DNA of 64,000 nt from the NCBI RefSeq assembly GCF_001304615.2, contig NZ_CP032683.1, forward strand, positions 2,666,001 to 2,730,000, in the 5' to 3' direction. The position numbers were made by a program, and so were the translations under genes. The number at the start of each line of letters is the position of its first letter. Within the stretch, counting starts at the first letter, position 1. The stretch comes from Methanosarcina flavescens (GTDB taxonomy: Archaea > Halobacteriota > Methanosarcinia > Methanosarcinales > Methanosarcinaceae). The notes beneath the pieces were generated by a model. That model was not told where the DNA came from. It saw only the letters and a program-made list of their open reading frames with translations, and searched no databases. This document shows, one piece after another, positions 1-64,000 of the stretch.

Positions 1-953
1 AAAACTTTTTCACTTGTTTCTCCAGATTTAAGCGAAAAGGTCTTCTCAAGAGTTACAGGGTTCTGGAGGTGAGTTTCAGGAGCAATTGAATCCTTGAGCA
101 CTATATTATTCAGATCACAGAGCCCTTCATTTCGGACGTTGACTGAGACATGCACAGGCTTTCCCATATAATTCTTTTTCGTAACAATCTTTGAGATAAC
201 AAGACCCCACTTTTTCTCGACTTTTATAATTTTCGAACCCACATTTTCATACTTATCGCCCCTCACATCCACACATGTAGTTTTTGCGGTTATGTTAAGG
301 TCAGTATCGACCCAGGGAGTTGGAGTTTTTAACGTAATATTTACAGGCTCAAGAGTCTCGCCTTTAAGAACTTCCCCAAATTTGTATGTTGTTTTTCCTT
401 TAAGAACCTCCATTCCGGCCGTATCAATGGTTAGAACGGTATCCTTAGCTTTTGCTTTTCCGTCATTTTTAATCTTTATCGATACATAGATTGCGCTGTC
501 TCCAGTAGATTTGGAATCATATGTATCCTTTTTAGTTTCAACGTCTATGTCAAAATTCGGCTCTCCTCTTATAAATATATCCAGTTTAGCATAAGGATTC
601 CAGTTTCCTGTCCTGAACTCCTTTCCATCCCTCTTTATAATCTCATAATTTGGATTTACTTCCCGGGCATAAACTTTTATTTTGTCATCATATACTGCTT
701 CCAGGCCTGCGGAAAGAGGAGCAATCTTTAATTTCTCCCCATCCTTTGAAATTGAGACGAATACTTGCTTGTTTTCATTAAAATCTTCTGCTTTTATAAC
801 ATAGCCATCGACTGTCGCCGTTTCCCCCCAGTGTAGTGTAGCCCCATCACGTTTTCCTACCCACTCGATATCCTCTGCCGCCAGGGTGGTCATTGAGACA
901 GCCAAAAAGAAGAAAACAGCAAATAATGCAATCAGTGCAAGCTTCTTAGCCAT
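1..953 (-). CDS. Exported COG1361-type surface protein, 3' end outside window
   Basis: The frame is open from an ATG at 953 to the left edge (about 317 codons), so only the stop is missing. The protein starts with a basic residue cluster and a hydrophobic stretch ending near TTLAAED, a typical secretory signal. It continues into beta-rich segments with repeated patterns such as DTYDSKSTGDSAIYVSIKIK, followed by NDGKAKAKDTVL and NVRNEGLCDLNNIVL. Such N-x-G 'conserved repeat' modules are known from archaeal S-layer-related COG1361 proteins and from CARDB/DUF11-like adhesive domains. I infer a cell-surface or S-layer-associated protein. The missing C-terminus should show whether it carries a membrane anchor. 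The gene is divergent from the Nif3-like gene. Confidence 0.8.
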   Translation of the reverse strand, partial: MAKKLALIALFAVFFFLAVSMTTLAAEDIEWVGKRDGATLHWGETATVDGYVIKAEDFNENKQVFVSISKDGEKLKIAPLSAGLEAVYDDKIKVYAREVNPNYEIIKRDGKEFRTGNWNPYAKLDIFIRGEPNFDIDVETKKDTYDSKSTGDSAIYVSIKIKNDGKAKAKDTVLTIDTAGMEVLKGKTTYKFGEVLKGETLEPVNITLKTPTPWVDTDLNITAKTTCVDVRGDKYENVGSKIIKVEKKWGLVISKIVTKKNYMGKPVHVSVNVRNEGLCDLNNIVLKDSIAPETHLQNPVTLEKTFSLKSGETSEKV

Positions 954-1217
954 AGTTACCTTCCTTGAATTTCACACCATTATAACAATCTGCGCACTGG
1001 AAGCATGCATTCTGGATTTTTGCAACGGTTACGGCTACCTAAACATCTTTGCTTTCAGAATATAAACAAACATTAAATGTTTATTTACAGTAATACGGCC
1101 GTATTATAATCTAATGCATTGTTTTTTGCCCAGCACTCCCCTATGATTTATAATTTTTAAATCGCCTTTATTTTGTGATTCTAATTCTGTAGTTTTATTG
1201 AAGTCCAGGTTCATTTT

Positions 1218-1289
1218 ATAGTTTGTAATTTACTGATAGTTTGTAACTTATTGATAGTTTGTAATTTGCTGATAGTTCGCAATTTACTG
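1218..1289. repeat. Four tandem 18-bp repeats in a promoter-side spacer
   Basis: Four back-to-back 18-bp units begin at 1218, 1236, 1254 and 1272; the core is ATAGTTTGTAATTTACTG and units differ at one to three positions. They lie in the 590-bp gap between the divergent COG1361-type gene and the Nif3-like gene. The rest of that gap (954-1217 and 1290-1544) is AT-rich, and I see no other gene in it. Confidence 0.85.
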
Positions 1290-1544
1290 ATCTATGTTGT
1301 TAGATTTACATTGTTAAATTCTAAAGCAGTTTTTTAACAGATTTTGTCTTAACTTTGTAAATTGTGACTCTATAAACTATCTTAATATCAGGTATTTTAA
1401 TTTTTTGTAGAGTTTAGAATCTTAATAAACTTCTAATATAAGAGATGTTATCATTTCAAAGCTACATACCCTGGCAAGATAGAATTGGAAATTTTCAAAT
1501 GCTATCAAGAGGTAACAGCTTCAGACTTATATCGGAGGTGTTTT

Positions 1545-2294
1545 ATGAAACTTGTAAAAGTCGTGGAGATTCTCGAAAAAATTGCACCACCCGAACTTGC
1601 CGATGAATTTGATGAAGGCAGGATCGGGCTAATTCTCAATCTGGATAATGACATAAAAAGGGTTGCGGTCTCCCTTGATGCCACCTTTCATGTACTTGAG
1701 AAAGCTGCAGAAATGAAAGCAGATCTGCTGGTTACCCACCATACTCTTATCTTCCATCCTGTAAACAAAATTTCAAATCCTCTGGCGAAATGCCTGAAGC
1801 TTGCTCTTGAGAATGAAATATCCCTTTACAGCATGCACACAAATTACGATAGGGCTGAAGGAGGCATCAACGATGTGCTTGCCTCAAAGCTCGGACTCAG
1901 GAATATCAAAACTGTGGAGATAGGCAGGATAGGGGAGATCGAACCATGCTCCCAGGCCGAACTTGCATCCCGTGTCTCTGAAGTCCTTAAAACTCCTGTA
2001 ATGTATGCCGGAGAAAAAGAAAAGATAAAACGGGTTATGGTCGTTGGAGGCAGCGGGTTCTCAACCGAATTCCTTGAAATTGCCAGGGTAAGTGGAGTTG
2101 ATGCTTTCATATCTTCCGAACTTAAGCATAATATTCTCCGTACTTATGGAGATCTCTGCCTGATTGACGCCACTCACTATGCTACGGAGAATCCAGGCAT
2201 GGAGGCCCTGTGTTCCCGGCTGAGTGAAGTTCCCGGTCTCGAGGTGAAATTTATTGAACAGCCGTCGGGACTCAAGGTTATTGATAAATCTTGA
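1545..2294 (+). CDS. Nif3-like dinuclear metal-centre protein (DUF34)
   Basis: This 249-residue protein belongs to the NIF3/YbgI/DUF34 family, sometimes annotated 'GTP cyclohydrolase 1 type 2' although the biological role of the family is unsettled. Metal-binding motifs are visible: DLLVTHHTLIF with the paired histidines, SMHTNYDRAEGG, and the C-terminal DATHYATENPGM. The open frame begins 60 bases earlier, but the ATG at 1545 is preceded by GGAGGTG at 1534-1540 and matches the usual family N-terminus (KLVKVVEILEKIAPPELADEFD). It is a short single-domain form without the inserted PII-like domain of longer homologues, and it appears monocistronic. Confidence 0.9.
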   Translation: MKLVKVVEILEKIAPPELADEFDEGRIGLILNLDNDIKRVAVSLDATFHVLEKAAEMKADLLVTHHTLIFHPVNKISNPLAKCLKLALENEISLYSMHTNYDRAEGGINDVLASKLGLRNIKTVEIGRIGEIEPCSQAELASRVSEVLKTPVMYAGEKEKIKRVMVVGGSGFSTEFLEIARVSGVDAFISSELKHNILRTYGDLCLIDATHYATENPGMEALCSRLSEVPGLEVKFIEQPSGLKVIDKS

Positions 2295-2379
2295 AGCACC
2301 TTCCGGGGATCCAATCCTGAGAAGACGCATCTGAGAAACTGGAATTAAAGCAAAACCCTAGTTAAAATAAACCCTATTA

Positions 2380-2441
2380 AAAATAAACTCTAATTAAAAT
2401 TAGTTCTATTAAACTCTATTAAAATAAACTCTAATTAAAAT
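2380..2441. repeat. Duplicated AT-rich 21-mer in spacer
   Basis: The same 21-base AT-rich word occurs at 2380-2400 and 2421-2441, within a stretch (about 2350-2460) built of variants of CTCTAATTAAAATAA. It separates the Nif3-like gene from the small acidic ORF. No function can be assigned; it may be simple slippage-prone sequence. Confidence 0.6.
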
Positions 2442-2569
2442 AAGTTCCGTTTAGAATAGGCTTCCGTTTAAAACGAGTTTAGTTTGAGATCATCTAACAG
2501 TAAGTTATGTAAAAGTATATGTGAGATAAAACATGTTTTTACCCTGGGTCAACGCACGGGTGATTTGAT

Positions 2570-2806
2570 ATGACAGAGAAAAAAAATTGCAGCAGGCTGG
2601 AAACAGAAGAAGGGGATCAGAATGGACAGGAAATAGAGGAAATGGATAGAAGTAAACACAAAATTGAGGAAAAGGATCAAAACAAACTCGAAGAATATAC
2701 AGAGGATTCCCTGGAATTAATGCTTGAAGAACAGTTAAGAAGCCAGGTTCGTTCGGATTATCGCCGCAGCCTGGGCAATGAAAATCGTAGAAGGTATATG
2801 GAATGA
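2570..2806 (+). CDS. Small highly charged hypothetical protein
   Basis: A 78-residue ORF with an ATG start preceded by GGGTGATTTGAT, a plausible but short-spaced ribosome site. The first 50 residues are dominated by Glu, Asp, Lys, Gln and Asn with repeated E-E-x-D-x-x-K patterns, suggesting a disordered or coiled segment. The end (LRSQVRSDYRRSLGNENRRR) is strongly basic. I do not recognise a family. Composition alone could produce such an ORF, so it may be spurious. It converges on the decayed HD-domain gene. Confidence 0.4.
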   Translation: MTEKKNCSRLETEEGDQNGQEIEEMDRSKHKIEEKDQNKLEEYTEDSLELMLEEQLRSQVRSDYRRSLGNENRRRYME

Positions 2807-2814
2807 TCTCCTGG

Positions 2815-3440
2815 TGGGTCTTATCCTGTCATTGAGGAAATCTGCAACTGCGTCTTCCGAAAATCAGTGCGTCAAGCATATCGAATTCAAGAACCGATTC
2901 CTTAATTTTTCTTCTTTCTCATAATCTTCACTTACAGGCTTCAGGATATCCAGCTTATCCGCATCCCGAATCTGTTTTGAATAAAAAAGAAGTTCTCTAG
3001 AATTTCTTCACATTCGGGAATTTTCATGAGGTTGTGACACTCCACAGTTTTCAGAATTAAAGTTTTCTCTCCAAGGGGAAGACGGGAAAGAACATCTGTA
3101 TTTGGGAGAATTTTTACTCCAAGTAGAGCGTGGTTTTCAGATTCAGAGTCCTTAAACGTCCTGTATTTTTTAAATGCTCAATGCGGCCCAAATCATGAAA
3201 CTGGGCTACTGCTTTGGCGAACCTGCAACCATCTTCTCCAGTTTTTTTAGCTCTAACCAGTAAAAGAATATTTTCGCAGATTCTACCAGCCATATGTTTA
3301 ATTTTCAAATTTACATTTTCCTTTACAAAAGTCTCAGGGGAAGAAAATTGGTCTATATAATCCAAAAACCACTTTCTCAGGATTCCAGGTCTTCTTTCTA
3401 TGTATGCTGCAATAGGAGTCTCAATGCATAAGATTTCCAC
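2815..3440 (-). pseudogene. Decayed HD-domain phosphohydrolase
   Basis: The minus strand carries pieces of one HD-superfamily hydrolase in different frames. The first piece, 3440-3117, includes ICENILLLVRAKKTG and the metal motif FHDLGRIEHL, then hits TAA at 3114. The same frame resumes directly with ILPNTDVLSRLPLGEKTLIL, then VECHNLMKIPECEEI. A shift near 3010 gives LLFYSKQIRDADKLDILKPV, a textbook continuation of this family. A further shift gives FDMLDAL and then EDAVADFLNDR near 2815-2858. At least one stop and two or three frameshifts are therefore present. Homologues of this kind bind metals through H...HD...D and act on nucleotides; this copy should be inactive. Confidence 0.85.
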
Positions 3441-3820
3441 ATGTTTTCGAAGGTCTAGAGGCTATACTTATACTAATAATTTTATTTCCCTTATTGTACG
3501 TTTTTATTTTACTATTTATTATTTCTATAACAATAATATATTGTTGGGTTAAATATAGAAGAGGCCTGAAAATTCTTTTTAAACTGCAAAAATTTTATAT
3601 GGAGGTACTCCTAAAACTAAGTAACATTACAAGGGAATGGTCATAAACTGGGTAAACTATCTGCGGGAGGGGCAAAAGGAATTTATTTAGTTACTATTAT
3701 TCTTTGATTGTTCTCGCTTACGCAGTTATTGAACAGTACAGAATAGTAAATAAAATGATAGTGGAAGACTCTTTATGAAAAGTTTCCTTAAGAACTCATT
3801 AGAATAAATCGGGGTATTTA

Positions 3821-6800
3821 ATGAGCTCAGTGAAAAAAAATAAATTAATTATTAATTTATTTATTCTCCTTGCTTTGACATTATATTGTTTTTCAGGTTT
3901 TTTACCTGTAGCAGGAGCTATTACAAACCAAGGACTGGTTGTAGAAGGGAATGAAAATAAAGGAGCTAAAATTACTCCTGACCTTGATGAGATAATCTCT
4001 CAGCGCCCAGCTTCCATAGAGGGCCTTATTGATAAGGGGCATGCATTACATTCTCTTCGAGAATATGATCTCTCTATAGACTGCTATAACGATGCGCTGG
4101 ATATAGACCCCAATTCATCACTTGCCTGGTATGGAAAAGGGCGTTCTCTGGCTGAACTGGGAGAATATGAAGAAGCAATTAACTGTTATGAGAAGGCTCT
4201 TTCGACCTTTCCGGTTTCTTCAGGGAGCTGGTCTGACAAAGGGGATGAACTCTTTAAACTAAAAAAATATGTTGAGGCAATTAACTGTTATGATAAAAGC
4301 TTTGCCGCTGACACCTATGTTTCCACTGTCTGGTACCAAAAAGCCCTTGCTTCTGAGAAGATGGGGCTTGATGAGGAAACTCTGGCTTCTTATAATAAAT
4401 CCATTGAATTGAATTCCAATTCTTCCAGGTCGCTGCAGATGCAGGGAACGGCTTACATCGGACTTGAGCAATATAAAGAAGCAATGGAAGCTTTTGATAG
4501 GGCTCTTAATATTACTCCTGACAATTCTGAACTGTGGTACCAGAAAGGAGCAATTCTTGACAAGTTCGGGGATTATGAAGCTGCAGTAGACTGTTATGAC
4601 AAAGCAATTTCTTTTAATCCTGATATGGTAAACGCCTGGCACAAAAAAGGTATTAACCTTGAAAGGGTGGGAGCATACGAAGAGGCTCTTGCCTGCTATG
4701 ATTTTGTTCTCCTTTCTGAGCCTGAAAACCTTGATGCCTTGCAGGGAAAGGGTTTATGCCTTGAGAATCTCGGGAGAATTGATGAGGCTTTGAAGTGCTA
4801 TGATGAGATTTTGACCTATAATCCTGGCAATTCCGAGGCATGGTACAGTAAAGGTTCTTTGCTTAATAAAGCCGGCAAATACGATGCTGCAATAGCCTGT
4901 TTTGATAAGGCGCTTAATCCGGATACAGGGATTCAGGTTGAGGAAATCGGAGGTGAACTGCTCGAAAAGCTGAGCGTTTACGAAGCTTCCCTCTCATGTT
5001 ATTCCGAAACTCCTGAGTTTGAGTCTCCTGTGGTCAAGATCTGGTACGAGAAAGCCCTTTCTCTTGATAAGCTTGGGAAATACGAAACTGCAATTGAATG
5101 CTATGATGAGGTCCTTGAGACCGAGCCAGGACATGCTGTCGTCTGGTACATGAAGGGCCTTGACCTTGACAAACTTGGCAGGTATAAAGAGGCCATTGAG
5201 TGCTATGACCGGGCCCTAAAACTGGATTCCAGGCATGCTAAAGTATGGTACAAAAAAGGTCTCGATTCTTCAAAGATAAAAGACTATGACAGCGCGGTAA
5301 AAAGCTACGATAAAGCTCTTAAAATCGACAAAAACTATACGCTTGCATGGTATGGTAAGGCTTTTGCTCTTGCAAAGCTTGGAGAATACGAAAGCTCGCT
5401 CAAGTGCTACAATAAAGTCCTTGATGCCGTTCCAGACAGTGCCGATGTCTGGTACAATAAAGGCCTTGTTCTCGATGAACTCGGAAAACATGCCGAAGCT
5501 TCAGATTGTTATAACCAGACACTCCAGATAGACCCCGATTATTCTGCTGCCCGTTTTAAACTGAGTGAAAATCTGGGACAGAGTTCAACAGAAGCTTCAG
5601 TGTCTGAATCTGTTAAATATATTAGTATGGATGCGAATCCTGTCCAGGCGCTTTCTGGAGGTTTCTGGTCTTATCTTCTGAATCATAAATATGCAAATTC
5701 AAATGATGAATCCGAACTCTCGGAAGATCTTAATTTCTTCAGCCCGGAGTTCGGTTATGACGCGCCATGGTCCGGGAAGGCCGCTATCTACAGTAAACTT
5801 GGAATGTATGAAGATGCCCTTACCTGCTACGATATGGTACTGGAAATCAGTCCCTCAAGTTCTGATGCCTGGTATCAAAAGGGTTTGATATTTGAAAGGC
5901 TTGATAGAAACGAGAAAGCTGTGGAATGCTACCAGAAAGCCCTGGACCTTGATCCTCAGTCAAGTACGGCCTGGTACGGAATAGCCTCTACTGTAAGTGA
6001 TCTTGGAAGGCTAGAGGAAGCAATCAGTTACTATGACCAGGTGCTCGCTCTGAACTCCAGCAATTCCGAGGCTCTTCTTGGGAAAGGTATTGCCCTCGCT
6101 AACCTGGGCCGGTATGAGGAGGCAGTCTCCTGTTATACCACTCTCTTGGATTCTGAGCCTGAAAATCATGAGGCTCTCAGGAATCGTGCTGTAGCTCTGT
6201 CAAAATCTAATAAGTCCGAGGACGCACTGGCGGATTACGATAGAATAATTGAGCTTGAGCCTGATAATACCCAGATCCTGGCTGAGAAAGCTTCTTTATT
6301 TGAGGAACTTGGAAGGTATGAGGAAGCTGCTGCATGTTATGAGAGAATGCTTGAAATCTCGCCAGATAACACGGAAATAATTTACAGGCAGGGAAAAGCC
6401 CTGGAGAGGAACGGAGACTTTGAGGGAGCAATAGGCTGTTACGACAGGATTCTTGAGCTGAATCCGGGGGATGTGGATGCTTACAACAACAAAGGTTTTG
6501 CACTCTACAAATTGGAGAAGTACCAGCTGGCAATTGACTGCTACAACAAAGCACTCGAATACGATCCGGATAATGCTGCAACCCTGTATTTGCAGGGATG
6601 TGCTTATCTCACGATAAGCAGCAATAAGGCTGCACTGAATTGTTTTGACAGGGTAGTCCAGCTTAAACCTGACTGTATCACAGCATGGTATAACAAGGGG
6701 TTCATCAACAACATGATGGGAAACACTGAGGAGGCAATTTTATGTTACGACAGTGCTCTTGCAATTGACCCGAACTCGCCTTCGACCCTTTACAATAAAA

Positions 6801-7198
6801 GGTTCGCTCTTTACAACCTTAAGAAGCTAGATGAGGCTGAAGTGTGCAAGGCAAAACTTGATGAGATCGACCCCGGTTTTGTAGATGCCCTGCAAAATAA
6901 AGGAACTCGATTCTTCCTTCCTGAAGCTTACGATAGCACTTTGAATTACACGCTGCCCTCAAGATGGTACGGAGGAGAGGAAAACGTATCAGGAAACGTA
7001 AGTACGAATATGACCGCAACTCCCCTGTCAGGAGATATCCAGAAATCCTCTGACAATTTGGAAAACAACACCAGCAACTTTACCCAGGAACCTTATGACA
7101 ATCTGGAAAATAATACCAATAACTATACTCCGGAGCTCAATGAAGATAAGGAAAACCAGAATTCAGGTTACTGGTATGTGCCAGAACCTGATGGGTGA
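3821..7198 (+). CDS. Exported giant TPR-repeat protein
   Basis: The 1,125-residue protein has an N-terminal signal peptide (hydrophobic core about residues 10-30, FLPVAGA) followed by roughly 27 tetratricopeptide repeats of 34 residues. The recurring pattern is AWYxKGxxLxxLGxYEEAI followed by CYDKAL and xLDPxxxx. A repeat-free linker of about 65 residues around 590-650 divides the array in two. The C-terminal 100 residues are rich in Asn, Ser, Thr and Glu with near-duplicate NNTSNFT / NNTNNYT blocks, that is, many N-glycosylation sequons. TPR arrays are protein-docking scaffolds; an exported one in an archaeon is probably a surface or pseudoperiplasmic assembly platform (inference). There is no obvious C-terminal anchor. 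Start: ATG after a weak upstream site. Confidence 0.9.
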   Translation: MSSVKKNKLIINLFILLALTLYCFSGFLPVAGAITNQGLVVEGNENKGAKITPDLDEIISQRPASIEGLIDKGHALHSLREYDLSIDCYNDALDIDPNSSLAWYGKGRSLAELGEYEEAINCYEKALSTFPVSSGSWSDKGDELFKLKKYVEAINCYDKSFAADTYVSTVWYQKALASEKMGLDEETLASYNKSIELNSNSSRSLQMQGTAYIGLEQYKEAMEAFDRALNITPDNSELWYQKGAILDKFGDYEAAVDCYDKAISFNPDMVNAWHKKGINLERVGAYEEALACYDFVLLSEPENLDALQGKGLCLENLGRIDEALKCYDEILTYNPGNSEAWYSKGSLLNKAGKYDAAIACFDKALNPDTGIQVEEIGGELLEKLSVYEASLSCYSETPEFESPVVKIWYEKALSLDKLGKYETAIECYDEVLETEPGHAVVWYMKGLDLDKLGRYKEAIECYDRALKLDSRHAKVWYKKGLDSSKIKDYDSAVKSYDKALKIDKNYTLAWYGKAFALAKLGEYESSLKCYNKVLDAVPDSADVWYNKGLVLDELGKHAEASDCYNQTLQIDPDYSAARFKLSENLGQSSTEASVSESVKYISMDANPVQALSGGFWSYLLNHKYANSNDESELSEDLNFFSPEFGYDAPWSGKAAIYSKLGMYEDALTCYDMVLEISPSSSDAWYQKGLIFERLDRNEKAVECYQKALDLDPQSSTAWYGIASTVSDLGRLEEAISYYDQVLALNSSNSEALLGKGIALANLGRYEEAVSCYTTLLDSEPENHEALRNRAVALSKSNKSEDALADYDRIIELEPDNTQILAEKASLFEELGRYEEAAACYERMLEISPDNTEIIYRQGKALERNGDFEGAIGCYDRILELNPGDVDAYNNKGFALYKLEKYQLAIDCYNKALEYDPDNAATLYLQGCAYLTISSNKAALNCFDRVVQLKPDCITAWYNKGFINNMMGNTEEAILCYDSALAIDPNSPSTLYNKRFALYNLKKLDEAEVCKAKLDEIDPGFVDALQNKGTRFFLPEAYDSTLNYTLPSRWYGGEENVSGNVSTNMTATPLSGDIQKSSDNLENNTSNFTQEPYDNLENNTNNYTPELNEDKENQNSGYWYVPEPDG

Positions 7199-7278
7199 AA
7201 AGCAAATACTGACGAAGAATGGCGTATTCCGGAAGCCGGTTGAAGCTTGAACTCCAGAATATTGAAATTCAGAAGCTC

Positions 7279-7298
7279 AGTGTGCATTACTGCACACT
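7279..7298 (+). terminator. Hairpin plus T-runs after TPR gene
   Basis: A perfect 8-bp stem, AGTGTGCA / TGCACACT, with a TTAC loop is followed at 7304-7320 by two T-runs, and T-rich sequence continues to about 7400. It lies 80 bases downstream of the TPR stop codon and fits a transcription end for that gene. Confidence 0.6.
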
Positions 7299-7486
7299 GG
7301 CATAATTTTTTCAAACTTTTTCTGCTGCTGTCTGTATTATCATTTCTTTGCTTCTAATTCACTTACTTTTTATTTCCTGCTCATTGACTTTTTTTGCTTC
7401 GGGCTCATTTATTTTTATTATTTCTACAAACAAAATTCTTTTTCCTGAAAACTTTAAACTTCATGCCATCCTTATCGTAGGTATCC

Positions 7487-8803
7487 ATGACAGACAATTC
7501 CAGTAAATCAGAAGCAAAGACCGAGGCTGATATCTTTACCTCGAGAAAAAGAAAAATCAAGAATATTTCGGAAAGTTATACTGAAAAAATGAAAAAATAT
7601 AGCCCCAACCCTTCTTCTTCTGGGCATGAAACTCAATCTGACGTAGTCATAATACGCTATGGGGAACTCGCCCTTAAAAGCGCCGGAGTCCGGAACTGGT
7701 ATGAGAAAATCCTTATGAATAATATTGCGGCAATGCTTGACTCGAGAGGTATTCCATATTCTCAGATACGGCGGGAGTGGGGAAGGATATTTATCGAGAC
7801 TAAGGACGCCCGCGCGGCTGAAGCTGCTGCTGATGTTTTTGGAGTTGTCTCAACTTCCCCTGCATTGTCAGTAGAGCCTACTCTTGAGAGTGCAGCCGCT
7901 GTATGTGCTGCCCTGGCAAAGGACCTGGTTTTAGAAGGGGAGTCTTTTGCCATCAGGGCAAGAAGAAGCGGAACACATTCCTTTTCTTCAACGGACATCG
8001 GCAGGACCTGCGGGGATGCTGTCTGGAGCATACTGGAAAAAGAAGGGAAACATCCAAGGGTTAACCTGAGTTCTCCTGATAAGGAAATCTTTGTTGAGAT
8101 GCGGCAAAATCTGGCTTATGTTTACCTGAGAACGTTTAAAGGAGTCGGTGGGCTTCCTCTTGGCACGCAGGGCAGTATGGTAGTTTTGATGTCAGGTGGG
8201 CTTGACTCTCCGGTTGCAGCCTGGCTTATGATGAGGCGCGGAGTTGTGATTATACCTGTCTATTGCAATAATTCTCCTTATGCCGAGAATGCGGCAAGAG
8301 AACGTGCTTTTGATTGTATTCGCCAGCTCCAGAAATGGGCTCCCGGACATCAGTTTAAGACTTATGAGATCCCTCATGGTCCGAACCTCCAGGCCTTTAT
8401 TGACCTCTGCAGCCGGAAAAATACCTGTCTTTTATGCAAACGCATGATGTATCGGGAAGCCTACGAGGTTATGAAAAGAGAGGGTGCAAGCGGAATTATT
8501 ACCGGCTCTTCCCTTGGACAGGTAGCTTCCCAGACCGCTGCCAACATGTATGCCGAAATCTATCAGCTCGCTATTCCTATTTATCATCCTTTAATTGCCT
8601 TTGATAAGACCGAGATTATAGATATTGCCCGCAAAATCGGAACATATGATATCTCCAGTCGGCCCGCAGGCAGTTGCACTGCCGTGCCGGAGCGGCCTGA
8701 AATAGAGGCAAACTATGACCTTATTGTGCATGAAGAAAGAAAAATGGACATCGAGACTATGGTTTCCAATGCTATGAAAGCCGCAAAAATCATTAAGTTA
8801 TAA
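7487..8803 (+). CDS. thiI: tRNA 4-thiouridine synthetase ThiI (no rhodanese domain)
   Basis: 438 residues. An unusual low-complexity N-terminal stretch (about 1-45) precedes the ferredoxin-like/THUMP tRNA-binding part (VIIRYGELALKSAGVRNWYE and following). The PP-loop ATP pyrophosphatase motif is MSGGLDSPVAAWLMMRRG at about 231-248. The bacterial C-terminal rhodanese domain is absent. Instead a CLLC pair follows (KNTCLLCKRMMYREAYEV); in characterised methanogen ThiI such a CxxC pair participates in iron-sulfur-dependent sulfur transfer using sulfide. The product makes s4U8 in tRNA. The start is uncertain: an internal ATG at 7589 would give a more typical length, and there is no clear ribosome site at 7487. 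The gene appears monocistronic. Confidence 0.9.
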   Translation: MTDNSSKSEAKTEADIFTSRKRKIKNISESYTEKMKKYSPNPSSSGHETQSDVVIIRYGELALKSAGVRNWYEKILMNNIAAMLDSRGIPYSQIRREWGRIFIETKDARAAEAAADVFGVVSTSPALSVEPTLESAAAVCAALAKDLVLEGESFAIRARRSGTHSFSSTDIGRTCGDAVWSILEKEGKHPRVNLSSPDKEIFVEMRQNLAYVYLRTFKGVGGLPLGTQGSMVVLMSGGLDSPVAAWLMMRRGVVIIPVYCNNSPYAENAARERAFDCIRQLQKWAPGHQFKTYEIPHGPNLQAFIDLCSRKNTCLLCKRMMYREAYEVMKREGASGIITGSSLGQVASQTAANMYAEIYQLAIPIYHPLIAFDKTEIIDIARKIGTYDISSRPAGSCTAVPERPEIEANYDLIVHEERKMDIETMVSNAMKAAKIIKL

Positions 8804-8974
8804 AATAGGCTCAGATTCTTTTAATTTGATTCTTTTAATTTAATTTTATAATAATATTTAACTTTTTAATAAATGCTAATATCAAGGTATTTCAGGCTTT
8901 TTAATCACACTATCAGTTTAAGAGATTTCGAGCTTTGAGAATACCGACGCATGGCATGGAGCTCAAAAGCCTTC

Positions 8975-9364
8975 TCACTTTCTCTTCATTGACCGGCTTT
9001 TAAGAAGAGCAGTTTCTATAATCTCATAGAGATCCTCCTCTTTAAAAGGCTTCGAAATATAACCCTCTGGTTCTGTTGCCTCAGCTCGCTCAAGTGTCTC
9101 ACAATCCGTGCAGGCAGTAAGGTAGATTACAGGTATTCCGAAGCGTGATTTAATAATCCGGGCAGCTTCAATCCCATCCATGTTTCCTTTTAGCATAATA
9201 TCCATTAACACGAGGTCAACCTTCTTAAGTTCGGCTTCTTTTATAGCCTCTTCCCCTGAAACTGCAGTACATGGTACGTCATAACCCAGATTTTTCAACT
9301 TATTTTTAATATTAAGAGCCACAATAGTCTGGTCTTCAACAACCAGAATTTTTATTCGATCCAT
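8975..9364 (-). CDS. Stand-alone response regulator receiver domain
   Basis: A single CheY-like receiver domain of 129 residues. Visible phosphorylation residues are the acidic pair in VVEDQT, the phospho-acceptor Asp in DLVLMDIML, the switch Thr in VIYLTACTD and the Lys in YISKPF. There is no output domain, so it probably acts by protein contact or as a phosphate shuttle, as is common for Methanosarcina single-domain regulators paired with PAS/histidine kinases encoded elsewhere. The ATG at 9364 is chosen because GGGTGA lies a few bases upstream; a longer frame starts at 9385. No kinase gene is adjacent. Confidence 0.88.
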   Translation of the reverse strand: MDRIKILVVEDQTIVALNIKNKLKNLGYDVPCTAVSGEEAIKEAELKKVDLVLMDIMLKGNMDGIEAARIIKSRFGIPVIYLTACTDCETLERAEATEPEGYISKPFKEEDLYEIIETALLKSRSMKRK

Positions 9365-9385
9365 TCCTTCACCCGTTTTCATCAT

Positions 9386-10315
9386 TGATCAATTCTTCCA
9401 TTTTTTCATAAACATAGTCTCTCATAATCCCCTCTAAAATCACGTCTACATGGTTTGATTTTCCCCTCAGTGAATTAACTCAGGACACAAGTCCGGATAA
9501 AATCCACCAATAGTATTATAAATCCCCTCTTCTCAGGCTTATGAGTTTGACCACCAAAAATTACACAGTTATTATAGGTTCTTTTTTTATTAATTTTACT
9601 GTTGCCCGAATTCTTTCTCGGAAGAACGGTCCGAATTATGTTTTGGGACCAGGAGAATCTTTGATTTTTCTTTTAGTTACGATGTAATCGCAATTTTATG
9701 TATTTTTGCCCAGTCCAGTAATTTGTTTTTAACTGGTGCTGTGAAGTATCTTTGAGCCGACTGACATCATGTATCTCTGGATGCAACAGTAATAGCCAGC
9801 TGAGTTTAACACCTAAACGCTTCACATGAAATGGTTTCTGTCTCTGCGGTGTTGTGTGCATCAAATAATATTACAAAGGTTTTTTAAAAATGTTAAGGAC
9901 TCAGGACTCTTTACCTGTCCGGTTTTGCGGCAATCATTGAAAAAAATTATAGAATAAAAACATTATTATGACGAAATAAATCAGTTTTTGTTAGTATTCA
10001 TACAAATAAAAGTGACTCATCAAAGGACTTAAATAGGATAGCACTGTATTGATTGTTTGAAAGATTTACTAAAGGTCAGGTTGGGGAAAAAACTCAAAAG
10101 CTTAACTCTAACAGGCTTAACTCTAAAAAGGAGAAAAATTTGATTATTCATACAATTTACCTGAGTCAATAAGTTATGCTAAAATTTTATATGTATATCG
10201 AAGTTAATAAGCGATGCTTGATTTCGCAAGCATGTTTAAGCTGCATAAATAACGTTAAAAGTTATAAGTTATGCTAAACGTCGAATTAAAAAGAGTATTC
10301 AGTCAAAAGTTAAAG
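9386..10315. other. Long AT-rich spacer with a broken ORF trace and a short repeat
   Basis: No intact gene is supported. On the minus strand an ORF at 9864-9673 (MMHTTPQRQKPFHVKRLGVK...) changes frame near its end: one frame gives KTNYWTGQK, the other a more protein-like KNKLLDWAKIHKIAITS before a stop. This could be a remnant of an unknown gene, but I recognise no family. The 15-mer ATAAGTTATGCTAAA occurs twice, near 10170 and 10265. Between them is a small hairpin ATGCTTG / CAAGCAT at 10214-10233. Confidence 0.35.
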
Positions 10316-10322
10316 ATTGGTA

Positions 10323-10367
10323 ATTGATTGAGAGTCCCTGTTTGATGACCCCGGACTCTCAATCGAT
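10323..10367. ncRNA. Candidate structured RNA, hairpin 1 of a matched pair
   Basis: A perfect 12-bp stem, GATTGAGAGTCC / GGACTCTCAATC (10326-10337 with 10353-10364), extends by a G-U and two A-U pairs and has a 15-base loop. The flanks (TTGATTGAGAG on the left, TCTCAATCGATGAA on the right) recur in a second hairpin 130 bp downstream whose stem differs by compensatory changes. Paired substitutions that keep the stem are what a selected RNA (or paired-site DNA) structure would show. It lies in a large gene-free spacer. The strand is unknown because the stem is symmetric. Confidence 0.5.
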
Positions 10368-10456
10368 GAAGCCCCCCTTGGAGACTAATCCCATATTTTC
10401 CCCACAGTTGCAAGAGAAACAGTGCAGAAATCAATTATTTGAAATTGGTTGTGGTG

Positions 10457-10499
10457 ATTGATTGAGAGCTCCTTCTAGATCCCTGAGCTCTCAATCGAT
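10457..10499. ncRNA. Candidate structured RNA, hairpin 2 of a matched pair
   Basis: The stem GATTGAGAGCTC / GAGCTCTCAATC (10460-10471 with 10485-10496) has 12 perfect pairs and a 13-base loop. Compared with hairpin 1 the apical end changes from GTCC/GGAC to GCTC/GAGC, so both arms changed together. The shared flanks TTGATTGAGAG and TCAATCGATGAA suggest duplication followed by covariation. The rest of the spacer to the acyl-CoA synthetase stop (10500-10875) is AT-rich, with nothing further recognised. Confidence 0.5.
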
Positions 10500-10875
10500 G
10501 AAACCCCTGCAAAAAACTCCCCATATGCTATACACAAAAGTACACTATCACGCTTCTCTTACAACTACATCCTTCTAATGCTGAAATTGTATATATAATA
10601 AATTACGGCAAATATTCAATTGCCTGCCGTTTTTGAATTACTATGAAGTTTTGGATATAGGAATAATTTACGATATGTTTCGAAAATATAATTAATCCTT
10701 AAAATATGCTGGCATCTAATTTTTTAACGGCTTTAAATTTTAAAGCAAAAAAAAATCAATGAATTAAAATTTAGCAAAAAAGTAAACCGGCCTGAAAGGC
10801 CGATATGCTGCCTAATGGCTAATTATACTGGTTAGCTGACGTTTTTGATCAATTGTTGCCTTAGCCAGCTGCTTT

Positions 10876-12531
10876 TTAGTAAGTGGTGTTTTCACTCTGC
10901 TTTTTAAGAAGTTCTACAGCCAGCTCCCTGAGTTTGTATTTTTGAATCTTCCCGCTTGCAGTCAGGGGATATTCATCCACGATGAAGACATGCTTGGGAA
11001 CCTTATAACGGGCGATCTTGCCTATAGCATAATCCCTTATGTCAGCTTCGGTAAGGTCTGCGTCCTTTTCGAGAATTACAAAAGCTCCTACAATTTCTCC
11101 GTATTTCTCGTCAGGAATTCCCACAACCTGGACGTCTTTTACTCCGGGTAAGGCGTGAAGGAATTCTTCAATTTCCCTGGGGTAAATGTTTTCACCTCCC
11201 CGGATGATCATGTCTTTAATCCTGCCTGTGATCCTGTAATAGCCGTTCTCGTCACAGGTCCCAAGATCCCCGCTGTGCAGCCAGCCATCCTCGTCAATCA
11301 CTTTTCTCGTTTCTTCAGGCATTTTATAGTAGCCTTTCATTACATTATATCCGCGACAGCAAATTTCTCCAACTGTATTCGGAGGCACAGGTTCATTTGT
11401 ACTTGGGTCTACTACCCTGACCTCAACTCCAGGGAAATGCTTCCCTACAGTCTCTACTCTGAGTTCGAGAGGATCATCAACTGCGGTCTGAGTGATACCA
11501 GGTGAAGCTTCAGTCAGCCCGTACACACTCGTAATCTGATAACAATGCATGTCGTTTACAACCTTTTTCATGGCTTCTATGGGGCAGGTAGAACCAGCCA
11601 TAATCCCGGTTCTCAGGGAGGAAAGGTCAAACATATCGAACATCGGGTGCGTATACTCTGCAATAAACATTGTAGGCACGCCATTAATAGCGGTACATTT
11701 TTCCTTCTGGATTGCCGCAAGCACAAGCAGGGGATCAAAAACTTCGAGCATAACAAGCGTTGCCCTGTGTGTCAGAATCGCCATGACTCCAAGTACGATC
11801 CCGAAGCAGTGGAAAAGAGGTACAGGCAGACAGAGACGATCTTCATGAGTGAATTTCTGGCGGTCGCCTATGGAGAGCCCATTATTTAGAATGTTTTTAC
11901 TGGTAAGCATAACTCCTTTCGGGAAACCCGTAGTTCCTGAGGTGTACTGCATATTTACGACATCATCCGCGGTTACACTTGCTAGGATTTCCCTGAGCTC
12001 ATCGTCGGGATAGTGACTGCCAAGCAGCATGAGTTCATTGGTATTATACATGCCTCTATGCTTTTCCTGCCCTATGTAAATTACGCTCTTGAGATGCGGG
12101 AAATTTTTGCTTTTCAGTCGTCCTCTCTCAGAACTCTTTAGCTCGGGAACCAGTCCATTGATTATTTCAAGATAATCAACATCCCTGAAACCATCGATAA
12201 GAGCCAGGGCTTTCATATCGGACTGCTTTAATACGTACTCAACTTCATGGCTTTTGTAGGCAGTATTTACAGTAACAAGTACTGCCCCGATCTTAGCTGT
12301 TGCAAACATGAATGTAAGCCAGTCAGGAACGTTTTTTGCCCAGATTCCTACATGATCCCCTTTTTTTATTCCTATAGCTAGCAGCCCTTTTGCAAGGTTA
12401 TTGACCCTTTCGTTGAACTGCCCATAAGTAAAACGGAGATTCCTATCAGGGTAAATAATAAATTCATGGTCAGGATCTACAGCCACCTGTTTTTCAAAGT
12501 ACTGACCGAGGGAGTCTTCTATAAGATCCAT
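10876..12531 (-). CDS. Acyl-CoA synthetase (AMP-forming), fatty-acid type
   Basis: 551 residues of the ANL superfamily. The phosphate-binding loop [13 protein letters not shown] lies at about 196-208, the core motif [10 protein letters not shown] near 340, and the adenylate motif [21 protein letters not shown] is followed by [19 protein letters not shown]. The catalytic lysine sits in TASGKIQK near residue 528. It activates a carboxylic acid to acyl-AMP and then acyl-CoA; the chain length preferred cannot be read from the sequence. It is the last gene of a same-strand group with a hotdog thioesterase and an XRE-cupin regulator, a context suggesting acyl-CoA turnover, perhaps in lipid or side-chain salvage. 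Start: ATG at 12531. Confidence 0.93.
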
Positions 12532-12630
12532 AATTTCAGCCTCTAACTTGCATTATCTATTTTTTAGAAACCATTAGCTTACGAGCCGAGATATTAAACC
12601 TCAAAGCTCGTTTACTGGAGGCAAGTATAT

Positions 12631-13074
12631 TCATATCGAGCAGGGAGAATCCGTATCCATTTCAGTGGTGTCCATTGCAGGGAGCATATGTGCTTTTAGG
12701 GTATCTCGGATCGAATCAGGAAGAGGGATTGCTTTCTGGAGCTTGAAGTCATAATAGACCAGCACTGCCTGACCTCTGACCTTAAGCTCTCCATCCTGCC
12801 AGGCCTCATGCCCGACAGTAAAGGAGCTGTTTCCGATCTTTGTAATAAAAGTTCTTATTTCCACATCAGACCTGAAATACATCTGGCGTAGAAAATCAAA
12901 TTCTGTTCTGACAAGAATCAAATGCCACACATCAGGACTGAGATCAAGATCCGGGGAAAAAAGCCGGAATATCGGGTTTCTTCCAATTTCGAACCAGACA
13001 GGGAGGACAGTGTTATTTACATGCCCAAGCCCGTCTATGTCCCCAAATCGTGGACTAACAATTGTACTGAACAT
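12631..13074 (-). CDS. Hotdog-fold acyl-CoA thioesterase (4-HBA-CoA thioesterase type)
   Basis: 147 residues with the family signature near the start: FGDIDGLGHVNNTVLPVWFE, in which the Asp (D-x-x-G-H-V-N-N) is the usual catalytic position. Cytosolic hydrolases of this kind release free acids from acyl-CoA. It lies 99 bases upstream of the acyl-CoA synthetase on the same strand, so the two may balance each other. The C-terminal 20 residues are Asp/Thr/Met-rich and not part of the fold. Start: ATG at 13074, with no strong ribosome site. Confidence 0.88.
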   Translation of the reverse strand: MFSTIVSPRFGDIDGLGHVNNTVLPVWFEIGRNPIFRLFSPDLDLSPDVWHLILVRTEFDFLRQMYFRSDVEIRTFITKIGNSSFTVGHEAWQDGELKVRGQAVLVYYDFKLQKAIPLPDSIRDTLKAHMLPAMDTTEMDTDSPCSI

Positions 13075-13191
13075 TTTGGATTACCTTGACTCTGAGATAC
13101 TTGTACTTAGTTTTTAAATCTATTTTTTAAATCCAGAACTTCTCGCCAGTTAAGCTAAGTTCTTACTTTTTTTCTCTACCTGACTGTAACT

Positions 13192-13770
13192 TTACAGGGG
13201 AGCGTACACTACAGCCAGAATTTTTGCATCCTCTTCTCCTGCTGCGTGAACATCGTGCGGGACAATGGAGTCATAATAGATGCTGTCCCCTGCGTTCAGC
13301 CTCTGAACGTCCTTTCCGTAAAAAATCTCGATCTCTCCTGACAGGACATAGATGAATTCCTCTCCTTCGTGAGAAGAGAGCTGGTGGCTCTCGTCGGGGG
13401 AAGGGTGGATGTCAATAATAAAAGGTTCCATGTGGCGGTCTGCTTTATCCGAGGCAAGAGAGTAGAATTCAAGAGCACTCTTTTTGGGTTTCTCAGTTTT
13501 TCCCGAAAAACGGACTACGTTCTCGGATCGTCCTGCTCTGATAATTACAGGCCCGCTCTGGGGCATATCGTCCAGAAAAGTACCGAGGCGGACGCCTAAA
13601 GCCCGGGCAATCTTTAAAAGAGGCGTTAAGGACGGAACCAGGGCTCCATTTTCTAGCTGCTGGATTAATTCCTCGCTGCTCTGACTGGCTTCAGCCAGTT
13701 CTTCAACGGTCATTTCCTTGGCTTCTCTAAGCTGGCGTATCTTACTACCGACACGGTTCTCTTCTATCAT
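13192..13770 (-). CDS. XRE-family regulator with C-terminal cupin domain
   Basis: 192 residues. A helix-turn-helix of XRE/Cro type spans about 10-65 ([20 protein letters not shown]), then a linker, then a cupin barrel (about 110-190) with [20 protein letters not shown] and the second motif [14 protein letters not shown]. This architecture is known from regulators that sense a small metabolite through the cupin. Its position at the head of the thioesterase/acyl-CoA synthetase group, in the same direction, suggests it controls that group and itself (inference). A possible operator is annotated upstream. Confidence 0.92.
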
Positions 13771-13886
13771 TATTCGATTTCCTCACAAATTCTCTGGGAT
13801 AACGGACCCGGCAGAAAAATAAATACCCGAATCCTGTAGATAGCCTTGAAGGCTTATCTCTTTTGCACTACTCTATTATAAAAAAT

Positions 13887-13900
13887 GTACGTTAAAGTAC
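13887..13900 (-). promoter_or_regulatory. Candidate operator GTAC-N6-GTAC upstream of XRE-cupin gene
   Basis: On the minus strand the sequence GTACTTTAACGTAC lies directly upstream of a TATA-like TTTTTTATAATAG, about 115 bases before the regulator start. An inverted GTAC pair next to the promoter is a plausible autoregulatory site. There is no direct evidence of binding. Confidence 0.35.
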
Positions 13901-14138
13901 GCTTTTAAATATCTCATGTAATACAAACAACCAGAATAAGAATTATAAAACAGGTAGAAAAGAGATAAATGACGGATAAAAAAGAGATGAAAACAGGTAG
14001 AAGAAAGATAATATAATATGAATGGTAAAGGAAGAAGGAATTCAGGAGTTTACTCAAATCGAGGGCTGAACTTAATCCTTTACTCAAAGTGGGATTCTAA
14101 TGCCATCTTCTGGAATGCAGGAAACAAAATGCAATCCC
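13901..14138. other. Spacer with scattered TTTACTCAAA words
   Basis: No gene is supported. The motif TTTACTCAAA/CTTACTCAAA appears at about 14050, 14080 and 14138, spaced irregularly just outside and into the 3' end of the reductase gene. These may be degenerate direct repeats. Confidence 0.3.
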
Positions 14139-15239
14139 TTACTCAAATTGAAAGTTGCAGCTTATGCCTTCTGGATCAAAACAAAGATTACAGGAAACGC
14201 ATCTTGCTTTTTTAACCTGCCCTGATTTGAATTTCAGAACAATATCAGGTTCGCTTATAAACACCCTGCTCATTGAAACAAGGTCTGCAAACCCGTTTTC
14301 AAGAAGGTAATTAATAATCTGAAGCGACCTGATCCCACCTACAAGAATGATCGGGATATTCACAGCATCTTTTATTTTTTTAGAGCAGTCCCTGAAATAC
14401 GCTTCTTTGGCAGGAGCATTGATTGCGGTTCTTATAGTTACCCCACCTGCCTCACCTATTCCTCCGCTGACCTCAATCGCACAGACTCCGGCTTTCTCAA
14501 GCAACTTTGCGATTTCTACCGCCTGCGTAATATCGAGTCCGATTTCAGCCTTCTTTGAGCAGCCAGGCTGGAAACCATCGGTTGCATTCAGTTTGACCAG
14601 AATGGGAAAAGAATTTCCTGTCTCTTCTTTTATGCGCCTGACAATTTTCGTGATTATCCTTGTCCGGTTTTCCACCGAGCCTCCCCAGCTGTCAGTCCGC
14701 CTGTTGGTGTAGGGGGAGATAAAGTTACTCAAGAGGAAGCCGTGGGCACAGTGGAGCTGCACTCCGTCAAAACCTGCCTTTTTTGCCCTGACAGCCGCTT
14801 TTGTAAAAGCTTCGATTATCTCCAGGATTTCCTCTTCGGTCATTTCTCTCGGTACAACCGCTGAGTGCCCGTCTTTTACTGCCGAAGGAGCGATAGGAAC
14901 AGGATATTCGTCCGAAACATTTGCCTGCCGCCCTCCATGCACGATCTGGAGAACGATTTTGCTTCTGTACCTGTGAACCCTTTCTGTTATCTTCCTATAA
15001 GGTTCAATAAAACGGTCATCATAGATCCCTTGCTGTAAAATATCACTCTGCCCGCCAGGAAGAACATAGGAATAGCCGGTTATTATAAGCCCGACTTCGT
15101 TTTTGGCAAGCTCTTCATAAACATCTCCAAGCCTTGAGGTTGGCGTCCCGTCTTCCTCAGCCAGATATTCGTGTGTTGCAGACCTTACAAAACGGTTCTG
15201 GAGCTCCAGGTTACAGACAGTGATAGGGTCAAAAATCAT
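14139..15239 (-). CDS. NADH:flavin oxidoreductase, old yellow enzyme family
   Basis: A 366-residue FMN-binding TIM barrel. Recognisable are the N-terminal LQNRFVRSATHEYLAEEDG, the substrate/flavin strand DGVQLHCAHGFLLSNFISPY, NRRTDSWGGSVENRTRII, and VGGIRSLQIINYLLENGFADLVSMSR near the phosphate site. The C-terminus keeps CVSCNLCFDPEGISC, a truncated version of the 4Fe-4S-type cysteine cluster of longer 2,4-dienoyl-CoA reductase relatives, but without the second FAD/NAD domain. Its substrate is unknown; an enoate or enone reduction is typical. Monocistronic. Confidence 0.9.
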   Translation of the reverse strand: MIFDPITVCNLELQNRFVRSATHEYLAEEDGTPTSRLGDVYEELAKNEVGLIITGYSYVLPGGQSDILQQGIYDDRFIEPYRKITERVHRYRSKIVLQIVHGGRQANVSDEYPVPIAPSAVKDGHSAVVPREMTEEEILEIIEAFTKAAVRAKKAGFDGVQLHCAHGFLLSNFISPYTNRRTDSWGGSVENRTRIITKIVRRIKEETGNSFPILVKLNATDGFQPGCSKKAEIGLDITQAVEIAKLLEKAGVCAIEVSGGIGEAGGVTIRTAINAPAKEAYFRDCSKKIKDAVNIPIILVGGIRSLQIINYLLENGFADLVSMSRVFISEPDIVLKFKSGQVKKARCVSCNLCFDPEGISCNFQFE

Positions 15240-15351
15240 GAGAAAAAATAGGATATGGGAAGGTAAATAATTATCCTGAACCCCTGGATACAGGAAATCT
15301 TACGTTAGATATAAGTTCTTTTTAATTGCGGCAAGAAATGAAAAAATTTAC

Positions 15352-15774
15352 TCAGGCAACTGTAATTCCAAACGTAACAGGGTTTTCTGGATCGTCAGAA
15401 ATGTAGATGTATAGTGCTTCTGAAGAACTAACATCTGTAGCGTAATATGCCTGTATTTTCTGTTCAAAAGAAAATTTGTTGTCCAGAATAATTTCATACC
15501 TGTATTGTCCCAACTCGGCATTTATTTTCGGTGAGGAAATCTCTTCTTCAGGGTCTATTGTGTAGCTTTCTTTGAACACAGACTTATTATTAAAATCAAA
15601 AATCTCAATAGACATTACATGCTTTTTGGAATTGCTGTTTATGAGGAAAAATTGTAAAGGATCGATTTCCATCTTTTCTAGCCTTTCCTCTTCTTTTTTC
15701 CAATCTTGCATAAATACAATGTAAACTGTTTTGCCATTATATCTTTCATTAGTGGGTCTAATGTTATATATCAC
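15352..15774 (-). CDS. Hypothetical beta-rich protein, N-terminus uncertain
   Basis: The frame has a GTG at 15774 (140 residues). No domain is recognised; the latter half alternates hydrophobic and polar residues like a beta-sandwich (IEIFDFNNKSVFKESYTI, YRYEIILDNKFSF). The frame stays open upstream of the GTG for another 33 codons with protein-like content (RSGPVVGSNESRADLYLQEN) before a TAG at 15874, but contains no usable start or signal peptide there. It may have lost its N-terminal export signal, or translation may begin at 15774 or at the internal ATG at 15711 (MQDWKKEEE). Methanosarcina can read UAG as pyrrolysine, though no start lies beyond it either. Confidence 0.55.
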   Translation of the reverse strand: MIYNIRPTNERYNGKTVYIVFMQDWKKEEERLEKMEIDPLQFFLINSNSKKHVMSIEIFDFNNKSVFKESYTIDPEEEISSPKINAELGQYRYEIILDNKFSFEQKIQAYYATDVSSSEALYIYISDDPENPVTFGITVA

Positions 15775-15940
15775 ATTCCTGGGTTTACCCAGCCCAACAG
15801 ATCCATAAAAACTGTTTTCTTGTAAATATAAGTCAGCTCTACTCTCATTACTCCCTACAACGGGTCCTGATCGCTAGAAAAATCTTTTAAAGATTATTTT
15901 TTCAATTCGGATTATTAAAAGTCCTTTTTCTTTTTGGGAA

Positions 15941-16486
15941 TCATTTCTTCAAGCTTCTGAGTACATCTTGCAGAAAACCCTTTTTCTCATAGTACTGCTG
16001 ATGATATTCCTCAGCCATATAGAACTCCGAAACCGGTACAATCTCGGTCACTATGGGATTTTTGAAAGCCCCTGATTTTTCAAGCTTTTCTTTTGAAGCC
16101 AGAGCAGCAGCCTTTTGCTCCTCGTTATGGTAAAAGATGACTGAGCGATATTGTTTACCTACATCGAGACCCTGCCTATCCTTTGTAGTAGGGTCATGGA
16201 TTTTCCAGAAGACGTCAAGCAGAGTCTCGTAAGACACCACTTTCGGGTCGAAAATGACCCGAACTGCTTCGGCGTGCCCGGTGTCAAAGGTACAAACCTG
16301 TTCATAGGTCGGGTGTTCAAAGTGCCCGCCGCTGAAACCAACCGCGGTTGCAACCACCCCTTTAACCTGCCGGAAAGCCATTTCAATGCCCCAGAAGCAG
16401 CCGGCAGCAAAGGTTGCTTTTTCCAGGCCGCCCCCGGGATTCTCGAGGAAATCCGGATTCGTTTCAGCGGTTCGATTTTCTTCCAC
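15941..16486 (-). CDS. msrA: Peptide methionine-S-sulfoxide reductase MsrA
   Basis: 181 residues with the catalytic motif [16 protein letters not shown] (reactive Cys30), followed by [18 protein letters not shown] and [11 protein letters not shown]. It reduces methionine-S-sulfoxide in proteins using thioredoxin-like donors. The usual C-terminal resolving cysteines are absent; the only other cysteine visible is in QVCTFDTGH. The next gene upstream on the same strand (PEBP lipoprotein) ends only 22 bases before, so the two may be co-transcribed. A role in oxidative-stress repair is established for the family. Confidence 0.95.
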
Positions 16487-16508
16487 TCTCTTCCCCCCTT
16501 AAGAAAGA

Positions 16509-17129
16509 TCATTTTTTGCTGTATTTTCCGATTAATTCCCCTTCGGCAATAATATGTCCTATCATTTCATTCTCAAGGTCTTTTCTCCCTGCGCCTGCTT
16601 TAAGCTCGAGCTGCTTGTCCAGAGCATAAACCCGGAAGAAAAACCTGTGTGTGCCCGAGGGTGGACATGGCCCGCCATATCCTATTTTCTTGAAATCATT
16701 TATTCCTTCAACCCCGGGTATGCTGTCTTCCTCTATTTTTGCTATAGGTTCAATATTCCAGACAATCCAGTGCGTAAAAGTTTTCATGGGAGCGTCAGGG
16801 TCGTCTACTATAAGCACCAAACTTTCGGCTTCTTCAGGAATGCCTTCAAATTCCAGAGGCGGATTTACATTTATTCCGTCGCAAGTATACTTTCCTGGAA
16901 TACTACCATTAGCTGCAAATGCGCTGCTAAAAACTTTTATACTTTTAATATTCATGTTTTCGTCCCCTTTGCCGGCTTCGGCAGACTCATTATTTACAGG
17001 TGTCTCTGCCTTTACAGGTGTCTCTGCCTTTACAGGTGTCTCTGCCTTCTCATTTTGAACACATCCCGATGTAAAGAGCATTCCCGCAAGCAAGAATACC
17101 AGAATAACTGTACCGGCTTTTCTGTTCAT
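16509..17129 (-). CDS. YbhB/YbcL (PEBP-like) lipoprotein
   Basis: The protein starts with a lipoprotein signal (AGMLFTSGCVQNEK) and a linker with three exact KAETPV hexapeptides, then the YbhB/YbcL domain (GSIPGKYTCDGINVNPPLEF; LVLIVDDPDAPMKTFTHWIVWNI; GYGGPCPPSGTHRFFFRVYAL). The Asp-Pro-Asp-x-Pro and GxHR motifs form the anion-binding pocket of the PEBP family; the physiological ligand is unknown in prokaryotes. It is probably tethered to the outer face of the membrane. The repeats are also exact at DNA level (18-bp units at about 16997-17050), indicating recent slippage. ATG at 17129 is preferred; an in-frame ATG lies 9 bases earlier. Confidence 0.9.
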   Translation of the reverse strand: MNRKAGTVILVFLLAGMLFTSGCVQNEKAETPVKAETPVKAETPVNNESAEAGKGDENMNIKSIKVFSSAFAANGSIPGKYTCDGINVNPPLEFEGIPEEAESLVLIVDDPDAPMKTFTHWIVWNIEPIAKIEEDSIPGVEGINDFKKIGYGGPCPPSGTHRFFFRVYALDKQLELKAGAGRKDLENEMIGHIIAEGELIGKYSKK

Positions 17130-17317
17130 ATATGGCATCAGCTCCTGACAGCAGGAAGACTGCTCAACAATGTAATATTAAAGCTAAAGAGATATAATCT
17201 TGAGGCTAGGTCACATAGCATGCACTAAGATTTAATCTCAAAAGATTGAGCCTTAAAGTCAATTTTGAGGTTTGATTTAAGGTTTAACTGAGGCATGCTT
17301 GTACCCCCAGCTGCAAT

Positions 17318-17364
17318 CCAGCAGGCACCAGTCAAGCTCCCTCAGCTAACATGATGCCTGCTGG
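17318..17364 (-). terminator. Long hairpin downstream of zinc-ribbon gene
   Basis: A perfect 10-bp stem, CCAGCAGGCA / TGCCTGCTGG, has a 27-base loop, about 65 bases past the zinc-ribbon stop on the minus strand. No T-run follows closely, so it could be an RNA-processing or protein-binding element instead of a terminator. The remaining sequence to 17139 holds no gene. Confidence 0.4.
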
Positions 17365-17429
17365 AAGGCAAATTTAAAAAACCCAACAGCTGTCTCAAGA
17401 AGCCGTAGCTGACTCCATGAAAACTGGAA

Positions 17430-17636
17430 TCAGTCTTCTCTTTCAAGAGCCTGAATTATATCATTGACTGTAGCCTCTCCTCTAGCTACACGCTGGACAA
17501 GCGGATAGATATACGAACAATCATCTATTGCAGCCCAGCGGGCTTCTCCTACCCGTCTTACAACTTCGTTCATAACTTTACCACATTCTATGCAGTACTT
17601 ATCCTCACTTTCTACTCCACAAGCTTCACATTTCAT
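17430..17636 (-). CDS. Small zinc-ribbon protein
   Basis: 68 residues. The N-terminus is a compact zinc ribbon, MKCEACGVESEDKYCIECGK, with two CxxC pairs. The rest is helical (VVRRVGEARWAAIDDC; VNDIIQALERED). Such mini zinc fingers are common in methanogens and are mostly uncharacterised; nucleic-acid or protein binding is the usual guess. Start: ATG at 17636, preceded on the coding strand by GGGGAA. The 350-base gap upstream (17637-17989) is AT-rich promoter-type sequence with no gene seen. Confidence 0.8.
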   Translation of the reverse strand: MKCEACGVESEDKYCIECGKVMNEVVRRVGEARWAAIDDCSYIYPLVQRVARGEATVNDIIQALERED

Positions 17637-17989
17637 TGAAAATTCCCCAATAATCTATGGGGAAGTCGAAAATAAATAAATTATGGTGATATGTAAGCAT
17701 ATTTCCACAGTCTTGAAAAAAGAGAAGTAAAAGCAAAGAGATTCGAAAATTGAACATGATAAAGTTACTCTAAACCCCTGTAAAATTGTTAAGAAATTGC
17801 TAGGATCTGTTAACTTTATATACGAGGACTTTTATTCTGTAAACACTTACCTGAATATTCTTTTTTAAGAATTGTTAAAATTTCTGTTTCGAAAAGCAAA
17901 AATTTTAAATTGGAGAAAAAACGGAAGTCAGGCTTCTTGTGACCTGTTAATCCATAATCTCTTCCTTAAAAGCCTTCCAGAACGCGCTG

Positions 17990-18868
17990 TCAGGTAAGAT
18001 TAGCAAGAATTTCTTCAATCTCCTCAACTCCTGAGCCTTTTACTGTTATTTCTTCCCTGCTGCGTATCCCCAGTCCAAGTTCTACTGCTCTTCTGATCTG
18101 GGGTTGAACCCATACCGAGTGTTCCTGAATTTTCGGAACAGTCCCAAGGGTTTTCAGCAGAGCAAGCCCCACAGCATCATTTGCAATTACATCAGAGCAT
18201 GCCATTACAATGCCAGGCTCTTTAAGGGTTCCCAGGTCAGGGCCGCCAGTCACAAAACATTTTGTGGCGTCTGAGATGTAAAAGTTAGGTTTGTAAACAA
18301 GATTTGATTCGGCAATCATACTCCCGAAAAGCACGTCCTTGTGCTGACCATGAGGAAGCTGCCTCCTATCACGGTCTGCGGTTATGCTGATCTGGGATTT
18401 CAAGCCCATGGTAAATGTTGCAGTCCAGTGGGTCTTGATAACCGGAAGCGCAATCACGTAATCCACAGAAGCCAGAAACTCAGGAACGTAAAATCCCTCG
18501 GGCCAGGAAAAAGCGCCTTCAGGTTTCACATGTGAGCGTTTCATGTGGTCAAAGGTAAGGATCTCATCCGCTCTTTCGGCTTCAGCCGCCTGCCAGAGCC
18601 CAAGCTTCCTGAGTACCATCTCAGTATCCAGCGTGGTCATCGACTTTTCGGCAACAATAATTTTTCCCGGATTGCATCTCCTTGCTTCCCGTATAGCGCC
18701 CTTCAGTATTTCTGGGTTTGTAGAGCCAGGAGGCAGGTCTGCGGTGTTTGCGTTAGGACGGATCAGTACAGTGGATCCTTCTTCTATTCCAAGCCCTCCT
18801 GCGAGCTCAACTGCCGCTCTTACTGACTCCAGTGTGTCTTTGTTTCTTGAAAGACCAACAACTACCAT
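17990..18868 (-). CDS. DUF362-domain protein
   Basis: About 292 residues from the ATG at 18868 (MVVVGLSRNKDTLESVRAAVELAGG); an upstream in-frame start adds a less likely hydrophobic leader. The DUF362 core is evident: VLIRPNANTADLPPGSTNPEIL, then IIVAEKSM, PVIKTHWTATFTMGLKSQ and a C-terminal ANDAVGLALLKTLG. Many relatives carry ferredoxin domains, but none is present here and there is no CxxC cluster. The biochemical role of the family is unknown. Isolated gene. Confidence 0.85.
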   Translation of the reverse strand: MVVVGLSRNKDTLESVRAAVELAGGLGIEEGSTVLIRPNANTADLPPGSTNPEILKGAIREARRCNPGKIIVAEKSMTTLDTEMVLRKLGLWQAAEAERADEILTFDHMKRSHVKPEGAFSWPEGFYVPEFLASVDYVIALPVIKTHWTATFTMGLKSQISITADRDRRQLPHGQHKDVLFGSMIAESNLVYKPNFYISDATKCFVTGGPDLGTLKEPGIVMACSDVIANDAVGLALLKTLGTVPKIQEHSVWVQPQIRRAVELGLGIRSREEITVKGSGVEEIEEILANLT

Positions 18869-19146
18869 ACTCAAAACTCCCACATAGTAATATGCAATCA
18901 GTAGTATAAAAATCAAGAATATTGCAAGCTTTCAAAAAAGTTAGAGAATGGTTCGAAGCCTGCCTTTCTGGAGTACCTTCCAGAGACAAGCCCACAACAA
19001 CCCGATGGAATGTGTTATTGTGAGATTACAGGAAGTTATAAGACAGCGCAGAAGCTATACCTTAGAATCATACCTCCTGTAAACAGTCCCTAATTAACAT
19101 GTATGAGAGGGTTTGCTACGCGAATTTTGGGGGTTGGGGGTTGAAG

Positions 19147-20346
19147 CTACTGGTCCAGTTTGCATTCACACATTTCTATAAGTGCCCCTTCGCCAATTCT
19201 TGAGCCTCGTGCAATGAGCATATCTCCTGCCTGGATAACAGTATTCCCTTTTGGAGTATAGACCCAGCGGTCAGCTCTCTTGATTGCCATTACATGAAGT
19301 CCGGTTTCCGTCTCAAGCTTCAGCTCAAAGAAAGTCTTTCCGACTATGGGAGAACATTTCTCAACCTGGAGCCTGGTTATAACCTCTTCGGAATTCCTGA
19401 CTGCGAGAGTAATAATTGGGTGGAGTTCAATATCCCTGAGTACGGTATCCGCAATTCCATAGGCAGCGTCGGAAATCGCTTCTGAAGCACTTGCAAGGTG
19501 CAGAATTCCCCTGAGCATGTTTACATCCTCAACATGCTTTGCGGTCTCAAGTACCCAGTGCTGAAGTTCGTATTTCATGGAATCCATTTCGGATTCCAGG
19601 GCGCTGACCTCATATGCTATGTCTTCATTGTCAAAGAGAATAGCTGAGTATGCAAGCCCTACAGACAGTTCGGACATATTCTTCATATCCACGATAATAT
19701 CCACGGCATGCTCAAGATCTTTTAAAATTTTATTATGCTCGATTTCTTTCGGGATAAATTTCCTTGTCGTGGCCATTTCGAAGAAAAGAGGGACTCCTTC
19801 ATCATGCCCTCTGGCAATCAGAACATCACCCTGGCGCAGGCGGGTTTCCTTGTCAGGATCATAAATCCAGTCTTCATTTCTCCGAATAGCAATAACCCAC
19901 ATGCCTGTCTCAAGATCAAGTTCGAGATCGCCAAGCGTACGTCCTGCCATTACAGATTCCGCAGCGATTGTTGCCCTGACTACGGTTTCTTCTGCTTCCC
20001 TGAGAGCAACTTTCAGCTCCATCGGAATGCCCATATTCATGAGCACAATTTTCGCAATATCCCCAGCGGCATTTGCGATATTCTCTGAACACGCAGCAAC
20101 CTGTAAAACACCAAGGAGCCCTTCGGCTTCGTCAACCCTGCGTGTGCTTAACATCGCAGCCATTTTTATATGGTAGTCGAGGGTATCCATCTTGTCTTCA
20201 AGATTGAGTACTTCTTGTGCAATATCCTCGTCATCATAGATCATTGCAGTGTATGCAAGATCTACCATGAGTTCGGAAGTATCCTTCATCTCAGTCAAAA
20301 GATCTTTGATATTCTTTGGACTGTATCTGAATTCTTTAGGGAACAT
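19147..20346 (-). CDS. Tandem PhoU / RCK_C protein, probable cation-transport regulator
   Basis: 399 residues made of an internal duplication: PhoU-like helices (about 10-110), RCK_C/TrkA_C (about 120-200), PhoU-like (about 215-310), RCK_C (about 320-395). Matching halves are obvious: KDTSELMVDLAYTAMIYDDED versus KNMSELSVGLAYSAILFDNED, and LETGMWVIAIRRNEDWIYDP versus ETGLHVMAIKRADRWVYTP. RCK_C domains bind ligands or ions and gate transporters. The gene follows the two MgtE-type genes on the same strand (152-bp gap), so I infer it regulates that transporter. Cytoplasmic; no membrane segments. Confidence 0.88.
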   Translation of the reverse strand: MFPKEFRYSPKNIKDLLTEMKDTSELMVDLAYTAMIYDDEDIAQEVLNLEDKMDTLDYHIKMAAMLSTRRVDEAEGLLGVLQVAACSENIANAAGDIAKIVLMNMGIPMELKVALREAEETVVRATIAAESVMAGRTLGDLELDLETGMWVIAIRRNEDWIYDPDKETRLRQGDVLIARGHDEGVPLFFEMATTRKFIPKEIEHNKILKDLEHAVDIIVDMKNMSELSVGLAYSAILFDNEDIAYEVSALESEMDSMKYELQHWVLETAKHVEDVNMLRGILHLASASEAISDAAYGIADTVLRDIELHPIITLAVRNSEEVITRLQVEKCSPIVGKTFFELKLETETGLHVMAIKRADRWVYTPKGNTVIQAGDMLIARGSRIGEGALIEMCECKLDQ

Positions 20347-20497
20347 GGTCTCTATATCAACTCTACCTTATGTTGGTATCTATGAGTATATACTTCATAG
20401 TAATTATTAATTTTTGAATTATTCAGGCGCTCAAGAGCCTGGCTGGAATATAATAAAATTGAATAATGGTATAACGGATTTTTAATTAAAACATTGT

Positions 20498-21076
20498 TTA
20501 TAAAATGTTTAACAGATGCAGGGCTGTTAAAATTCCTGCAACGCCGACTAAGTCTCCAAGGCTTGCTATGAAAGGTATAACTGTATCATCCGGATCGATC
20601 CCAAATCGGTGGGAGGCAAAGGCGATGGCTACCGTTGCGGAATACACAACTGTAAGCTCTATGGCAACAGCTATCAGGCTGATTTGCAGGAGGGTGAGAA
20701 GAGGCATTCCGAAGCCAAACAAGTTGCTTGCCAGAAAGACCAGTATGCTGACAGAAATCGATGAAATAAACCCTACAATTGAAGCAGCAATTACGCTGTT
20801 ACGTACAACTGGGTTACTTCTAAGATTATCCCCAAGCCCCATATGGAGCGCCGATGAGAGCCTTGCCCCAAGCATGCTGCCGGTATCCCCCCCGATCTTG
20901 ATAAGGGATGGAATAAGAATCAGTATCGCTGGCATGGATATAAGGTGTTCTTCTCTTGAGTTCAGAATCTGCCCTACGAGAATTGACATTATACATGTGA
21001 CGACAAGTACAGGAAGCCCGCGCTGAATGATGCCTTCGATAGTATAATAGGGAGTCTGATGTTCTTCTTTCGTCAA
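20498..21076 (-). CDS. MgtE/SLC41-type divalent cation transporter, half 2
   Basis: 192 residues with about five membrane segments and the family signature GGDTGSMLGARLSSALHMGLG near residues 63-83. It lacks the cytoplasmic N and CBS domains of bacterial MgtE. It overlaps the preceding gene by 4 bases (ATGA-type overlap at 21073-21076), implying translational coupling and a heterodimeric pore made of two halves. Mg2+ is the likely substrate (family knowledge), but other divalent ions are possible. Confidence 0.88.
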   Translation of the reverse strand: MTKEEHQTPYYTIEGIIQRGLPVLVVTCIMSILVGQILNSREEHLISMPAILILIPSLIKIGGDTGSMLGARLSSALHMGLGDNLRSNPVVRNSVIAASIVGFISSISVSILVFLASNLFGFGMPLLTLLQISLIAVAIELTVVYSATVAIAFASHRFGIDPDDTVIPFIASLGDLVGVAGILTALHLLNIL

Positions 21077-21699
21077 AGCATCACCACCAGTTTTGCCGAG
21101 ATGAAAAGCATGAGCATGGAGACAATATCTCCCAGGGTTGCAATCGAAGGCGTTACAACGTTGTCAGGATCAAAGCCGAACCTGAACATTCCTATAGCCA
21201 GCAGAGCCGCAACAATCGAGAGAATTATCCCGGATGTAAAGGCTGAAATCACACAGATAAGGGTAAGTTTAAGGACACCGGCACTTTCGAAGCCCAGGGC
21301 AAGGGTCACAAAGTGCCCCAGAACCCCGAGAACTACGGCAATAATAACACTCAGGATAAGGGAACCATAGATATTATTCATGAGTTCGGGATTACTCCTG
21401 TCAAGGTCTGTAATCAACCCAAGGTGAATTGCACTGCCAAGCCTTGAGCCAAGAGTAGATGAAATATTTCCTCGAAGCCCCAGCACACCAGGATAGATCA
21501 CAAGCAGTCCAGGAATCATCTCAAGTTCGGCTGTCATCCCCGAGAAGATTATTCCTGCAATAACTCCCCCCACAGTAGCAATAAGTTCAAAGGGTAGCGC
21601 CTCACGTACTATTGACGAAACACTAGCGTACTCGCTGAGGTATTTATCAATATACTGGGACTCAAAAATATCTTCGTCCCTTTGAGACTCTGGGGGCAT
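21073..21699 (-). CDS. MgtE/SLC41-type divalent cation transporter, half 1
   Basis: 208 residues and paralogous to the next gene. A short cytoplasmic N-terminus (QRDEDIFESQYIDKYLSEYA) precedes the five-segment MgtE core with GLRGNISSTLGSRLGSAIHLG and the downstream GFDPDNVVTPSIATLGD, which parallels GIDPDDTVIPFIASLGD in half 2. The two coupled halves plus the PhoU-RCK_C protein look like a regulated cation-uptake operon. Start: ATG at 21699. Confidence 0.88.
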   Translation of the reverse strand: MPPESQRDEDIFESQYIDKYLSEYASVSSIVREALPFELIATVGGVIAGIIFSGMTAELEMIPGLLVIYPGVLGLRGNISSTLGSRLGSAIHLGLITDLDRSNPELMNNIYGSLILSVIIAVVLGVLGHFVTLALGFESAGVLKLTLICVISAFTSGIILSIVAALLAIGMFRFGFDPDNVVTPSIATLGDIVSMLMLFISAKLVVML

Positions 21700-22321
21700 G
21701 CGCTTGTATTATACACTGATAATATTAAAATAATCCCCAACCTTAGAAAAAGGATTCTTTATAAAAATTATTGATTAGAAAAACTGTGGACTGTATTGAT
21801 AAATTAAAGATCAAAGAAACTCAATCAGTTCGATCGGTTCTTCGGATTCCCGGAAAAAAGATAGATAACTTGCAGCTGTTACCTGATATAGGCATTATGG
21901 TAATAGGAGTCACAATGATAATTGTGAATATTTACAAGGAAGGTACAACCAAACAGATTTTGTTAAGCGATAATAGGTAATTAAAAGATAAAAATGTGGT
22001 ATTGGTAATTAAATAGAGTTATATATGATATGGTGGTAAAGTACTCGTATCTTCTCTTAATGAAATATAGAAATAAAGAGTTAACTATATTTAGATAACA
22101 ATACCAAAAATATAACTCACAAAATTGGTTTATAGGGACTGAGAGTCACTCTTCCAAGAAATATAAAGTTCTTACATGTATTGTTTTCCTTGCTTCTAGT
22201 GTTAATGTTGCCCTAACAACTGATGGCATCTAGATCAATTCAAAGACAATGTTTAAAAAGTAAAGCCTGTTCTAGTTTTTTAACCACAACAGACACAAAA
22301 TATTTTTAATTGTTGTTTTTA
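21700..22321. other. Spacer with no convincing gene
   Basis: A short plus-strand ORF at 21771-21980 has no ribosome site and weak codon texture. Its segment MVIGVTMIIV resembles the start of stand-alone Lrp effector domains such as the gene at 25380, so it may be a relic of one; the rest does not match. The remainder is AT-rich. Confidence 0.3.
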
Positions 22322-22327
22322 ATGTAA

Positions 22328-22445
22328 TAGGACTTATGCGGTTGAATTGAAAAAACAACGGCGTTAAACCTTCAACTGTCTAAATCACAGCTTCAACAGC
22401 AATGTCTATTGCTCTTGATTTTGAGCCTCAAGTGCGTAAGCCCTA
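22328..22445. mobile_element. 118-bp MITE, copy 1, with 6-bp target duplication
   Basis: The element has imperfect 18-bp terminal inverted repeats (TAGGACTTATGCGGTTGA against TAGGGCTTACGCACTTGA) and is flanked by perfect direct repeats ATGTAA at 22322-22327 and 22446-22451. A second 118-bp element at 24595 aligns along its whole length. It has no coding capacity and needs a transposase with matching ends, not seen here. It is inserted into the 3' end of the lipoprotein gene and supplies that gene's last codons and stop. Confidence 0.85.
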
Positions 22446-22990
22446 ATGTAACTTACGGTTAAATTTACATCTGCATTTCCTGAGTTAAAAAATGTAGTTG
22501 CTTTTTCGAAATTTGTTGAAGCTGAAGCATCATCACCATCTAGATATGCGTTAGCCCCTATTACCGTGAACTGTCCAGCCATGTTATAATTCCGTAATGC
22601 AAATCCCCAATGTTCCTTTGCTTCTTCGAGTGCAGGAGAAACAGTATAATTATCATTTTCATCTATAGCCTTTTGTGTGTCATCTACAATAGTCTGACCT
22701 GACTTAGCTAGACCTTCTGCATCAAATGTATCTTGATTACTACTTATTCCTGCCAAATCTGTTTGAATCATATCCGATTGAGCCTGCATAACAGATATCC
22801 ATTCAGCATCTTGATTAGTTGATGTGTCTGTAGTCGTTAAATTATTTTCATGAACCTGTGATGAATTTTCTATAGTTTGAGCAGAATTCCCTACACTCTG
22901 AGAATTAGTCTTCTCATTGCTAGATTCTGTACAACCAACTGCCATCACTACTGCAAGTAAAATAAGCAGAATTAAATGTTTATTTTTCAA
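22406..22990 (-). CDS. Lipoprotein of unknown function with MITE-derived C-terminus
   Basis: 194 residues. The lipobox is AVVMAVGCTESS, then a Ser/Asn/Thr-rich linker to about residue 65, then a helical domain (WISVMQAQSDMIQTDLAGIS; AKEHWGFALRNYNMAGQFTV). The family is unrecognised, possibly a helical-bundle surface protein. The last 12 residues (RAYALEAQNQEQ) and the TAG stop are encoded inside the 118-bp MITE. Removing the MITE and one ATGTAA copy restores an ending ...VSYIKNNN plus stop in the same frame, so the protein is only slightly altered and probably still made. Start: ATG at 22990 with GGTGG nearby. Confidence 0.8.
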   Translation of the reverse strand: MKNKHLILLILLAVVMAVGCTESSNEKTNSQSVGNSAQTIENSSQVHENNLTTTDTSTNQDAEWISVMQAQSDMIQTDLAGISSNQDTFDAEGLAKSGQTIVDDTQKAIDENDNYTVSPALEEAKEHWGFALRNYNMAGQFTVIGANAYLDGDDASASTNFEKATTFFNSGNADVNLTVSYIRAYALEAQNQEQ

Positions 22991-23384
22991 GCAACCACCT
23001 CAAAATATCCAGTTAAACAATACAAATCAAAAGAAGTTATATTATAACCTTCTTATTTAGTATAATATGGAAACTGGAATTATGAAAGATGAATCGCCAG
23101 CATAGATCAAGAGGTTTAACTTTGAAACGTTCAGGTCTTGTTTTGTTCACAATTGGATTAATTCTTATCACATTCAGTAAATTTGATAAAAGAACAATTG
23201 AAAAGGGTACGCTAAACCTAAGTGATGACCTAGAAAAAAATGAGTTAATAACACCTGTTAGATCTGAATTGAGAATAAAGTTAAATGGAAAAAGGGAACA
23301 AAATGGTCGTCTTCTACTTTACAAAAACCTTATCGTTCAGACTGCATTCGGTCAAAGACTAAATGCTGTACCACCACAAGAGAG

Positions 23385-24398
23385 TTATAAAAAAGGGTAA
23401 TGATAAGTTTGCATTTGACTTAGAAAGAGACACTCGTTATTATCTTGCTGTACGGATGGCTCTGTAGAAATCCTTAATTTAATCCATAATAATTGTATTA
23501 CTTTTTTTATATTATAGACTATTAGTTTAACTTTTACTTCTTTTACTTGATTTCTAACCTTTCTTGCTCTTAATGTTTCTCCAAATTTTCTTTTTACAAC
23601 AGATATTATTGTCTCTACTATATTCCTTCTATTGTATTTGATCTTATCAAAGTCTTTGTTTAATTGTTTTCTATATTTTCCGTTTATTCTCTTTCTTTTT
23701 CTTTCTCTCAAAGGTACTATTGAATCTGCTTTTATCTCTTCTCTTATTAGAGTATGAATTTCTTCGGAATCATATCCTTTATCCATCACATAACATTGAG
23801 ACTTTCTTGACTTGTTTGATTGTCTTATCAGAGTCTTTGCATGCTTGACATCATGATCTGTTTTTTGGCTAATTTTCCATCCTAATATTACTTTTTTAAT
23901 AGTGTCTACTGATATTGAAGTTTTAAGGAAGCTCCTTCGGAGCTTCCCTGTTCTCTTAGAATAATAATGACTTGCATAAGAACTCGTAAATCCTGTTGCA
24001 TCAATTGCCGTAATGAGAACTTTTTCTCCATGTGAGTAAAATAGTTTTAGAGTTTTTGACAAAATTAGGTTAAACAATGAAGAGGGAATTCTGGACACAA
24101 ACTTTTGAAGAGTAGTGTAATGAGGAACCTTATCAAGGTCAAGTTTTTCCTTTATACTGTTCATGAGGTCAACAAGTTCTACAAAGTCACGGTAGTCTGT
24201 ACTTATATACTCCTTCAATAAAACAAGAACAAGAAGCTGATGTTGAGTATAAACACGTTTGGAATATTTGCAGGAGTAAAGGTTCAGTCTGGAAGACTGA
24301 ACCGTTTTAAGACTGAGATCAATAAATTTAATATACTTATTTGATGACAATAGCAATTGCTCCTTTGTTTTTTGTGAGGACAAAAAATTAAGGAGCAT
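23385..24398 (-). CDS. DDE transposase of the 1,004-bp IS (IS5/IS4-like)
   Basis: 337 residues in the open frame. DDE residues sit in [21 protein letters not shown] and the Y-(2)-R-(3)-E-(6)-K signature [15 protein letters not shown], characteristic of IS4/IS5-type transposases. The gene reads through the element's terminal repeat (encoding RISTEP) without a stop and ends 73 bases out in flanking DNA, so its last ~24 residues are host-derived. No frameshift or internal stop is seen; it is possibly active. Confidence 0.88.
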
Positions 24399-24461
24399 TT
24401 TTACAATTTTATTTTTATAATTTTTGGGTAAAAACAGAATTTAGAGGATTTCTACAGAGCC
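23458..24461. mobile_element. Complete 1,004-bp insertion sequence with 8-bp target duplication
   Basis: The ends are perfect 17-bp inverted repeats GGCTCTGTAGAAATCCT (23458-23474 and the complement ending at 24461). The direct repeat GTACGGAT flanks both sides (23450-23457 and 24462-24469). It encodes one transposase and interrupts a small membrane-protein gene. Perfect ends and target duplication imply a recent insertion. A 121-bp MITE at 59663 shares its ends. Confidence 0.95.
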
Positions 24462-24594
24462 GTACGGATTGAACCTTTTATACCTTTCACTATTGACTAT
24501 AAGATTGTTGAATATAATTCTCATCAGGATCAGCTTTTTAACTTAGGGGTAGCTTTAACCGCTACAGGTTTAGGAATTGCTTTTTCATAATTAA

Positions 24595-24712
24595 TAGGAC
24601 TTACGCGGTTGAGATGAGAAATCAATTGCATTAAACTCCTAACTATATAAAACACTATATAAGTAACAACGCCGCATGTGCTTGATTTTTTACTTCAAGT
24701 GCGTAAGTCCTA
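24595..24712. mobile_element. 118-bp MITE, copy 2, with 5-bp target duplication
   Basis: The same family and exact length as the element at 22328. Terminal repeats are TAGGACTTACGCGGTTGA and TAGGACTTACGCACTTGA, which differ at two positions only. ATTAA is duplicated at 24590-24594 and 24713-24717. It lies immediately after the stop of the IS-split gene. Confidence 0.85.
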
Positions 24713-24798
24713 ATTAAAAATAGCTATTTAGACTATATAAAAAACCATCACAACAAATTTTATTCTCTTTCATATAATATTTGATGTTTAAGATATTC

Positions 24799-25102
24799 TT
24801 AAAATTTTATAGTCTTATTACTAACTTTCAATCCTTCGATATCAACATCTTCATAATTCTCTGAAATCCTTTTGTAAATTCTTCCAATTGATTTTTTGAT
24901 CATCTGATAGTCTTTGTCATTGGGGAATATCCGGTGCATGAACTCATCAATCTTCTGAGCATCCACCTTGATTCCCTACATTCATAGATTGCCGCTATAG
25001 TTAGGTTTTCAACATCAATTTCAACAATTTATCATTCCTAAAAGAATTATACTCGCTCCTAACAATTCTTTCAATTTCTGTAATAATATTTGCAGGAAGC
25101 TC
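24799..25102 (-). pseudogene. Frameshifted remnant of an unknown gene
   Basis: Minus-strand codons give ELPANIITEIERIVRSEYNS and FRNDKLLKLM. A shift then gives VEIDVENLTIAAIYE, and another gives GIKVDAQKIDEFMHRIFPND followed by KDYQMIKKSIGRIYKRISEN to a TAA at 24799-24801. The amino-acid texture is clearly protein-like across the three frames. No start codon is found and I do not recognise the family; the last part resembles a helical DNA-binding or toxin-antitoxin-type protein only vaguely. Confidence 0.6.
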
Positions 25103-25379
25103 AAAACATTTTCAATCTATCGCAATAGAAATGTACGCCTTACTGTTTTAATTTTAGTTTTAGCTTTAGTTATAAGTTAATCTGAATTTTTATGCAGAAA
25201 CGCACAATAAGCATTTATAGCATGCGAGTAATTTCTTCTTTTATTATCTAAGCTTCAATGCCTAAAAGCCAATTATCAATTAATGTCAAGAACGATCACT
25301 TCTGGTTATGTATACTTTCCATATTATTCTTATTTTTATTAAAATATAATAGGGGTGTGATGCCATTTACGGTATAACT

Positions 25380-25592
25380 ATGATAAACGTGCTGCCAGGT
25401 TATGAAAAAGCGGCATACAGGGAACTGAAGAACATAGAAGGGATTAAGGACGTTTACCATGTCTTTGGTGAGTATGACTTTGTAGTAATTATAGATGTTG
25501 AAGATCTGTACACCCTTAACGATGTGGTAGATGTAATCAGGCAGAGTGAAATCGTAAAAGCCACCAAGACAATTATCGGGGCAGAACTTTAA
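25380..25592 (+). CDS. Stand-alone Lrp/AsnC effector (RAM) domain
   Basis: 70 residues comprising only the ligand-binding RAM fold of Lrp/AsnC regulators: GYEKAAYRELKNIEGIKDVY, then HVFGEYDFVVIIDVEDL and a final TKTIIGAEL. There is no DNA-binding domain. Such small proteins bind amino acids and may modulate full-length Lrp proteins. The start is the ATG at 25380; the frame upstream (GCDAIYGIT) looks like a continuation of the same domain, so a non-standard earlier start is possible. Confidence 0.85.
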   Translation: MINVLPGYEKAAYRELKNIEGIKDVYHVFGEYDFVVIIDVEDLYTLNDVVDVIRQSEIVKATKTIIGAEL

Positions 25593-26004
25593 ACTTCCAG
25601 GATCGAAATCAACAGGATTCTATCACGAGACAAAATGAATGATTTATATTTTCTAGCAGGTGTGGACTACCCTGACTTTTTATGAAACATGGAAATCGTT
25701 AGAATTAGCTGCTTAAAGGTTTTAATTAAACCTGTTGAAATAAAAACGTAAATGAAAATTTTTCTGATTTTAAGCTCCTTTGTTGTATTATAAAGATATT
25801 TTTTTATATTGTGAAACTATTTTCCTGTGTTGTAATAATATTTTTCAGGCTGCGAACTATTTCTCATGTGTTGAAGGATGTTCTAAGAAAATAAGGCTAA
25901 AAATTGCTGCTGAAAGAAGCATAAATTCTTACTTTAATTCTTACTTCAGTTATTCGTAAAATAATATAAAGTTACATTAATTTCTCACCCAGAGGTAAAA
26001 TTTC

Positions 26005-27870
26005 ATGGAAGTCACCGTTGCAGAAGAACTTGCAAAGTATCAAAAGTCAATAAGTGTCGCAGAGTTTTTTGAGAAGAACAGGCAGATCCTGGGTTTTGAC
26101 TCGGCGCCTCGAAGCCTTATAACGACCGTAAAAGAAGCTGTTGATAATGCCCTTGATGCCTGCGAAGAAGCAGGTATTTTGCCTGACATTCTTGTCCAGA
26201 TCGAAAGAACCGGACAGGACTACGTAACTGTTATTGTAGAAGACAACGGACCCGGAATTGTAAAAGAACAAATTCCAAAAGTTTTCGCAAAGCTTCTCTA
26301 CGGTTCCAGGTTCCATGCCCTCAAGCAGAGCCGGGGACAGCAGGGAATAGGGATTTCTGCAGCCGTACTTTATGCCCAGATGACTGCGGGCAGGCATACG
26401 AAAATCCTGTCCAAAACCGGCCCCAGTACCCCTGCCCATTATTACGAGCTTATGATCAATACCAGCACGAATGAGCCTGACATTCTGAAAGACGAGATCA
26501 GGGACTGGTTCCGCCCTCATGGGACCCAAATCGAGCTGGAAATGAAGGCCGCCTATGTAAAAGGAAGGAGGCAGTCAATTTACGAGTACCTCAAAGCTAC
26601 TGCAATTGTGAATCCACATGCAAGAATTACCCTCATAGAGCCTGACGGTAACGAGGTGGTCTTTGAAAGAGCCACGGATAAGATGCCTGAGCCAGCCCAG
26701 GAAATCCTGCCCCATCCTGAAGGTATAGAGCTTGGCACTCTTATGAAAATGCTCCATTACACCGAGCGCCAGAAACTCGCCCCATTCCTCCGATACTCAT
26801 TCTGTAAAATAGGCCTGTTGACTGCCGAAGAGATTTGCAAAGCTGCTGGGCTTGATCCCGAAGTCGACCCAAAAACCCTAGGACGCCATGAAGCAAGAAA
26901 GTTAATCGAAGCTTTTGAAAAGGTAAAGATCATGGCTCCTCCGACAGACTGCCTATCCCCGATCGGGGAAGATCTGATCTACAGAGGGCTTGAGAAAGAA
27001 ACGAACGTGGATTTCATTGCCACAAGCACGCGGAAACCTGCAGTATATTCCGGAAACCCTTTTGTAGTTGAAGTCGGGCTTGCCTATGGGGGGAACCTTC
27101 CGAAAGAAGACAAGATCAGCATAATGCGTTTTGCTAACCGTGTGCCTCTGCTTTACCAGCAGGGAGGCTGCGTGATCACACATGCAGTAGAAGACATCAA
27201 ATGGAAGCAGTACGGCTTAAACCAGCCGGGAGGGGGAATTCCTGTAGGTCCGGCTATCCTGCTTATTCATGTAGCATCTATTAACGTGCCTTTTACCTCA
27301 GAATCAAAGGATGCAATTGCCGATATCCCTGTAATTAAAGATGAGATTGACCTTGCAATCAAGGAGGTTGCACGAAAACTCAAGCATTATCTTAGTAAAC
27401 AGAGCAACCTTAAGAAGCGCCGGGAGAAAGAGATTATCATTACAAAGGTACTCCCACAGATGGCTTCAAAGGTAGCAAATATCCTGGAAAAAGATGTCCC
27501 TGACATCAACCCTGTTGTTGCAAAGATTATGGGAAACCTGCTCGTACACAGAAAAGTTAAAATGAATGGGGATGGGTCCGCAGATGTCGTAATTAAGGTT
27601 AAGAATTTCGGAACTTCTTCATACGCGTTCAGAGTCCATGAGATGCTGCCATGGACAATCAGCAGGGCAAAGCCTGAGCCAAAGGTTGTGACCCTGGGCA
27701 ACGATTATGATTACGTATGGGATATCTCGGCAGCAGCTGGATCTTCAAAGGTACTCAGCTACAGGATAGAAAGTACTACTGATAAAGAACTCGAAAAACT
27801 TCCCGACCTGATTGTGGAAGGGCTCGATGAAGAACTTGTAACCGGGGCAAAAGCCTTCAAGGGGGCATAA
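26005..27870 (+). CDS. top6B: DNA topoisomerase VI subunit B
   Basis: 621 residues. The GHKL ATPase motifs are [22 protein letters not shown], and the G-rich lid [19 protein letters not shown] transducer domain follows, with [14 protein letters not shown] and its switch-lysine region, and a C-terminal Ig-like domain (about 530-621). With Top6A it forms the A2B2 type IIB topoisomerase that relaxes and decatenates DNA. It is followed after one base by top6A, so the two are translationally linked. The 410-base spacer upstream is AT-rich and presumably holds the promoter; AGAGGT precedes the start. Confidence 0.97.
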
Positions 27871-27871
27871 A

Positions 27872-28981
27872 ATGGCTAGAGAAACAAATAACAAAATATC
27901 TCAGGGAGATGCCCTGGCGAGGAAAAAGCTGTTTGAGCTTGCAGAGAAGATTTACAACCAGTTTGAAAATGAGGTTGTCCCAAGCGTCAGCCTTCCAAGC
28001 CGGACAAAAACGAATATAGAATATTCCGATGAGAGTGATGTCTGGGTCTACGGGGACAGGGAAAGCGAAAGGAGCGCAAAAACCGTAAAAGGAGCATTCC
28101 AGCTCCTGAAAACCATTTACGCGACAGACTTCCTTATAAACGAACATCTCGCCCATAATCGCGGATCAACGCTTCGAGAACTCTACTATATTTCAGAGGG
28201 CTGGGGTGCTGCGAAGTTCAAAGAACAGGCTGAGAGCGACCGCCTGATCGAAGATCTTGAACTCCTTACCACTCTCCAGAGGGAATTTTTCCATATGCGC
28301 CCTGAGGAGGACGGGGCTACAATGTTCGGACCCATTGAAATTACCGAGCAGACAAAAAGGGGAGAACGGAATATTCACTGCCAGAAGGACGTGGGCGAAG
28401 GCGGATACCAGATTCCTTTCAATGTGGAAAACATTGAATTCAAAGACCACAATGCAAGCATGATTATTGCCATAGAAACCGGTGGTATGTACGCGCGTCT
28501 TATGGAAAACGGCTTTGATGAAGCTTACAATGCGATCCTTGTCCATTTAAAAGGGCAGCCTGCAAGGTCAACCCGCAGGATTATCAAACGTATGAACGAG
28601 GAGCTAGACCTCCCTGTAGCCGTTTTTACGGACGGCGACCCCTGGTCTTACAGGATCTATGCCTCGGTTGCCTACGGGGCTATAAAAAGTGCCCATCTCT
28701 CGGAATATATGGCAACCCCATCAGCCAAGTTCCTTGGTCTCCAGCCCTCGGATATAGTCGAATATGAACTCTCGACCGACAAGCTTACAGAACAGGACAT
28801 AAGCGCACTGCGGAGTGAGCTCTCCGATCCCCGTTTCGAATCCGATTACTGGAAAGAACAGATTCAGCTCCAGCTCGATATAGGTAAAAAAGCTGAACAA
28901 CAGGCTTTCGCAGGTAAAGGCCTCGATTTCGTAACCGAGGTTTATCTTCCGAACCGGTTAAAAGAACTGGGTATGCTTTAA
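27872..28981 (+). CDS. top6A: DNA topoisomerase VI subunit A (Spo11-like)
   Basis: 369 residues. A winged-helix catalytic domain carries adjacent tyrosines in [14 protein letters not shown] (Tyr105/106, one of which is the DNA-cleaving residue). A Toprim domain follows with ETGGMYARL (catalytic Glu) and [13 protein letters not shown] (metal-binding Asp pair). Full length for the family. It begins one base after the top6B stop. Confidence 0.97.
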
Positions 28982-29012
28982 AACCCGCACCCTACAAACC
29001 TTTTCACAAACA

Positions 29013-29210
29013 CAAACTTTTTAAGAAAAGTTTGATCACAAGCCTTTTTAAAAAAGTCTTGAGCGAAAACCTTTTGAGAGAAGGTTCTATCGCAAACCTT
29101 TTCAGAAAAAGTTTGATCAAAAACCATGCTTTAACTAAAACAGCATGGTCGGCGTGGTCAAGCGGCTCAACGGTTTCAGCTCAACGGTCTCGAGTCAACG
29201 GCCCTGGTTA
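29013..29210. repeat. Intergenic hairpin array of the AAACTTTTT type
   Basis: A run of imperfect hairpins follows top6A, for example CAAACTTTT / AAAAGTTTG at 29013-29034, then related CAAGCC..., AAAACC... and AAACTTTT... units. A GC-rich block starts GGCGTGGTCAAGCGG at 29151, with further CTCAACGG copies. The same array type recurs after pdxS at 47598, so it is a dispersed genomic element. It may act in 3'-end formation. The rest of the gap to gyrB (29211-29832) contains nothing I can assign. Confidence 0.7.
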
Positions 29211-29826
29211 AATTTATATAGTTACATTCAAAATTATCGTCGGGGGTTTTGACTTAATGTAAACTGCGGGCGAATCCTTCTGGCTGACATAACTGAATAT
29301 TAATAGCGCATCATGATGAACAGGATGTATTCCGAGCTGGTTTTTATTCGGGAATTACTTTTTAGGCTGTTAGAAAATATAGTGAAATCAAACGTGTAAA
29401 GCTTTGCTGAAGGATCGTATAAGTGCCGCGACTCCTGCCATGACTTGTTGTTAGAGAGATACTTTTGTGAGCGAAACAGAAAATATTTATTTAAACTAAA
29501 GACTTGCTAAAAAATTAGTATGAAAAGCACATATTCGGCTGCAAAATTATGCTAAAAATCACTTGTTTTAAAAGGATTGATACCAAGAAATCTTGTGCAA
29601 TTTTCAGGGAATCTAAAGGCTTAAAATGTATGAGCGCATATTGAATCTGGTTCGTGGTAGAAAAGATAAGGATTAAATATAAAAATTGTTCAATAAAAAT
29701 TGAAGACTTACAGACTTGGCACGATTCCTAAAGTCCTATTTTGATAAAAGTTTTCCCGCGAATTTTTAAAAAAATATTGAAATGATACATAGTTCAGATA
29801 ACTTATCAGATTTTTATGGAGAATAA

Positions 29827-31737
<1,911 letters not shown>

Positions 31738-31748
31738 GGTGGCTAAAA

Positions 31749-34613
31749 ATGGCAAATGACCAAAAAGAGAACAAATCGGAATCTAAATCGGAATCTGAAA
31801 TGAAAAAGTTTTATCAATCTACGCTTATCCCTGATGAGCAGGACGAAGAGCCGGAAGCAGAAGAACAGGAAACTGCACCCTACTCCATACCAGAGGAGCT
31901 GGATGAGAACGCTGAAATAACTCTACCAGACCCTGTACCTGAGGAGCCGAAAAACGGAGAGCCTGAGGACGAGGAGCCTGAACCCGAAAGGGTGGGAGTT
32001 ACTTCCATCCTTATTGATGACGAGATGAAGCGCTCTTATATTAATTATGCGATGAGTGTCATTGTCGGAAGAGCTCTTCCCGATGCCCGCGACGGTTTAA
32101 AACCTGTCCATCGCAGGATTCTTTTTGCCATGAAGGAAGCAGGAATCACATACGACAAGCCATATAAAAAATCTGCCCGTGTGGTGGGAGACGTGCTTGG
32201 TAAATACCACCCGCACGGAGATTCTGCGGTTTATGACAGCATCGTGCGTATGGTTCAGGATTTCTCCCTCCGCTATCCTTTAATTGATGGGCAGGGAAAC
32301 TTCGGGTCAATAGATGGTGATTCCGCTGCTGCCATGCGTTACACCGAAATCCGTATGGACAAGATAGCAGAGGAAATGCTGGCTGACATCGACAAAAAGA
32401 CCGTACCTTTCAGACCCAATTATGATGGGTCACTGGAAGAGCCCGAAGTCCTTCCTGCAAAGCTTCCGAATCTCCTTATTAATGGATCCACGGGTATCGC
32501 AGTCGGGATGGCGACGAATATGGCTCCCCACAATTTAGGAGAGGTAATTGACGGAGCCCTGATGCTTATCGAAAACCCAGCCGCCACTGTTCCTGAACTC
32601 ATGACTGTGGTCAAAGGGCCGGATTTCCCAACAGGGGCTAATATTATCGGGACCGCAGGCATAAAATCGGCATATATGACAGGGCGTGGCACTGTAAAGG
32701 TTCGGGCAGTTGCCGATATTCAGGAGTTAAAGAAAGACAGGCAGCAGATTATCGTAACCGAAATTCCCTACCAGGTAAACAAAGCCAAGATGATTGAAAA
32801 CATTGCCCAGTTAGTTCGGGAAAAAACAATCGTTGGAATTTCAGACCTTCGGGACGAGTCTGATAGGGAAGGAATCAGGGTTGTTATCGAACTTTCCCGG
32901 GGCACGAATCCTAAAGTCGTTTTAAACCAGCTCTATAAACACACACAAATGGAAACCACTTTTGGGATAATTAACCTGGCTCTTGTTGATGGAAAGCCAA
33001 AGGAGTTGAACCTGAAAGAACTTCTTGAAATCTACCTGGAATACAGGATGGAGATTATCCAGAAGCGGACGCTTTATGACCTCAGAAAGAGCGAGGAGCG
33101 AGCCCATATCCTTGAAGGGCTGAAAATTGCCCTGGATAACATAGACGCCGTTGTTGCTCTTATAAAGGGCTCGGCAAACGCGGATGAAGCAAAGCGAGGT
33201 TTGATGGAGAATTTCGCCCTTGATGAGATACAGTCAAAAGCTATCCTTGATATGCGGTTACAGCGCCTGACAGGGCTTGAGACTCAAAAGGTCATTGAGG
33301 AACTTGAGAGCCTTAAGAAGCTGATTGGTGAACTGGAGAAAATTATTGAAAGAGATGAACTCAAGTACGAGATAATCAGGAATGAACTCCTGGAGCTAAG
33401 GGAAAAATATAGCGACGCCCGCAGGACAAAAATCGTACCTGCAACTGCTGAGGTCAGGGAAGAGGATCTCATTCATGAAGAAGAAGTTGTGGTCACGATT
33501 ACGAACGGAGGCTATATAAAACGCCTGCCTCTCAGCACTTATACGATGCAGCGCCGTGGAGGGCGGGGTATAATCGGCATGGAGATGAAGGAAGAAGATT
33601 TTGTGGAAAATCTTTTCATTGCTTCAACCCACGATTATATCCTGTTCTTTACAAACCTGGGAAGGATCTACTGGCAGAAAGTCTATGAGATCCCGGAAGG
33701 TTCCCGCCAGTCCAGAGGCAAAGCCATAGTAAACCTCCTTGAACTCCAGGAAGGCGAAATGATCAATGCCATGATCCCGGTTAAGGAGTTTGACGAAAAC
33801 CATTTCCTGCTTATGGCAACACGGGCAGGCATTATTAAAAAGACGTCTCTCTCCGAGTTCAGGAACCCGAGAAAAGCAGGCATAATCGCAGTCACCCTTG
33901 ATGAAGGCGATGAGCTTGTGAAGGTTCTGCTGACCGACGGGAAAAAGGAAGTGGTCATGGTATCCAGAAAAGGCAAAGCCATCCGCTTCTCGGAAGAAGA
34001 TGTCCGCCCTATGGGCAGAACTGCAAGAGGTGTCCGCGGTATGACCCTTGACGGCCCTGACGACGAAGTTGTCAGCGTGGATCTTGTTGACGAGAACGCA
34101 ACTCTCCTGACCGTTACTGAAAATGGCTTTGGCAAAAGAACTGAGTACTCCCAGTATCCTCTGCACCGCCGCGGCGGAAAAGGTGTGAAAACGATAGTCA
34201 CCAGCGCGAGAAATGGCCCGGTTTCGAGAGTTCGGTCCGTAGCTCAGGATGACGAGCTTATCTTCACCAGCGCAGATGGCATAATAATCCGCATCCCGGT
34301 CAAAGATATCTCAATCCAGGGTAGAAACACTCAGGGTGTAAGGCTCATTAACCTCAAATCCGGCGACACAGTCGCAGGCGTGGCAAGAATCCAGAATGGA
34401 AAAGCCGAAGAGGAACTGAAACTCAAAGCCACCAGAGCCCGGCAAGCCGCAGAAGCAGCCTCAGCCGGCAATGAAACCGATCCTCAGGAAGACGAAGACG
34501 AAGAAGACTTTGAAGAGCCTGAAGAGTTTGAAGACCTCGAAGCCGCCGACGAAGAAGCCGAAGAAACCGAAAACGTTGATGAAGACGAGACCGAAGAAGT
34601 TGAAGAAGACTGA
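31749..34613 (+). CDS. gyrA: DNA gyrase subunit A with long acidic extensions
   Basis: 954 residues, longer than the usual 800-880. An 80-residue acidic N-terminal extension precedes the winged-helix core ([20 protein letters not shown]). The DNA-cleaving tyrosine is Tyr198 in AAMRYTEIR; the quinolone-region residues are Ser159 and Asp163 (HGDSAVYD). The GyrA-box QRRGGRG, needed for DNA wrapping and true gyrase activity, is present in the six-bladed C-terminal domain. A final tail of about 55 residues is almost entirely Glu/Asp. The acidic tails may tune DNA wrapping, as C-terminal tails do in bacteria (inference). The ribosome site is GAGGTGG. Confidence 0.97.
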
Positions 34614-34859
34614 ATAACGCAAGCGGGTGAAGAGAAATAACTTTTCACTCAAACTGCTGCCGGAATAAAGATTTTTTTGGGGATTGATTTCCGGCGGCGG
34701 TGTTTTTGTCCGGAGGGGAGCCGGGCGGAGATTTATTTCTCGAGGTGGGCTTTTTAAAATTGATTTTTCTGAGACTGAGTACCGGAAGGTTTAGTTTTTA
34801 GAATTTTAGATTTATGAGTCGGTTTTAAAGGAAATGTGACTTAGAAAACAGGGTTGGTA

Positions 34860-34878
34860 CCGCCTGCGGAGCAGGCGG
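34860..34878. terminator. GC-rich hairpin 250 bases after gyrA
   Basis: A perfect 8-bp stem CCGCCTGC / GCAGGCGG with a three-base loop sits in the 400-base spacer between the converging gyrA and repeat-protein genes. It is not followed by a T-run. The spacer before it (34640-34780) is unusually G-rich but contains no credible ORF. Confidence 0.4.
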
Positions 34879-35013
34879 CGGAGACCGAAAAGAAACAAAA
34901 ACAAAAGATTCCAAAACAAAAAAGGGATCAAACATTAAACAATCATCGTTTCTTATCGTTGCTAGCAACATTGTCACGACTAAAAGCTAAGAGAAAATCA
35001 ATGATTCTAAAAT

Positions 35014-38000
35014 TTAAGCTAATTTCTCAAGTATATTCTCCTTTCCATGCCGGAGCAAATATGCCTTAATTGTATTGGCTAACTTTGGCGGAATGTCAGA
35101 GAGTCTGTTGATTCTATTTCCTGCTATCTTTTCTAGATCTTCTTTTAGTTCTGAGTAGGAGATATCTTGTAAGGAAATTGTAATTATATGTTTTGCACCA
35201 GTACCTAAATATTCAGCTCCTACAGAAATTTCAACTTCTTCTTTTATTCCGGGTTTCAGAGAAATGGTCACATAATCTATTTTGTCCTTGATGTCCTCTA
35301 GATCGCTCTTGATTTCATCCACTTTGCTCTCGGTACGCGTTGAAATATCTTTTACCTGCTCTATGTCCTTACTGACAGCGCCCAGCATTTCGTGTACTTG
35401 GTCAAACCTATAAAATCCAAGGTTTGCTCTTTTACGGTCTGAGTATTCGCAGAGCAAACTGTAAAAGTTAGATGAGAACTCCCTGTTTCGAATTATCTCT
35501 TGCCATGCATCGGGATCTCTTTCTCTCACAACTGCGTTGTGGAAAATCTCACACATTTGTTGCCCCTGTTTATCTCCATATTCACGGAAGATTTTACAGC
35601 CTTCTTTAACATTCTCTGCTGCTTCCCTGTAGGAGTCCTTATTAAAGCAATCAATAAGAGCCTGCAAGAGATGGATGTAAGCCGAGACTCTATCTTTAAT
35701 AATCTTAATTTGTGTTCTGTCTCTGATTTCTCTAAGCTTTTCTACTGCAAGTTTCAACTCATCTTCTTCATTAATTGTGCTTTTTAAGGCGTTTTCCAGA
35801 TGACACTCAAAGACAGCATAGTCATAATAGTCAAGAAATATACCTTCTTTTTCTATTTCTTTCCAATCAGATACAAGCTTACAAAAAATTGAAGGTTTAA
35901 CTATTCTTGCTTGACAGAAATCTTTCATAAATTTATAAAAAACATTGTGTGAGATTTCATAGGCTTTATAGTATTCAAGAGCTGCATTAGATACCCCAAT
36001 ATCTTCCTCGAACTCAAACAAGCTAGCACGTATTTCATAAATTCGTGCCAGTAAAAGTTCTTTATACCTGATATCTCGATCTTTTATTTTTTCTTCAATA
36101 TCGCCGAGACTTTTCTCCCACTCTTCGAGATACTTCTTTTCTCCGGTCTTGTAGAAGTTCTCTTTCAGTAGATTATTAAAGTTCAATAGTGAAATAGAAT
36201 ATGCCCATCCGTCTCCTAACTCTTCAAGAATTGAGATACTTTGCAAATACAATTCCTTTGATTTTTCAAAATTATCCTTGCTATTTATCCCCATCTCTGA
36301 AAGTGTTTTTCTTGCATTACCCTCGTTCATCAACGCACGAGCGTAATCTGCGCTTGTTTTGGTAAAAATTTCTCTAGCATTGCCGTAAAGATTGACAGAA
36401 GTTTCAAGATTTTCCCTGTTATCAATACCCATATCTGCAAGTCTTTGTCTTGCAGCACCCTCGTTCATCAATGCAAGAGCGTAAGATGCGCTTGTTTTGG
36501 TAAAAATTTCTCTAGCATCACCGTAAAGACTGATAGCAGTTTCAAGATTTTCTTTACTGTCAATTCCCATTAAAGCAAGTGTTTGTCTTGCAGAACCCTC
36601 GTTAGTAAGTGCATGCGCATAATCTATGCTTATTGGGGAAAGAATATTCCTAGAATCACAGCAAAGAGTGATAACAGTCTCAAGATTTTCTTTGATATTA
36701 GTTCCCGTCAATGCGAGTGTTTGTCTTGCAGATCCCTCAGCCACCAACGAACGAGCGTAATCTATACTTGTCTTGGGAAATGTTTCCCTAGCTTCCTTGT
36801 AGAAACGGATAGAGGTTTCAAGATTTTTCCTGCTATCAATGCCCATTTCAGCAAGTATTTGCCTCGCATTGCCCTCATTCATCAACGCACCAGCATAGGA
36901 TGCACTTGTTTTGGGAAATATCCTCCTAGCATCGCAAGAAAGACGGACAGAAGCTTCGAGATTCTCCCTACTATCAATACCCATATCTGCAAGTTTTAGT
37001 CTTGCATTGCCTTCGTTCGTCAAAGAGGAAGCATACTCTGAACTTGTTTTGGGAAAAATCTCCCGACTATCTATGTAAAAACGGATAGCAGTTTCAAGAT
37101 TTTCCTTGCTATCAATACCCATATCTGCAAGTCTTTGTCTTGCAGAGCCCTCGCTCATCAACGAGTGAGCATACTCTGTGCTTGTTTTGGTAACTATTTT
37201 CCTCGCTTCCCCATATAAATGTACAGCAGTTTCAAGATTTTCTCTATTGTCAATGCCCATTTCAGCAAGTATTTGTCTCGCATTACCCTCGTTAATTAAT
37301 GAAAAAGCATAATCAACACTTGTTTTTGGGAAGTATTCCCTAGCATCACCAAAGATACGGACAGCAGTTTCAAGATTTTCCTTGCTGTCAATACCATTTT
37401 CAGCAAGTGCGTGTCTTGCAGTACCCTCGTTAAACAATAAACGCACATATTCAGTGCTTGTTTTGGGGAATATTTCCCTACCTTCCATGTAAAGACGGAT
37501 AGCAGTTTCAAGGTTATTTATACTGTCAATACCCATTTCGGCGAGTTTTATCCTCGTGTTACCCTCTTTCATCAGTGTATCCGCGTAATTTATGCTTTTT
37601 TCGGGGAAATTTTTTCTAGCATTGTCATAAAGATGAATAGATGTTTCAAGATTTTCCTTACTGTCAATGCCCATTTCGGCAAGTTTTATTCGTGCATCAC
37701 CCTCTTTTATCAGGACATCCGCATAACTCGTGCTTTTTTTGGGGAAATTTCCCTTAACATTCATATAAAAACGGATAGTAGTTTCAAGATTTTCCCTGCT
37801 ATCAATGCCCATCTTAGAAAGTATTTGTATTGCAGTATATCCATTAACCAACGCAGCAGTATAATATCCACTCGTTATGGGAAATATTTCCATTGCGTCT
37901 CCACAAAGACGGATAGCAGTTTCAAGGTTTTCCCTGCTATCAATACCCATTTCTGCAAGCATAAGACAGACACCAGCATTATTCCCTAATGCACTTTTTA

Positions 38001-38355
38001 ATCTTTCTTTATTATTTCCACAGAGAGAAATAAATAAACTATAATAAAATTTACTTAGAAGACAACTATTTATCTTATCGATTTCGTTTGAAGCCCTTTT
38101 CAAGAAAAATTGCCCTTTGTTTCCAAGAGTATTAACTAATCTGTCCATTTTTTGTGAACTAAATTGATGCGATATGTAAACAATTCGCGAAAATTCTTCT
38201 TTAGTAAAGCCAACTATTACATCAGCAGGAAGATCATAAATGGTTTTAGCAAACAATCTTTTGTCATTATTTGCTAAAGATGACTCAAACTGATGCAGGA
38301 AGGCTTCTTTCTCCATGTAAAATGATATATACTGATTATTTTTAAGTTTTGTCAA
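35014..38355 (-). CDS. Repeat protein with twelve 46-residue TPR-like units
   Basis: 1,113 residues. After about 125 residues of N-terminal helical domain come twelve consecutive 46-residue units of the form MGIDSxENLETAIRLYGDAR / EIFPKTSxxYAxALMNEGxA / RQxLAE, ending near residue 690. Each looks like a paired-helix SEL1/TPR-type repeat. A helical region follows, then a coiled coil around 1000 (VSKDIEQVKDISTRTESKVD), then a compact C-terminal alpha/beta segment (EISVGAEYLGTGAKHIITIS and following). There is no signal peptide, so it is probably a cytosolic scaffold. The 138-bp DNA repeats remain similar, suggesting repeat turnover. ATG at 38316 is an alternative start. Function unknown. Confidence 0.85.
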   Translation of the reverse strand: MTKLKNNQYISFYMEKEAFLHQFESSLANNDKRLFAKTIYDLPADVIVGFTKEEFSRIVYISHQFSSQKMDRLVNTLGNKGQFFLKRASNEIDKINSCLLSKFYYSLFISLCGNNKERLKSALGNNAGVCLMLAEMGIDSRENLETAIRLCGDAMEIFPITSGYYTAALVNGYTAIQILSKMGIDSRENLETTIRFYMNVKGNFPKKSTSYADVLIKEGDARIKLAEMGIDSKENLETSIHLYDNARKNFPEKSINYADTLMKEGNTRIKLAEMGIDSINNLETAIRLYMEGREIFPKTSTEYVRLLFNEGTARHALAENGIDSKENLETAVRIFGDAREYFPKTSVDYAFSLINEGNARQILAEMGIDNRENLETAVHLYGEARKIVTKTSTEYAHSLMSEGSARQRLADMGIDSKENLETAIRFYIDSREIFPKTSSEYASSLTNEGNARLKLADMGIDSRENLEASVRLSCDARRIFPKTSASYAGALMNEGNARQILAEMGIDSRKNLETSIRFYKEARETFPKTSIDYARSLVAEGSARQTLALTGTNIKENLETVITLCCDSRNILSPISIDYAHALTNEGSARQTLALMGIDSKENLETAISLYGDAREIFTKTSASYALALMNEGAARQRLADMGIDNRENLETSVNLYGNAREIFTKTSADYARALMNEGNARKTLSEMGINSKDNFEKSKELYLQSISILEELGDGWAYSISLLNFNNLLKENFYKTGEKKYLEEWEKSLGDIEEKIKDRDIRYKELLLARIYEIRASLFEFEEDIGVSNAALEYYKAYEISHNVFYKFMKDFCQARIVKPSIFCKLVSDWKEIEKEGIFLDYYDYAVFECHLENALKSTINEEDELKLAVEKLREIRDRTQIKIIKDRVSAYIHLLQALIDCFNKDSYREAAENVKEGCKIFREYGDKQGQQMCEIFHNAVVRERDPDAWQEIIRNREFSSNFYSLLCEYSDRKRANLGFYRFDQVHEMLGAVSKDIEQVKDISTRTESKVDEIKSDLEDIKDKIDYVTISLKPGIKEEVEISVGAEYLGTGAKHIITISLQDISYSELKEDLEKIAGNRINRLSDIPPKLANTIKAYLLRHGKENILEKLA

Positions 38356-38408
38356 ATAATTTGACAGAAAAATCTGGAAAATGTTAATTTTTTAAAATAA
38401 AATTTAAA

Positions 38409-39479
38409 CTATTTTAAATCTTTATCAAACCAGTTCTCTTCCAACCTTTCCTCCCTCTCCCCCTGCCTATCGCTCGCATAAGCCTCATACTCTCCGCTTT
38501 CCCTATCAAAAACGAACCTGTAAACCTTCTTGAAATAAGCCCAGTACTTAACATACGGATTTCTGGCATCGCTCAGCGTGACAGTTACCGAGCCGTTTTC
38601 TTCCGAAACGCTGTAGACAGGATAATCGATTTCCTGGGGAAGGGCTGTGCTGTAGAGTTTTCCGGCTCTTTCGGCATAGGCAACGGCATCGGGAACGTCG
38701 CCGGTCACGTTAATTTTTTCGATATAATCACTTCTTTCGATGCCTGACCAGTAGCTCACTTCCATGATTTTGTAATGAGTGGCGTTATAAGGGTATGCGG
38801 TAATGAACTTCCCAAAGGATGAGGGGTAGGTATTCTGATAACTGATTTTTGCGCCTTCCGCGCTAGAAATATAATTCACAAGAAATAGTTTTGCCGCAGG
38901 CAGGACTGCAACAAGCCAGATTACAAGCACGACTGCGAGGGTTGTATAGAATTTGCTACGGTTGTTCGTGACAAAGGCACAGAAATTCTCGAATTTCCCG
39001 TTCCATTTTCCCCGGTTTTTCAGGTAGCTCACGAGTACTATAAAAACGGGCAGCAGGGGAATGAGGTTTGCCAACGGGTCGAAAAAGTGAACGGCTCCGA
39101 GGGTGGATGTTTCAGTGCTGAACGGATAAAAGGGGCGCATTTTCCAGCTTGTCGCGTAATCGAGATAAACGTGGGAAAGGATGGCTGCAAGCCCGGCAAC
39201 TGTGAACAGGTGGTCTTTTGTTTTGAGCCAGATCAGAAGCGTTACAAGCAGGATGAAAAGGATGGAGTGCATGAATTCTCTGTGCCCGAAAAGGTAGAAA
39301 AGCTGGTTTCTAGCCTCGTGGCTTATACTGCCGGCGATGAGGGCAAATACCGCATATGGTATAAAATCCAGGTCCGGAAGAATTGACATGAAAGCTACTT
39401 CATTTCGCTTTTTTCCTTTGAAGCCGAGGGCAAGAGCGATCAGGAAGCCAATTCCCAGGTGGGAGAGTGTGTTTACCAT
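38409..39479 (-). CDS. YdjM-family membrane metal-dependent hydrolase, paralogue 1
   Basis: 356 residues. The N-terminal membrane domain (about four helices) has the metal-type residues of the YdjM/LexA-regulated family: MVNTLSHLGIGF, ILPDLDFIPY, FGHREFMHS and LSHVYLDYATSWKMRPFYPF. A further membrane helix (about 180-200) leads to an exported C-terminal domain with KISYQNTYPSSFGKF and TVTLSDARNPYVKYWAYF. The catalytic activity of the family is unproven. Two close paralogues follow at 40631 and 42093. Start: ATG at 39479. Confidence 0.85.
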   Translation of the reverse strand: MVNTLSHLGIGFLIALALGFKGKKRNEVAFMSILPDLDFIPYAVFALIAGSISHEARNQLFYLFGHREFMHSILFILLVTLLIWLKTKDHLFTVAGLAAILSHVYLDYATSWKMRPFYPFSTETSTLGAVHFFDPLANLIPLLPVFIVLVSYLKNRGKWNGKFENFCAFVTNNRSKFYTTLAVVLVIWLVAVLPAAKLFLVNYISSAEGAKISYQNTYPSSFGKFITAYPYNATHYKIMEVSYWSGIERSDYIEKINVTGDVPDAVAYAERAGKLYSTALPQEIDYPVYSVSEENGSVTVTLSDARNPYVKYWAYFKKVYRFVFDRESGEYEAYASDRQGEREERLEENWFDKDLK

Positions 39480-39787
39480 TTTCTTTATCCCTTAGTTAAA
39501 GAAGATAACTGTGAAAATATATATTTTTAATTGAAAGGTTTGTAGAGGCAGAAGAAACCAAAAAGAAAAAAGATAGCATGAGCAGAAGATAGAATAAACA
39601 GAAGATAAAATAGCTAGTGTTCTTATAATATCCAGAGAGTTAATACTAATCCAGATAGGTTTCTACAAGAATCTTTCATAGTTTGTATCTTTTACCTTTA
39701 AATAGATGAGGCGTATAACTATATTCTGCATTGGAATTGCCATCTGGCGATTTAATATGTATTTGATCAGGAATAGGGGATAACAAC

Positions 39788-40399
39788 ATGGCTAAAGGGT
39801 TATACAAGTTACCAGATTTGAAATATGGCTATTCAGACCTTGAACCTTACATTTCCGAAGAACAGCTGCGCATTCACCACGACAAGCATCATCAGGCTTA
39901 TGTGACCAATGCAAACTCACTTATAGAGATGATGGACAAGGCAAGGAAAGAGGGAACGGATTTTGATTATAAAGCCGCCGCAAAAGCTCTGACTTTCAAT
40001 CTCAGCGGGCATGTCCTTCATGACTTTTTCTGGTGGGAGATGACCCCTGAGAGCAACTCAAGCAAAGAGCCGGTCGGCGAACTGTCTGAGATGATCAAGG
40101 ACAACTTCGGAAGCTTTGACAGGTTTAAAAAGGAGTTTTCCCAGGTCGCATCAAGTGTTGAAGGTTCCGGATGGGCAGCCTTGACCTACTGTAAGGACAC
40201 AGAAAGGCTCATGATTATGCAGATAGAGAAGCACAATGTAAATCTGGTGCCTGATTATCCGATTATCATGGACCTTGATGTATGGGAACATGCTTACTAT
40301 ATTGATTACAAGAACGATAGGGGCAAGTTCATAGAAGGATTCTGGAATATAATCAACTGGGAAGAAATAGACAAATACTTCATGAAAATAAGAAAATAA
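39788..40399 (+). CDS. Superoxide dismutase, Fe/Mn family
   Basis: 203 residues. Metal ligands are His30 (RIHHDKHH), His78 (HVLHDFFWW), Asp164 and His168 (MDLDVWEHAYY). Cytosolic detoxification of superoxide to peroxide and oxygen. An iron form is usual in methanogens, but the metal cannot be told from sequence. GGGGATAACAAC precedes the start. It sits on the opposite strand, between YdjM paralogues 1 and 2, as a single gene. Confidence 0.95.
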   Translation: MAKGLYKLPDLKYGYSDLEPYISEEQLRIHHDKHHQAYVTNANSLIEMMDKARKEGTDFDYKAAAKALTFNLSGHVLHDFFWWEMTPESNSSKEPVGELSEMIKDNFGSFDRFKKEFSQVASSVEGSGWAALTYCKDTERLMIMQIEKHNVNLVPDYPIIMDLDVWEHAYYIDYKNDRGKFIEGFWNIINWEEIDKYFMKIRK

Positions 40400-40532
40400 T
40401 CGGAAAATCTAATCGAAAAATCTAATCGAAAAATCGTCTTTAAAATGTCTGTTCTATTCTGATTAAATTTTTTCCAATTACCTTTTTATTTTAAGGGTAA
40501 TCGGAAATAAGGACTTTTTCTATCAAAAGCAC

Positions 40533-40626
40533 GTTTATATTTATTTGAGCACTCAAAGAGCAGTTTCACTCAAAGAGCAGTTCCACTCAAAGCAGCTTCA
40601 CTCGAAGCAGTTTATATTTATTTATT
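40533..40626. repeat. Tandem CACTCAAAGAGCAGTTT repeats between sod and paralogue 2
   Basis: Two 17-bp units (40551-40567 and 40568-40584) and two shortened variants run to about 40614. They are bracketed by direct copies of GTTTATATTTATTTGAG at 40533 and just before 40630. Upstream, CTAATCGAAAAAT is also doubled at about 40410-40435. Both genes converge here, so this is shared 3' sequence. Confidence 0.65.
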
Positions 40627-40630
40627 TGAG

Positions 40631-41812
40631 TTATTCAAAGTAGTTTTTATCGAGCTTCTTTTCCGGTCTTCCATAATGGCTCTCATATACCTCGTATTCT
40701 CCGCTCTCCCTATCAAAAACGAACCTGTAGACTGTATCGAAGTAAGGCCATTTGTCAACATACGGATTTCTGGCATCGCTCAAAACCACGGTTACTAGTC
40801 CGTTTTCTTCGGAGACTGAATACACGGGATAATCAATTGCCTGGGGTACTGAGGCACTGTAAAGTTTTCCTGCCCTTTCGACATACGTCTGGGCGTCAGG
40901 GACGCTGCCTGTTACAGAGACTTTTTCGACATAAAAGCTCTTCTCAATTCCTGACCAGTAGCTGACTTTTATCAGCTTGTAATGGGTATCACTGTACGGG
41001 TAGGCTGCAAGGAATTTGCCGATGGATATCGGATAAGTGTTCCTGTAGCTTATCTCGGTCCCTTCAGTATCGGAAACATGCCTGATCAGGAAGATTTTTG
41101 CAACCGGAAAAACCGCAGTCCAGAGCAGGAGAACCAGGATTACGGAGGCATAGAATTTCCTCTCGTTCCTGTTCACAAGACCATGGAACCTGTTTAACCC
41201 ATTAAGCTTCCTGCTCCAGGTATCCCTGTCTTTAGTACTCCAAATGTTCCTGTTTTTAGTGCTCAGTCTATCCCCGTTTTTAATAATCCAGTTATTGCTG
41301 CTTATAATGTTCAGCCCGCCCCAGTTTCTAATACCTTGCCTGTTTCTATTTTTAACAAATTCTGAAGCCACTATAAACAGAGGCAGCAGCGGGAGAAGGT
41401 TTAGAATTGGGTCGAAGGGATAAATGGCTCTGAGGGCTGATTCCTCGGCACTGAACGGATAGAAGGGGCGCATTTTTGCACTTGTTGTATAATCGAGCAA
41501 AATATGAAGGAAAACAGCCTGCAACCCTCCGAAAGTATAGCGTCTGTCCTTAGTACTGAACCAGATCAGAAGTGCGACAAGGAAAGCAAAAAAAATCGAG
41601 TGTGTAAACTCCCTGTGGCCAAGCAGGTAGAATAGCTGGTTACGAGCCTCATGGCTTACACTGCCGCTGATAAGCGTAAATATCGAATATGTAAAGTAGT
41701 CAAGGTCTGGAAGTAAAGAAAGAAACAGTAAAACCAGTCTCTTCCTTCCTTTAAGGCCCAGAGCATAGGAAAGTAGCAGACCAACTCCAAGATGGGAAAG
41801 TGTATTTACCAT
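40631..41812 (-). CDS. YdjM-family membrane metal-dependent hydrolase, paralogue 2
   Basis: 393 residues with the same motifs as paralogue 1 (MVNTLSHLGVGL, LLPDLDYFTY, LLGHREFTHSIF, LLDYTTSAKMRPFYPF). It differs by an insertion of about 40 residues rich in Asn, Arg, Trp and Lys before the last membrane helix (GLNIISSNNWIIKNGDRLST and following), whose DNA contains near-repeats of CCTGTTTTTAGT. The insertion probably arose by slippage and lies in a linker. The exported C-terminal domain is conserved (SYWSGIEKSFYVEKVSVTGS). Confidence 0.85.
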   Translation of the reverse strand: MVNTLSHLGVGLLLSYALGLKGRKRLVLLFLSLLPDLDYFTYSIFTLISGSVSHEARNQLFYLLGHREFTHSIFFAFLVALLIWFSTKDRRYTFGGLQAVFLHILLDYTTSAKMRPFYPFSAEESALRAIYPFDPILNLLPLLPLFIVASEFVKNRNRQGIRNWGGLNIISSNNWIIKNGDRLSTKNRNIWSTKDRDTWSRKLNGLNRFHGLVNRNERKFYASVILVLLLWTAVFPVAKIFLIRHVSDTEGTEISYRNTYPISIGKFLAAYPYSDTHYKLIKVSYWSGIEKSFYVEKVSVTGSVPDAQTYVERAGKLYSASVPQAIDYPVYSVSEENGLVTVVLSDARNPYVDKWPYFDTVYRFVFDRESGEYEVYESHYGRPEKKLDKNYFE

Positions 41813-41816
41813 AAAT

Positions 41817-42008
41817 TTACCGTCTGTGTAAAGTTTTTAACCGAATTTTGATGTTTTGGATAGTATCTATATAATTTTTAATAATTCTTAACAGATCTTT
41901 ACAGCCCTCTAACTGCGTATCTAAATCATGGATTTTAATGTTGTACTCCAAGCACTCTTTCTGATTTAGTCTGAGTAGTCTCTTTTTGATAGTCTGCTGA
42001 GAAGGCAT
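41817..42008 (-). CDS. Possible small helical protein
   Basis: 63 residues (MPSQQTIKKRLLRLNQKECL...), predicted largely helical with heptad-like leucines and isoleucines. It ends 5 bases before the start of paralogue 2 on the same strand, so translational coupling is conceivable. No Shine-Dalgarno sequence is visible and no family is recognised; it could be a chance ORF. Confidence 0.35.
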   Translation of the reverse strand: MPSQQTIKKRLLRLNQKECLEYNIKIHDLDTQLEGCKDLLRIIKNYIDTIQNIKIRLKTLHRR

Positions 42009-42092
42009 CTATAATATTCGACTGATATTATATAAAAGAATTGATAAATAGTAATTCGATCAGGTGTAAAGGGAATGATAATACTGAGAAGT

Positions 42093-43145
42093 TCATCCAT
42101 ACCAGTTCCTGCCCAGCCTCTCCTCCCGGCCCCCATGCATACCTGCGTAGACTTCATACTCTGTATTGTTCCTGTCAAAAACAAACCTGTAAAACGACTT
42201 AAAATAAGCCAGTTCTTCAAGATACGGATTTCTTGCATCACTGAGGGTAACCGTTACCGTATCATTATCTTCCGAAACGCTGTAGACAGGATAATCGATT
42301 TCCTCAGTTACACCTCCCCTGTAAAGATTCTCCGCTCTTTTTATATAATCCTCAGAATCCGAGATGTTCCCCTCTACGGAAACCTTTTCAACATAGAAGC
42401 TTTCCTCGACCCCTGAGAGATAACCTACTTTGAGGACTTTATAATGTGTAGAGTTATATGAGTACGCTGTCAGGAACCTGTCCACGGATTCAGGATAGGT
42501 ACTCTGGTAGCTTATCTCGGCTTCTTCGGTCCAGGAAATATGGTTGATCAGGAGAGCTTTTGAAATCGGCATGAAGGTTAGCCAGAAGAGTAACAGAAGA
42601 ATTAGAGAGGCATAGAGCTTATCATCGATATTTGATATTAACGTGCAGAGACCTTTTATTTTCCCGTTGATTTTTTTCCCGTGGCTCAAACTTCCCATAA
42701 TCACAATGAAGGGAGGCAGGAGAGGGAGCAAATTTAACAGAGGGTCAAAGAAATAAACGGCTCCCATAATAGACGTATCCGTACTGAACGGATAGAGAGG
42801 ACGCATTTTCCAGCTTGTAACGTAGTCCAGGTAGGAATGGAAGAAAAGGGACTGGAGTCCTCCGACCGTAAAAAGCCAGTCTTTTGTCTTAAACCAGATA
42901 AAAAGTGTAACAAGGACAATGAAGAGTACGGAATGCATGAATTCCCTGTGACCAATCAGGTAGAAAAGCTGGTTTCTGGTCTCAGGACTCAGACTGATTT
43001 CGGTAAAGACAAATGTAGAGTACAGGATGTAATCCAGGTCAGGAAGCACGGATAATAAGACTACGGCTCTCAACTTGTCTCCTTTCAGGCCTAAAGCCAG
43101 ACCTATGAGTAGACCCACTCCCATATGGGAAATTACGTTCACCAT
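42093..43145 (-). CDS. YdjM-family membrane metal-dependent hydrolase, paralogue 3
   Basis: 350 residues with MVNVISHMGVGL, VLPDLDYILY, IGHREFMHSVLF and FHSYLDYVTSWKMRPLYPF, then the exported C-terminal domain (YYIKRAEN-type region and TVTLSDARNPYLEELAYF). It lacks the linker insertion of paralogue 2. With the other two it forms a local tandem amplification on one strand. Confidence 0.85.
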   Translation of the reverse strand: MVNVISHMGVGLLIGLALGLKGDKLRAVVLLSVLPDLDYILYSTFVFTEISLSPETRNQLFYLIGHREFMHSVLFIVLVTLFIWFKTKDWLFTVGGLQSLFFHSYLDYVTSWKMRPLYPFSTDTSIMGAVYFFDPLLNLLPLLPPFIVIMGSLSHGKKINGKIKGLCTLISNIDDKLYASLILLLLFWLTFMPISKALLINHISWTEEAEISYQSTYPESVDRFLTAYSYNSTHYKVLKVGYLSGVEESFYVEKVSVEGNISDSEDYIKRAENLYRGGVTEEIDYPVYSVSEDNDTVTVTLSDARNPYLEELAYFKSFYRFVFDRNNTEYEVYAGMHGGREERLGRNWYG

Positions 43146-43368
43146 GATCTTATTCCTGCACGGATTTTTATAATAATAATATGTAAAATTAAAGATATAT
43201 TATTTCTTTTTGAAAAAACGTGTGCGAGAGTTGTAAAGTCGTCTTTACTTTTGAGAATAATGGGAAGCAAAAGTTAGGTGTTAAAAGCAATTCCTCAGGG
43301 TTGCAGGTAGAACGAGAATCTGTTTTTATAAAAAAGGAGATGTTTGCCTCTCATTAAAAATAGAATTT

Positions 43369-43400
43369 GGTAACGAGAGGATAGTCCCTCTCAAATTACC
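43369..43400. terminator. Hairpin between hydrolase gene and YdjM paralogue 3
   Basis: GAGAGG pairs with CCTCTC across a five-base loop, and GGTAA pairs with TTACC outside a small internal bulge. It lies about 45 bases past the 3' end of the dienelactone-hydrolase-like gene on the minus strand. The rest of the 300-base spacer (43146-43446) holds no gene. Confidence 0.4.
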
Positions 43401-43446
43401 ATGTCGAATTATTGGTGTTTTTACAGCGTTGAATTGTTTGACGTTC

Positions 43447-44316
43447 TTACGGGCTCGAATTATTCAATGTTCTGTCAAAGAAGGTTATCATCTCCTCATA
43501 TGCGTCCTGTGCAACAAAGCTTTCGGAAAGTTCTCCATCTTCTGTAATCATAAAACCGTGAGGTTCGCCCTGGTAAACCTTCAGCTCAAAATACTTATCA
43601 ACTGCGTCCAGTTCACTGGCGTACCTGTAAATATCAGTAACATTGCTATACTGGTCCCTGGTGCCGTGTATTATAAGCATAGGCGCATCAAGCTGGTCTA
43701 TCAGATCTGCCGGTATGTCGGGCTGGGTCTCAGTTCCGCCCATGTAAGGGAAACCATACCAGGCTACCCCTGATTCGAACTCTTCAATCTGGGGCAGGAA
43801 AAGCATGGTATACCTGCCGCCAGCACAGAAGCCCGTAAGACCCAATCTCTCGGTATCTACATCATCCCTTGTCTCAATGTAAGCTGTGCTGTTCCTGATA
43901 AGGGCTTCCACCTCTGCATCCGAAGGAGCTTCGGAGTGTGTCTGCCAGAAAGGAGCAATCACAAAATATCCGTCTTCAGCCATTCTGTCCACCATAGTCT
44001 GATAGCCGGGCTCGAACCCTCTGAATGAGTGAATCAGCACTATAGCCGGGTAATTCCCTTCTTCAGCCGGAACTGCTGTATAAGCCGGATAAACCTTAGA
44101 CAAGCTTGTAATATTTACAATTTCAGTCTCTATCAGGGATGAATTATTTCTGGTCTCATTACAGTTATCCTGCGGTGAAGCCAGGTGCTTGCTCTCGGTA
44201 TCATTGCAGACCTTTCCGGAAAAATCCGAAACCTCAGAATTGCAATAAGAGGCAGCCGCACCACCTGAAGCGCTAAGCAGGCTCGTTATGAGCAAGAATA
44301 AAACTAATTTGTTCAT
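43447..44316 (-). CDS. Exported dienelactone-hydrolase-like alpha/beta hydrolase
   Basis: About 289 residues from the ATG at 44316 (MNKLVLFLLITSLLSASGGA), which starts a clean signal peptide; the frame extends 30 bases upstream. The catalytic triad is the Cys in GFCAGGRYTM, the Asp in IIHGTRDQYS and the His in GEPHGFMI, matching the dienelactone hydrolase family, which uses Cys instead of Ser. It is probably secreted or membrane-attached and hydrolyses an ester or lactone; the substrate is unknown. There is an N-glycosylation-rich segment after the signal. Confidence 0.88.
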   Translation of the reverse strand: MNKLVLFLLITSLLSASGGAAASYCNSEVSDFSGKVCNDTESKHLASPQDNCNETRNNSSLIETEIVNITSLSKVYPAYTAVPAEEGNYPAIVLIHSFRGFEPGYQTMVDRMAEDGYFVIAPFWQTHSEAPSDAEVEALIRNSTAYIETRDDVDTERLGLTGFCAGGRYTMLFLPQIEEFESGVAWYGFPYMGGTETQPDIPADLIDQLDAPMLIIHGTRDQYSNVTDIYRYASELDAVDKYFELKVYQGEPHGFMITEDGELSESFVAQDAYEEMITFFDRTLNNSSP

Positions 44317-44346
44317 GGAATTTATTACCCCCAAAATTATATACAC

Positions 44347-45090
44347 TGGGAAATATCCTGCAATTTGGATGTCCTTTCCCGGAATACTAGAGATTCCGGG
44401 AGGCTCTGGAAATCTGGTTTATGTATGAGCCTGACATACCTCATATAACAGGATAATTCCCAGATATATTAATAGAAAATTATATGCTAAGGGATATAAA
44501 CATACAGATTATTATTTCCTTAAAAGAAAAACCCTGATGTTTCTTTTGTGTATTTCTGACATTTTTTAACATAGAATTTTGATTTATACTTCCGGAGATC
44601 TCCAGCGTATATTTCTGACATAACTTTGACTTCTGTATATGTATTATGCAAATCTTTTGTTCTCTTAATGGAATCCCGGAGTCCAGGCAAAATTAGTATA
44701 CATATGAAAATAAATAGTAAAGTGTGGATTTGAGAAATATAAGTTTTTCCTTTGTGCTAACTGTATTCTTTAAATATCCTGATAAAGCGCTATGAAGCAC
44801 GCTTCCTATTACCCCGATATTTACATCTCTTTTTATGGTAGCATTCCACATCGCAGGTGTTGAAAACATTGCAAGATGGGCAAAGACAGTCCCGGAAAAA
44901 GCCCGCTATACAGTATTGTGCCTGCAATGTTGAAACGGATTATCCAGTGCGGAAATAAATCAGTAAAATTAAAATAATTAACTGCCCTGAATCGATAAGA
45001 AATTTTATAGATTCCCTGATATCCGGCTTTACCCTGTCTTTTTGAGGAAAGCTGATACCACAGGCAATTACCTATCAGGAGACAGAACCT
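44347..45090. other. AT-rich spacer without a recognised gene
   Basis: About 740 bases between divergent genes. A degenerate direct repeat of GTATATTTCTGACAT occurs near 44550 and 44605. Only short ORFs lacking ribosome sites are present. It presumably contains the promoters of the hydrolase (minus) and PAP2 (plus) genes. Confidence 0.4.
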
Positions 45091-46155
45091 TTGTTCCAGA
45101 CCGAGCCTATAATTTATCTGCAATCCCTAGGAAATGTGTGGTTTACCTGCCTGATGATCCTGATAACTAAAATGGGGTCGTCAGCCTTCTTAGCTGCCGT
45201 AATAATTTGCATCACTTTCGGGATTAGTTTCAGGAAAGGTTTTCTTCTGTTTCAGCTCTTAATCTGGACAGGGCTGATTACCGAGATTATTAAGGCAATA
45301 GTCGCTTTTCCAAGGCCGGATTTTGTAGATAATAGAGTGCTTAACCTTGAATCAGGAGTAAAGAGTACCTCGCCTTTTAGTGGGGATGGACCTGATGGTG
45401 TGTTCGTACTTCCAGATAAGGAAGTTCTTGAAGCGTTCCGTCATGATGAAGCACTTACACACTCGTGTTTTGGTTTTCCTTCAGGGCATGCTTCACTTAC
45501 AACTGCACTCTGGGGAGGAAGCTATGCAATTTTCTGCAGCAGAATAATTAAAATCATGACTCCAATAATGGTATTGCTTGTAGCGTTTTCGAGGATGTAC
45601 CTGGGAAGGCATTTCCTGGGAGATGTGCTGGGAGGAACGACATTAGGCTTAATTTTACTGACCGCTTTTATCCTATTTCTTAAAAGCCCTCTGAAAGATG
45701 AGTTTTTCAGGAAAGAGAACTTCGAACTTGCATTCAGGTGGCAGAATATCATTTTTTACTTCGTTATTTTAGTTCTCCTTCCTGCGCTTGCAGCTCTATC
45801 TCTGGTAAGTGCTAAAGCAGCAGGATTTTTCCTTGGCACAAATGTAGCATACATTCTGATTATACGAAAAGGGCTCCCTGATGATACTGGAAGTGCGGAA
45901 CAGAGAGTTTTGAGGGTATTTATTGCCCTTCTGCTGTTCGGAGTCTCCTGCTTTGTTCTTGCTGTCGGATTTGATGCCATCGAAGCTGCAAGCTTTCTCA
46001 GCTTTAAACTCATAGAATTCCTGGAAGCTTTCGTCCCTGCATCTACAATATGGATATCTACAGTCGCCTGCATAAAACTCAACCTCTATAGAAGGGAGAT
46101 TGCAGGCGCCCAGGAGAGTGAGTTGGACAGAAAATCACTGGAAAAGTCCGGCTGA
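45091..46155 (+). CDS. Membrane PAP2-family phosphatase
   Basis: 354 residues with about eight membrane segments. The three-part acid phosphatase signature is intact: KAIVAFPRP, then CFGFPSGHASLTTA, then SRMYLGRHFLGDVLGG, giving the catalytic His/Arg/His/Asp set. Such enzymes remove phosphate from lipid or isoprenoid pyrophosphates; in archaea a polyprenyl-phosphate recycling role is plausible. The C-terminal half adds further membrane helices. Start as given; no strong ribosome site. Confidence 0.9.
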   Translation: MFQTEPIIYLQSLGNVWFTCLMILITKMGSSAFLAAVIICITFGISFRKGFLLFQLLIWTGLITEIIKAIVAFPRPDFVDNRVLNLESGVKSTSPFSGDGPDGVFVLPDKEVLEAFRHDEALTHSCFGFPSGHASLTTALWGGSYAIFCSRIIKIMTPIMVLLVAFSRMYLGRHFLGDVLGGTTLGLILLTAFILFLKSPLKDEFFRKENFELAFRWQNIIFYFVILVLLPALAALSLVSAKAAGFFLGTNVAYILIIRKGLPDDTGSAEQRVLRVFIALLLFGVSCFVLAVGFDAIEAASFLSFKLIEFLEAFVPASTIWISTVACIKLNLYRREIAGAQESELDRKSLEKSG

Positions 46156-46549
46156 AGTCTATAGAATTGAATAGGAAATATTGAATTATTCAGGGGTTAC
46201 CGAGAAATTCTTCGAATCCTGTTTGCCCTATGTCCTGAGAAAACTTTATATCTTAGAATCAGTAGGAGATCATATATAGTATATGAAGACTGAAATCGTG
46301 TTAATAACCTTAAACTATAAACAAAAAACAGATTAAAAGGTTGCAGTAAGGCTCTGTAATGCACTTGCTAAAGAGGGGGGAACGAACCGTACAGGATTAA
46401 GAGAATTTTACTCTCGTGGAAAAAAGGGAAAGGTCGTATATCATTATAATTTAATTTGTTCTGTAGTTATTCACAAGGAATAACTTAAATAATGCTTTTA
46501 ACTATTGAGCGTATTCACAATTCACCTGAGAAATAACTAACCGAAAATC

Positions 46550-46565
46550 GCAACCTGTTGGTTGC
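46550..46565 (+). promoter_or_regulatory. Small hairpin in the pdxS leader
   Basis: GCAACC / GGTTGC with a TGTT loop lies about 95 bases upstream of the pdxS ATG, inside the probable untranslated leader. It could affect mRNA folding or stability. The 500-base spacer before pdxS otherwise holds no gene; the in-frame extension starting at 46562 lacks homology to PdxS. Confidence 0.3.
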
Positions 46566-46660
46566 AACAATGGAAAAAAACCCGAGAGTCATTTCACCGT
46601 GGAAAGGGTTTCCCACGGCATAAGACTTATAATTATACCAAAACAGAGAGGAAGACATTC

Positions 46661-47557
46661 ATGGACTTTGAAAAATTAAGACACGGAACCGAGCTTATTA
46701 AGCGGGGCTTTGCAAGAATGCAGAAAGGGGGTGTGATTATGGATGTTACAACTCCAGAGCAGGCCAGGGTCGCAGAAGAAGCCGGAGCAGTTGCTGTTAT
46801 GGCTCTCCAGTCTGTTCCTGCCGACATCAGGAAAGCAGGCGGAGTTGCGCGTATGGCCGATCCTGAAGTAATCCAGCAGATAATTGATACGGTTACAATC
46901 CCTGTAATGGCAAAAGCCAGGATAGGTCACTTCGTAGAAGCAGAAATCCTGGAAGCTCTTGGTGTTGACATGGTGGACGAATCCGAGGTTCTGACCCCAG
47001 CCGACCCTTATTACCACATAGACAAAACGCAGTTTACCGTGCCTTTTGTCTGCGGAGCTCGAAACCTCGGAGAAGCCCTCCGGAGGATTAACGAAGGGGC
47101 AGCCATGATCCGGACGAAAGGGGAAGCCGGAACCGGAGATGTCAGCCAGGCAGTTAAACACATGAAGCAGATTCAGGGCGAGATCCGTGCACTTGCCGGG
47201 AAGACTAAAGAAGAACTGATTATGGTTGCAAGGGATATCGAAGCTCCTATCGAACTTGTAATCGAAACCGCAAAAATGCAGCGTCTGCCAGTTGTAAACT
47301 TTGCAGCCGGTGGAATTGCAACCCCTGCGGATGCGGCCCTTATGATGCGGCTTGGAGTAGACGGGGTCTTTGTTGGCTCAGGAATTTTCAAAGCTGAAAA
47401 CCCTGAGAAAATGGCAAAAGCCGTTGTTGAAGCTGTAAATTACTTTGATAACCCTGCAAAACTTGCAGAAATCTCAAAAGGCGTGGGCGCTGGCATGAAA
47501 GGCATCAGCGCAAGCATGATTCCTGTTGAAGAAGCTCTTCAGGAACGTGGTTGGTAA
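46661..47557 (+). CDS. pdxS: Pyridoxal 5'-phosphate synthase, lyase subunit PdxS
   Basis: 298 residues of the highly conserved PdxS barrel. Seen are [32 protein letters not shown] with the lysine that binds ribose 5-phosphate, [11 protein letters not shown] (phosphate loop and second lysine region), and the C-terminal [10 protein letters not shown]. With PdxT it makes PLP from ribose 5-phosphate, glyceraldehyde 3-phosphate and glutamine-derived ammonia. The ATG at 46661 is chosen because it follows GAGAGGAAG and gives the standard N-terminus; the open frame runs 99 bases further up. pdxT follows after a repeat-filled 355-base gap. Confidence 0.97.
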
Positions 47558-47597
47558 CGCAAACTTTTCGCAAACCTTTCAAAAAAACGCTTGCCCA

Positions 47598-47746
47598 CAA
47601 ACTTTTTCAAAAAAAGTTTGATCACAAGCCTTTTCAGAAAAGGCTTGACCGAAAACGTCTCGGAGGCGTGGTCAGCCGGCGCAACGGTTGTGTTTGAAAG
47701 CCTTATCCCCAAACCCTATCGGCGTGATCAACCGGCGCAACGGTTG
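47598..47746. repeat. Hairpin and GC-block repeats between pdxS and pdxT
   Basis: Hairpins CAAACTTTTT / AAAAAGTTTG (47598-47620) and CAAGCCTTTT / AAAAGGCTTG (47625-47647) are followed by two copies of a 26-bp GC-rich block (47665-47690 and 47721-47746, beginning GGCGTGGTCAGCCGG and GGCGTGATCAACCGG). The same architecture follows top6A (29013-29210). An AT-rich stretch from 47760 to 47900 probably carries the pdxT promoter. Confidence 0.75.
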
Positions 47747-47912
47747 CGCTTATGCAGACAATTTTAGAAGAATTCGCGTTTAGCTTCTTTCAAGAGGCTA
47801 AAATTTTATTTTTATATAAATTTATTCTTACAAGTTTGTAAGAATAAAACCAATATTATTTTTTACATTTTTGATTCAATAAATAGGATTAATTCTGAAA
47901 ATGGTGTTTTTA

Positions 47913-48512
47913 ATGAAAATTGGTGTAATCGCTATTCAGGGAGCGGTTTCTGAACACATTGATGCTTTAAGGAGAGCCCTTACAGAAAGAGGGGTTGAGG
48001 CTGAGGTAGTCGCTATTAAGCAAAAAGGAGTTGTTCCAGAATGCGGCGGAATTGTTATTCCTGGCGGGGAAAGTACCACGCTTTGCAGGATGCTTGCCCG
48101 TGAGGGAATTGCAGAGGAGATTAAGGACGCGGTTACAAGAGAAGTTCCGATTCTTGGGACCTGTGCAGGCTTGATTGTGCTTGCAAAGGAAGGTGACGAA
48201 CAGGTTGAGAAAACCAGCCAGGAACTGCTCGGGATTATGGATACGAAGGTCAACAGGAATGCTTTTGGGCGTCAGAGAGATTCCTTCGAGGCCGAGTTTG
48301 AGGTGGAGATTCTTGATTCTCCTTTTACCGGCGTGTTTATAAGGGCTCCGAGAATCGTGAGCTGTGGGCCAGAAGTTCGTGTGCTTTCAAGGCTTGATGA
48401 TCTGATTATTGCCGCAGAGCAGGAAAATGTGTTAGCTCTTGCTTTCCATCCTGAATTGACAGAAGATTTGCGGATTCACCAATACTTTCTGGATAAAGTG
48501 TTCGATTGTTAA
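47913..48512 (+). CDS. pdxT: Pyridoxal 5'-phosphate synthase, glutaminase subunit PdxT
   Basis: 199 residues from the ATG at 47913 (MKIGVIAIQGAVSEHIDALR). The glutaminase triad is Cys in LGTCAGLIVLAKE, and His and Glu in AFHPELTEDLRIHQYF. The PGGESTT oxyanion-strand motif is present. It supplies ammonia to PdxS. A four-codon longer start exists at 47901. Confidence 0.96.
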   Translation: MKIGVIAIQGAVSEHIDALRRALTERGVEAEVVAIKQKGVVPECGGIVIPGGESTTLCRMLAREGIAEEIKDAVTREVPILGTCAGLIVLAKEGDEQVEKTSQELLGIMDTKVNRNAFGRQRDSFEAEFEVEILDSPFTGVFIRAPRIVSCGPEVRVLSRLDDLIIAAEQENVLALAFHPELTEDLRIHQYFLDKVFDC

Positions 48513-48861
48513 AATCAGAAGGATTTCGAATTTTATTTCCGGCTCATTTTTTGTTCATTTTTATCATACTTTTATCTCATACTTGTTATCTAAATCCTCT
48601 ATTCATTTTCTGTCTTTCTGAGTGCCTTTTTTCTTCCAGCTTTTTTCTTCCATTTTGCATCTATTTTATCATCTGTCTGGCATTCTCTTTATCTTCCATC
48701 CATCATCTTCTTTTTTCTTTGGTCTATATTCTTGCTGTATTTTTCCTTATAAGAAAAAAAGATAGAACACAACTTCTTGACCGCTTTATATTTGTTTCCT
48801 TCAAAGTTATATACGGTTTGAAGCCATATCATTAAAAACTGATTCAATGAAGGGTGAATAA

Positions 48862-49269
48862 ATGGTAAAGTTAACTGATGAAATGAAGCAAGATTTTGCA
48901 AAGATGAAAATCTTTCCGTTTGCAACCGCATCTAAGGGTGGAGAACCGAACGTAATACCTATAGGAATGTGCAAATTGCAGGAAGATGGAGAAACAATCT
49001 GGATTACAGACAATTATTTCTTAAAAACCCGCAAGAACCTTGACGAAAATCCTAGAGGAGCAATTTATGTCTGGGGCCCGGAAATAGAGGGCTGTTACCA
49101 GATAAAAGGGGACATTGAGATCAAGACCGAGGGTGAAGATTACGAGAAAATGTACAAAATGGTCAAAGGCATAGGAGAGAGATTTCCTGCAAAAGCCCTT
49201 GCCGTTATGAAAATTACTGAAGTTTATGAGTGCAAAGCCTTCACAGAGCCAGGAAAGAGGCTTCTCTAA
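48862..49269 (+). CDS. Pyridoxamine-phosphate-oxidase-like FMN-binding protein
   Basis: 135 residues with a split-barrel fold: MKIFPFATASKGGEPNVIPI, then DNYFLKTRKNLDENPRGAIY. This small form is typical of archaeal flavin reductase or F420/FMN-binding family members and not of true PdxH; nearness to pdxST may be coincidental. GGGTGAATAA precedes the start. The pyrimidine-rich stretch between pdxT and this gene (48513-48861) contains a hydrophobic ORF that I consider spurious. Confidence 0.85.
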   Translation: MVKLTDEMKQDFAKMKIFPFATASKGGEPNVIPIGMCKLQEDGETIWITDNYFLKTRKNLDENPRGAIYVWGPEIEGCYQIKGDIEIKTEGEDYEKMYKMVKGIGERFPAKALAVMKITEVYECKAFTEPGKRLL

Positions 49270-49503
49270 AAGCTTTTACAAGTCACATAAAAACTCACAA
49301 TTTTTTTCTGACGCAGGGATGGAAAACGTCCTTGTAACTTTTCCTTTTTAAAAAATATTCTCAGTAAAGGGCATATTTATGTCTTTTTTCAGGCAATTCT
49401 TTTAGTTTCGTAGCAATATTTCATAAATATGTACATTGATTGTTTGAGAGTTTGCACAGAAACTATATATGTCTGGGTTTCTAATTAATTTTTGGGTGAT
49501 AGT

Positions 49504-50004
49504 ATGAAAACCTGGAAAATGTTGATTTTATGCATTATTATAGGATTGATGGCTGTTCCTGCGGCTTCAGCAGAGGAAGCATATGCGGAAAACTCTGATA
49601 CTAAAGTTACTTTAGATTCTGCTGGATACGATTATGTTGTTAGTCCCTCAACAGAAAATTCTTCTGATACAGAGAATTCTATTTCTCTTCTACGGTCAAC
49701 CCAATATATAACTCAGGGACAGACCATAACTCACAATGTAAACGTAGGTTCAGGAGTGAATTACCTTGAAGTGGATTTAAACTGGGGAGACACAAGCGAT
49801 TCACTTACTCTTACCATTTACACCCCCTCTGGAAGCAAACTCGGAACTTACCGTGATAGTTCTGACGGAAGTACAAATGGCAGGATACATCTCAACATAG
49901 ATCCCTCTCAGGGATACGTGCAACAGGGAACCTGGAAGTTCAATGTCTACGGAGAATCGGTTAGTGGAACCGAAGACTACACATTTAATGTTTACCAACA
50001 TTAA
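49504..50004 (+). CDS. Exported protein with PPC-like beta domain
   Basis: About 166 residues from ATG 49504 (MKTWKMLILCIIIGLMAVPA), a signal peptide ending near ASAEEA. A Ser/Thr/Asn-rich linker follows, then a beta-sandwich: TQYITQGQTITHNVNVGSGV, DSLTLTIYTPSGSKLGTYRD and GTWKFNVYGESVSGTEDYTF, a pattern of bacterial pre-peptidase C-terminal domains. There is no catalytic domain. Its 3' end overlaps the start of the next gene by 17 bases, so the two are probably co-translated. Confidence 0.8.
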   Translation: MKTWKMLILCIIIGLMAVPAASAEEAYAENSDTKVTLDSAGYDYVVSPSTENSSDTENSISLLRSTQYITQGQTITHNVNVGSGVNYLEVDLNWGDTSDSLTLTIYTPSGSKLGTYRDSSDGSTNGRIHLNIDPSQGYVQQGTWKFNVYGESVSGTEDYTFNVYQH

Positions 50005-50728
50005 GCTTGAAAAAAAGGTTATCTTCTTTTTACTATTTTTTCTTTTAACAACAACAGCTGAGGCTACAGAATATGTTGTAAGCTCAGCTCCAGGTGACCA
50101 AGCCGGAGCTTCAATTAAAGGAGAAAAGGTAGTAAAACTTGAGGATACCTTAATACCCTACTGGCAGTTTTTGCTCTGGCTGACTGCAATGCAAATTTTA
50201 TCAATAATAGACGTCGTTCTGTACTTTACAAAGCTCATTTTTGTAATACTGGGATTTAAAATTGTAAATAAAGAAAACGTACTAGATAATCCTGATCGGT
50301 CTAGTATTTATACATATATTAAAACTAAACCGGGAGCATGCATCGGTGAAATTGTAGAAAAAACAGGCTTCGGCAGAGGAAGAGTAAGGCATCATATAAC
50401 TATTCTAGAAGTTCAGAACAAAATTGAAGTCCATAAAGACAGTGGAAAGATTAGGTATTTCAAAAATAATTCCACTTATCATGAAGAGAGAAAAATTATT
50501 TCTGCCCTTCAAAACGTAACAAGTCAAAGAATAATTTCAGAAATACAAAATGGGAATTGTAATACGAACTCAGCTCTTGCACATGAAATCGGAGTTTCCA
50601 GAGCTACAATTAGCTGGTATATGAGAACTCTTAAAGAAGTGGAGCTCATAAATGAAGAAAGAGAAGGAAAAAACATTATTTATAGAGTAAACCCTACTTA
50701 TGAAAACTTGATTGAAAAATATGGATAA
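49988..50728 (+). CDS. Membrane-anchored tandem winged-helix regulator
   Basis: About 246 residues from ATG 49988 (MFTNIKLEKKVIFFLLFFLL). An N-terminal membrane/signal segment, an external stretch, and a second membrane helix near residue 75-95 lead to two winged-helix domains: RSSIYTYIKTKPGACIGEIV, then HHITILEVQNKIEVHKDSGK; and a second with GVSRATISWYMRTLKEVELI. Archaeal membrane-bound wHTH proteins of this plan sense an outside signal and bind DNA inside. It is co-expressed with the PPC-like protein and lies just before the precursor clusters, so control of those clusters is an attractive guess. An earlier frame start at 49943 is less likely. Confidence 0.85.
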   Translation: MFTNIKLEKKVIFFLLFFLLTTTAEATEYVVSSAPGDQAGASIKGEKVVKLEDTLIPYWQFLLWLTAMQILSIIDVVLYFTKLIFVILGFKIVNKENVLDNPDRSSIYTYIKTKPGACIGEIVEKTGFGRGRVRHHITILEVQNKIEVHKDSGKIRYFKNNSTYHEERKIISALQNVTSQRIISEIQNGNCNTNSALAHEIGVSRATISWYMRTLKEVELINEEREGKNIIYRVNPTYENLIEKYG

Positions 50729-51053
50729 AATAACCTTGAATCCAGTTTTAAAATAACGGCTATCAAAAAATTTCTGAAAAGTCTGCTTCAATCTCGCTAC
50801 ATCTTTTTTCTCTAGTCTACTTATTCTTAAACCCTGAGTCTATATAGTCTCAAGAATAAAAGCTGACTTTACCCATCTTGAGGTAAAAAGACATCAATAA
50901 CAAAATTATAAAAATCAGAAGATCTCGTAAAGTCCAATTTTGCCGCAAAGAGATGTTATATCCTAAAGGGTATATAGATTATTCTTTTTAGTGAAAACCT
51001 GGTTACTAGCTGTAGACTTTAAACAATTGGCGTTAAACTGTTCTATATAGAAC

Positions 51054-51143
51054 TTCCGGCCAAGCTCTCTAACTGTTTTTTGTAGCTCATTTTAGATCTG
51101 TAAAGATTCTCTTATCTCTGATAGTTAGAGAAATTGGCCGGAA
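51054..51143 (+). promoter_or_regulatory. Long inverted repeat upstream of precursor 1
   Basis: 21-base arms (TTCCGGCCAAGCTCTCTAACT and its near-complement ending TTGGCCGGAA) pair with two mismatches around a 48-base spacer. Immediately upstream is the perfect 14-bp palindrome GTTCTATATAGAAC (51040-51053). The equivalent structure is at 55942-56030 and 60591-60680. It lies some 100 bases upstream of the nearest TATA-like box, so it is more likely a DNA-binding site than part of the precursor mRNA. Confidence 0.6.
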
Positions 51144-51221
51144 AACTTATAAAGGATTATTTAATAACTGAGTAAGTGGGAATGTTGCAGGATTCAGTAG
51201 AGTTTGAGGGCAATGCTGAAC

Positions 51222-51341
51222 CCTGCATACCCGAAGGCATGAAGTATATAACTTTCTAACTATTTTAAAGTTTGCTTCTTGCCTGCATACCCGAAGGCAT
51301 GAAGTATATAACTTTCTAACTATTTTAAAGTTTGCTTCTTG
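51222..51341 (+). repeat. Duplicated 60-bp promoter-like unit, cluster 1
   Basis: Two exact tandem 60-bp units, each containing a purine-rich BRE-like stretch and TATATAA (51245-51251 and 51305-51311). From the second box the expected start of transcription is near 51335, giving a leader of about 40 bases before the TTG start. Cluster 3 has the same duplication; cluster 2 has one diverged unit. Confidence 0.75.
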
Positions 51342-51373
51342 CCTCTTGAATTAAAGTAAAGAGGTGAAATAAA

Positions 51374-52126
51374 TTGAGATTAAATGACGAAGTTAGAAAA
51401 ATTAGCGGGCTTTTCATGATAATGCTCGTTGTAGGTATGATACTGGTTACGCCTGCATTGGCATGCCCTCCTAATGTACAGACTGAGCAAGACAGTTCTA
51501 ACACATTAACAGATTGTCCAGCTTGTTCGTTAAGTTCTGAGTATGCTAATTATTCAGATGCTAAAGTGGAAACCATAGAACTATCCGAAAAAGAACAGAA
51601 AAAAGCCACAGCAGAAGCATTATCAGATGAAAGTGTCTCAAAGTTGAGAGATGAATTGATAAAATTAGGGTATGTTTCCTCTATTGAAGAAATCTATACA
51701 ATGAAGTCAACTACAACAACAGAAAATGAAACAGTAACAACTACAATTGTAACGATGCCATTTAATGGTACAAATAATGATTCAGCTGTTATCGTATTTG
51801 CTTCCAATGAACTTGGAAATGCTGCAATGGCAGGTGTAGCAAATAACGGTGAGCTAACAGTATTGCAGTACGATTCTGTCACGGATCAAGTACAAATAAC
51901 GGGACTATCTTGTGATTTCTGCATGTGGGCTGTCGGTGAAATATGTGATCTCATTTCAGCTTACGGATGCAAACAAGTATGTACCATAATAGCTACAAGA
52001 ATTCCACATCCAGCTTGGATAGCTTTCACAGGGGTTACTTGTTGGGCGCTATGTAGCTTTATTGTAAGTTATAAGGCATGCAATTGGGCAACTAGCGAAG
52101 TATGTGAAGGAGCGGGGCTATGTTAA
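51374..52126 (+). CDS. Halocin C8-like cysteine-rich peptide precursor 1
   Basis: 250 residues with a TTG start placed six bases after GAGGTGA. A basic N-terminus and signal peptide end at VTPALA-C31. A middle domain (about 32-175) carries CPAC and a Thr-rich segment. The C-terminal core (about 180-250) has ten cysteines at 180, 183, 191, 199, 203, 223, 227, 236, 244 and 250, ending GAGLC. As I recall it, mature halocin C8 is a 76-residue peptide with ten cysteines, a CxxC start, similar end spacing and a RAGLC end, released from a precursor whose N-terminal part gives immunity. The resemblance is strong, so I infer an archaeocin or similar secreted peptide. The mature boundary is unknown. 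Confidence 0.82.
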   Translation: MRLNDEVRKISGLFMIMLVVGMILVTPALACPPNVQTEQDSSNTLTDCPACSLSSEYANYSDAKVETIELSEKEQKKATAEALSDESVSKLRDELIKLGYVSSIEEIYTMKSTTTTENETVTTTIVTMPFNGTNNDSAVIVFASNELGNAAMAGVANNGELTVLQYDSVTDQVQITGLSCDFCMWAVGEICDLISAYGCKQVCTIIATRIPHPAWIAFTGVTCWALCSFIVSYKACNWATSEVCEGAGLC

Positions 52127-52413
52127 TGTTAAACCCTCTTTTTACTTTTTTTATTTTTTATGTGGCCTCATTAGCTACTCGCGTAATAATAATGACTTAT
52201 TACCCACAATATACTTATTTTGCGCATGTGCTTTCTTCGCTTTTGATTTCCATTGGCATGGCTTTTTCGATTCCATTTATGAAACCAATTATTTCGCGTC
52301 TTCCAAAACTCAGTCCAAAAATGAATCGGTGGTTTAAAATGGGATTTGTTATTCTGGTTTTTATAACAACTTTTTTGATATCTTATTATAAATATATGCC
52401 TCAAAGTCAATAA
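52126..52413 (+). CDS. Small membrane protein coupled to precursor 1 (candidate immunity)
   Basis: 95 residues. Its ATG at 52126 shares a base with the precursor stop (TAATG), so it should be translated by re-initiation. About three membrane helices; the conserved segment YYPQYTYFAHVLSSLLISIG recurs almost unchanged in the cluster 3 counterpart. The C-terminus is basic. It has no known domain. Position, size and one-to-one pairing with the peptide gene suggest a self-protection protein; a role in export or processing is the alternative. Confidence 0.75.
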   Translation: MLNPLFTFFIFYVASLATRVIIMTYYPQYTYFAHVLSSLLISIGMAFSIPFMKPIISRLPKLSPKMNRWFKMGFVILVFITTFLISYYKYMPQSQ

Positions 52414-52492
52414 CGAAGGCATATAACCGATTATAATCGTTTAAATACTCATTAAAACTTAGCGAATAAAATTGAGCAAGAGAGGCCCTAAG

Positions 52493-53494
52493 ATGTTAAA
52501 AGAACTCATAATTATGATTTTTCTCCTCAATATAATGGCAGGTGGATGCTTGGAAGATACAAACGATAAACCAACCGTTGAAGAAATAATGTATCATACA
52601 CAGGATAAATATGAGTCTATTGACGTATTCAAGGCGACAATGATTTCTACAACAAATTTTCAAGGAGAAGAAGTAGCTCAAGAAATGGATTTTTTGTTTG
52701 AGAAACCAAACAAATATAAATGTGTTAATAAAGTCGAAAATTTCACAACAATCTCTAACGGTGAAGTTGTCTGGATGTACCATTCGGACAAGGATGAAGT
52801 AACAGTAGAAGATCTAGAAGATTCTAAAAGAATGCCAAGTTTCGATTATGGCATGATTTTTAAAGACTTAACCATAATCAATGATATGAGCTTGATTGGG
52901 GATGAAAAATTATCTGGTAAGTCTTGTTATGTAATTGAGGCTATACCAAAAAATAAGACTGCCATAATATCCCAGAATATATGGATAGATAAGGAAAGCT
53001 GGATTCCAATTAGAATCGATAGAGATTTTGGAGGTTATAAATCGAGGGTAGAATACATAAACATATCTGTAAACACCGATGTCAGTGATAATGAGTTTGA
53101 ATTTATTCTACCAGCAGATGCGAAAATTGTAAAGCCAAATACATCGCTCCCAAACCAAATTAGCATGGAAGAAGCTCAGGAAAGTGCAAATTTTACAATA
53201 TTGAAACCTTCTTATTCTGCTGGTTATCAATTCAATGGTGCTACAATTGGCGAATATGCGGATAGCGTCTCTTTATCTTATGCTAAAGGAAGAAGTCTTT
53301 TAACTATTGTTCAAACTCGGTCCAAGTATCCTGTACCAAATGCCGAAAATGTTACAATTGGAGAATTAAAAGGAGAAATTACAGAGACTTTTGGTAATAA
53401 AATGTTAAGGTATAACGATGGCAATATTTACGTCATAATTGCAGGCACAGTAAGTGAAGAAGAACTTGTAAAAATAGCCGAGTCCATGACGTGA
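52493..53494 (+). CDS. LolA-like lipoprotein (DUF4367-type C-terminus), cluster 1
   Basis: 333 residues from the ATG at 52493 after GAGAGG (the frame is open 21 bases further). The lipobox is NIMAGGCLED. The first two thirds resemble the LolA/LppX fold of outer-membrane-lipoprotein-sorting family proteins (DVFKATMISTTNFQGEEVAQ; QNIWIDKESWIPIRIDRDFG; VSDNEFEFILPADAKI). The last 120 residues form a DUF4367-like domain (SAGYQFNGATIGEYADSVSL). Such proteins bind lipid or hydrophobic ligands. Here it may shield cells from, or carry, the hydrophobic peptide. A paralogue is at 61967. Confidence 0.8.
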   Translation: MLKELIIMIFLLNIMAGGCLEDTNDKPTVEEIMYHTQDKYESIDVFKATMISTTNFQGEEVAQEMDFLFEKPNKYKCVNKVENFTTISNGEVVWMYHSDKDEVTVEDLEDSKRMPSFDYGMIFKDLTIINDMSLIGDEKLSGKSCYVIEAIPKNKTAIISQNIWIDKESWIPIRIDRDFGGYKSRVEYINISVNTDVSDNEFEFILPADAKIVKPNTSLPNQISMEEAQESANFTILKPSYSAGYQFNGATIGEYADSVSLSYAKGRSLLTIVQTRSKYPVPNAENVTIGELKGEITETFGNKMLRYNDGNIYVIIAGTVSEEELVKIAESMT

Positions 53495-53604
53495 CCACTC
53501 ATGGCAATTATTTCTACCATTTGATTGGAATATAAAAATATCAATGTATTAAAGTTGTATTTTTTAGTTCGAAACGAAAAAATATACACTTGTTAGGAAT
53601 CTTT

Positions 53605-54642
53605 ATGAAAAGCAGTTCTCACACAATAACTGTGCTAACCATTATTCATTTATCTCTTATTTTTATACCAGTAGTTGGTGCAGATCCGGTTACAATCCAG
53701 TATTTCCATCAAAAAGGTTGTCATGATTGTGAAATAACTGATCCTATTGTCAATCGAATAGAAGCTCAATATGAGAACATGGTTATAACAAGAATTGAAA
53801 CCAGTACTGTTGATGGTTTCAACCGATGGAATAAATATGGTTTTCTTGAAGTCCCGGCTATTGTGATAAACAATGAAACAAAACTTCCCAAAGAAGAAAT
53901 TACTGAAGAAAAGCTAAAAACTTTAATCGATGAATATCTTGCGGCAGAGGAAAATATTACTGAATATACTACAGAAGAGGCAACGAGAAAAGAACAGGAA
54001 AACGAGTATATAAACACAAACCTGAATTTGCCATTTGCTTATTCACTAGGTCTTTTTGCAGGTTTTTCACCCTGCCTGATGGCCATACTGGGATTTCTTT
54101 TAAGTTTTACTGCAGGGACGAGCAATAGTGCGAAAAGCGGTATGATACGTGCAACGGTGTTTGGATTGGGACTGGTAGGTTCTTACTTAGTATTGGGCCT
54201 GTGTTTGCTCTCATTCCAAAAATCAATTCCCGATTTGGAAAGCTTTTCTTTTGTTACAGGCATTGTTGTAATTCTTATCGGGTTAAACCTTCTGGGGATC
54301 TTAAAATCACCTGTCGTTCTGGATAATTATTTTCGAAGTTCTGCCAGGAAATATGCAGGTACTCTGGGTGGAGTTTTCTTTCTTGGGATACTGTTTTCGT
54401 TTGTAAAAGTTCCCTGCACTGCTCCAATGCTCCTTGTACTTCTCAACAAGACTATTACAAACGGGACTGTTAATGATCTGGCTCTATTGCTTGCTTTCAG
54501 CGCCGGAGTATTGACACCTTTTATTGGAGTTGGCATGATAGGAGGCTATACTCTATCTAAACAAATTCGTTCATACAGAATATACCTGAAAAAAATCAGT
54601 GGATTTGTGCTTATATTACTTGGTTTATGGATAATGTTTTAA
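53605..54642 (+). CDS. Thioredoxin-CcdA fusion, thiol-disulfide membrane protein
   Basis: 345 residues from ATG 53605. A signal segment is followed by an extracytoplasmic thioredoxin-like domain with YFHQKGCHDCEITDP (CxxC) and the cis-Pro site EVPAIVI. A CcdA/DsbD-type membrane domain of about six helices follows, with its paired cysteines in AGFSPCLMAIL and FVKVPCTAPMLL. These proteins move electrons across the membrane to thiol-disulfide partners. It lies directly after the ten-cysteine peptide genes, and I infer it forms or isomerises their disulfides. Cytochrome c maturation is the alternative, but no cytochrome genes are nearby. Confidence 0.88.
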   Translation: MKSSSHTITVLTIIHLSLIFIPVVGADPVTIQYFHQKGCHDCEITDPIVNRIEAQYENMVITRIETSTVDGFNRWNKYGFLEVPAIVINNETKLPKEEITEEKLKTLIDEYLAAEENITEYTTEEATRKEQENEYINTNLNLPFAYSLGLFAGFSPCLMAILGFLLSFTAGTSNSAKSGMIRATVFGLGLVGSYLVLGLCLLSFQKSIPDLESFSFVTGIVVILIGLNLLGILKSPVVLDNYFRSSARKYAGTLGGVFFLGILFSFVKVPCTAPMLLVLLNKTITNGTVNDLALLLAFSAGVLTPFIGVGMIGGYTLSKQIRSYRIYLKKISGFVLILLGLWIMF

Positions 54643-54757
54643 ATTATCCAGCAAAACACAAAATCATAAAGTTCGATCTATATAACTGAGTGATAATATA
54701 AAATTTATATAAATTGCATGACTTCAATTAAATAAAATTTGCAATGGTGTAAGAGAT

Positions 54758-55429
54758 ATGGATAATCTGAACTTAAATACTCTATTATTTGACCCAAATT
54801 CATTTTTCAGAGAAAAACTAGGAAATGAAGTTAGTCTTAAGTATCCTCTATTGATAATACTTGTGATGGCTGTATTAACAGTAAGTTCAAGTATTGTGGT
54901 TATGAATAACCTTCAAGATTCGTTTTCTTCTGGCATGGATTCATCTATGTCTTCTTCAGTAATGTCAAGTATCATTGGAGGCGTTGCCATCGGGGGTTTT
55001 ATTGGAACATTTTTATATTGGGTTATACTGGCTGGAATCTTATATTCAATATCTTATGTGTTTAAATCGAAGGGTTCTTTCAAGAGAACGTTAGAATTTA
55101 CAGGTTATGGTTTTGTGCCACAAGTATTCAGCAGTTTAGTAGGTTTAATTGTAATGTATATCATGTTATCTTCAACCGATTTATCATCACAGGACTCAAT
55201 ATTTATGGGCCAGGGTGTAGAGCAGATGTTCTCAAATAATCCTCTGTTTTATACATCACAAATAATTGGAATTTTATGTCTCTTACTGTCTGGCTATATA
55301 TGGATATTTGCAATCTTGCATGCACGAAATATGTCATACAAAAACGCCGCTATTACTGTTGGTATTCCCATAGGTCTGGCCATTGTTATCCAGATATATT
55401 CTTTCCTGTTTACTTCCGGGAGCTTGTAA
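54758..55429 (+). CDS. Yip1-family membrane protein
   Basis: 223 residues with five membrane segments. The Yip1-like signature starts LLFDPNSFFREKLG and continues to GSFKRTLEFTGYGFVPQVFS and IWIFAILHARNMSYKNA. Prokaryotic Yip1 proteins often sit with transporters or secretion genes, but their function is not defined. Same strand as the upstream genes, 115 bases after the thioredoxin-CcdA gene with its own AT-rich spacer, so membership in cluster 1 is uncertain. GGTGTAAGAG precedes the ATG. Confidence 0.8.
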   Translation: MDNLNLNTLLFDPNSFFREKLGNEVSLKYPLLIILVMAVLTVSSSIVVMNNLQDSFSSGMDSSMSSSVMSSIIGGVAIGGFIGTFLYWVILAGILYSISYVFKSKGSFKRTLEFTGYGFVPQVFSSLVGLIVMYIMLSSTDLSSQDSIFMGQGVEQMFSNNPLFYTSQIIGILCLLLSGYIWIFAILHARNMSYKNAAITVGIPIGLAIVIQIYSFLFTSGSL

Positions 55430-55689
55430 TTCTGTAAAAAAAAGATCAGGAATGTTATATCAAATCTGAGAGGGCATACATCTCGAGCTGATTGAAATGC
55501 ACACATAGTGGCAGATTCCTTGTAAAACCCCTCTCTATTATAGTGATCACTAATATATAAATGAAAATCCAAAGAAAAACCGAAATTAAATCCCTCTTAT
55601 ATTTTTTTTCAGAGGTTATATAATATTTTCGATTTTATCCTGATGATGAGAATGAAAAACCTTTACAATCTTTTTTTGAAAAACTTATC

Positions 55690-56290
55690 TTTTTTCTCCA
55701 ATCTACTTATTTTTAAAACCCGAATCTATATAGTCCCAAGAATAAAAACTGACTTTACCCACCTTGCGGTAAAAAGATATAATGACAAAATTATAAAAAT
55801 CAAAAGATCTCGTAAAGTCCGACATTGCCATAGAAAACTACAAACTCTCAAAAAACATACTAAACATTCTTTTTTAGCAAAAAGCCTGGTTACTGATTGT
55901 AGACATTTAAATAATTGACATCGAACTGCTCTATATATAACTTCCGGCCAATTTCTCTAACTGTTTTTGTAGCTCATTTTAGAGCTGTAAAGATTCTCTG
56001 ATCTCTGATAGTTAGAGAGCTTGGCCGGAAAACTTATAAAGAATTCTCTAAAACTGAATAAGTGGGAATGTTGTGCAAGGTCCAGCAGAGTTTGAGAGCA
56101 ATTCTGAACCCTGCACGCCCGAAGGCGAGAAATAGATCACTTTAAAGCTATTTTAAAGTTTGTTTCTTGCCTCTTGAATGAAAGTAAAGAGGTGAAATAA
56201 ATTGGAATTAAATAACAAAATTAGAAAAATCAGCGGGCTTTTCATGATGATGCTCGTTGTAAGTATGGTACTGGTTACGCCTACGTTGGC
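55690..56290 (+). repeat. Leader cassette, copy 2 (diverged)
   Basis: This copy aligns with the cassettes at 50769 and 60308 over the upstream spacer, the long inverted repeat (55942-56030), a single promoter-like unit (from about 56107), the GAGGTGA ribosome site and the signal-peptide codons. It differs at many more positions than copies 1 and 3 differ from each other. A short ORF at 55643-55918 falls inside it and is not conserved in the other copies, so I do not call it a gene. The spacer 55430-55689 has nothing recognisable. Confidence 0.85.
55942..56030 (+). promoter_or_regulatory. Long inverted repeat upstream of precursor 2
   Basis: The arms are TTCCGGCCAATTTCTCTAACT and the near-complement ending TTGGCCGGAA. 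The two mismatched positions are the same as in copies 1 and 3 but with the arm variants exchanged (TT left, GC right here; GC left, TT right there), while the loop orientation is unchanged. Confidence 0.6.
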
Positions 56291-56816
56291 ATGTCCAGCT
56301 GGAACAAATTGCGGGAGTGATTCGGTTCCCGCAAACCCGATACAGCTAACAGGAGCGGATAAAGACAAAATGCTGAGTACGGCTTTAAGCGATAGTAATG
56401 TCAAAAAATATCAAGAGCAATTGATAAATGAAGGATATACACAAAATGGCAGTACAGCACTTGTTATACCAGTGGAAAATAAAAACGATAGCTCAATAAC
56501 TGAGATCAAATTTGCTGCAATAAGTTTCAAAAATGACAAGTCTCAAGAACCCAACAAAACTATACTATATAGCTACAATCCACAAACCAAAACAAGCACA
56601 ACTGTAGTGATAAATAGTTTACTAAGCGATTGTGTTTTCAACTTATCGATTTGTTTGGGGAGTGCTGCTACTTGCGTAATAATTTGTGGTCCGCTTTTGG
56701 CACCAAATCCAGCCACGCCATTAGAGGTAAAACTTTGTTTGGCATGCATACCAATTGGTGTCGGAGCCTGCGGACTTGCTTATACAGCATGCCACAAATA
56801 CTATTATGGAGAGTAA
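56202..56816 (+). CDS. Cysteine-rich peptide precursor 2 (different core, same leader)
   Basis: 204 residues, TTG start after GAGGTGA. The signal peptide is nearly the same as in precursors 1 and 3 (RKISGLFMMMLVVSMVLVTP; TLA-C31). The middle region (about 50-140) is only loosely related. The C-terminal core has eight cysteines at 144, 151, 158, 162, 179, 182, 190 and 197, is hydrophobic and glycine/alanine-rich, and ends HKYYYGE. It is not halocin C8-like in spacing. I infer a second type of secreted disulfide-rich peptide using the same expression and export leader. The name 'bacteriocin-like' rests on context. Confidence 0.7.
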   Translation: MELNNKIRKISGLFMMMLVVSMVLVTPTLACPAGTNCGSDSVPANPIQLTGADKDKMLSTALSDSNVKKYQEQLINEGYTQNGSTALVIPVENKNDSSITEIKFAAISFKNDKSQEPNKTILYSYNPQTKTSTTVVINSLLSDCVFNLSICLGSAATCVIICGPLLAPNPATPLEVKLCLACIPIGVGACGLAYTACHKYYYGE

Positions 56817-56858
56817 CGACGGACCTGAGAAAAGTTACAGTTATGAGGAGCTGGCCAA

Positions 56859-57239
56859 ATGAGAGTGATCATAAAAAGGAATTCAAAAAAATTCCTTTTT
56901 TTGCTTTTTTTATCAATTTTTGCCATCATAGGAGGTACTATAACAACATTAATGTCCCCAACAAAAATATCCTTAAATGGATTGTACCTTATATTGGCTG
57001 GGATTGGACTTTTTTTCCTTACGCTTTCAGCCTCTACAAAAGATCAAAAATCATTTGAACGATGGTCAATTTTTAGTGGTATTTTTTACGGTATTGCACT
57101 TCTTTGTGGTAGTTTAATTTCATTTAGATATGGCCAAACCGTAACTGCAAAGATAATTTTGCTATGTGGGGTAATTGTTATTTCATTGACGATATCTTCG
57201 ATCGTTTCGGTCTTAAGGAGGGGAAAACAGCATGTATAA
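56859..57239 (+). CDS. Four-helix membrane protein of cluster 2 (candidate immunity)
   Basis: 126 residues with four membrane helices (FLLFLSIFAIIGGTITTLM; LNGLYLILAGIGLFFLTLSA; IFSGIFYGIALLCGSLISF; IILLCGVIVISLTISSIVSV). GAGGAG precedes the ATG. It shows no similarity to the small membrane proteins of clusters 1 and 3, in parallel with the different peptide core. It overlaps the next gene by 8 bases. Function inferred from position only. Confidence 0.7.
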   Translation: MRVIIKRNSKKFLFLLFLSIFAIIGGTITTLMSPTKISLNGLYLILAGIGLFFLTLSASTKDQKSFERWSIFSGIFYGIALLCGSLISFRYGQTVTAKIILLCGVIVISLTISSIVSVLRRGKQHV

Positions 57240-58098
57240 CAATGCAAGAAAGAGGTTTGGGGTTATACTCATACTTATACTATTTGTGATCATGGCATTT
57301 GAACTTGGTTGTATTGGAAAAGCACAAACTGATTATAATCTAAAATATAATTTTCATGTAGGTGATAGACTTGTTTACAATTGCACATACCTCACAAGTG
57401 ATACATATTATACAGGATATATCACAAATAATACAAATTATACAGGACCAATTCGTATTGAAATGTTAGTTACAGATTTTGATGGAAAGAATATAACCTC
57501 AAAAATGACATCAACGAAAACAACAAATGAAAACACTACTGAATCTTCATATGTCACAATTATGGACGTTTATGGAAACCTGATAAGATCAGATCCCAAA
57601 GATAAAATTATACCTGAGGTACAACCGGAACTGCCAAATCTGCTAAAGTATCCAGAAAAAGAAACTCAAGAAGGTAAACCATGGACAATTGTATTCAAAA
57701 ATAACATAAATGAAAACCCTTTATTAAAAGATGAATTCGAAGGTACAGGAAACTACACTTTTTTAGGTACAAAAACAATATCGACAAAAGCCGGTAAATT
57801 TGAATGTATTGGTATCAAATCAGAAACAAATTTTGTTTCAAACGCAAAAAGAGACTATAGTAATACAACCATTCATTATACAACAGTAGGCAATATCTCT
57901 GGAGTAAATTGGATAGATTTAAATGGTGGATTCTCAGTTAAATCCAATTACATTATGGATAAAACTTTGACAATTGATTTATCTGGACTGGCCAATAATT
58001 CTGAATATCAGAAAGTCGGAATTGAAAATGTTAGTATCAATAGCCCGACAATTGAAACGCATATAATTAATGAACTTGAAAGCGTCCAGAAAGGATGA
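57232..58098 (+). CDS. Cluster 2 lipoprotein of unknown function
   Basis: 288 residues. Lipoprotein signal FVIMAFELGCIGKA; the rest is Thr/Asn-rich and beta-type (YNLKYNFHVGDRLVYNCTYL; STKAGKFECIGIKSET), with many glycosylation sequons. It occupies the place of the LolA-like lipoproteins of the other clusters but I cannot show homology. Overlap with the upstream gene (57232-57239) implies one operon. Confidence 0.75.
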   Translation: MYNNARKRFGVILILILFVIMAFELGCIGKAQTDYNLKYNFHVGDRLVYNCTYLTSDTYYTGYITNNTNYTGPIRIEMLVTDFDGKNITSKMTSTKTTNENTTESSYVTIMDVYGNLIRSDPKDKIIPEVQPELPNLLKYPEKETQEGKPWTIVFKNNINENPLLKDEFEGTGNYTFLGTKTISTKAGKFECIGIKSETNFVSNAKRDYSNTTIHYTTVGNISGVNWIDLNGGFSVKSNYIMDKTLTIDLSGLANNSEYQKVGIENVSINSPTIETHIINELESVQKG

Positions 58099-58187
58099 TA
58101 TAAGAACATCCAAATCAATGTGATTTTTACAAGGTTGTCCATACTTTTGTGTACGGACAATTTAATTGTTTTTTTATTGTTTGATTA

Positions 58188-59285
58188 TAGTTCTTGACGT
58201 AACCTATTACACATATTAACTCTTATGATCTCTTATGGGTGGGGAAAGAACAAATTGTTATTGATCGGAAGTTGAGTCTTGATAAGGTAAACTCTCTAAT
58301 TAAACATGAAAACAACTCTAGAGTTCTAAAAAGGCTTTATTTTATCAAATTTAGGTATTTAGGAGATTCTGTTGAAGAAGCTTCTATCAAGGTTGGAGTA
58401 ACTAAGAAATGTGGTTATTATTGGCAGGATTATTGGAATAAAGGCGGCTATGCCGCCTTGATACCACAATTTGGTGGGGGAAGAAGGTCTAAGCTTACTG
58501 ATGAACAAATGATAGAACTAAGGAATCTATTGAAAAAGAAGGATTACTGGACTACCAGAGAAGTTTTAGAATTAATAAAAGAAAAGTATGGCGTAGAATA
58601 CTCGTTGAAAAGAATAGGAGTTATTCTGAAAAATTTTGGAATGCATCACTCAAAACCATATACTCTTGACTACAGAAGACCTAAAGATGCAGAAGAAATT
58701 TTAAAAAAAACTAAGTGAAGCAATTCCAAAGTATGTTTGTCCAGATTAGAAATATGTGATAGGCTTCCTTGATGAATCTTCGCCACAAACAAAAGCAAAC
58801 ACACAGCGTTTATGGGCATTTAAAAAGTCTTTAAGGCTCAAAAACACAGATTACATAAAGGCAAATGCATTTGCTTTTTACTCAATTAATGGAAGTAATC
58901 TCATTGATTTTAAAGAAAGTTCAAAAGCAGAAAGTATATATGAGTTTCTTGAAGAAATAGTGGAAGAAAACAGAGGAAAAATAATAGTCCTTATACTCGA
59001 TAATTCAAAAGTACATAAGGCAGACAAAACAAAAACAAAAGCTAGAAAACTGGGAATTATACTGGTGTTTCTTCCGCCTTACTCACCAGATCTAAACCCT
59101 GTAGAATTTATATGGAAAACAATTAAAAGAGAAGTATCAGTCAGATTTGTTCAATCAAAAGAACATTTGAGAAATATAATCAAAAATGAATTCATCAGGG
59201 TAGAGGGGTCAATATCATTTGCAAAAAAGTGGATAGAAAAATTTCATCCACAAATAAAAAGTGTAATTAGTTGAGAGAGAAACTA
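58188..59285 (+). mobile_element. IS630-family insertion sequence, frameshifted
   Basis: An approx. 1.1-kb element whose imperfect ends both begin TAGTT and share AATTACAC/TATTACAC about 20 bases in, bordered by TA at 58186-58187 and 59286-59287, as expected for IS630/Tc1 insertion at TA. It carries a two-part transposase. A truncated relative starts at 59819. It separates cluster 2 from cluster 3. Confidence 0.75.
58239..59274 (+). pseudogene. IS630-type transposase, broken into two frames
   Basis: The first part (58239-58718, GTG start) is the helix-turn-helix region with NNSRVLKRLYFIKFRYLGDS and YYWQDYWNKGG. The frame ends at TGA after an A8 run (58703-58710). One base fewer would continue LSEAIPKYVCPD, but a TAG then follows at 58747 before IGFLDESSP. 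The second part (58756-59274) has the DDE residues FLDESS, ILDNSKVHKADKT and the typical LPPYSPDLNPVEFIWKTIKR. Frameshifting is known in some IS630 relatives and UAG can encode pyrrolysine in Methanosarcina, but two lesions make inactivity more likely. Confidence 0.8.
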
Positions 59286-59560
59286 TAAATTGATTACGAA
59301 AAATAGATTTATTAAAGGTGGATATTTGGTTGTGTGATGTAATAATAGTTTCCAGACTAATAAATAACACTTCAGCCAAAAACAGCTACCTTTTAATATT
59401 TTTTAGCTTTGATCCTCCTTATGGAAAATGGATTAATTACCGAATCTGAAATTAAGATTCTACCGTAGGAGAATAGAATAAGTTTAGAAGTATAATTCCT
59501 GAATCAATCTACTTCAGATGTAGCTTGGACTAAAATAAGTAGTAAAAGGGTTGATTAATT

Positions 59561-59647
59561 ATGGGAAAATTAGTTAAAACTGTTATAGGTCTTATAATTT
59601 TGTGTCTTATAATTTATGCATTTTTTTTGGTACTTAGCTATAGGTAG
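59561..59647 (+). pseudogene. Fragment of a small membrane protein, MITE-interrupted
   Basis: MGKLVKTVIGLIILCLIIYA and FFLVLSYR then TAG (28 codons). A shift near 59635 would continue AIGSVLGYF up to the 121-bp MITE at 59663, whose far side adds II and a stop. It may be the remains of a one- or two-helix membrane protein. The preceding 270 bases (59288-59560) show no gene. Confidence 0.35.
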
Positions 59648-59662
59648 TGTTTTGGGATATTT

Positions 59663-59783
59663 GGCTCTGTAGAAATCCTCAAAATAATAAATCTTAACTA
59701 GTTTGAACTGAATAGCCGGATATGTTTTTACTTATTTAATTTTATCCTCTTGTAAATGATTTAGATAGGTTTTCTACAGAGCC
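59663..59783. mobile_element. 121-bp MITE sharing ends with the 1,004-bp IS
   Basis: The terminal repeats GGCTCTGTAGAAATCCT and GGCTCTGTAGAAAACCT match the 17-bp ends of the IS at 23458. An 8-bp target duplication GGATATTT lies at 59655-59662 and 59784-59791, the same duplication length as that IS. There is no coding capacity; it was presumably mobilised by that transposase. Confidence 0.9.
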
Positions 59784-59818
59784 GGATATTTTATAATCTA
59801 ATTGCATCGATCAATTTA

Positions 59819-60123
59819 TAGCCCTAATGTTAACCTGTTACACACATTAGCTCTTAATATCCATTTATGATGAGGAAAGAACAAATTACTCTTGACCAAA
59901 AGGTAACCCTTGATTAGCTTAATTCCTTGATCACACACGAAAATAATTCTAGAGCACTTAAAAGGCTTCATTTTATCAAATTTACATATTTAGGAGATTC
60001 TGTTAAAGAAGCTACTATTAAACTTGAAGTAACTGAGAAAACATTACATTATTGGCAGGACTATTGGAATAAAGGCGGAATAGACGCCTTAATGCTACAG
60101 TTTAGTAGGGGAAGAATATTTAA
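59819..60123 (+). pseudogene. Truncated IS630 remnant
   Basis: It starts with a TATAG...GTTACACAC end like the IS at 58188 and encodes KEQITLDQKVTLD, a TAG, then LNSLITHENNSRALKRLHFI, YLGDSVKEATIKLEVT and YWQDYWNKGGIDALM. It breaks off within GRIFK at about 60123, where a 179-bp inverted-repeat element begins. The 3' two thirds of the IS are missing. Confidence 0.85.
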
Positions 60124-60125
60124 GC

Positions 60126-60304
60126 GGCTCTTCGCTATTTTGTATGGGTTGAAAATAATTACTTAGTTAGAAAGTAGCCAGATCAAATGGACAAATATCA
60201 AGCTTGAATGCGATTTACAACAACTACTATTTCTAAATTTTAGAGGCGCAGCTTTAACATTCAGAAGCTGAATGAAAGTTACCCACTCGAAACAGCGAAG
60301 AGCC
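60126..60304. mobile_element. 179-bp MITE-like element with ~24-bp inverted repeats
   Basis: The ends GGCTCTTCGCTATTTTGTAT and the complement of the right end (GGCTCTTCGCTGTTTCGAGT) both continue into TGGGT and match for most of 24 bases. GGCTCTTCG-type ends are typical of ISL3-related elements. No target duplication can be seen: the left side is IS630 remnant, and the right side is the start of leader cassette copy 3. The element marks the exact junction of the duplicated cassette. Confidence 0.75.
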
Positions 60305-60590
60305 AATAATTTCTGAAAAGTCTGCTTCAATCTCGCTACATCTTTTTTCTCTAGTCTACTTATTCTTAAACCCTGAGTCTATATAGTCTCAAGAATAAAA
60401 GCTGACTTTACCCATCTTGAGGTAAAGACATCAATAACAAAATTATAAAAATCAGAAGATCTCGTAAAGTCCAATTTTGCCGCAAAGAGATGTTATATCC
60501 TAAAGGGTATATAGATTATTCTTTTTAGTGAAAACCTGGTTACTAGCTGTAGACTTTAAACAATTGGCGTTAAACTGTTCTATATAGAAC

Positions 60591-60680
60591 TTCCGGCCAA
60601 GCTCTCTGACTGTTTTTTGTAGCTCATTTTAGATCTGTAAAGATTCTCTTATCTCTGATAGTTAGAGAAATTGGCCGGAA
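60591..60680 (+). promoter_or_regulatory. Long inverted repeat upstream of precursor 3
   Basis: Same arms as at 51054 (TTCCGGCCAAGCTCTCT...) with one extra change (A to G at the inner end of the left arm), preceded by the palindrome GTTCTATATAGAAC. Confidence 0.6.
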
Positions 60681-60757
60681 AACTTATAAAGGATTATTTA
60701 AAACTGAGTAAGTGGGAATATTGCAGGATTCAGTAGAGTTTGAGGGCAATGCTGAAC

Positions 60758-60877
60758 CCTGCATACCCGAAGGCATGAAGTATATAACTTTCTAACTATT
60801 TTAAAGTTTGCTTCTTGCCTGCATACCCGAAGGCATGAAGTATATAACTTTCTAACTATTTTAAAGTTTGCTTCTTG
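60758..60877 (+). repeat. Duplicated 60-bp promoter-like unit, cluster 3
   Basis: Two exact 60-bp units with TATATAA boxes at about 60781 and 60841, identical in arrangement to cluster 1. Confidence 0.75.
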
Positions 60878-60909
60878 CCTCTTGAATTAAAGTAAAGAGG
60901 TGAAATAAA

Positions 60910-61647
60910 TTGAGATTAAATGACGAAGTTAGAAAAATTAGCGGGCTTTTCATGATAATGCTCGTTGTAGGTATGATACTGGTTACGCCTGCGATGGCGT
61001 GTCCGGCTGGGAAAGATTGCCCTAATGTATCTCAAAACTGCCCAGCGTGCGGATATTTAAGTGCTCCAAAATCAGATGCTGAAGTGAACATGATAGAGAT
61101 ATCAAAAGAAAAAGAAAAAAAAATTATAGCAGAAGCATTATCTGATGAAAGAATCTCAAAGTTAAACAGTGAGCTTAAAAAACTAGGCTACACTCCTTCT
61201 ACTAGTGAATTCAATGCATCGATGCTAACTACAACAACGACAAACGAAACAGTCACAAGTTCGATTGTAATAATGCCATTTGACAACGGGCGTAAAAATG
61301 AATCTGCTGTCGCAGTATTTACTTCCAATGAACATGGAAGTGCTGCCATAGCAGCTATGCGAAATAACAGTGAGGTCACATTACTAGAGTACGATTCTGT
61401 TAAGGGTACCTTCCAAGTAAGTTCGGTGGATTGTGACTTCTGTATGTGGGCTGTTGATAAAATATGTGGTTACCTCGCAGAGGGAGGATGCGCTTATGCA
61501 TGTGCGCAACTAGCTACAAAGATTCCGCATCCAGCTTGGATGGCTGTTTCAGCGGCTTTTTGCTGGGTAATATGTGACTTCGTTCTAGAAAATTATGCAT
61601 GCAGTTGGAGCGCAACTACAGTTTGTCAAGAAGTGGGGTTGTGCTAG
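60910..61647 (+). CDS. Halocin C8-like cysteine-rich peptide precursor 3
   Basis: 245 residues, TTG start after GAGGTGA. The first 28 residues are identical to precursor 1. The middle region has CPAGKDC and CPAC motifs, a charged helix (EISKEKEKKIIAEALSDERI) and a Thr-rich segment. The core has cysteines at 175, 178, 186, 194, 198, 218, 222, 231, 239 and 245, exactly the spacing of precursor 1, and ends EVGLC. The central IPHPAW and the DFCMWAV start are shared with precursor 1, while other core positions vary. Interpretation as for precursor 1: a secreted disulfide-rich antimicrobial-type peptide. Confidence 0.82.
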   Translation: MRLNDEVRKISGLFMIMLVVGMILVTPAMACPAGKDCPNVSQNCPACGYLSAPKSDAEVNMIEISKEKEKKIIAEALSDERISKLNSELKKLGYTPSTSEFNASMLTTTTTNETVTSSIVIMPFDNGRKNESAVAVFTSNEHGSAAIAAMRNNSEVTLLEYDSVKGTFQVSSVDCDFCMWAVDKICGYLAEGGCAYACAQLATKIPHPAWMAVSAAFCWVICDFVLENYACSWSATTVCQEVGLC

Positions 61648-61943
61648 TGAAGCCTATTATTACTTCTATTATTACTTTTTTTCTTTTTTTAATAATGTCA
61701 TCAGTTATTCGTATCACAATAATGTCTTATTATCCACAATATACCTATTTTGCGCACGTACTTTCTTCGTTTTTGATTGCTATAGGTTTTGCATTTTCAA
61801 TCCCTTTCATATTTATGAAATATCTCTCACTTCCCCCTAATTATAGCCCAAAGACGAAGAAAAGGATCCAAATTGGGTTTACTATTTTGGTTTTTGTATC
61901 ATCATTTTTAGGATCCTATTTTGGAAATATGCCAAAAATATAA
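61647..61943 (+). CDS. Small membrane protein coupled to precursor 3 (candidate immunity)
   Basis: 98 residues from a GTG at 61647 that shares a base with the precursor stop (TAGTG), the same coupling as TAATG in cluster 1. Membrane segments ITSIITFFLFLIMSS and HVLSSFLIAIGFAFSIPF; the motif YYPQYTYFAHVLSS is shared with the cluster 1 protein. An upstream in-frame ATG at 61599, inside the precursor, is disfavoured because the homologue lacks that part. Confidence 0.75.
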   Translation: MKPIITSIITFFLFLIMSSVIRITIMSYYPQYTYFAHVLSSFLIAIGFAFSIPFIFMKYLSLPPNYSPKTKKRIQIGFTILVFVSSFLGSYFGNMPKI

Positions 61944-61966
61944 TCAATTACGTAGGAGATTCTAAA

Positions 61967-62965
61967 ATGTTAAAAAGAATCATAATTATTCTTTTCTTCT
62001 TTATAGTTGTAGGCGGATGTTTAGAAGAGACAAACAATTTATTAAACGCTGAAAAAATAATAAATAATTCTCAGGAAAGATACGGATCTATTGACGTATT
62101 TAAGTATACAGTAATTTCCACAACAGAGTTTCAAGGAGAAGAAGTAACTCAAAAAATAGATTTTTTGTTTAAGAAGCCAAACAAGTATAAGTGCATTTAT
62201 CAATCAAAGAACTTAACTACAGTTTCTAATGGAACAGTTACCTGGATATACGATTTAACTAAAGGTGAAGTAACAGTAAAACATTTAGAAGGCTATAAAG
62301 GAACACCAGATTTTGATTATGGCACTCTTCTTAAAGACTTACTTAAAACTAATAATGTGAAATTAATTGGAGAAAAGGAACTATTTGGAAAATCATGTTA
62401 TATAATTGAAGCTATACCAAAAAATAAAACTTCTATAATATCTCAAGACATGTGGGTAGATAAAGAAAGCTTGATTCCAGTTAGAATCGATACAAATTAT
62501 GGAGATTATAAATCAAGGGTAGAATACACAAATATATTCGTAAGCACTGATGTTAACGACAATGAATTTGAGTTTACTCTACCAGAAGGCGCAAAAATTA
62601 TAGAACCGAGCACAACACTTCCCAACCAAGTCAATATAGAAGAAGCTCAGAAGAGCGTAAATTTTACAATATTGAAACCTTCTTATTGTGCTGGGTACCA
62701 ATTCGCAGGGGTGACAGTACTTGAATATGGAAATAGTGCTTATTTAACCTATTCTAAAGAAGGAAACGTGTTAACTATTTTTCAAACTCCATCCAAGAGT
62801 TCAGTATCAAATGTAGGAAATATTACAATCGAAAATTTAAAAGGGAAAACAATCGAAATATTTGACAATACAATTATCAAATATAACTATGGGAATACAT
62901 ATATTATAATTTCAGGTCCAGTAAGTGAACAAGAGCTTATAAAAATAGCAGAGTCTTTGGGATAA
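61967..62965 (+). CDS. LolA-like lipoprotein, cluster 3
   Basis: 332 residues, paralogue of the 52493 product along its full length. Lipobox FIVVGGCLEE; then DVFKYTVISTTEFQGEEVTQ, DMWVDKESLIPVRIDTNYGD, VNDNEFEFTLPEGAKI and a DUF4367-like end (CAGYQFAGVTVLEYGNSAYL). GGAGAT precedes the ATG. Immediately downstream is a decayed fragment of the same family. Confidence 0.8.
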   Translation: MLKRIIIILFFFIVVGGCLEETNNLLNAEKIINNSQERYGSIDVFKYTVISTTEFQGEEVTQKIDFLFKKPNKYKCIYQSKNLTTVSNGTVTWIYDLTKGEVTVKHLEGYKGTPDFDYGTLLKDLLKTNNVKLIGEKELFGKSCYIIEAIPKNKTSIISQDMWVDKESLIPVRIDTNYGDYKSRVEYTNIFVSTDVNDNEFEFTLPEGAKIIEPSTTLPNQVNIEEAQKSVNFTILKPSYCAGYQFAGVTVLEYGNSAYLTYSKEGNVLTIFQTPSKSSVSNVGNITIENLKGKTIEIFDNTIIKYNYGNTYIIISGPVSEQELIKIAESLG

Positions 62966-63025
62966 TATCGCATTTCGAACAATAAAGTTCGAACTTACAA
63001 ACATGAAGTCATTTCTAATAAATAA

Positions 63026-63214
63026 AATGAAACATATAGTCATCATATTCTATGGATTGATCCCAAAATCTGGATGCCGTTAAAGATCCAAAGTTATAAC
63101 GGTGACAAACTTCTGATGACACTAGAATATGAGAATTATTCTATAAATTCAGGCATAAAAGATACTGAATTTGAATTTAAACCTCCAGAAGGTACTGAGG
63201 TGATTAATATATGA
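63026..63214 (+). pseudogene. 5'-truncated LolA-like lipoprotein fragment
   Basis: The open frame without a start gives HHILWIDPKIWMPLKIQSYN, then LMTLEYENYSINSGIKDTEF and EFKPPEGTEVINI, the C-terminal part of the LolA-like domain (compare WIDKESWIPIRIDRDF... in cluster 1). Its TGA overlaps the ATG of the next gene (ATGA at 63211-63214), so it was once an operon member. The N-terminal two thirds are gone. Confidence 0.75.
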
Positions 63215-63855
63215 ATATAGACCATATCGTTAAAGAAGAATTATTACGTTCACTTCCAGTACTATTTGTTAGTTTTTTAATAATCGGGCTACTGATTAGG
63301 GAAGGATATATTCCGTTAGAGATGTCAAGGGTATTTATTCTTGCCCTCTTTGTTACAGCTGTCCATTTCTTTTTTATGGTCTGGTATAGAAAAAAGGAAC
63401 AGATTGATAAGAATTCTATCTTTTATATAATTGACCATATTTTGAGCTCAAGGTTTTATGAAGAAAAAACTGCAAAATCCCATGATAAAGAAATCAGCAT
63501 CTTTTCCTCGCTTCGAAAAAATGTGGGTCTTCTAATTATTACGCTGTTCCTGTATATTGCTTACCTCTACGCATCTCTAACTTATCACATAGATCAGATC
63601 TTCTGGATCTTAGTTCTATTATTTGTTGGGGGCACGCTATCAAAAATCATATATGGTGAAAGGAAAGAAGATCAAAACAATCCTGTGAGATTGCTGTTTT
63701 TCTATGTAATCGCATGCGTTTTTATTTTTGTACGTTACCTTGTACTTGATTATCCTATTCTTCCTGTTTTAAAAGGAAGTATAATTCTTGGAATATTACT
63801 GATATTTTTGGTTTTAGGAATAAAATGGTCGCAGCGTAAACAAAACTCGATTTAA
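63211..63855 (+). CDS. Multi-pass membrane protein of cluster 3
   Basis: 214 residues with about six membrane helices (LPVLFVSFLIIGLLIREGYI; VFILALFVTAVHFFFMVWY; VGLLIITLFLYIAYLYASL; LLFFYVIACVFIFVRYLVL; IILGILLIFLVLGIKW). A short charged internal loop carries KEEQID-type residues. Family not recognised. It overlaps the decayed lipoprotein fragment by 4 bases, and is followed by another lipoprotein start, indicating the operon continues. Confidence 0.7.
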   Translation: MNIDHIVKEELLRSLPVLFVSFLIIGLLIREGYIPLEMSRVFILALFVTAVHFFFMVWYRKKEQIDKNSIFYIIDHILSSRFYEEKTAKSHDKEISIFSSLRKNVGLLIITLFLYIAYLYASLTYHIDQIFWILVLLFVGGTLSKIIYGERKEDQNNPVRLLFFYVIACVFIFVRYLVLDYPILPVLKGSIILGILLIFLVLGIKWSQRKQNSI

Positions 63856-63899
63856 TCACATTGAACAAAGTGCATTATTTTGTTAATTAAACATTTGAG

Positions 63900-64000
63900 G
63901 TGAGAGAGACGCTAACGAAGAAAATTGCATTTGCACTCTTTTTGATAAGTTGTGCCATTTTTACATCGGGCTGCGTGAATGAACTAGAGGCAGAAGATAC
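63900..64000 (+). CDS. Start of a further lipoprotein, cut by window end
   Basis: The frame KKIAFALFLISCAIFTSGCV then NELEAEDT runs off the right edge; FTSGC is a clear lipobox. A GTG at 63900 overlaps the GAGGTGAGAG site; alternatively the true start was an ATG now reading ACG at 63910, six bases after GAGGTGA. It is probably another LolA-like or cluster lipoprotein, judging from the signal and position. Confidence 0.55.
   Translation, partial: MRETLTKKIAFALFLISCAIFTSGCVNELEAED

What the first reader, a model, noticed from the sequence alone, without database searches (positions are those of the whole stretch)
51374..61647. Halocin C8-like peptide precursors in a methanogen
Two precursors (51374-52126 and 60910-61647) end in ~71-residue domains with ten cysteines at identical spacing (3-8-8-4-20-4-9-8-6), starting CxxC and ending GLC. 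Halocin C8, a haloarchaeal peptide antibiotic, has ten cysteines, a CxxC start and an AGLC end, and is also the C-terminal part of a larger precursor (family knowledge, from memory). Two non-identical cores with a fixed cysteine lattice mean this is selected. Halocins are classically described from halophiles; a multi-copy set with dedicated maturation genes in a methanogen would be a substantial extension.
Basis: partly seen in the sequence, partly recalled or inferred. Interest (0 to 1): 0.93.

Follow-up and report, generated by a model that had tools for sequence, protein, structure and literature searches.

The report
Methanogen toxin-like peptides under sRNA162
This Methanosarcina chromosome carries three secreted, disulfide-rich peptide precursors related to the archaeal antibiotic halocin C8, apparently weapons against rival cells, and they are the genes lying opposite the well-studied regulatory RNA sRNA162, whose direct neighbour target never had a known function.

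Summary
Both precursors exist at the stated coordinates, with ten C-terminal cysteines at 3-8-8-4-20-4-9-8-6. Their tails match the halocin C8 domain model TIGR04449 end to end, at its cut-off. They form a variant lattice, not halocin C8 itself. A third precursor (56202-56816) has the same leader and a different core.

Across Methanosarcinaceae one leader/pro-region carries at least eight cysteine lattices. Each core class travels with its own small membrane protein, beside a thioredoxin-CcdA disulfide enzyme in 22 of 26 cases.

An sRNA162 homologue (RF02792) lies antisense to the 5' leader of all three precursors, in the geometry published for MM2442 of M. mazei, a gene of unknown function. 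MM2442 therefore belongs to this family (inferred).

The core is confidently modelled as a helical fold whose best solved match is saposin. Whole-family and subclass profiles both point weakly to saposins and amoebapore.

Best explanation: Sec-exported, disulfide-stabilised, probably membrane-acting archaeocins with cassette-specific immunity and antisense-RNA control. Toxicity, cleavage and immunity are inferred. Halocin C8-like domains outside halophiles are already covered by TIGR04449 (and, from memory, Makarova 2019). New here: the polymorphic cassettes, the saposin-like fold and the sRNA162 link.

The parts
51374..52126 (+). Precursor 1: signal peptide (1-30), pro-region, C-terminal core 180-250 (10 Cys, 'IPHP' subclass B)
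56202..56816 (+). Precursor 2: same leader, pro-region modelled as helix-loop-helix plus 4-stranded sheet (46-139), different 8-Cys core (class C)
60910..61647 (+). Precursor 3: subclass B core 175-245 (10 Cys); AlphaFold model of the core pLDDT 90.9, three helices
51050..51238 (-). sRNA162 homologue antisense to the 5' leader of precursor 1
   Evidence: RF02792 151.8 bits, cut-off 78, full length
55938..56126 (-). sRNA162 homologue antisense to the 5' leader of precursor 2
   Evidence: RF02792 156 bits
60587..60774 (-). sRNA162 homologue antisense to the 5' leader of precursor 3
   Evidence: RF02792 151 bits
51174..51373 (+). Inferred 5' UTR of precursor 1; holds a perfect 60-nt tandem duplication (51222-51344) and a hairpin CCTCTT/AAGAGG (51339-51366) that contains the RBS
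   Evidence: start placed by the 65-nt overlap reported for MM2442
56062..56201 (+). Inferred 5' UTR of precursor 2; RBS hairpin 56167-56194
60710..60909 (+). Inferred 5' UTR of precursor 3; 60-nt duplication 60758-60880; RBS hairpin 60875-60902
52120..52413 (+). Small membrane protein overlapping the stop of precursor 1; candidate immunity protein (family c11, only beside subclass B precursors or their remnants)
61599..61943 (+). Same family after precursor 3 (the real start probably lies near 61640)
52472..53494 (+). LolA-like/DUF4367 lipoprotein, cassette 1
   Evidence: Pfam PF17131, PF14285
61967..62965 (+). LolA-like/DUF4367 lipoprotein, cassette 3
   Evidence: Pfam PF14285, PF17131
56859..57239 (+). 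Four-TM protein (family c16, only with class C cores); candidate immunity protein
57232..58098 (+). Lipoprotein of family c5 (weak DUF3108-like match), partner of class C, G and H cores
53590..54642 (+). Thioredoxin domain (CHDC) fused to DsbD/CcdA membrane domain; probable disulfide maturation partner
   Evidence: 17 of 19 loci; 22 of 26 in the partner-first test
49492..50004 (+). Secreted PPC-domain protein, MM2440-like position
   Evidence: order compared
49943..50728 (+). Membrane-anchored ArsR-type winged-helix regulator, MM2441-like position
   Evidence: order compared
63211..63855 (+). Multi-TM protein recurring in 11 of the loci (family c3)
54758..55429 (+). Yip1-domain membrane protein inside the island
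   Evidence: Pfam PF04893, E 1.8e-29

Best explanation
A polymorphic archaeocin island. Each cassette makes a Sec-exported precursor: signal peptide, a pro-region of helix-loop-helix plus beta sheet, and a cysteine-rich C-terminal core. The core is oxidised outside the membrane, with the thioredoxin-CcdA protein next door supplying reducing power to correct wrong disulfides. The pro-region keeps the core inactive or neutralised until an unidentified protease releases it, as in halocin C8. The released 71-residue, five-disulfide core has a saposin-like helical fold and most likely kills related cells by acting on their membranes. The class-matched small membrane protein and lipoprotein behind each precursor protect the producer. 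An antisense RNA of the sRNA162 family pairs with the 5' end of each precursor mRNA and probably lowers translation: its 5' end covers the GGC that closes a leader hairpin, and that hairpin shares two C residues with a second hairpin that hides the ribosome site. Shown by sequence: precursors, family match, third core, class-matched partners, sRNA162 homologues, leader hairpins. Inferred: cleavage, toxicity, immunity, direction of the RNA control.
For: TIGR04449 matches and profile-profile match to canonical halocin C8 cores. One leader with at least eight different lattices, and 25 of 25 intact precursors with an even number of core cysteines. Each small membrane-protein family maps to a single core class, 0 of 20,000 shuffles as good (labels assigned by hand). 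Thioredoxin-CcdA next to a precursor in 22 of 26 cases. Between cassettes 1 and 3 the sRNA/UTR block is 99.4% and the signal-peptide DNA 95.7% identical, while pro-region, core and membrane gene are about 70% and the lipoprotein gene 75%: fixed expression part, diversified payload. Fold: pLDDT 90.9; best PDB match saposin A, probability 0.99, TM 0.73/0.69, also NK-lysin; seven of nine profile hits in the PDB are amoebapore A or saposins; whole-family profile gives one hit, prosaposin. sRNA162 homologues and leader structure.
Against: No activity data of any kind. TIGR04449 scores sit at the cut-off. All saposin matches have E above 0.1, so only their agreement and the shared C-x2-C start / C-x5-C end support them. 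Trx-CcdA was not found beside the 20 non-Methanosarcinaceae TIGR04449 loci, and an orphan paralogue exists elsewhere in this genome, so it is not strictly dedicated. Three of the 33 sRNA162 copies examined precede secreted proteins without a cysteine-rich core (L046, L040, L145), so the RNA is not exclusive to toxin-like genes. No protease gene in the cassettes.
Confidence: 0.68

Rival explanations
1. Secreted self-recognition or signalling peptides: the variable cores are read by class-matched membrane proteins of sister cells, and the regulator upstream transmits the signal. No killing is involved.
For: Class-matched membrane proteins, a membrane-anchored regulator beside the precursors, stationary-phase processing of sRNA162 (PMC3510493).
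Against: Relationship to a proven antibiotic; predicted membrane-active fold; the partner membrane proteins show no signalling domain.
Confidence: 0.13
2. Lipid-handling proteins: saposin-like cores lift or transfer membrane lipids together with LolA-like lipoproteins, as saposins do in eukaryotes.
For: Saposin as best fold match and LolA-like partners in many cassettes.
Against: Housekeeping proteins would not be present in only 18 of 112 genomes with at least eight different lattices and swapped partners; cores keep lattice more than sequence.
Confidence: 0.09
3. A type I toxin-antitoxin-like module: the antisense RNA mainly holds down a self-toxic membrane peptide and the system acts inside the producer population, not on competitors.
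For: Antisense RNA over the 5' UTR of each precursor; antisense binding shown in vitro for MM2442.
Against: Signal peptide, pro-region and separate candidate immunity genes point outward; known type I toxins are tiny and lack all of these. Overproduction of the sRNA 5' fragment gave no phenotype.
Confidence: 0.07

Closest known systems
Halocin C8 / ProC8 (Natrinema, strain AS7092; TIGR04449)
   Same: C-terminal ten-cysteine core starting CxxC and ending (A)GLC in a larger secreted precursor; the N-terminal part of ProC8 is the immunity protein HalI, whose helix-loop-helix is essential (title of reference 22 in PMC11509114); the window pro-region is also modelled with an N-terminal helix-loop-helix
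   Different: Lattice shifted (3-8-8-4-20-4-9-8-6), Sec-like instead of Tat signal, extra class-matched membrane proteins and Trx-CcdA nearby, antisense RNA control, non-halophile host
Saposin-like proteins (saposins, NK-lysin, amoebapores) and saposin-fold bacteriocins such as enterocin AS-48
   Same: Predicted fold, C-x2-C start and C-x5-C end, length; weak end-to-end profile matches
   Different: Five instead of three disulfides (or none in AS-48-type bacteriocins); sequence similarity not significant
sRNA162 / MM2440-MM2441-MM2442 locus of M. mazei (PMC3510493)
   Same: Gene order secreted protein, ArsR-type regulator, antisense RNA, precursor; 74-77 nt from RNA 5' end to TTG in relatives, matching the published geometry
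   Different: Three copies here; 60-nt duplication in two leaders; MM2442 was never assigned a function
Archaeal polymorphic toxin systems (Makarova et al. 2019, from memory)
   Same: Shared delivery part with exchangeable toxin and matching immunity genes
   Different: Small disulfide peptides instead of large enzymatic toxins

Membership tests
Halocin C8-like domain family (TIGR04449) | Profile score at or above the curated 24 bits | tested here: met
   24 bits for precursor 3 and 23 for precursor 1 as whole proteins; 26.4 and 25.4 bits, over cut-off, in the genome search. Marginal. Precursor 2 (56202) does not match.
Halocin C8-like domain family (TIGR04449) | Ten cysteines in a C-terminal domain starting CxxC, ending in a C-terminal Cys | tested here: met
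Halocin C8 proper | Halocin C8 cysteine spacing 3-8-4-8-14-8-9-9-6 | tested here: not met
   Window 3-8-8-4-20-4-9-8-6; halocin C8 sequence found in L082. So it is not filed as halocin C8.
Halocin C8 proper | Twin-arginine (Tat) export | tested here: not met
   MRLNDEVRKISGLFMIMLVVGMILVTPAMA|C has no RR motif
Halocin C8 proper | Proteolytic release of the core and antimicrobial activity; pro-region as immunity protein | not testable with these tools
   needs bench work
Saposin-like proteins (SAPLIP) | Compact helical fold of about 75 residues | tested here: met
   Model pLDDT 90.9; saposin A TM 0.73/0.69, probability 0.99, but Foldseek E 0.35
Saposin-like proteins (SAPLIP) | Significant sequence-profile similarity | tested here: inconclusive
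   amoebapore A E 0.5, saposin C E 0.63-0.66 for the subclass profile; prosaposin E 2 as only hit of the family profile; no Pfam saposin hit
Saposin-like proteins (SAPLIP) | Nested disulfides first-last, second-penultimate, hairpin-tip pair | tested here: inconclusive
   Near-palindromic spacing; relatives lose Cys IV with VII (L042) and III with VIII (L096); no mapping
sRNA162 (RF02792) | Covariance-model score above 78 bits over the full 190-nt model | tested here: met
   151.8, 156 and 151 bits
sRNA162 (RF02792) | Antisense to the 5' UTR of the cis gene | tested here: met
   Position in window and in relatives; transcription itself not tested here
sRNA162 (RF02792) | Pairing of the linker with the regulator mRNA in trans | tested here: inconclusive
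   Duplex energies not below shuffles

The most novel reading that the evidence does not exclude
The halocin C8 family are prokaryotic, disulfide-stapled saposin-like membrane killers, and the first archaeal sRNA with mapped targets, sRNA162, is the cis-antisense control of such a weapon: MM2442 of M. mazei is an archaeocin precursor with a mis-annotated start, and Methanosarcina carry an exchangeable arsenal of cores behind one leader.
Probability: 0.45. Interest if true: 0.86.

Novelty: new variant of a known kind. Interest (0 to 1): 0.74.

Why it matters
Only halocins and sulfolobicins are established archaeocins in the papers read here (PMC10105419); none is described from a methanogen there. 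This gives a concrete, genetically tractable case in Methanosarcina, proposes a function for MM2442 (unknown since 2012), ties a textbook archaeal sRNA to microbial conflict, and suggests that halocin C8, whose mode of action and fold are open, is saposin-like and membrane-acting. It would bear on competition among methanogens in digesters, rumen and sediments.

Tried and rejected
Trans-target test: duplex energies of the three window sRNAs with the 49492/49943 junction did not beat shuffles; the whole sRNA paired diffusely, so the published regulator target is neither supported nor excluded here. Structure of full-length precursor 2: the pro-region modelled, the core did not (pLDDT 25-38), and its PDB search gave nothing. 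Viral library search of the core: only a weak hit to a giant-virus pro-saposin-like protein. Viral contigs scanned with halocin C8: no relatives. Canonical class A profile against the PDB: no hit. Trx-CcdA as a strictly dedicated enzyme was rejected: an orphan paralogue lies at G000:C1:3193992. The idea of a first halocin-like domain outside halophiles was rejected. Makarova 2019 could not be read. A lipobox at the signal-peptide cysteine (A-x-A|C) was considered and left open. Loci fetched with the genome tools were kept out of structure prediction because that tool does not list them as permitted.
Full report
1. What is there. Each has a leader MRLNDEVRKISGLFMIMLVVGMILVTPA(L/M)A|C, a pro-region and a C-terminal core with ten cysteines spaced 3-8-8-4-20-4-9-8-6. 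The TTG starts are credible: the same codon follows the same AGAGGTG ribosome site in almost all Methanosarcina relatives.

2. Family. TIGR04449 (halocin C8-like domain) matches both cores over its whole length at 23 and 24 bits against a cut-off of 24, and at 25.4 and 26.4 bits in the genome scan, where nothing else in the 3.28 Mb genome matches. Stronger relatives with the canonical lattice occur in Methanosarcina and in other genera (45-63 bits); one of the genomes carries the mature halocin C8 sequence itself, as I know it from memory (L082). The window cores form a subclass: 12-cysteine relatives in another family (L090, L095) have 3-8-8-4-4-12(13)-4-4-8-8-6, which is the window lattice plus one cysteine pair inside the 20-residue gap, and L090 shares the IPHP motif. 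Profile comparison of this subclass with canonical cores gives probability 96.4, E 1.1e-9. So membership in the halocin C8-like domain family is supported, membership in halocin C8 proper is not (spacing, signal type).

3. A polymorphic system. Searching the Methanosarcinaceae (112 genomes) with the whole precursor finds the leader in 18 genomes. Behind it stand at least eight different lattices, for example 3-8-4-8-14-8-8-8-6, 9-2-7-8-3-7-9-6-12, the exactly palindromic 4-4-8-4-4-13-4-4-8-4-4, and 3-11-4-12-3-10-2-3-2-8-7. All 25 intact precursors have an even number of core cysteines. The gene right behind the precursor is usually a small membrane protein whose family depends on the core class; the association is perfect in 18 cases (mutual information not reached in 20,000 shuffles; class and family labels were assigned by hand). 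A lipoprotein, often LolA-like, follows. A thioredoxin-CcdA fusion is present in 17 of 19 loci; starting from this enzyme instead, 22 of 26 genes of the subfamily have a precursor near, and the loci found this way gave five additional precursors including a new core class. Between cassettes 1 and 3 of the window the sRNA/UTR block is 99.4% identical and the signal-peptide DNA 95.7%, then identity falls to 70-75%, as expected if cassettes are exchanged or diversify behind a fixed expression unit.

4. Fold. AlphaFold with only two sequences models the core of 60910 at mean pLDDT 90.9 as three helices. Its best match in the PDB is saposin A (probability 0.99, TM 0.73/0.69, E 0.35), followed by saposin D and NK-lysin. 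Independently, a profile of the subclass run against PDB sequences lists nine hits with E up to 10, of which seven are amoebapore A or saposins, and amoebapore A and saposin C align end to end; a profile of the whole family gives a single hit, prosaposin. No single score is significant, so this is a well-supported inference, not a demonstration. The C-x2-C start and C-x5-C end agree with the saposin frame. Cysteine losses in relatives come in pairs that fit a nested hairpin (IV with VII in L042, III with VIII in L096). I found no held paper that links halocins with the disulfide saposin fold.

5. RNA control. Rfam family sRNA162 matches the minus strand over the 5' leader of each of the three precursors at 151-156 bits, cut-off 78. 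sRNA162 was characterised in M. [quoted passage not shown] upstream lie MM2441 (ArsR-type regulator) and MM2440. The window has the same order: 49492 (PPC protein), 49943 (ArsR-type regulator), antisense RNA, precursor. In relatives the sRNA 5' end lies 74-77 nt before the TTG in nearly every intact case; it is 135 nt in the two window leaders with the 60-nt duplication and 201 nt in L048. If the annotated MM2442 start is the ATG at codon 15, 42 nt downstream, the distance becomes 118 nt, against 184-65 = 119 published.

6. Leader structure. The motif TTGCCTCT-N-AGAGGTG occurs three times in the whole genome, each time directly before a precursor. Two hairpins compete in the leader: one with covariation (three pairs changed on both sides, 93.9% paired, slid controls 0-1 pairs and 40-65%) ending in ...CTTGCC, and one between CCTCTT and AAGAGG that contains the ribosome site (97.6% paired, invariant, so neutral as evidence). 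They share two C residues. The sRNA 5' end covers the GGC that closes the first hairpin, so binding would free the second hairpin and hide the ribosome site. This direction is a prediction. The published slight fall of MM2442 mRNA on sRNA162 overproduction agrees with it.

7. Reading. The simplest account is a set of Sec-exported, disulfide-rich, probably membrane-acting archaeocins with cassette-specific immunity and antisense-RNA control. Shown: sequence, family, partners, RNA homologues, leader conservation. Inferred: processing, toxicity, immunity, disulfide pairing, RNA effect.

Noticed in passing
window 58239-60166: IS630-type transposase pieces (58239-58718, 58756-59274, 59927-60166; named by eye) sit between cassettes 2 and 3, fitting cassette gain by transposition or recombination.
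   Followed up: partly
window 51222-51344 and 60758-60880: A perfect 60-nt tandem duplication in the 5' UTR of both subclass B precursors, not seen in the other leaders aligned; it doubles the covarying hairpin.
   Followed up: partly
L044:12174-12728 and L110 near 8608: Relatives of the subclass B precursor with internal deletions: the core's middle missing in L044, and the leader fused straight to the core's last residues (..ACNWATSEICQEVGLC) in L110.
   Followed up: partly
L046:4063-4509, L040 near 16650, L145 near 6950: sRNA162 copies that precede secreted proteins without cysteine-rich cores, with a similar RBS hairpin; the RNA accompanies more than toxin-like precursors.
   Followed up: partly
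L099:2046-9056 (own genome, 3.19 Mb): A second Trx-CcdA paralogue (74% identical) near a radical-SAM protein with an eight-cysteine tail and a chagasin-like inhibitor (both named by eye), without a visible precursor of this family.
   Followed up: partly
window 46562-49269: The island lies next to pdxS/pdxT-like genes and a small flavoprotein-like gene (named by eye), and the same neighbours recur in other Methanosarcina loci (families c8, c10, c12), suggesting a fixed chromosomal site.
   Followed up: partly
L048, L054, L103, L105: A 12-cysteine core with exactly palindromic spacing 4-4-8-4-4-13-4-4-8-4-4, a textbook pattern for a disulfide ladder between two antiparallel helices.
   Followed up: no

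Follow-up and report, generated by a model that had tools for sequence, protein, structure and literature searches.

A thioredoxin-CcdA fusion linked to halocin-C8-like peptide precursors in Methanosarcina is probably their dedicated disulfide-handling enzyme

Introduction

Membrane proteins of the CcdA/DsbD family pass electrons from the cytoplasm to thiol proteins outside the cell, for reduction or isomerisation. DsbD proper has an N-terminal Ig-like alpha domain and a C-terminal gamma thioredoxin domain. Dedicated thiol-disulfide enzymes also occur in the clusters of sublancin, with BdbB, and of other bacterial disulfide-bonded bacteriocins. In Methanosarcina, CcmG and CcdA (MA4254-MA4255) are described as reducing apo-cytochrome disulfides (PMC9084895), and the precursor of halocin C8 is reported to be cleaved to yield an active C-terminal fragment (PMC12893001).

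Here we describe a gene of Methanosarcina flavescens, hereafter Trx-CcdA, that lies among peptide genes. Like the DsbD/CcdA carriers (PF02683, PF13386; CcdA structure 5vkv), its product has a membrane domain with two conserved cysteines and a predicted outside CxxC thioredoxin domain; unlike them, the thioredoxin is N-terminal and fused directly, without the DsbD alpha domain, and the gene is tied to Cys-rich precursors. It shares the combination of a thioredoxin-like protein and CcdA with the system described in PMC9084895, which is however encoded by two separate genes and whose likely counterpart in the present genome is a separate pair (L001). The neighbouring peptides resemble halocin C8 (TIGR04449) in having a leader and a long pro-region and, in two of three cores, in a ten-Cys domain, but their hosts are methanogens, the leader is common to many unlike Cys-rich cores, and a redox partner lies in the cluster. 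As with sublancin, a thiol-disulfide enzyme would be dedicated to the bacteriocin cluster; the bacterial enzymes are DsbB-kind oxidases, whereas here it is a CcdA-type carrier.

Results

Gene order and peptide precursors

The source genome is one 3.28 Mb contig, of which a stretch of 64,000 nucleotides (the window) was analysed. All genes listed here lie on the plus strand; that Trx-CcdA and the peptide cluster run in one direction had been noted in the initial annotation. Precursor 1 is followed by a small membrane protein, a LolA-like lipoprotein, Trx-CcdA and a Yip1 protein, then by precursor 2 with a membrane protein and a lipoprotein, by putative transposase-like ORFs, and by cluster 3, which continues beyond the window with another lipoprotein:

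51374-52126 (+), precursor 1, 250 aa, TTG start; leader, pro-region and 10-Cys halocin-C8-like core (aa 180-250; TIGR04449)
52120-52413 (+), small membrane protein, candidate immunity gene; shares 7 bp with the end of precursor 1
52472-53494 (+), LolA-like/DUF4367 lipoprotein
53605-54642 (+), Trx-CcdA fusion; signal about 1-25, thioredoxin about 28-110, linker about 112-140, CcdA/DsbD membrane domain 142-344
54758-55429 (+), Yip1 membrane protein, candidate peptide-resistance part; weak YknW-family match (35 bits, cut-off 110)
56202-56816 (+), precursor 2, 204 aa; 8-Cys core unlike the others, same leader
56859-57239 (+), candidate immunity gene for membrane protein TM126, next to precursor 2 on its downstream side
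57232-58098 (+), secreted protein or lipoprotein after precursor 2, weak DUF3108-like match
60910-61647 (+), precursor 3, 245 aa; 10-Cys halocin-C8-like core (TIGR04449 at cut-off)
61599-61943 (+), small membrane protein after precursor 3 (limits of the longest open frame)
61967-62965 (+), LolA-like/DUF4367 lipoprotein of cluster 3
63211-63855 (+), membrane protein TM214, which in relatives often directly precedes Trx-CcdA

The position of the 52120-52413 gene and its retention where the precursor is deleted lead us to infer an immunity function. YknW, the family weakly matched by the Yip1 protein, is described in Bacillus as a component of a toxin-protection pump (PMC4887032). The last 90 residues of precursors 1, 2 and 3 contain 10, 8 and 10 cysteines, so the peptides had been rightly called ten-cysteine in two cases and wrongly in the third. 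Against the TIGR04449 cut-off of 24 bits, precursor 1 scored 23.0 (E 1.2e-4) with hmmscan of the whole protein and 25.4 in the genome search, and precursor 3 scored 24.0 and 26.4, while precursor 2 gave no TIGR04449 match; among 21 precursors, six matched at E <= 0.01 (best 1.6e-12). The window peptides are halocin-C8-like precursors by these profile matches, or share their leader, and are predicted to be antimicrobial. Structure comparison of precursor 1, whose model was built from 4 sequences and has low confidence before residue 61, gave no clear relative (best Foldseek E 0.33, best VIA-align Z 5.3), and we therefore claim no fold for it.

A non-coding block precedes all three precursors (50751-51373, 55637-56201 and 60290-60909). 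Clusters 1 and 3 agree at 610 of 620 aligned bases of this block (98.4%), whereas their precursor coding sequences after codon 30 are only 67% identical. The block also stands before intact and decayed precursors of other Methanosarcina, and may be a regulator, or an anchor of recombination or gene conversion for core swapping. It contains an imperfect inverted repeat (about 51050-51145 and 55938-56030) whose arms differ by two bases; these are exchanged between clusters 1 and 2, with the loop orientation kept. Precursors 1 and 3 are each preceded by two tandem copies of a 60-base unit with the TATA-like AAGTATATAACTTTC (51222-51341 and 60758-60877). When a shared upstream element was sought as a sign of co-regulation, it was found before the precursors; no repeat family found directly precedes Trx-CcdA, where the roughly 110 bp before the gene include, by eye, a TATA-like stretch about 70 bp from the ATG.

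A thioredoxin domain joined to a CcdA/DsbD membrane domain

Trx-CcdA encodes 345 aa, from an ATG at 53605 to a stop ending at 54642; an alternative TTG start at 53590, 15 bases upstream, would give 350 aa. The thioredoxin domain contains the motif CHDC (C39-H-D-C42) and a candidate cis-proline, P84, and the six-helix CcdA/DsbD domain contains C157 and C271, one in each half. All five residues are invariant in an alignment of 27 rows, and the invariance of the cysteines ruled out a chance or mis-called reading frame. Pfam matches to DsbD_TM (E 1.9e-10, 40.9 bits, cut-off 27.1) and DsbD_2 (E 2.2e-9) were above cut-off, and that to Thioredoxin_3 (E 1.1e-4) slightly below. A profile of the 27 relatives matched the archaeal thioredoxins 1fo5 and 1nho and the CcdA structure 5vkv in the PDB. 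In the AlphaFold model, residues 29-110 are thioredoxin-like with a pLDDT of about 80-85; the whole has a mean pLDDT of 68.4 and a pTM of 0.43, and the helical membrane half, which is of middling confidence, superposed on 5vkv in Foldseek with a TM-score by target of 0.61 but an E-value of only 4.9e-3. The protein is not DsbD proper, since its thioredoxin is N-terminal and its membrane domain stands at the end, and it reached 50.6 bits with NF001419 against a cut-off of 330.

Counted from the model, the loops predicted to lie inside hold 1, 4 and 3 Lys/Arg residues, and those outside 1 and 0. These charges, together with the N-terminal hydrophobic signal, put the thioredoxin domain outside in the predicted topology. 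Reading frame, Pfam matches, invariant cysteines and loop charges thus agree with the initial annotation, which had described an external CxxC thioredoxin fused to a CcdA/DsbD membrane domain. Its paired membrane Cys-Pro sites stand as two conserved cysteines, but the order is Pro-Cys (SPC, VPC).

Linkage to Cys-rich precursors in relatives

We surveyed 111 Methanosarcinaceae genomes and compared 27 places encoding the Trx-CcdA subfamily (54-100% identity) with 48 encoding distant relatives (about 22-42%). The count disregards 13 short fragment rows, merges two pieces of one gene in genome G088 and places a 42% relative in G027 with the distant group. A precursor match (E <= 1e-8) lay within 5 kb of the subfamily gene in 23 of 27 places, on the same strand in all 23 and upstream of the gene in 22, whereas no distant relative had one within 8 kb (0/48). 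Conversely, a subfamily member stood no more than 10 kb away from 34 of 35 such matches; the remaining match is a remnant in G075. Counted by genome, 21 had both genes, 2 Trx-CcdA only, 1 a precursor remnant only and 87 neither (n = 111; Fisher p 2.3e-19, uncorrected for kinship, the loci being related by descent). Four of the 27 subfamily places, including a second copy in the source genome, had no precursor within 8 kb.

Because the precursor profile was built from precursors at these loci, this count is partly circular, and we therefore also applied an independent rule not trained on them: a secreted ORF with at least 6 Cys in its last 90 aa. This rule marked 20 of 30 close loci, or 18 after removal of two false cases (L046, L047), against 1/11 distant and 4/20 random loci, all five of which were ferredoxin-like or spurious by eye. 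In a scan of named contigs, it matched at one of 33 distant loci (30% identity or less; L138), in a protein without a leader of the precursor kind.

In a tree, the subfamily separates from the distant group as a single clade (support 100/100). Methanomicrobiales rows are nested within it, as are the long-branched L061 and L129, whose placement is unsure. These Methanomicrobiales members, found on named contigs, are 41-48% identical, and a Cys-rich precursor stands at 3 of 11 such loci (L118, L119, L126). At L120, L121 and L131, a different secreted protein with some C-terminal Cys occurs, with a membrane protein before Trx-CcdA. This Methanoculleus secreted family (L120 7641-8591, L121 37-996, L131 7080-8177) gave no family match in Pfam or NCBIfam. 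Separately, a typical methanogen cluster, with precursor, small membrane protein, lipoprotein and a piece of Trx-CcdA, occurs on a contig that binning had assigned to candidate division WOR-3 (L130), reflecting either mis-binning or transfer.

Since in many methanogens Trx-CcdA occurs almost only beside Cys-rich halocin-like precursors, we conclude that it is probably the dedicated disulfide-handling enzyme of these neighbouring peptides. That the gene is dedicated to the peptides had been proposed from the window; neighbourhood, co-occurrence in relatives and co-decay (below) strongly support it, and the link proves far stronger than the window alone shows. Among the neighbours examined, no homologue lay beside cytochrome-biogenesis genes. 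As first noted, cluster 3 has no Trx-CcdA of its own inside the window, and none follows over a further ~18 kb, which is compatible with cluster 3 sharing this one.

Trx-CcdA tends to decay with the precursor

The state of the precursor, Trx-CcdA and small membrane genes was compared at 29 loci. Two of these stay outside the counts below: L052, which has an intact Trx-CcdA beside a variant precursor containing few Cys near its C-terminus, and L174, which yielded nothing. Where the precursor was intact, so was Trx-CcdA at 17 of 18 loci, the exception (L056) being frameshifted, but where the precursor was broken or absent, Trx-CcdA was intact at only 3 of 9 (L039, L043, L049; Fisher p 0.002); with the two copies linked to peptidase-inhibitor (I42) genes added (L046, L047), the comparison became 17/18 against 5/11 (p 0.006). 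These numbers are small and the loci related, and some were picked for gene fragments (L062, L063, L065) or for the upstream element (L172, L176). By contrast, 8 of the 9 loci without an intact precursor had kept one or more of the immunity-like membrane genes (smTM, TM214, TM126, Yip1) open, L063 and L176 showing an open small membrane gene beside the decayed precursor. In both of these the precursor has lost its middle and kept leader and tail (L063 downstream of 9724, minus strand; L176 11476-11634).

That Trx-CcdA tends to decay with the precursor while immunity-like membrane genes stay open argues for a role in making the peptide; such a pattern would be expected if protection falls to the membrane genes and production to Trx-CcdA. 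A role in immunity or resistance, in which the outside thioredoxin would reduce and so disarm the cell's own or incoming peptides, would suit the shared gene neighbourhood, the position of a membrane-held outside reductase and the reductive direction known for the family. We nevertheless consider it unlikely, as an immunity gene should outlive its toxin, although the sample behind this objection is small and partly selected.

Disulfide enzymes and the direction of electrons

DsbA (PF01323) and DsbB (PF02600) were found in none of the 111 Methanosarcinaceae genomes, VKOR in a single one, which has no precursor match, and Thioredoxin_4 was absent from the source genome. The search, which covered these four families, detected them in control genomes. 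The missing oxidants would suit oxidative folding, the function first proposed for this gene, in which the thioredoxin domain would oxidise the peptides and CcdA carry electrons inward. So would the valine that mostly precedes the cis-proline of the thioredoxin domain, a trait of DsbA. But Val-cisPro is not confined to oxidants, being found also in archaeal reducing thioredoxin-like proteins, and we know of no inward electron acceptor for CcdA. Known CcdA/DsbD proteins work outward, reducing outside proteins, and for this reason reduction or isomerisation is favoured; an oxidant role of this CcdA is unlikely, and we regard oxidative folding as unsupported and improbable. A review of archaeal thiols (PMC7278568) describes thioredoxin systems of M. 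acetivorans, and these could feed Trx-CcdA.

A second copy and cytochrome maturation

The only other close copy in the source genome lies about 470 kb away and is 74% identical (G000:C1:3194004-3195053; L047 9005-10057). It adjoins an I42-type peptidase-inhibitor gene, and an identical protein with the same neighbours occurs in G102. Elsewhere on the source chromosome stands the separate thioredoxin and CcdA pair L001, likely, to judge from its arrangement, the CcmG/CcdA-type pair of this genome. Trx-CcdA was rejected as the genome's cytochrome-maturation CcdA, L001 being the better fit. Deletion of ccmG and ccdA in M. acetivorans is reported to have left cytochrome c unaffected in reducing medium (PMC9084895), and such systems can thus be dispensable. 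A general outside thiol reductase, serving cytochromes, metal centres or redox defence and lying near peptide genes by chance, would explain why the second copy and its G102 counterpart are away from peptides and why two distant relatives inspected (L070, L074) have ordinary neighbourhoods, but it is the least probable reading in view of the linkage of 23/27 against 0/48, its recurrence in Methanomicrobiales and the presence of L001.

Discussion

Trx-CcdA combines a directly supported domain make-up, conserved redox cysteines, a thioredoxin placed outside by loop charge, near-exclusive linkage to precursors and membership of one clade. We think it fairly likely that it is a dedicated reductive or isomerising thiol-disulfide relay for secreted, multi-Cys, halocin-C8-like antimicrobial peptides. 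Weighing against this reading are the four subfamily places that lack a precursor, the Cys-rich precursors at just 3 of 11 Methanomicrobiales loci and the dispensability of ccmG and ccdA in M. acetivorans. In such a relay, the signal would export the precursor, whose many cysteines may mispair or form mixed disulfides outside. Cytoplasmic thioredoxin would reduce C157/C271, and the membrane domain would then reduce C39/C42 of the fused thioredoxin, which would break wrong disulfides, by reduction and isomerisation in the manner of DsbD and DsbC, until the native set forms. A protease would finally release the C-terminal core, and the small membrane proteins, perhaps together with the pro-region and the Yip1 protein, would protect the producer. 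A bolder proposal, that in strict anaerobes without recognisable DsbA, DsbB or VKOR (one exception in 111 genomes) Trx-CcdA is the only dedicated disulfide enzyme for multi-disulfide antimicrobial peptides, with CcdA oxidising or isomerisation doing all the work, seems to us doubtful.

Our literature search found no link between the halocin-like peptides of methanogens and either CcdA or thioredoxin, and a prior mention in work on archaeal peptides or toxins is possible. Both halves of the protein are of known kinds; as far as the literature was searched, what is new is their near-exclusive pairing with these precursors in genomes without the usual disulfide-making families. Trx-CcdA is thus a concrete candidate for the disulfide handling of secreted peptides in strict anaerobes in which the usual enzymes were not found. 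This redox partner also marks a set of methanogen peptide clusters with a common leader and very different Cys-rich cores, which can be found by way of Trx-CcdA.

Follow-up and report, generated by a model that had tools for sequence, protein, structure and literature searches.

What is encoded by a gene that shares its leader with two neighbors and carries a core resembling neither? This question is raised by the second of three precursor genes in the window, which is the 64,000-nucleotide stretch of Methanosarcina flavescens DNA analyzed here (G000:C1:2666001-2730000, in a genome, G000, of 3.28 Mb on a single contig). On the sequence comparisons below, it is reasonably probable that precursor 2 is one payload of a modular, polymorphic, archaeocin-like secreted-peptide system that is built on the platform of the small RNA sRNA162.

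The reading frame of precursor 2, with its eight-cysteine core, is present as the earlier note described it (Table 1). The core cysteines are residues 144, 151, 158, 162, 179, 182, 190, and 197, and two extra cysteines, C31 and C37, come just after the signal peptide. The charge of the core is slightly negative rather than cationic, and the substitutions counted in the B core were five nonsynonymous and one synonymous. The AlphaFold2 model is usable only for residues 45-138, in the pro-domain (pLDDT in the core is below 50), and there it predicts two helices first and then four strands. With this model, Foldseek gave no match at E <= 0.001, and the best VIA-align rows, which are cystatin/monellin-like (Z up to 6.3), are too weak for use, so that other folds are possible. 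No relative of solved structure was found by sequence. The core also has no match to any Pfam, NCBIfam, or PADLOC family, so the suspicion that it might be a known non-secreted domain can be set aside; a single NCBIfam row for precursor 2 (E 0.06) spans the signal peptide only. The proposal of a new peptide family stands with respect to the libraries searched, with relatives existing beyond this genome. Core 2 thus appears to be a new core family relative to the libraries and papers searched, and an earlier mention in the literature is possible.

The cores of the two neighbors are of the halocin C8-like kind. In this analysis' own labels for core types (A1, A2 [halocin C8-like], B [precursor 2], C, D, E, F, and G), the window holds two types, A2 twice and B once. 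Against TIGR04449, whose cut-off is 24 bits, precursors 1 and 3 score 25.4 and 26.4 bits in the genome search, in which both cores pass, and 23.0 and 24.0 bits as whole proteins; precursor 2 has no match at E <= 1. That core 2 is unrelated to the other two is confirmed by an hhalign probability of 0.8% between cores A and B. It had also been called a third peptide type, and here the count needs correction: since precursors 1 and 3 share the halocin C8-like core, precursor 2 is the second type. Among the genes that accompany the precursors, the thioredoxin-DsbD fusion likely performs disulfide chemistry, which fits disulfide-rich products. Other genes lie nearby. A Yip1-domain membrane protein (54758-55429, E 1.8e-29) is found between module 1 and cassette 2. 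A 214-aa protein with six transmembrane (TM) segments (63211-63855), which has no confident Pfam match, belongs to family cl5, whose members are seen close to many cassettes, for the most part those with D cores but also some deleted loci.

Table 1. Features of the precursor locus, in window coordinates; the last row gives positions in other genomes.
Feature	Position	Strand	Remarks
MM2440-like secreted protein, PPC domain (cl7)	49492..50004	+	
MM2441-like regulator (cl4)	49943..50728	+	Membrane segment and ArsR/winged-helix domains
sRNA162 copy 1	51050..51238	-	RF02792; upstream of precursor 1
Precursor 1	51374..52126	+	250 aa; halocin C8-like core, type A2
Small membrane protein, family cl12, module 1	52120..52413	+	97 aa, 3 TM; candidate immunity protein for core A2
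LolA-like lipoprotein (cl3)	52472..53494	+	Module 1
Thioredoxin-like (CHDC) and DsbD membrane domain fusion (cl1)	53590..54642	+	Recurs beside precursors
sRNA162 copy 2	55938..56126	-	RF02792, 156 bits; antisense, 75 nt upstream of precursor 2
TATA-like box CTTATAAAG	56033..56041	+	Probable position
Shine-Dalgarno GAGGTG	56189..56194	+	7 nt before precursor 2 TTG; kept across genus
Precursor 2	56202..56816	+	204 aa, TTG start; signal peptide, pro-domain, 8-Cys type B core
Signal peptide of precursor 2, residues 1-30	56202..56291	+	Cleavage predicted from sequence between TLA and CPAG
Pro-domain of precursor 2, residues 31-143	56292..56630	+	hhalign; AlphaFold2
Type B core of precursor 2	56631..56813	+	8 cysteines, hydrophobic, GRAVY 0.95
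Small membrane protein, family cl6	56859..57239	+	126 aa, 4 predicted TM; candidate immunity protein for core B
Lipoprotein-like secreted protein (cl2)	57232..58098	+	288 aa, weak DUF3108-like match; downstream of cores B and C
sRNA162 copy 3	60587..60774	-	RF02792; upstream of precursor 3
Precursor 3	60910..61647	+	245 aa; halocin C8-like core, type A2
Small membrane protein, family cl12, 3' of precursor 3	61599..61943	+	Candidate for core A2
sRNA162-like element before non-cysteine secreted protein	G156:C1:2822585; G152:C1:1708689; G175:C201:36728; G151:C2:1492703; G156:C1:3536578; G169:C39		L049, L130, L054, L129, L138, L139

The three window genes do have a leader, a TTG start, and a signal peptide in common, as had been stated. 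In their upstream regions, copies 1 and 3 are 98-100% identical, and copy 2 is 62-86% identical. A search of the whole genome finds the shared leader at three places only (blastn, E 1e-34 to 1e-84), a similarity far above chance; the locus at G000:1424370, which encodes another protein and resembles the leader only weakly, was rejected as a family member. The earlier note had taken this region for a 600-bp promoter cassette. The region is indeed repeated at all three precursors, but it contains a minus-strand antisense gene, sRNA162, which scores 151-156 bits in the three copies (156, 151.8, and 151) compared to a gathering score of 78 in Rfam, and the stem-loops of its three-stem structure are seen in the computed fold. 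From its position and orientation, the window sRNA162 would be antisense to the 5'UTR of the precursor downstream.

This RNA, 191 nt long, was characterized in M. mazei (Jager et al. 2012, PMC3510493), where its gene is flanked by MM2442 and by the regulator gene MM2441. Gel shift and footprint assays in vitro showed pairing between the first 65 nt of the RNA and the MM2442 5'UTR, and MM2441 is repressed in trans through the linker region of the RNA; what MM2442 does was "still elusive" in 2012 (PMC3510493). Among the genomes compared here, G156 is probably M. mazei, since it has the top sRNA162 score and the matching gene order. The window resembles the M. mazei MM2440-MM2441-MM2442 locus in having the same sRNA (RF02792), the same geometry, and the same gene order, namely an MM2440-like gene, an MM2441-like gene, antisense sRNA162, and then the precursor. 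The M. mazei locus differs in that it occurs in one or two copies, with no function given to MM2442 and no ribosome-binding site at its annotated start (PMC3510493), whereas the target here is a family of cysteine-rich precursors with varied payloads and a conserved TTG and Shine-Dalgarno. The second M. mazei copy, sRNA171, is at a duplicated locus adjoined by transposases (PMC3510493), and in the window an IS630-type transposase split into two reading frames (58239-59274), along with a partial second copy (59927-60166), sits between the precursor 2 module and cassette 3. The MM2441-like regulator consists of an extracytoplasmic-looking N-terminal part, a TM segment, and two winged-helix domains, a layout more suggestive of a membrane-bound sensor than of a soluble repressor.

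The TTG start of precursor 2 is supported by the conserved Shine-Dalgarno AAAGAGGTGRAATARATTG, which in the aligned leaders precedes nearly every intact Methanosarcina cysteine-rich precursor; other payloads have a similar motif with an ATG start. Transcription would begin near 56062, 25 nt after the TATA-like box, because an overlap of 65 nt with sRNA162 was measured for MM2442. The failure to find a ribosome-binding site at the annotated MM2442 start (PMC3510493) is likely explained by the true start being the upstream TTG. The arithmetic would agree: the 65-nt overlap, the 75 nt that lead up to the TTG, and the 42 nt from there to the following ATG add up to 182, compared to the reported 184.

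Relatives of the leader and pro-domain occur in 28 of 185 Methanosarcinales genomes and also in other families of the phylum, and relatives of core 2 are likewise found in other Methanosarcinales and beyond; none was found on plasmids, phages, or viral contigs. Types B and C align over the whole protein with six invariant core cysteines, while B relatives in three genomes (G157, G178, and G022) have about 12 core cysteines. By hhalign, the pro-domains of most types are homologous (A-B 91%, A-C 94%, B-C 99.9%, B-D 91%, C-D 95%; A-D gives 22%), and that of type F has no homology to the other types. The cores, on the other hand, are unrelated except for B-C (87%) and, weakly, A-F (68%). All of the cores examined are hydrophobic (GRAVY 0.67-1.25) and have an even number of cysteines. 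One precursor, in G162, carries a frameshift, from either assembly error or decay.

Of 30 Methanosarcina genomes, 16 have an sRNA162 gene that scores above the cut-off, and outside the genus the gene is almost absent. At most intact loci, a secreted-protein reading frame begins 74-77 nt past it; the spacer of the window's A2 copies is longer (136 nt) because of a repeat in the 5'UTR. Other payload genes in related genomes do use this leader, contrary to what would have refuted the earlier note. They include core types A1, B, D, and E, as well as secreted proteins of a non-cysteine type: 148 aa, 160 aa, peptidase-like (412-424 aa), trypsin-like (396 aa), and PPC-like. The 74-77 nt spacing is kept by the 148-aa, 160-aa, and 412-424-aa payloads, and sRNA162 may have an entire class of secreted proteins in its regulon. 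The idea of a leader for bacteriocin-type cores therefore survives in part; the leader drives varied cores, but the non-cysteine payloads had been missed. Since these include protease-like proteins, the leader alone does not imply an antimicrobial. Cysteine-free secreted proteins with the same type of signal peptide are also seen at four loci (L086, L087, L090, and L092), several of them with a GSYVESYG / GGVHIHFS motif, and are possibly another payload family.

Downstream of the precursors there are five families of small membrane proteins, each paired with one core type: cl6 with B, cl8 with C, cl10 with A1, cl12 with A2, and cl27 with F. For B, C, A2, and F, the membrane gene comes directly after its precursor; for A1 the link is looser, and the distance can be about 1 kb. 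Family cl6 is present in 5 of 30 Methanosarcina genomes. Four of these have a B core, and the fifth, G151, has kept cl6 but no more than the final 18 codons of a B core, behind an sRNA162 leader. In all, the precursor is mostly lost and the membrane gene intact at five loci, two of them in G151 and one each in G149, G171, and G173. Pairwise dN/dS for cl12 and cl6 pairs that involve an orphan is 0.24-0.57, a value that includes divergence predating the deletions. The membrane gene of G150 is frameshifted, by assembly error or decay. With immunity genes, the costly product is lost and the protective gene kept, so the retention of orphan membrane genes after precursor loss is what one would expect of them.

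One could consider instead that the peptides are secreted signals, or pheromones, which an MM2441-like regulator senses in order to tie methyltransferase expression to growth phase or population density. Many loci do have the regulator and MM2440-like genes upstream, and in M. mazei sRNA162 processing goes up in stationary phase, while methyltransferase transcripts shift when the RNA is overexpressed (PMC3510493). However, the regulator is found upstream of several unrelated core types, and core-specific membrane proteins that are kept after the precursor is lost fit immunity better, so a pheromone role is unlikely. It is also improbable that sRNA162 controls a generic secretion platform for surface or extracellular proteins, in which the cysteine-rich ones have structural, redox, or metal-binding roles in the envelope and are diversified by recombination, driven, for example, by viruses. 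The variety of secreted proteins that sRNA162 precedes, PPC-like and protease-like ones included, suits this reading, and hypervariable surface-protein modules are known in other archaea (PMC8416519); the homology of two window members to halocin C8-like cores argues against it, as do the strict membrane-gene pairing and the retention of orphans.

The claim of a constant leader with different cores is strongly supported, with junctions at the signal-peptide boundary. For example, the B locus of G157 and the D locus of G155 match exactly over the first 98 nt, counted from the start codon, and have no relation beyond that point, in genomes whose gyrB genes are 89% identical. The opposite is seen between precursor 2 and the B locus of G150, in which leaders that are 58-91% identical are followed by about 1.8 kb of payload at 94-100% identity. 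This payload extends to about +1960 and takes in the pro-domain and core as well as the genes for the membrane protein and the lipoprotein, while gyrB of the two genomes is 84% identical (62% at third codon positions). The D loci of G153 and G155 show the same leader and payload behavior. These comparisons indicate exchange between species, with the junction near a predicted cleavage site between ALA and CPAG. That the genes are ordinary paralogous secreted proteins, with a leader shared by recent duplication and cores diverged in place without swapping, is very improbable: copies 1 and 3 of the window (leaders 99-100% identical, payloads mostly 52-84%) do fit duplication plus gene conversion, but between genomes there are identical leaders with unrelated payloads and near-identical payloads with divergent leaders, the change falls at the signal-peptide boundary in genomes with gyrB only 84-89% identical, and for these pairs the reading is refuted unless the contigs are misassembled.

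The archaeocin-like reading can be compared to known systems. Like the halocin C8 precursor ProC8, the window precursors would be exported, and they combine a pro-part at the N-terminus with a hydrophobic core, rich in cysteine, at the C-terminus; precursors 1 and 3 share its family, TIGR04449, unlike the core of precursor 2. This mismatch speaks against the archaeocin-like reading, as do the slightly negative charge of the B core and the frame-broken genes of two near relatives, G162 and G150, both draft genomes. ProC8 is Tat exported and its pro-part, HalI, gives immunity, according to PMC11509114 and PMC12893001, whereas the window precursors have predicted Sec-like signal peptides and the candidates for immunity are separate, core-specific membrane proteins. 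As an alternative or an addition, the pro-domain itself might have a HalI-like immunity role, as its model also starts with two helices. The Hac8_like_N pro-domain (PF22862) was rejected as its source within Methanosarcinales, with no match in 184 genomes; one relative outside that order has a weak match (E 0.036, below the cut-off). In common with bacterial polymorphic toxins, the system has a conserved N-terminal trafficking region, a swapped C-terminus tracked by a downstream cognate gene, and orphan protective genes that are kept. It differs from them in its predicted small disulfide-rich peptides, as opposed to enzymatic toxin domains, and in the antisense sRNA built into the constant region. 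VARTIG of Thermococcales, another archaeal hypervariable secreted module, has a similar layout of a constant part and variable downstream genes, but its products are immunoglobulin-domain proteins (PMC8416519).

A mechanism can be proposed from these parts. The fixed platform would consist of the sRNA162 gene, the payload promoter, the 5'UTR with its Shine-Dalgarno, and the Sec-type signal peptide. Recombination would place interchangeable modules behind it, each with a pro-domain, a core, a core-specific membrane protein, a lipoprotein, and often a thioredoxin-DsbD fusion. The core would be exported within its precursor, oxidized to a disulfide-rich peptide, and cut from the pro-domain, and the mature hydrophobic peptide would act on the membranes of competing archaea, as halocins do, with the small membrane protein protecting the producer. 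In the meantime, sRNA162 would repress the payload mRNA through its 5'UTR, by pairing of the kind seen with MM2442 in vitro. It is an even call whether sRNA162, promoter, and signal peptide together form the recombination platform, and the constant part, of an archaeal polymorphic peptide-toxin system, by which payload-immunity modules exchanged between Methanosarcina species come immediately under the control of the resident sRNA162.

Among archaeal small RNAs, sRNA162 is one of the best studied. Its cis-target MM2442, whose role was open in 2012, is placed by this analysis in a family of cysteine-rich secreted precursors, and this neighbor of a well-studied sRNA is thereby offered a testable role. 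Several cysteine-rich core families are added that are absent from the libraries searched, with an earlier mention in the literature being possible. Annotation could be amended as well, with a TTG start suggested for MM2442-like genes and MM2442 homologues suggested as candidate archaeocins. If the proposal is true, methanogens too would follow the logic of polymorphic toxins and immunity, and their constant module would include a regulatory RNA.
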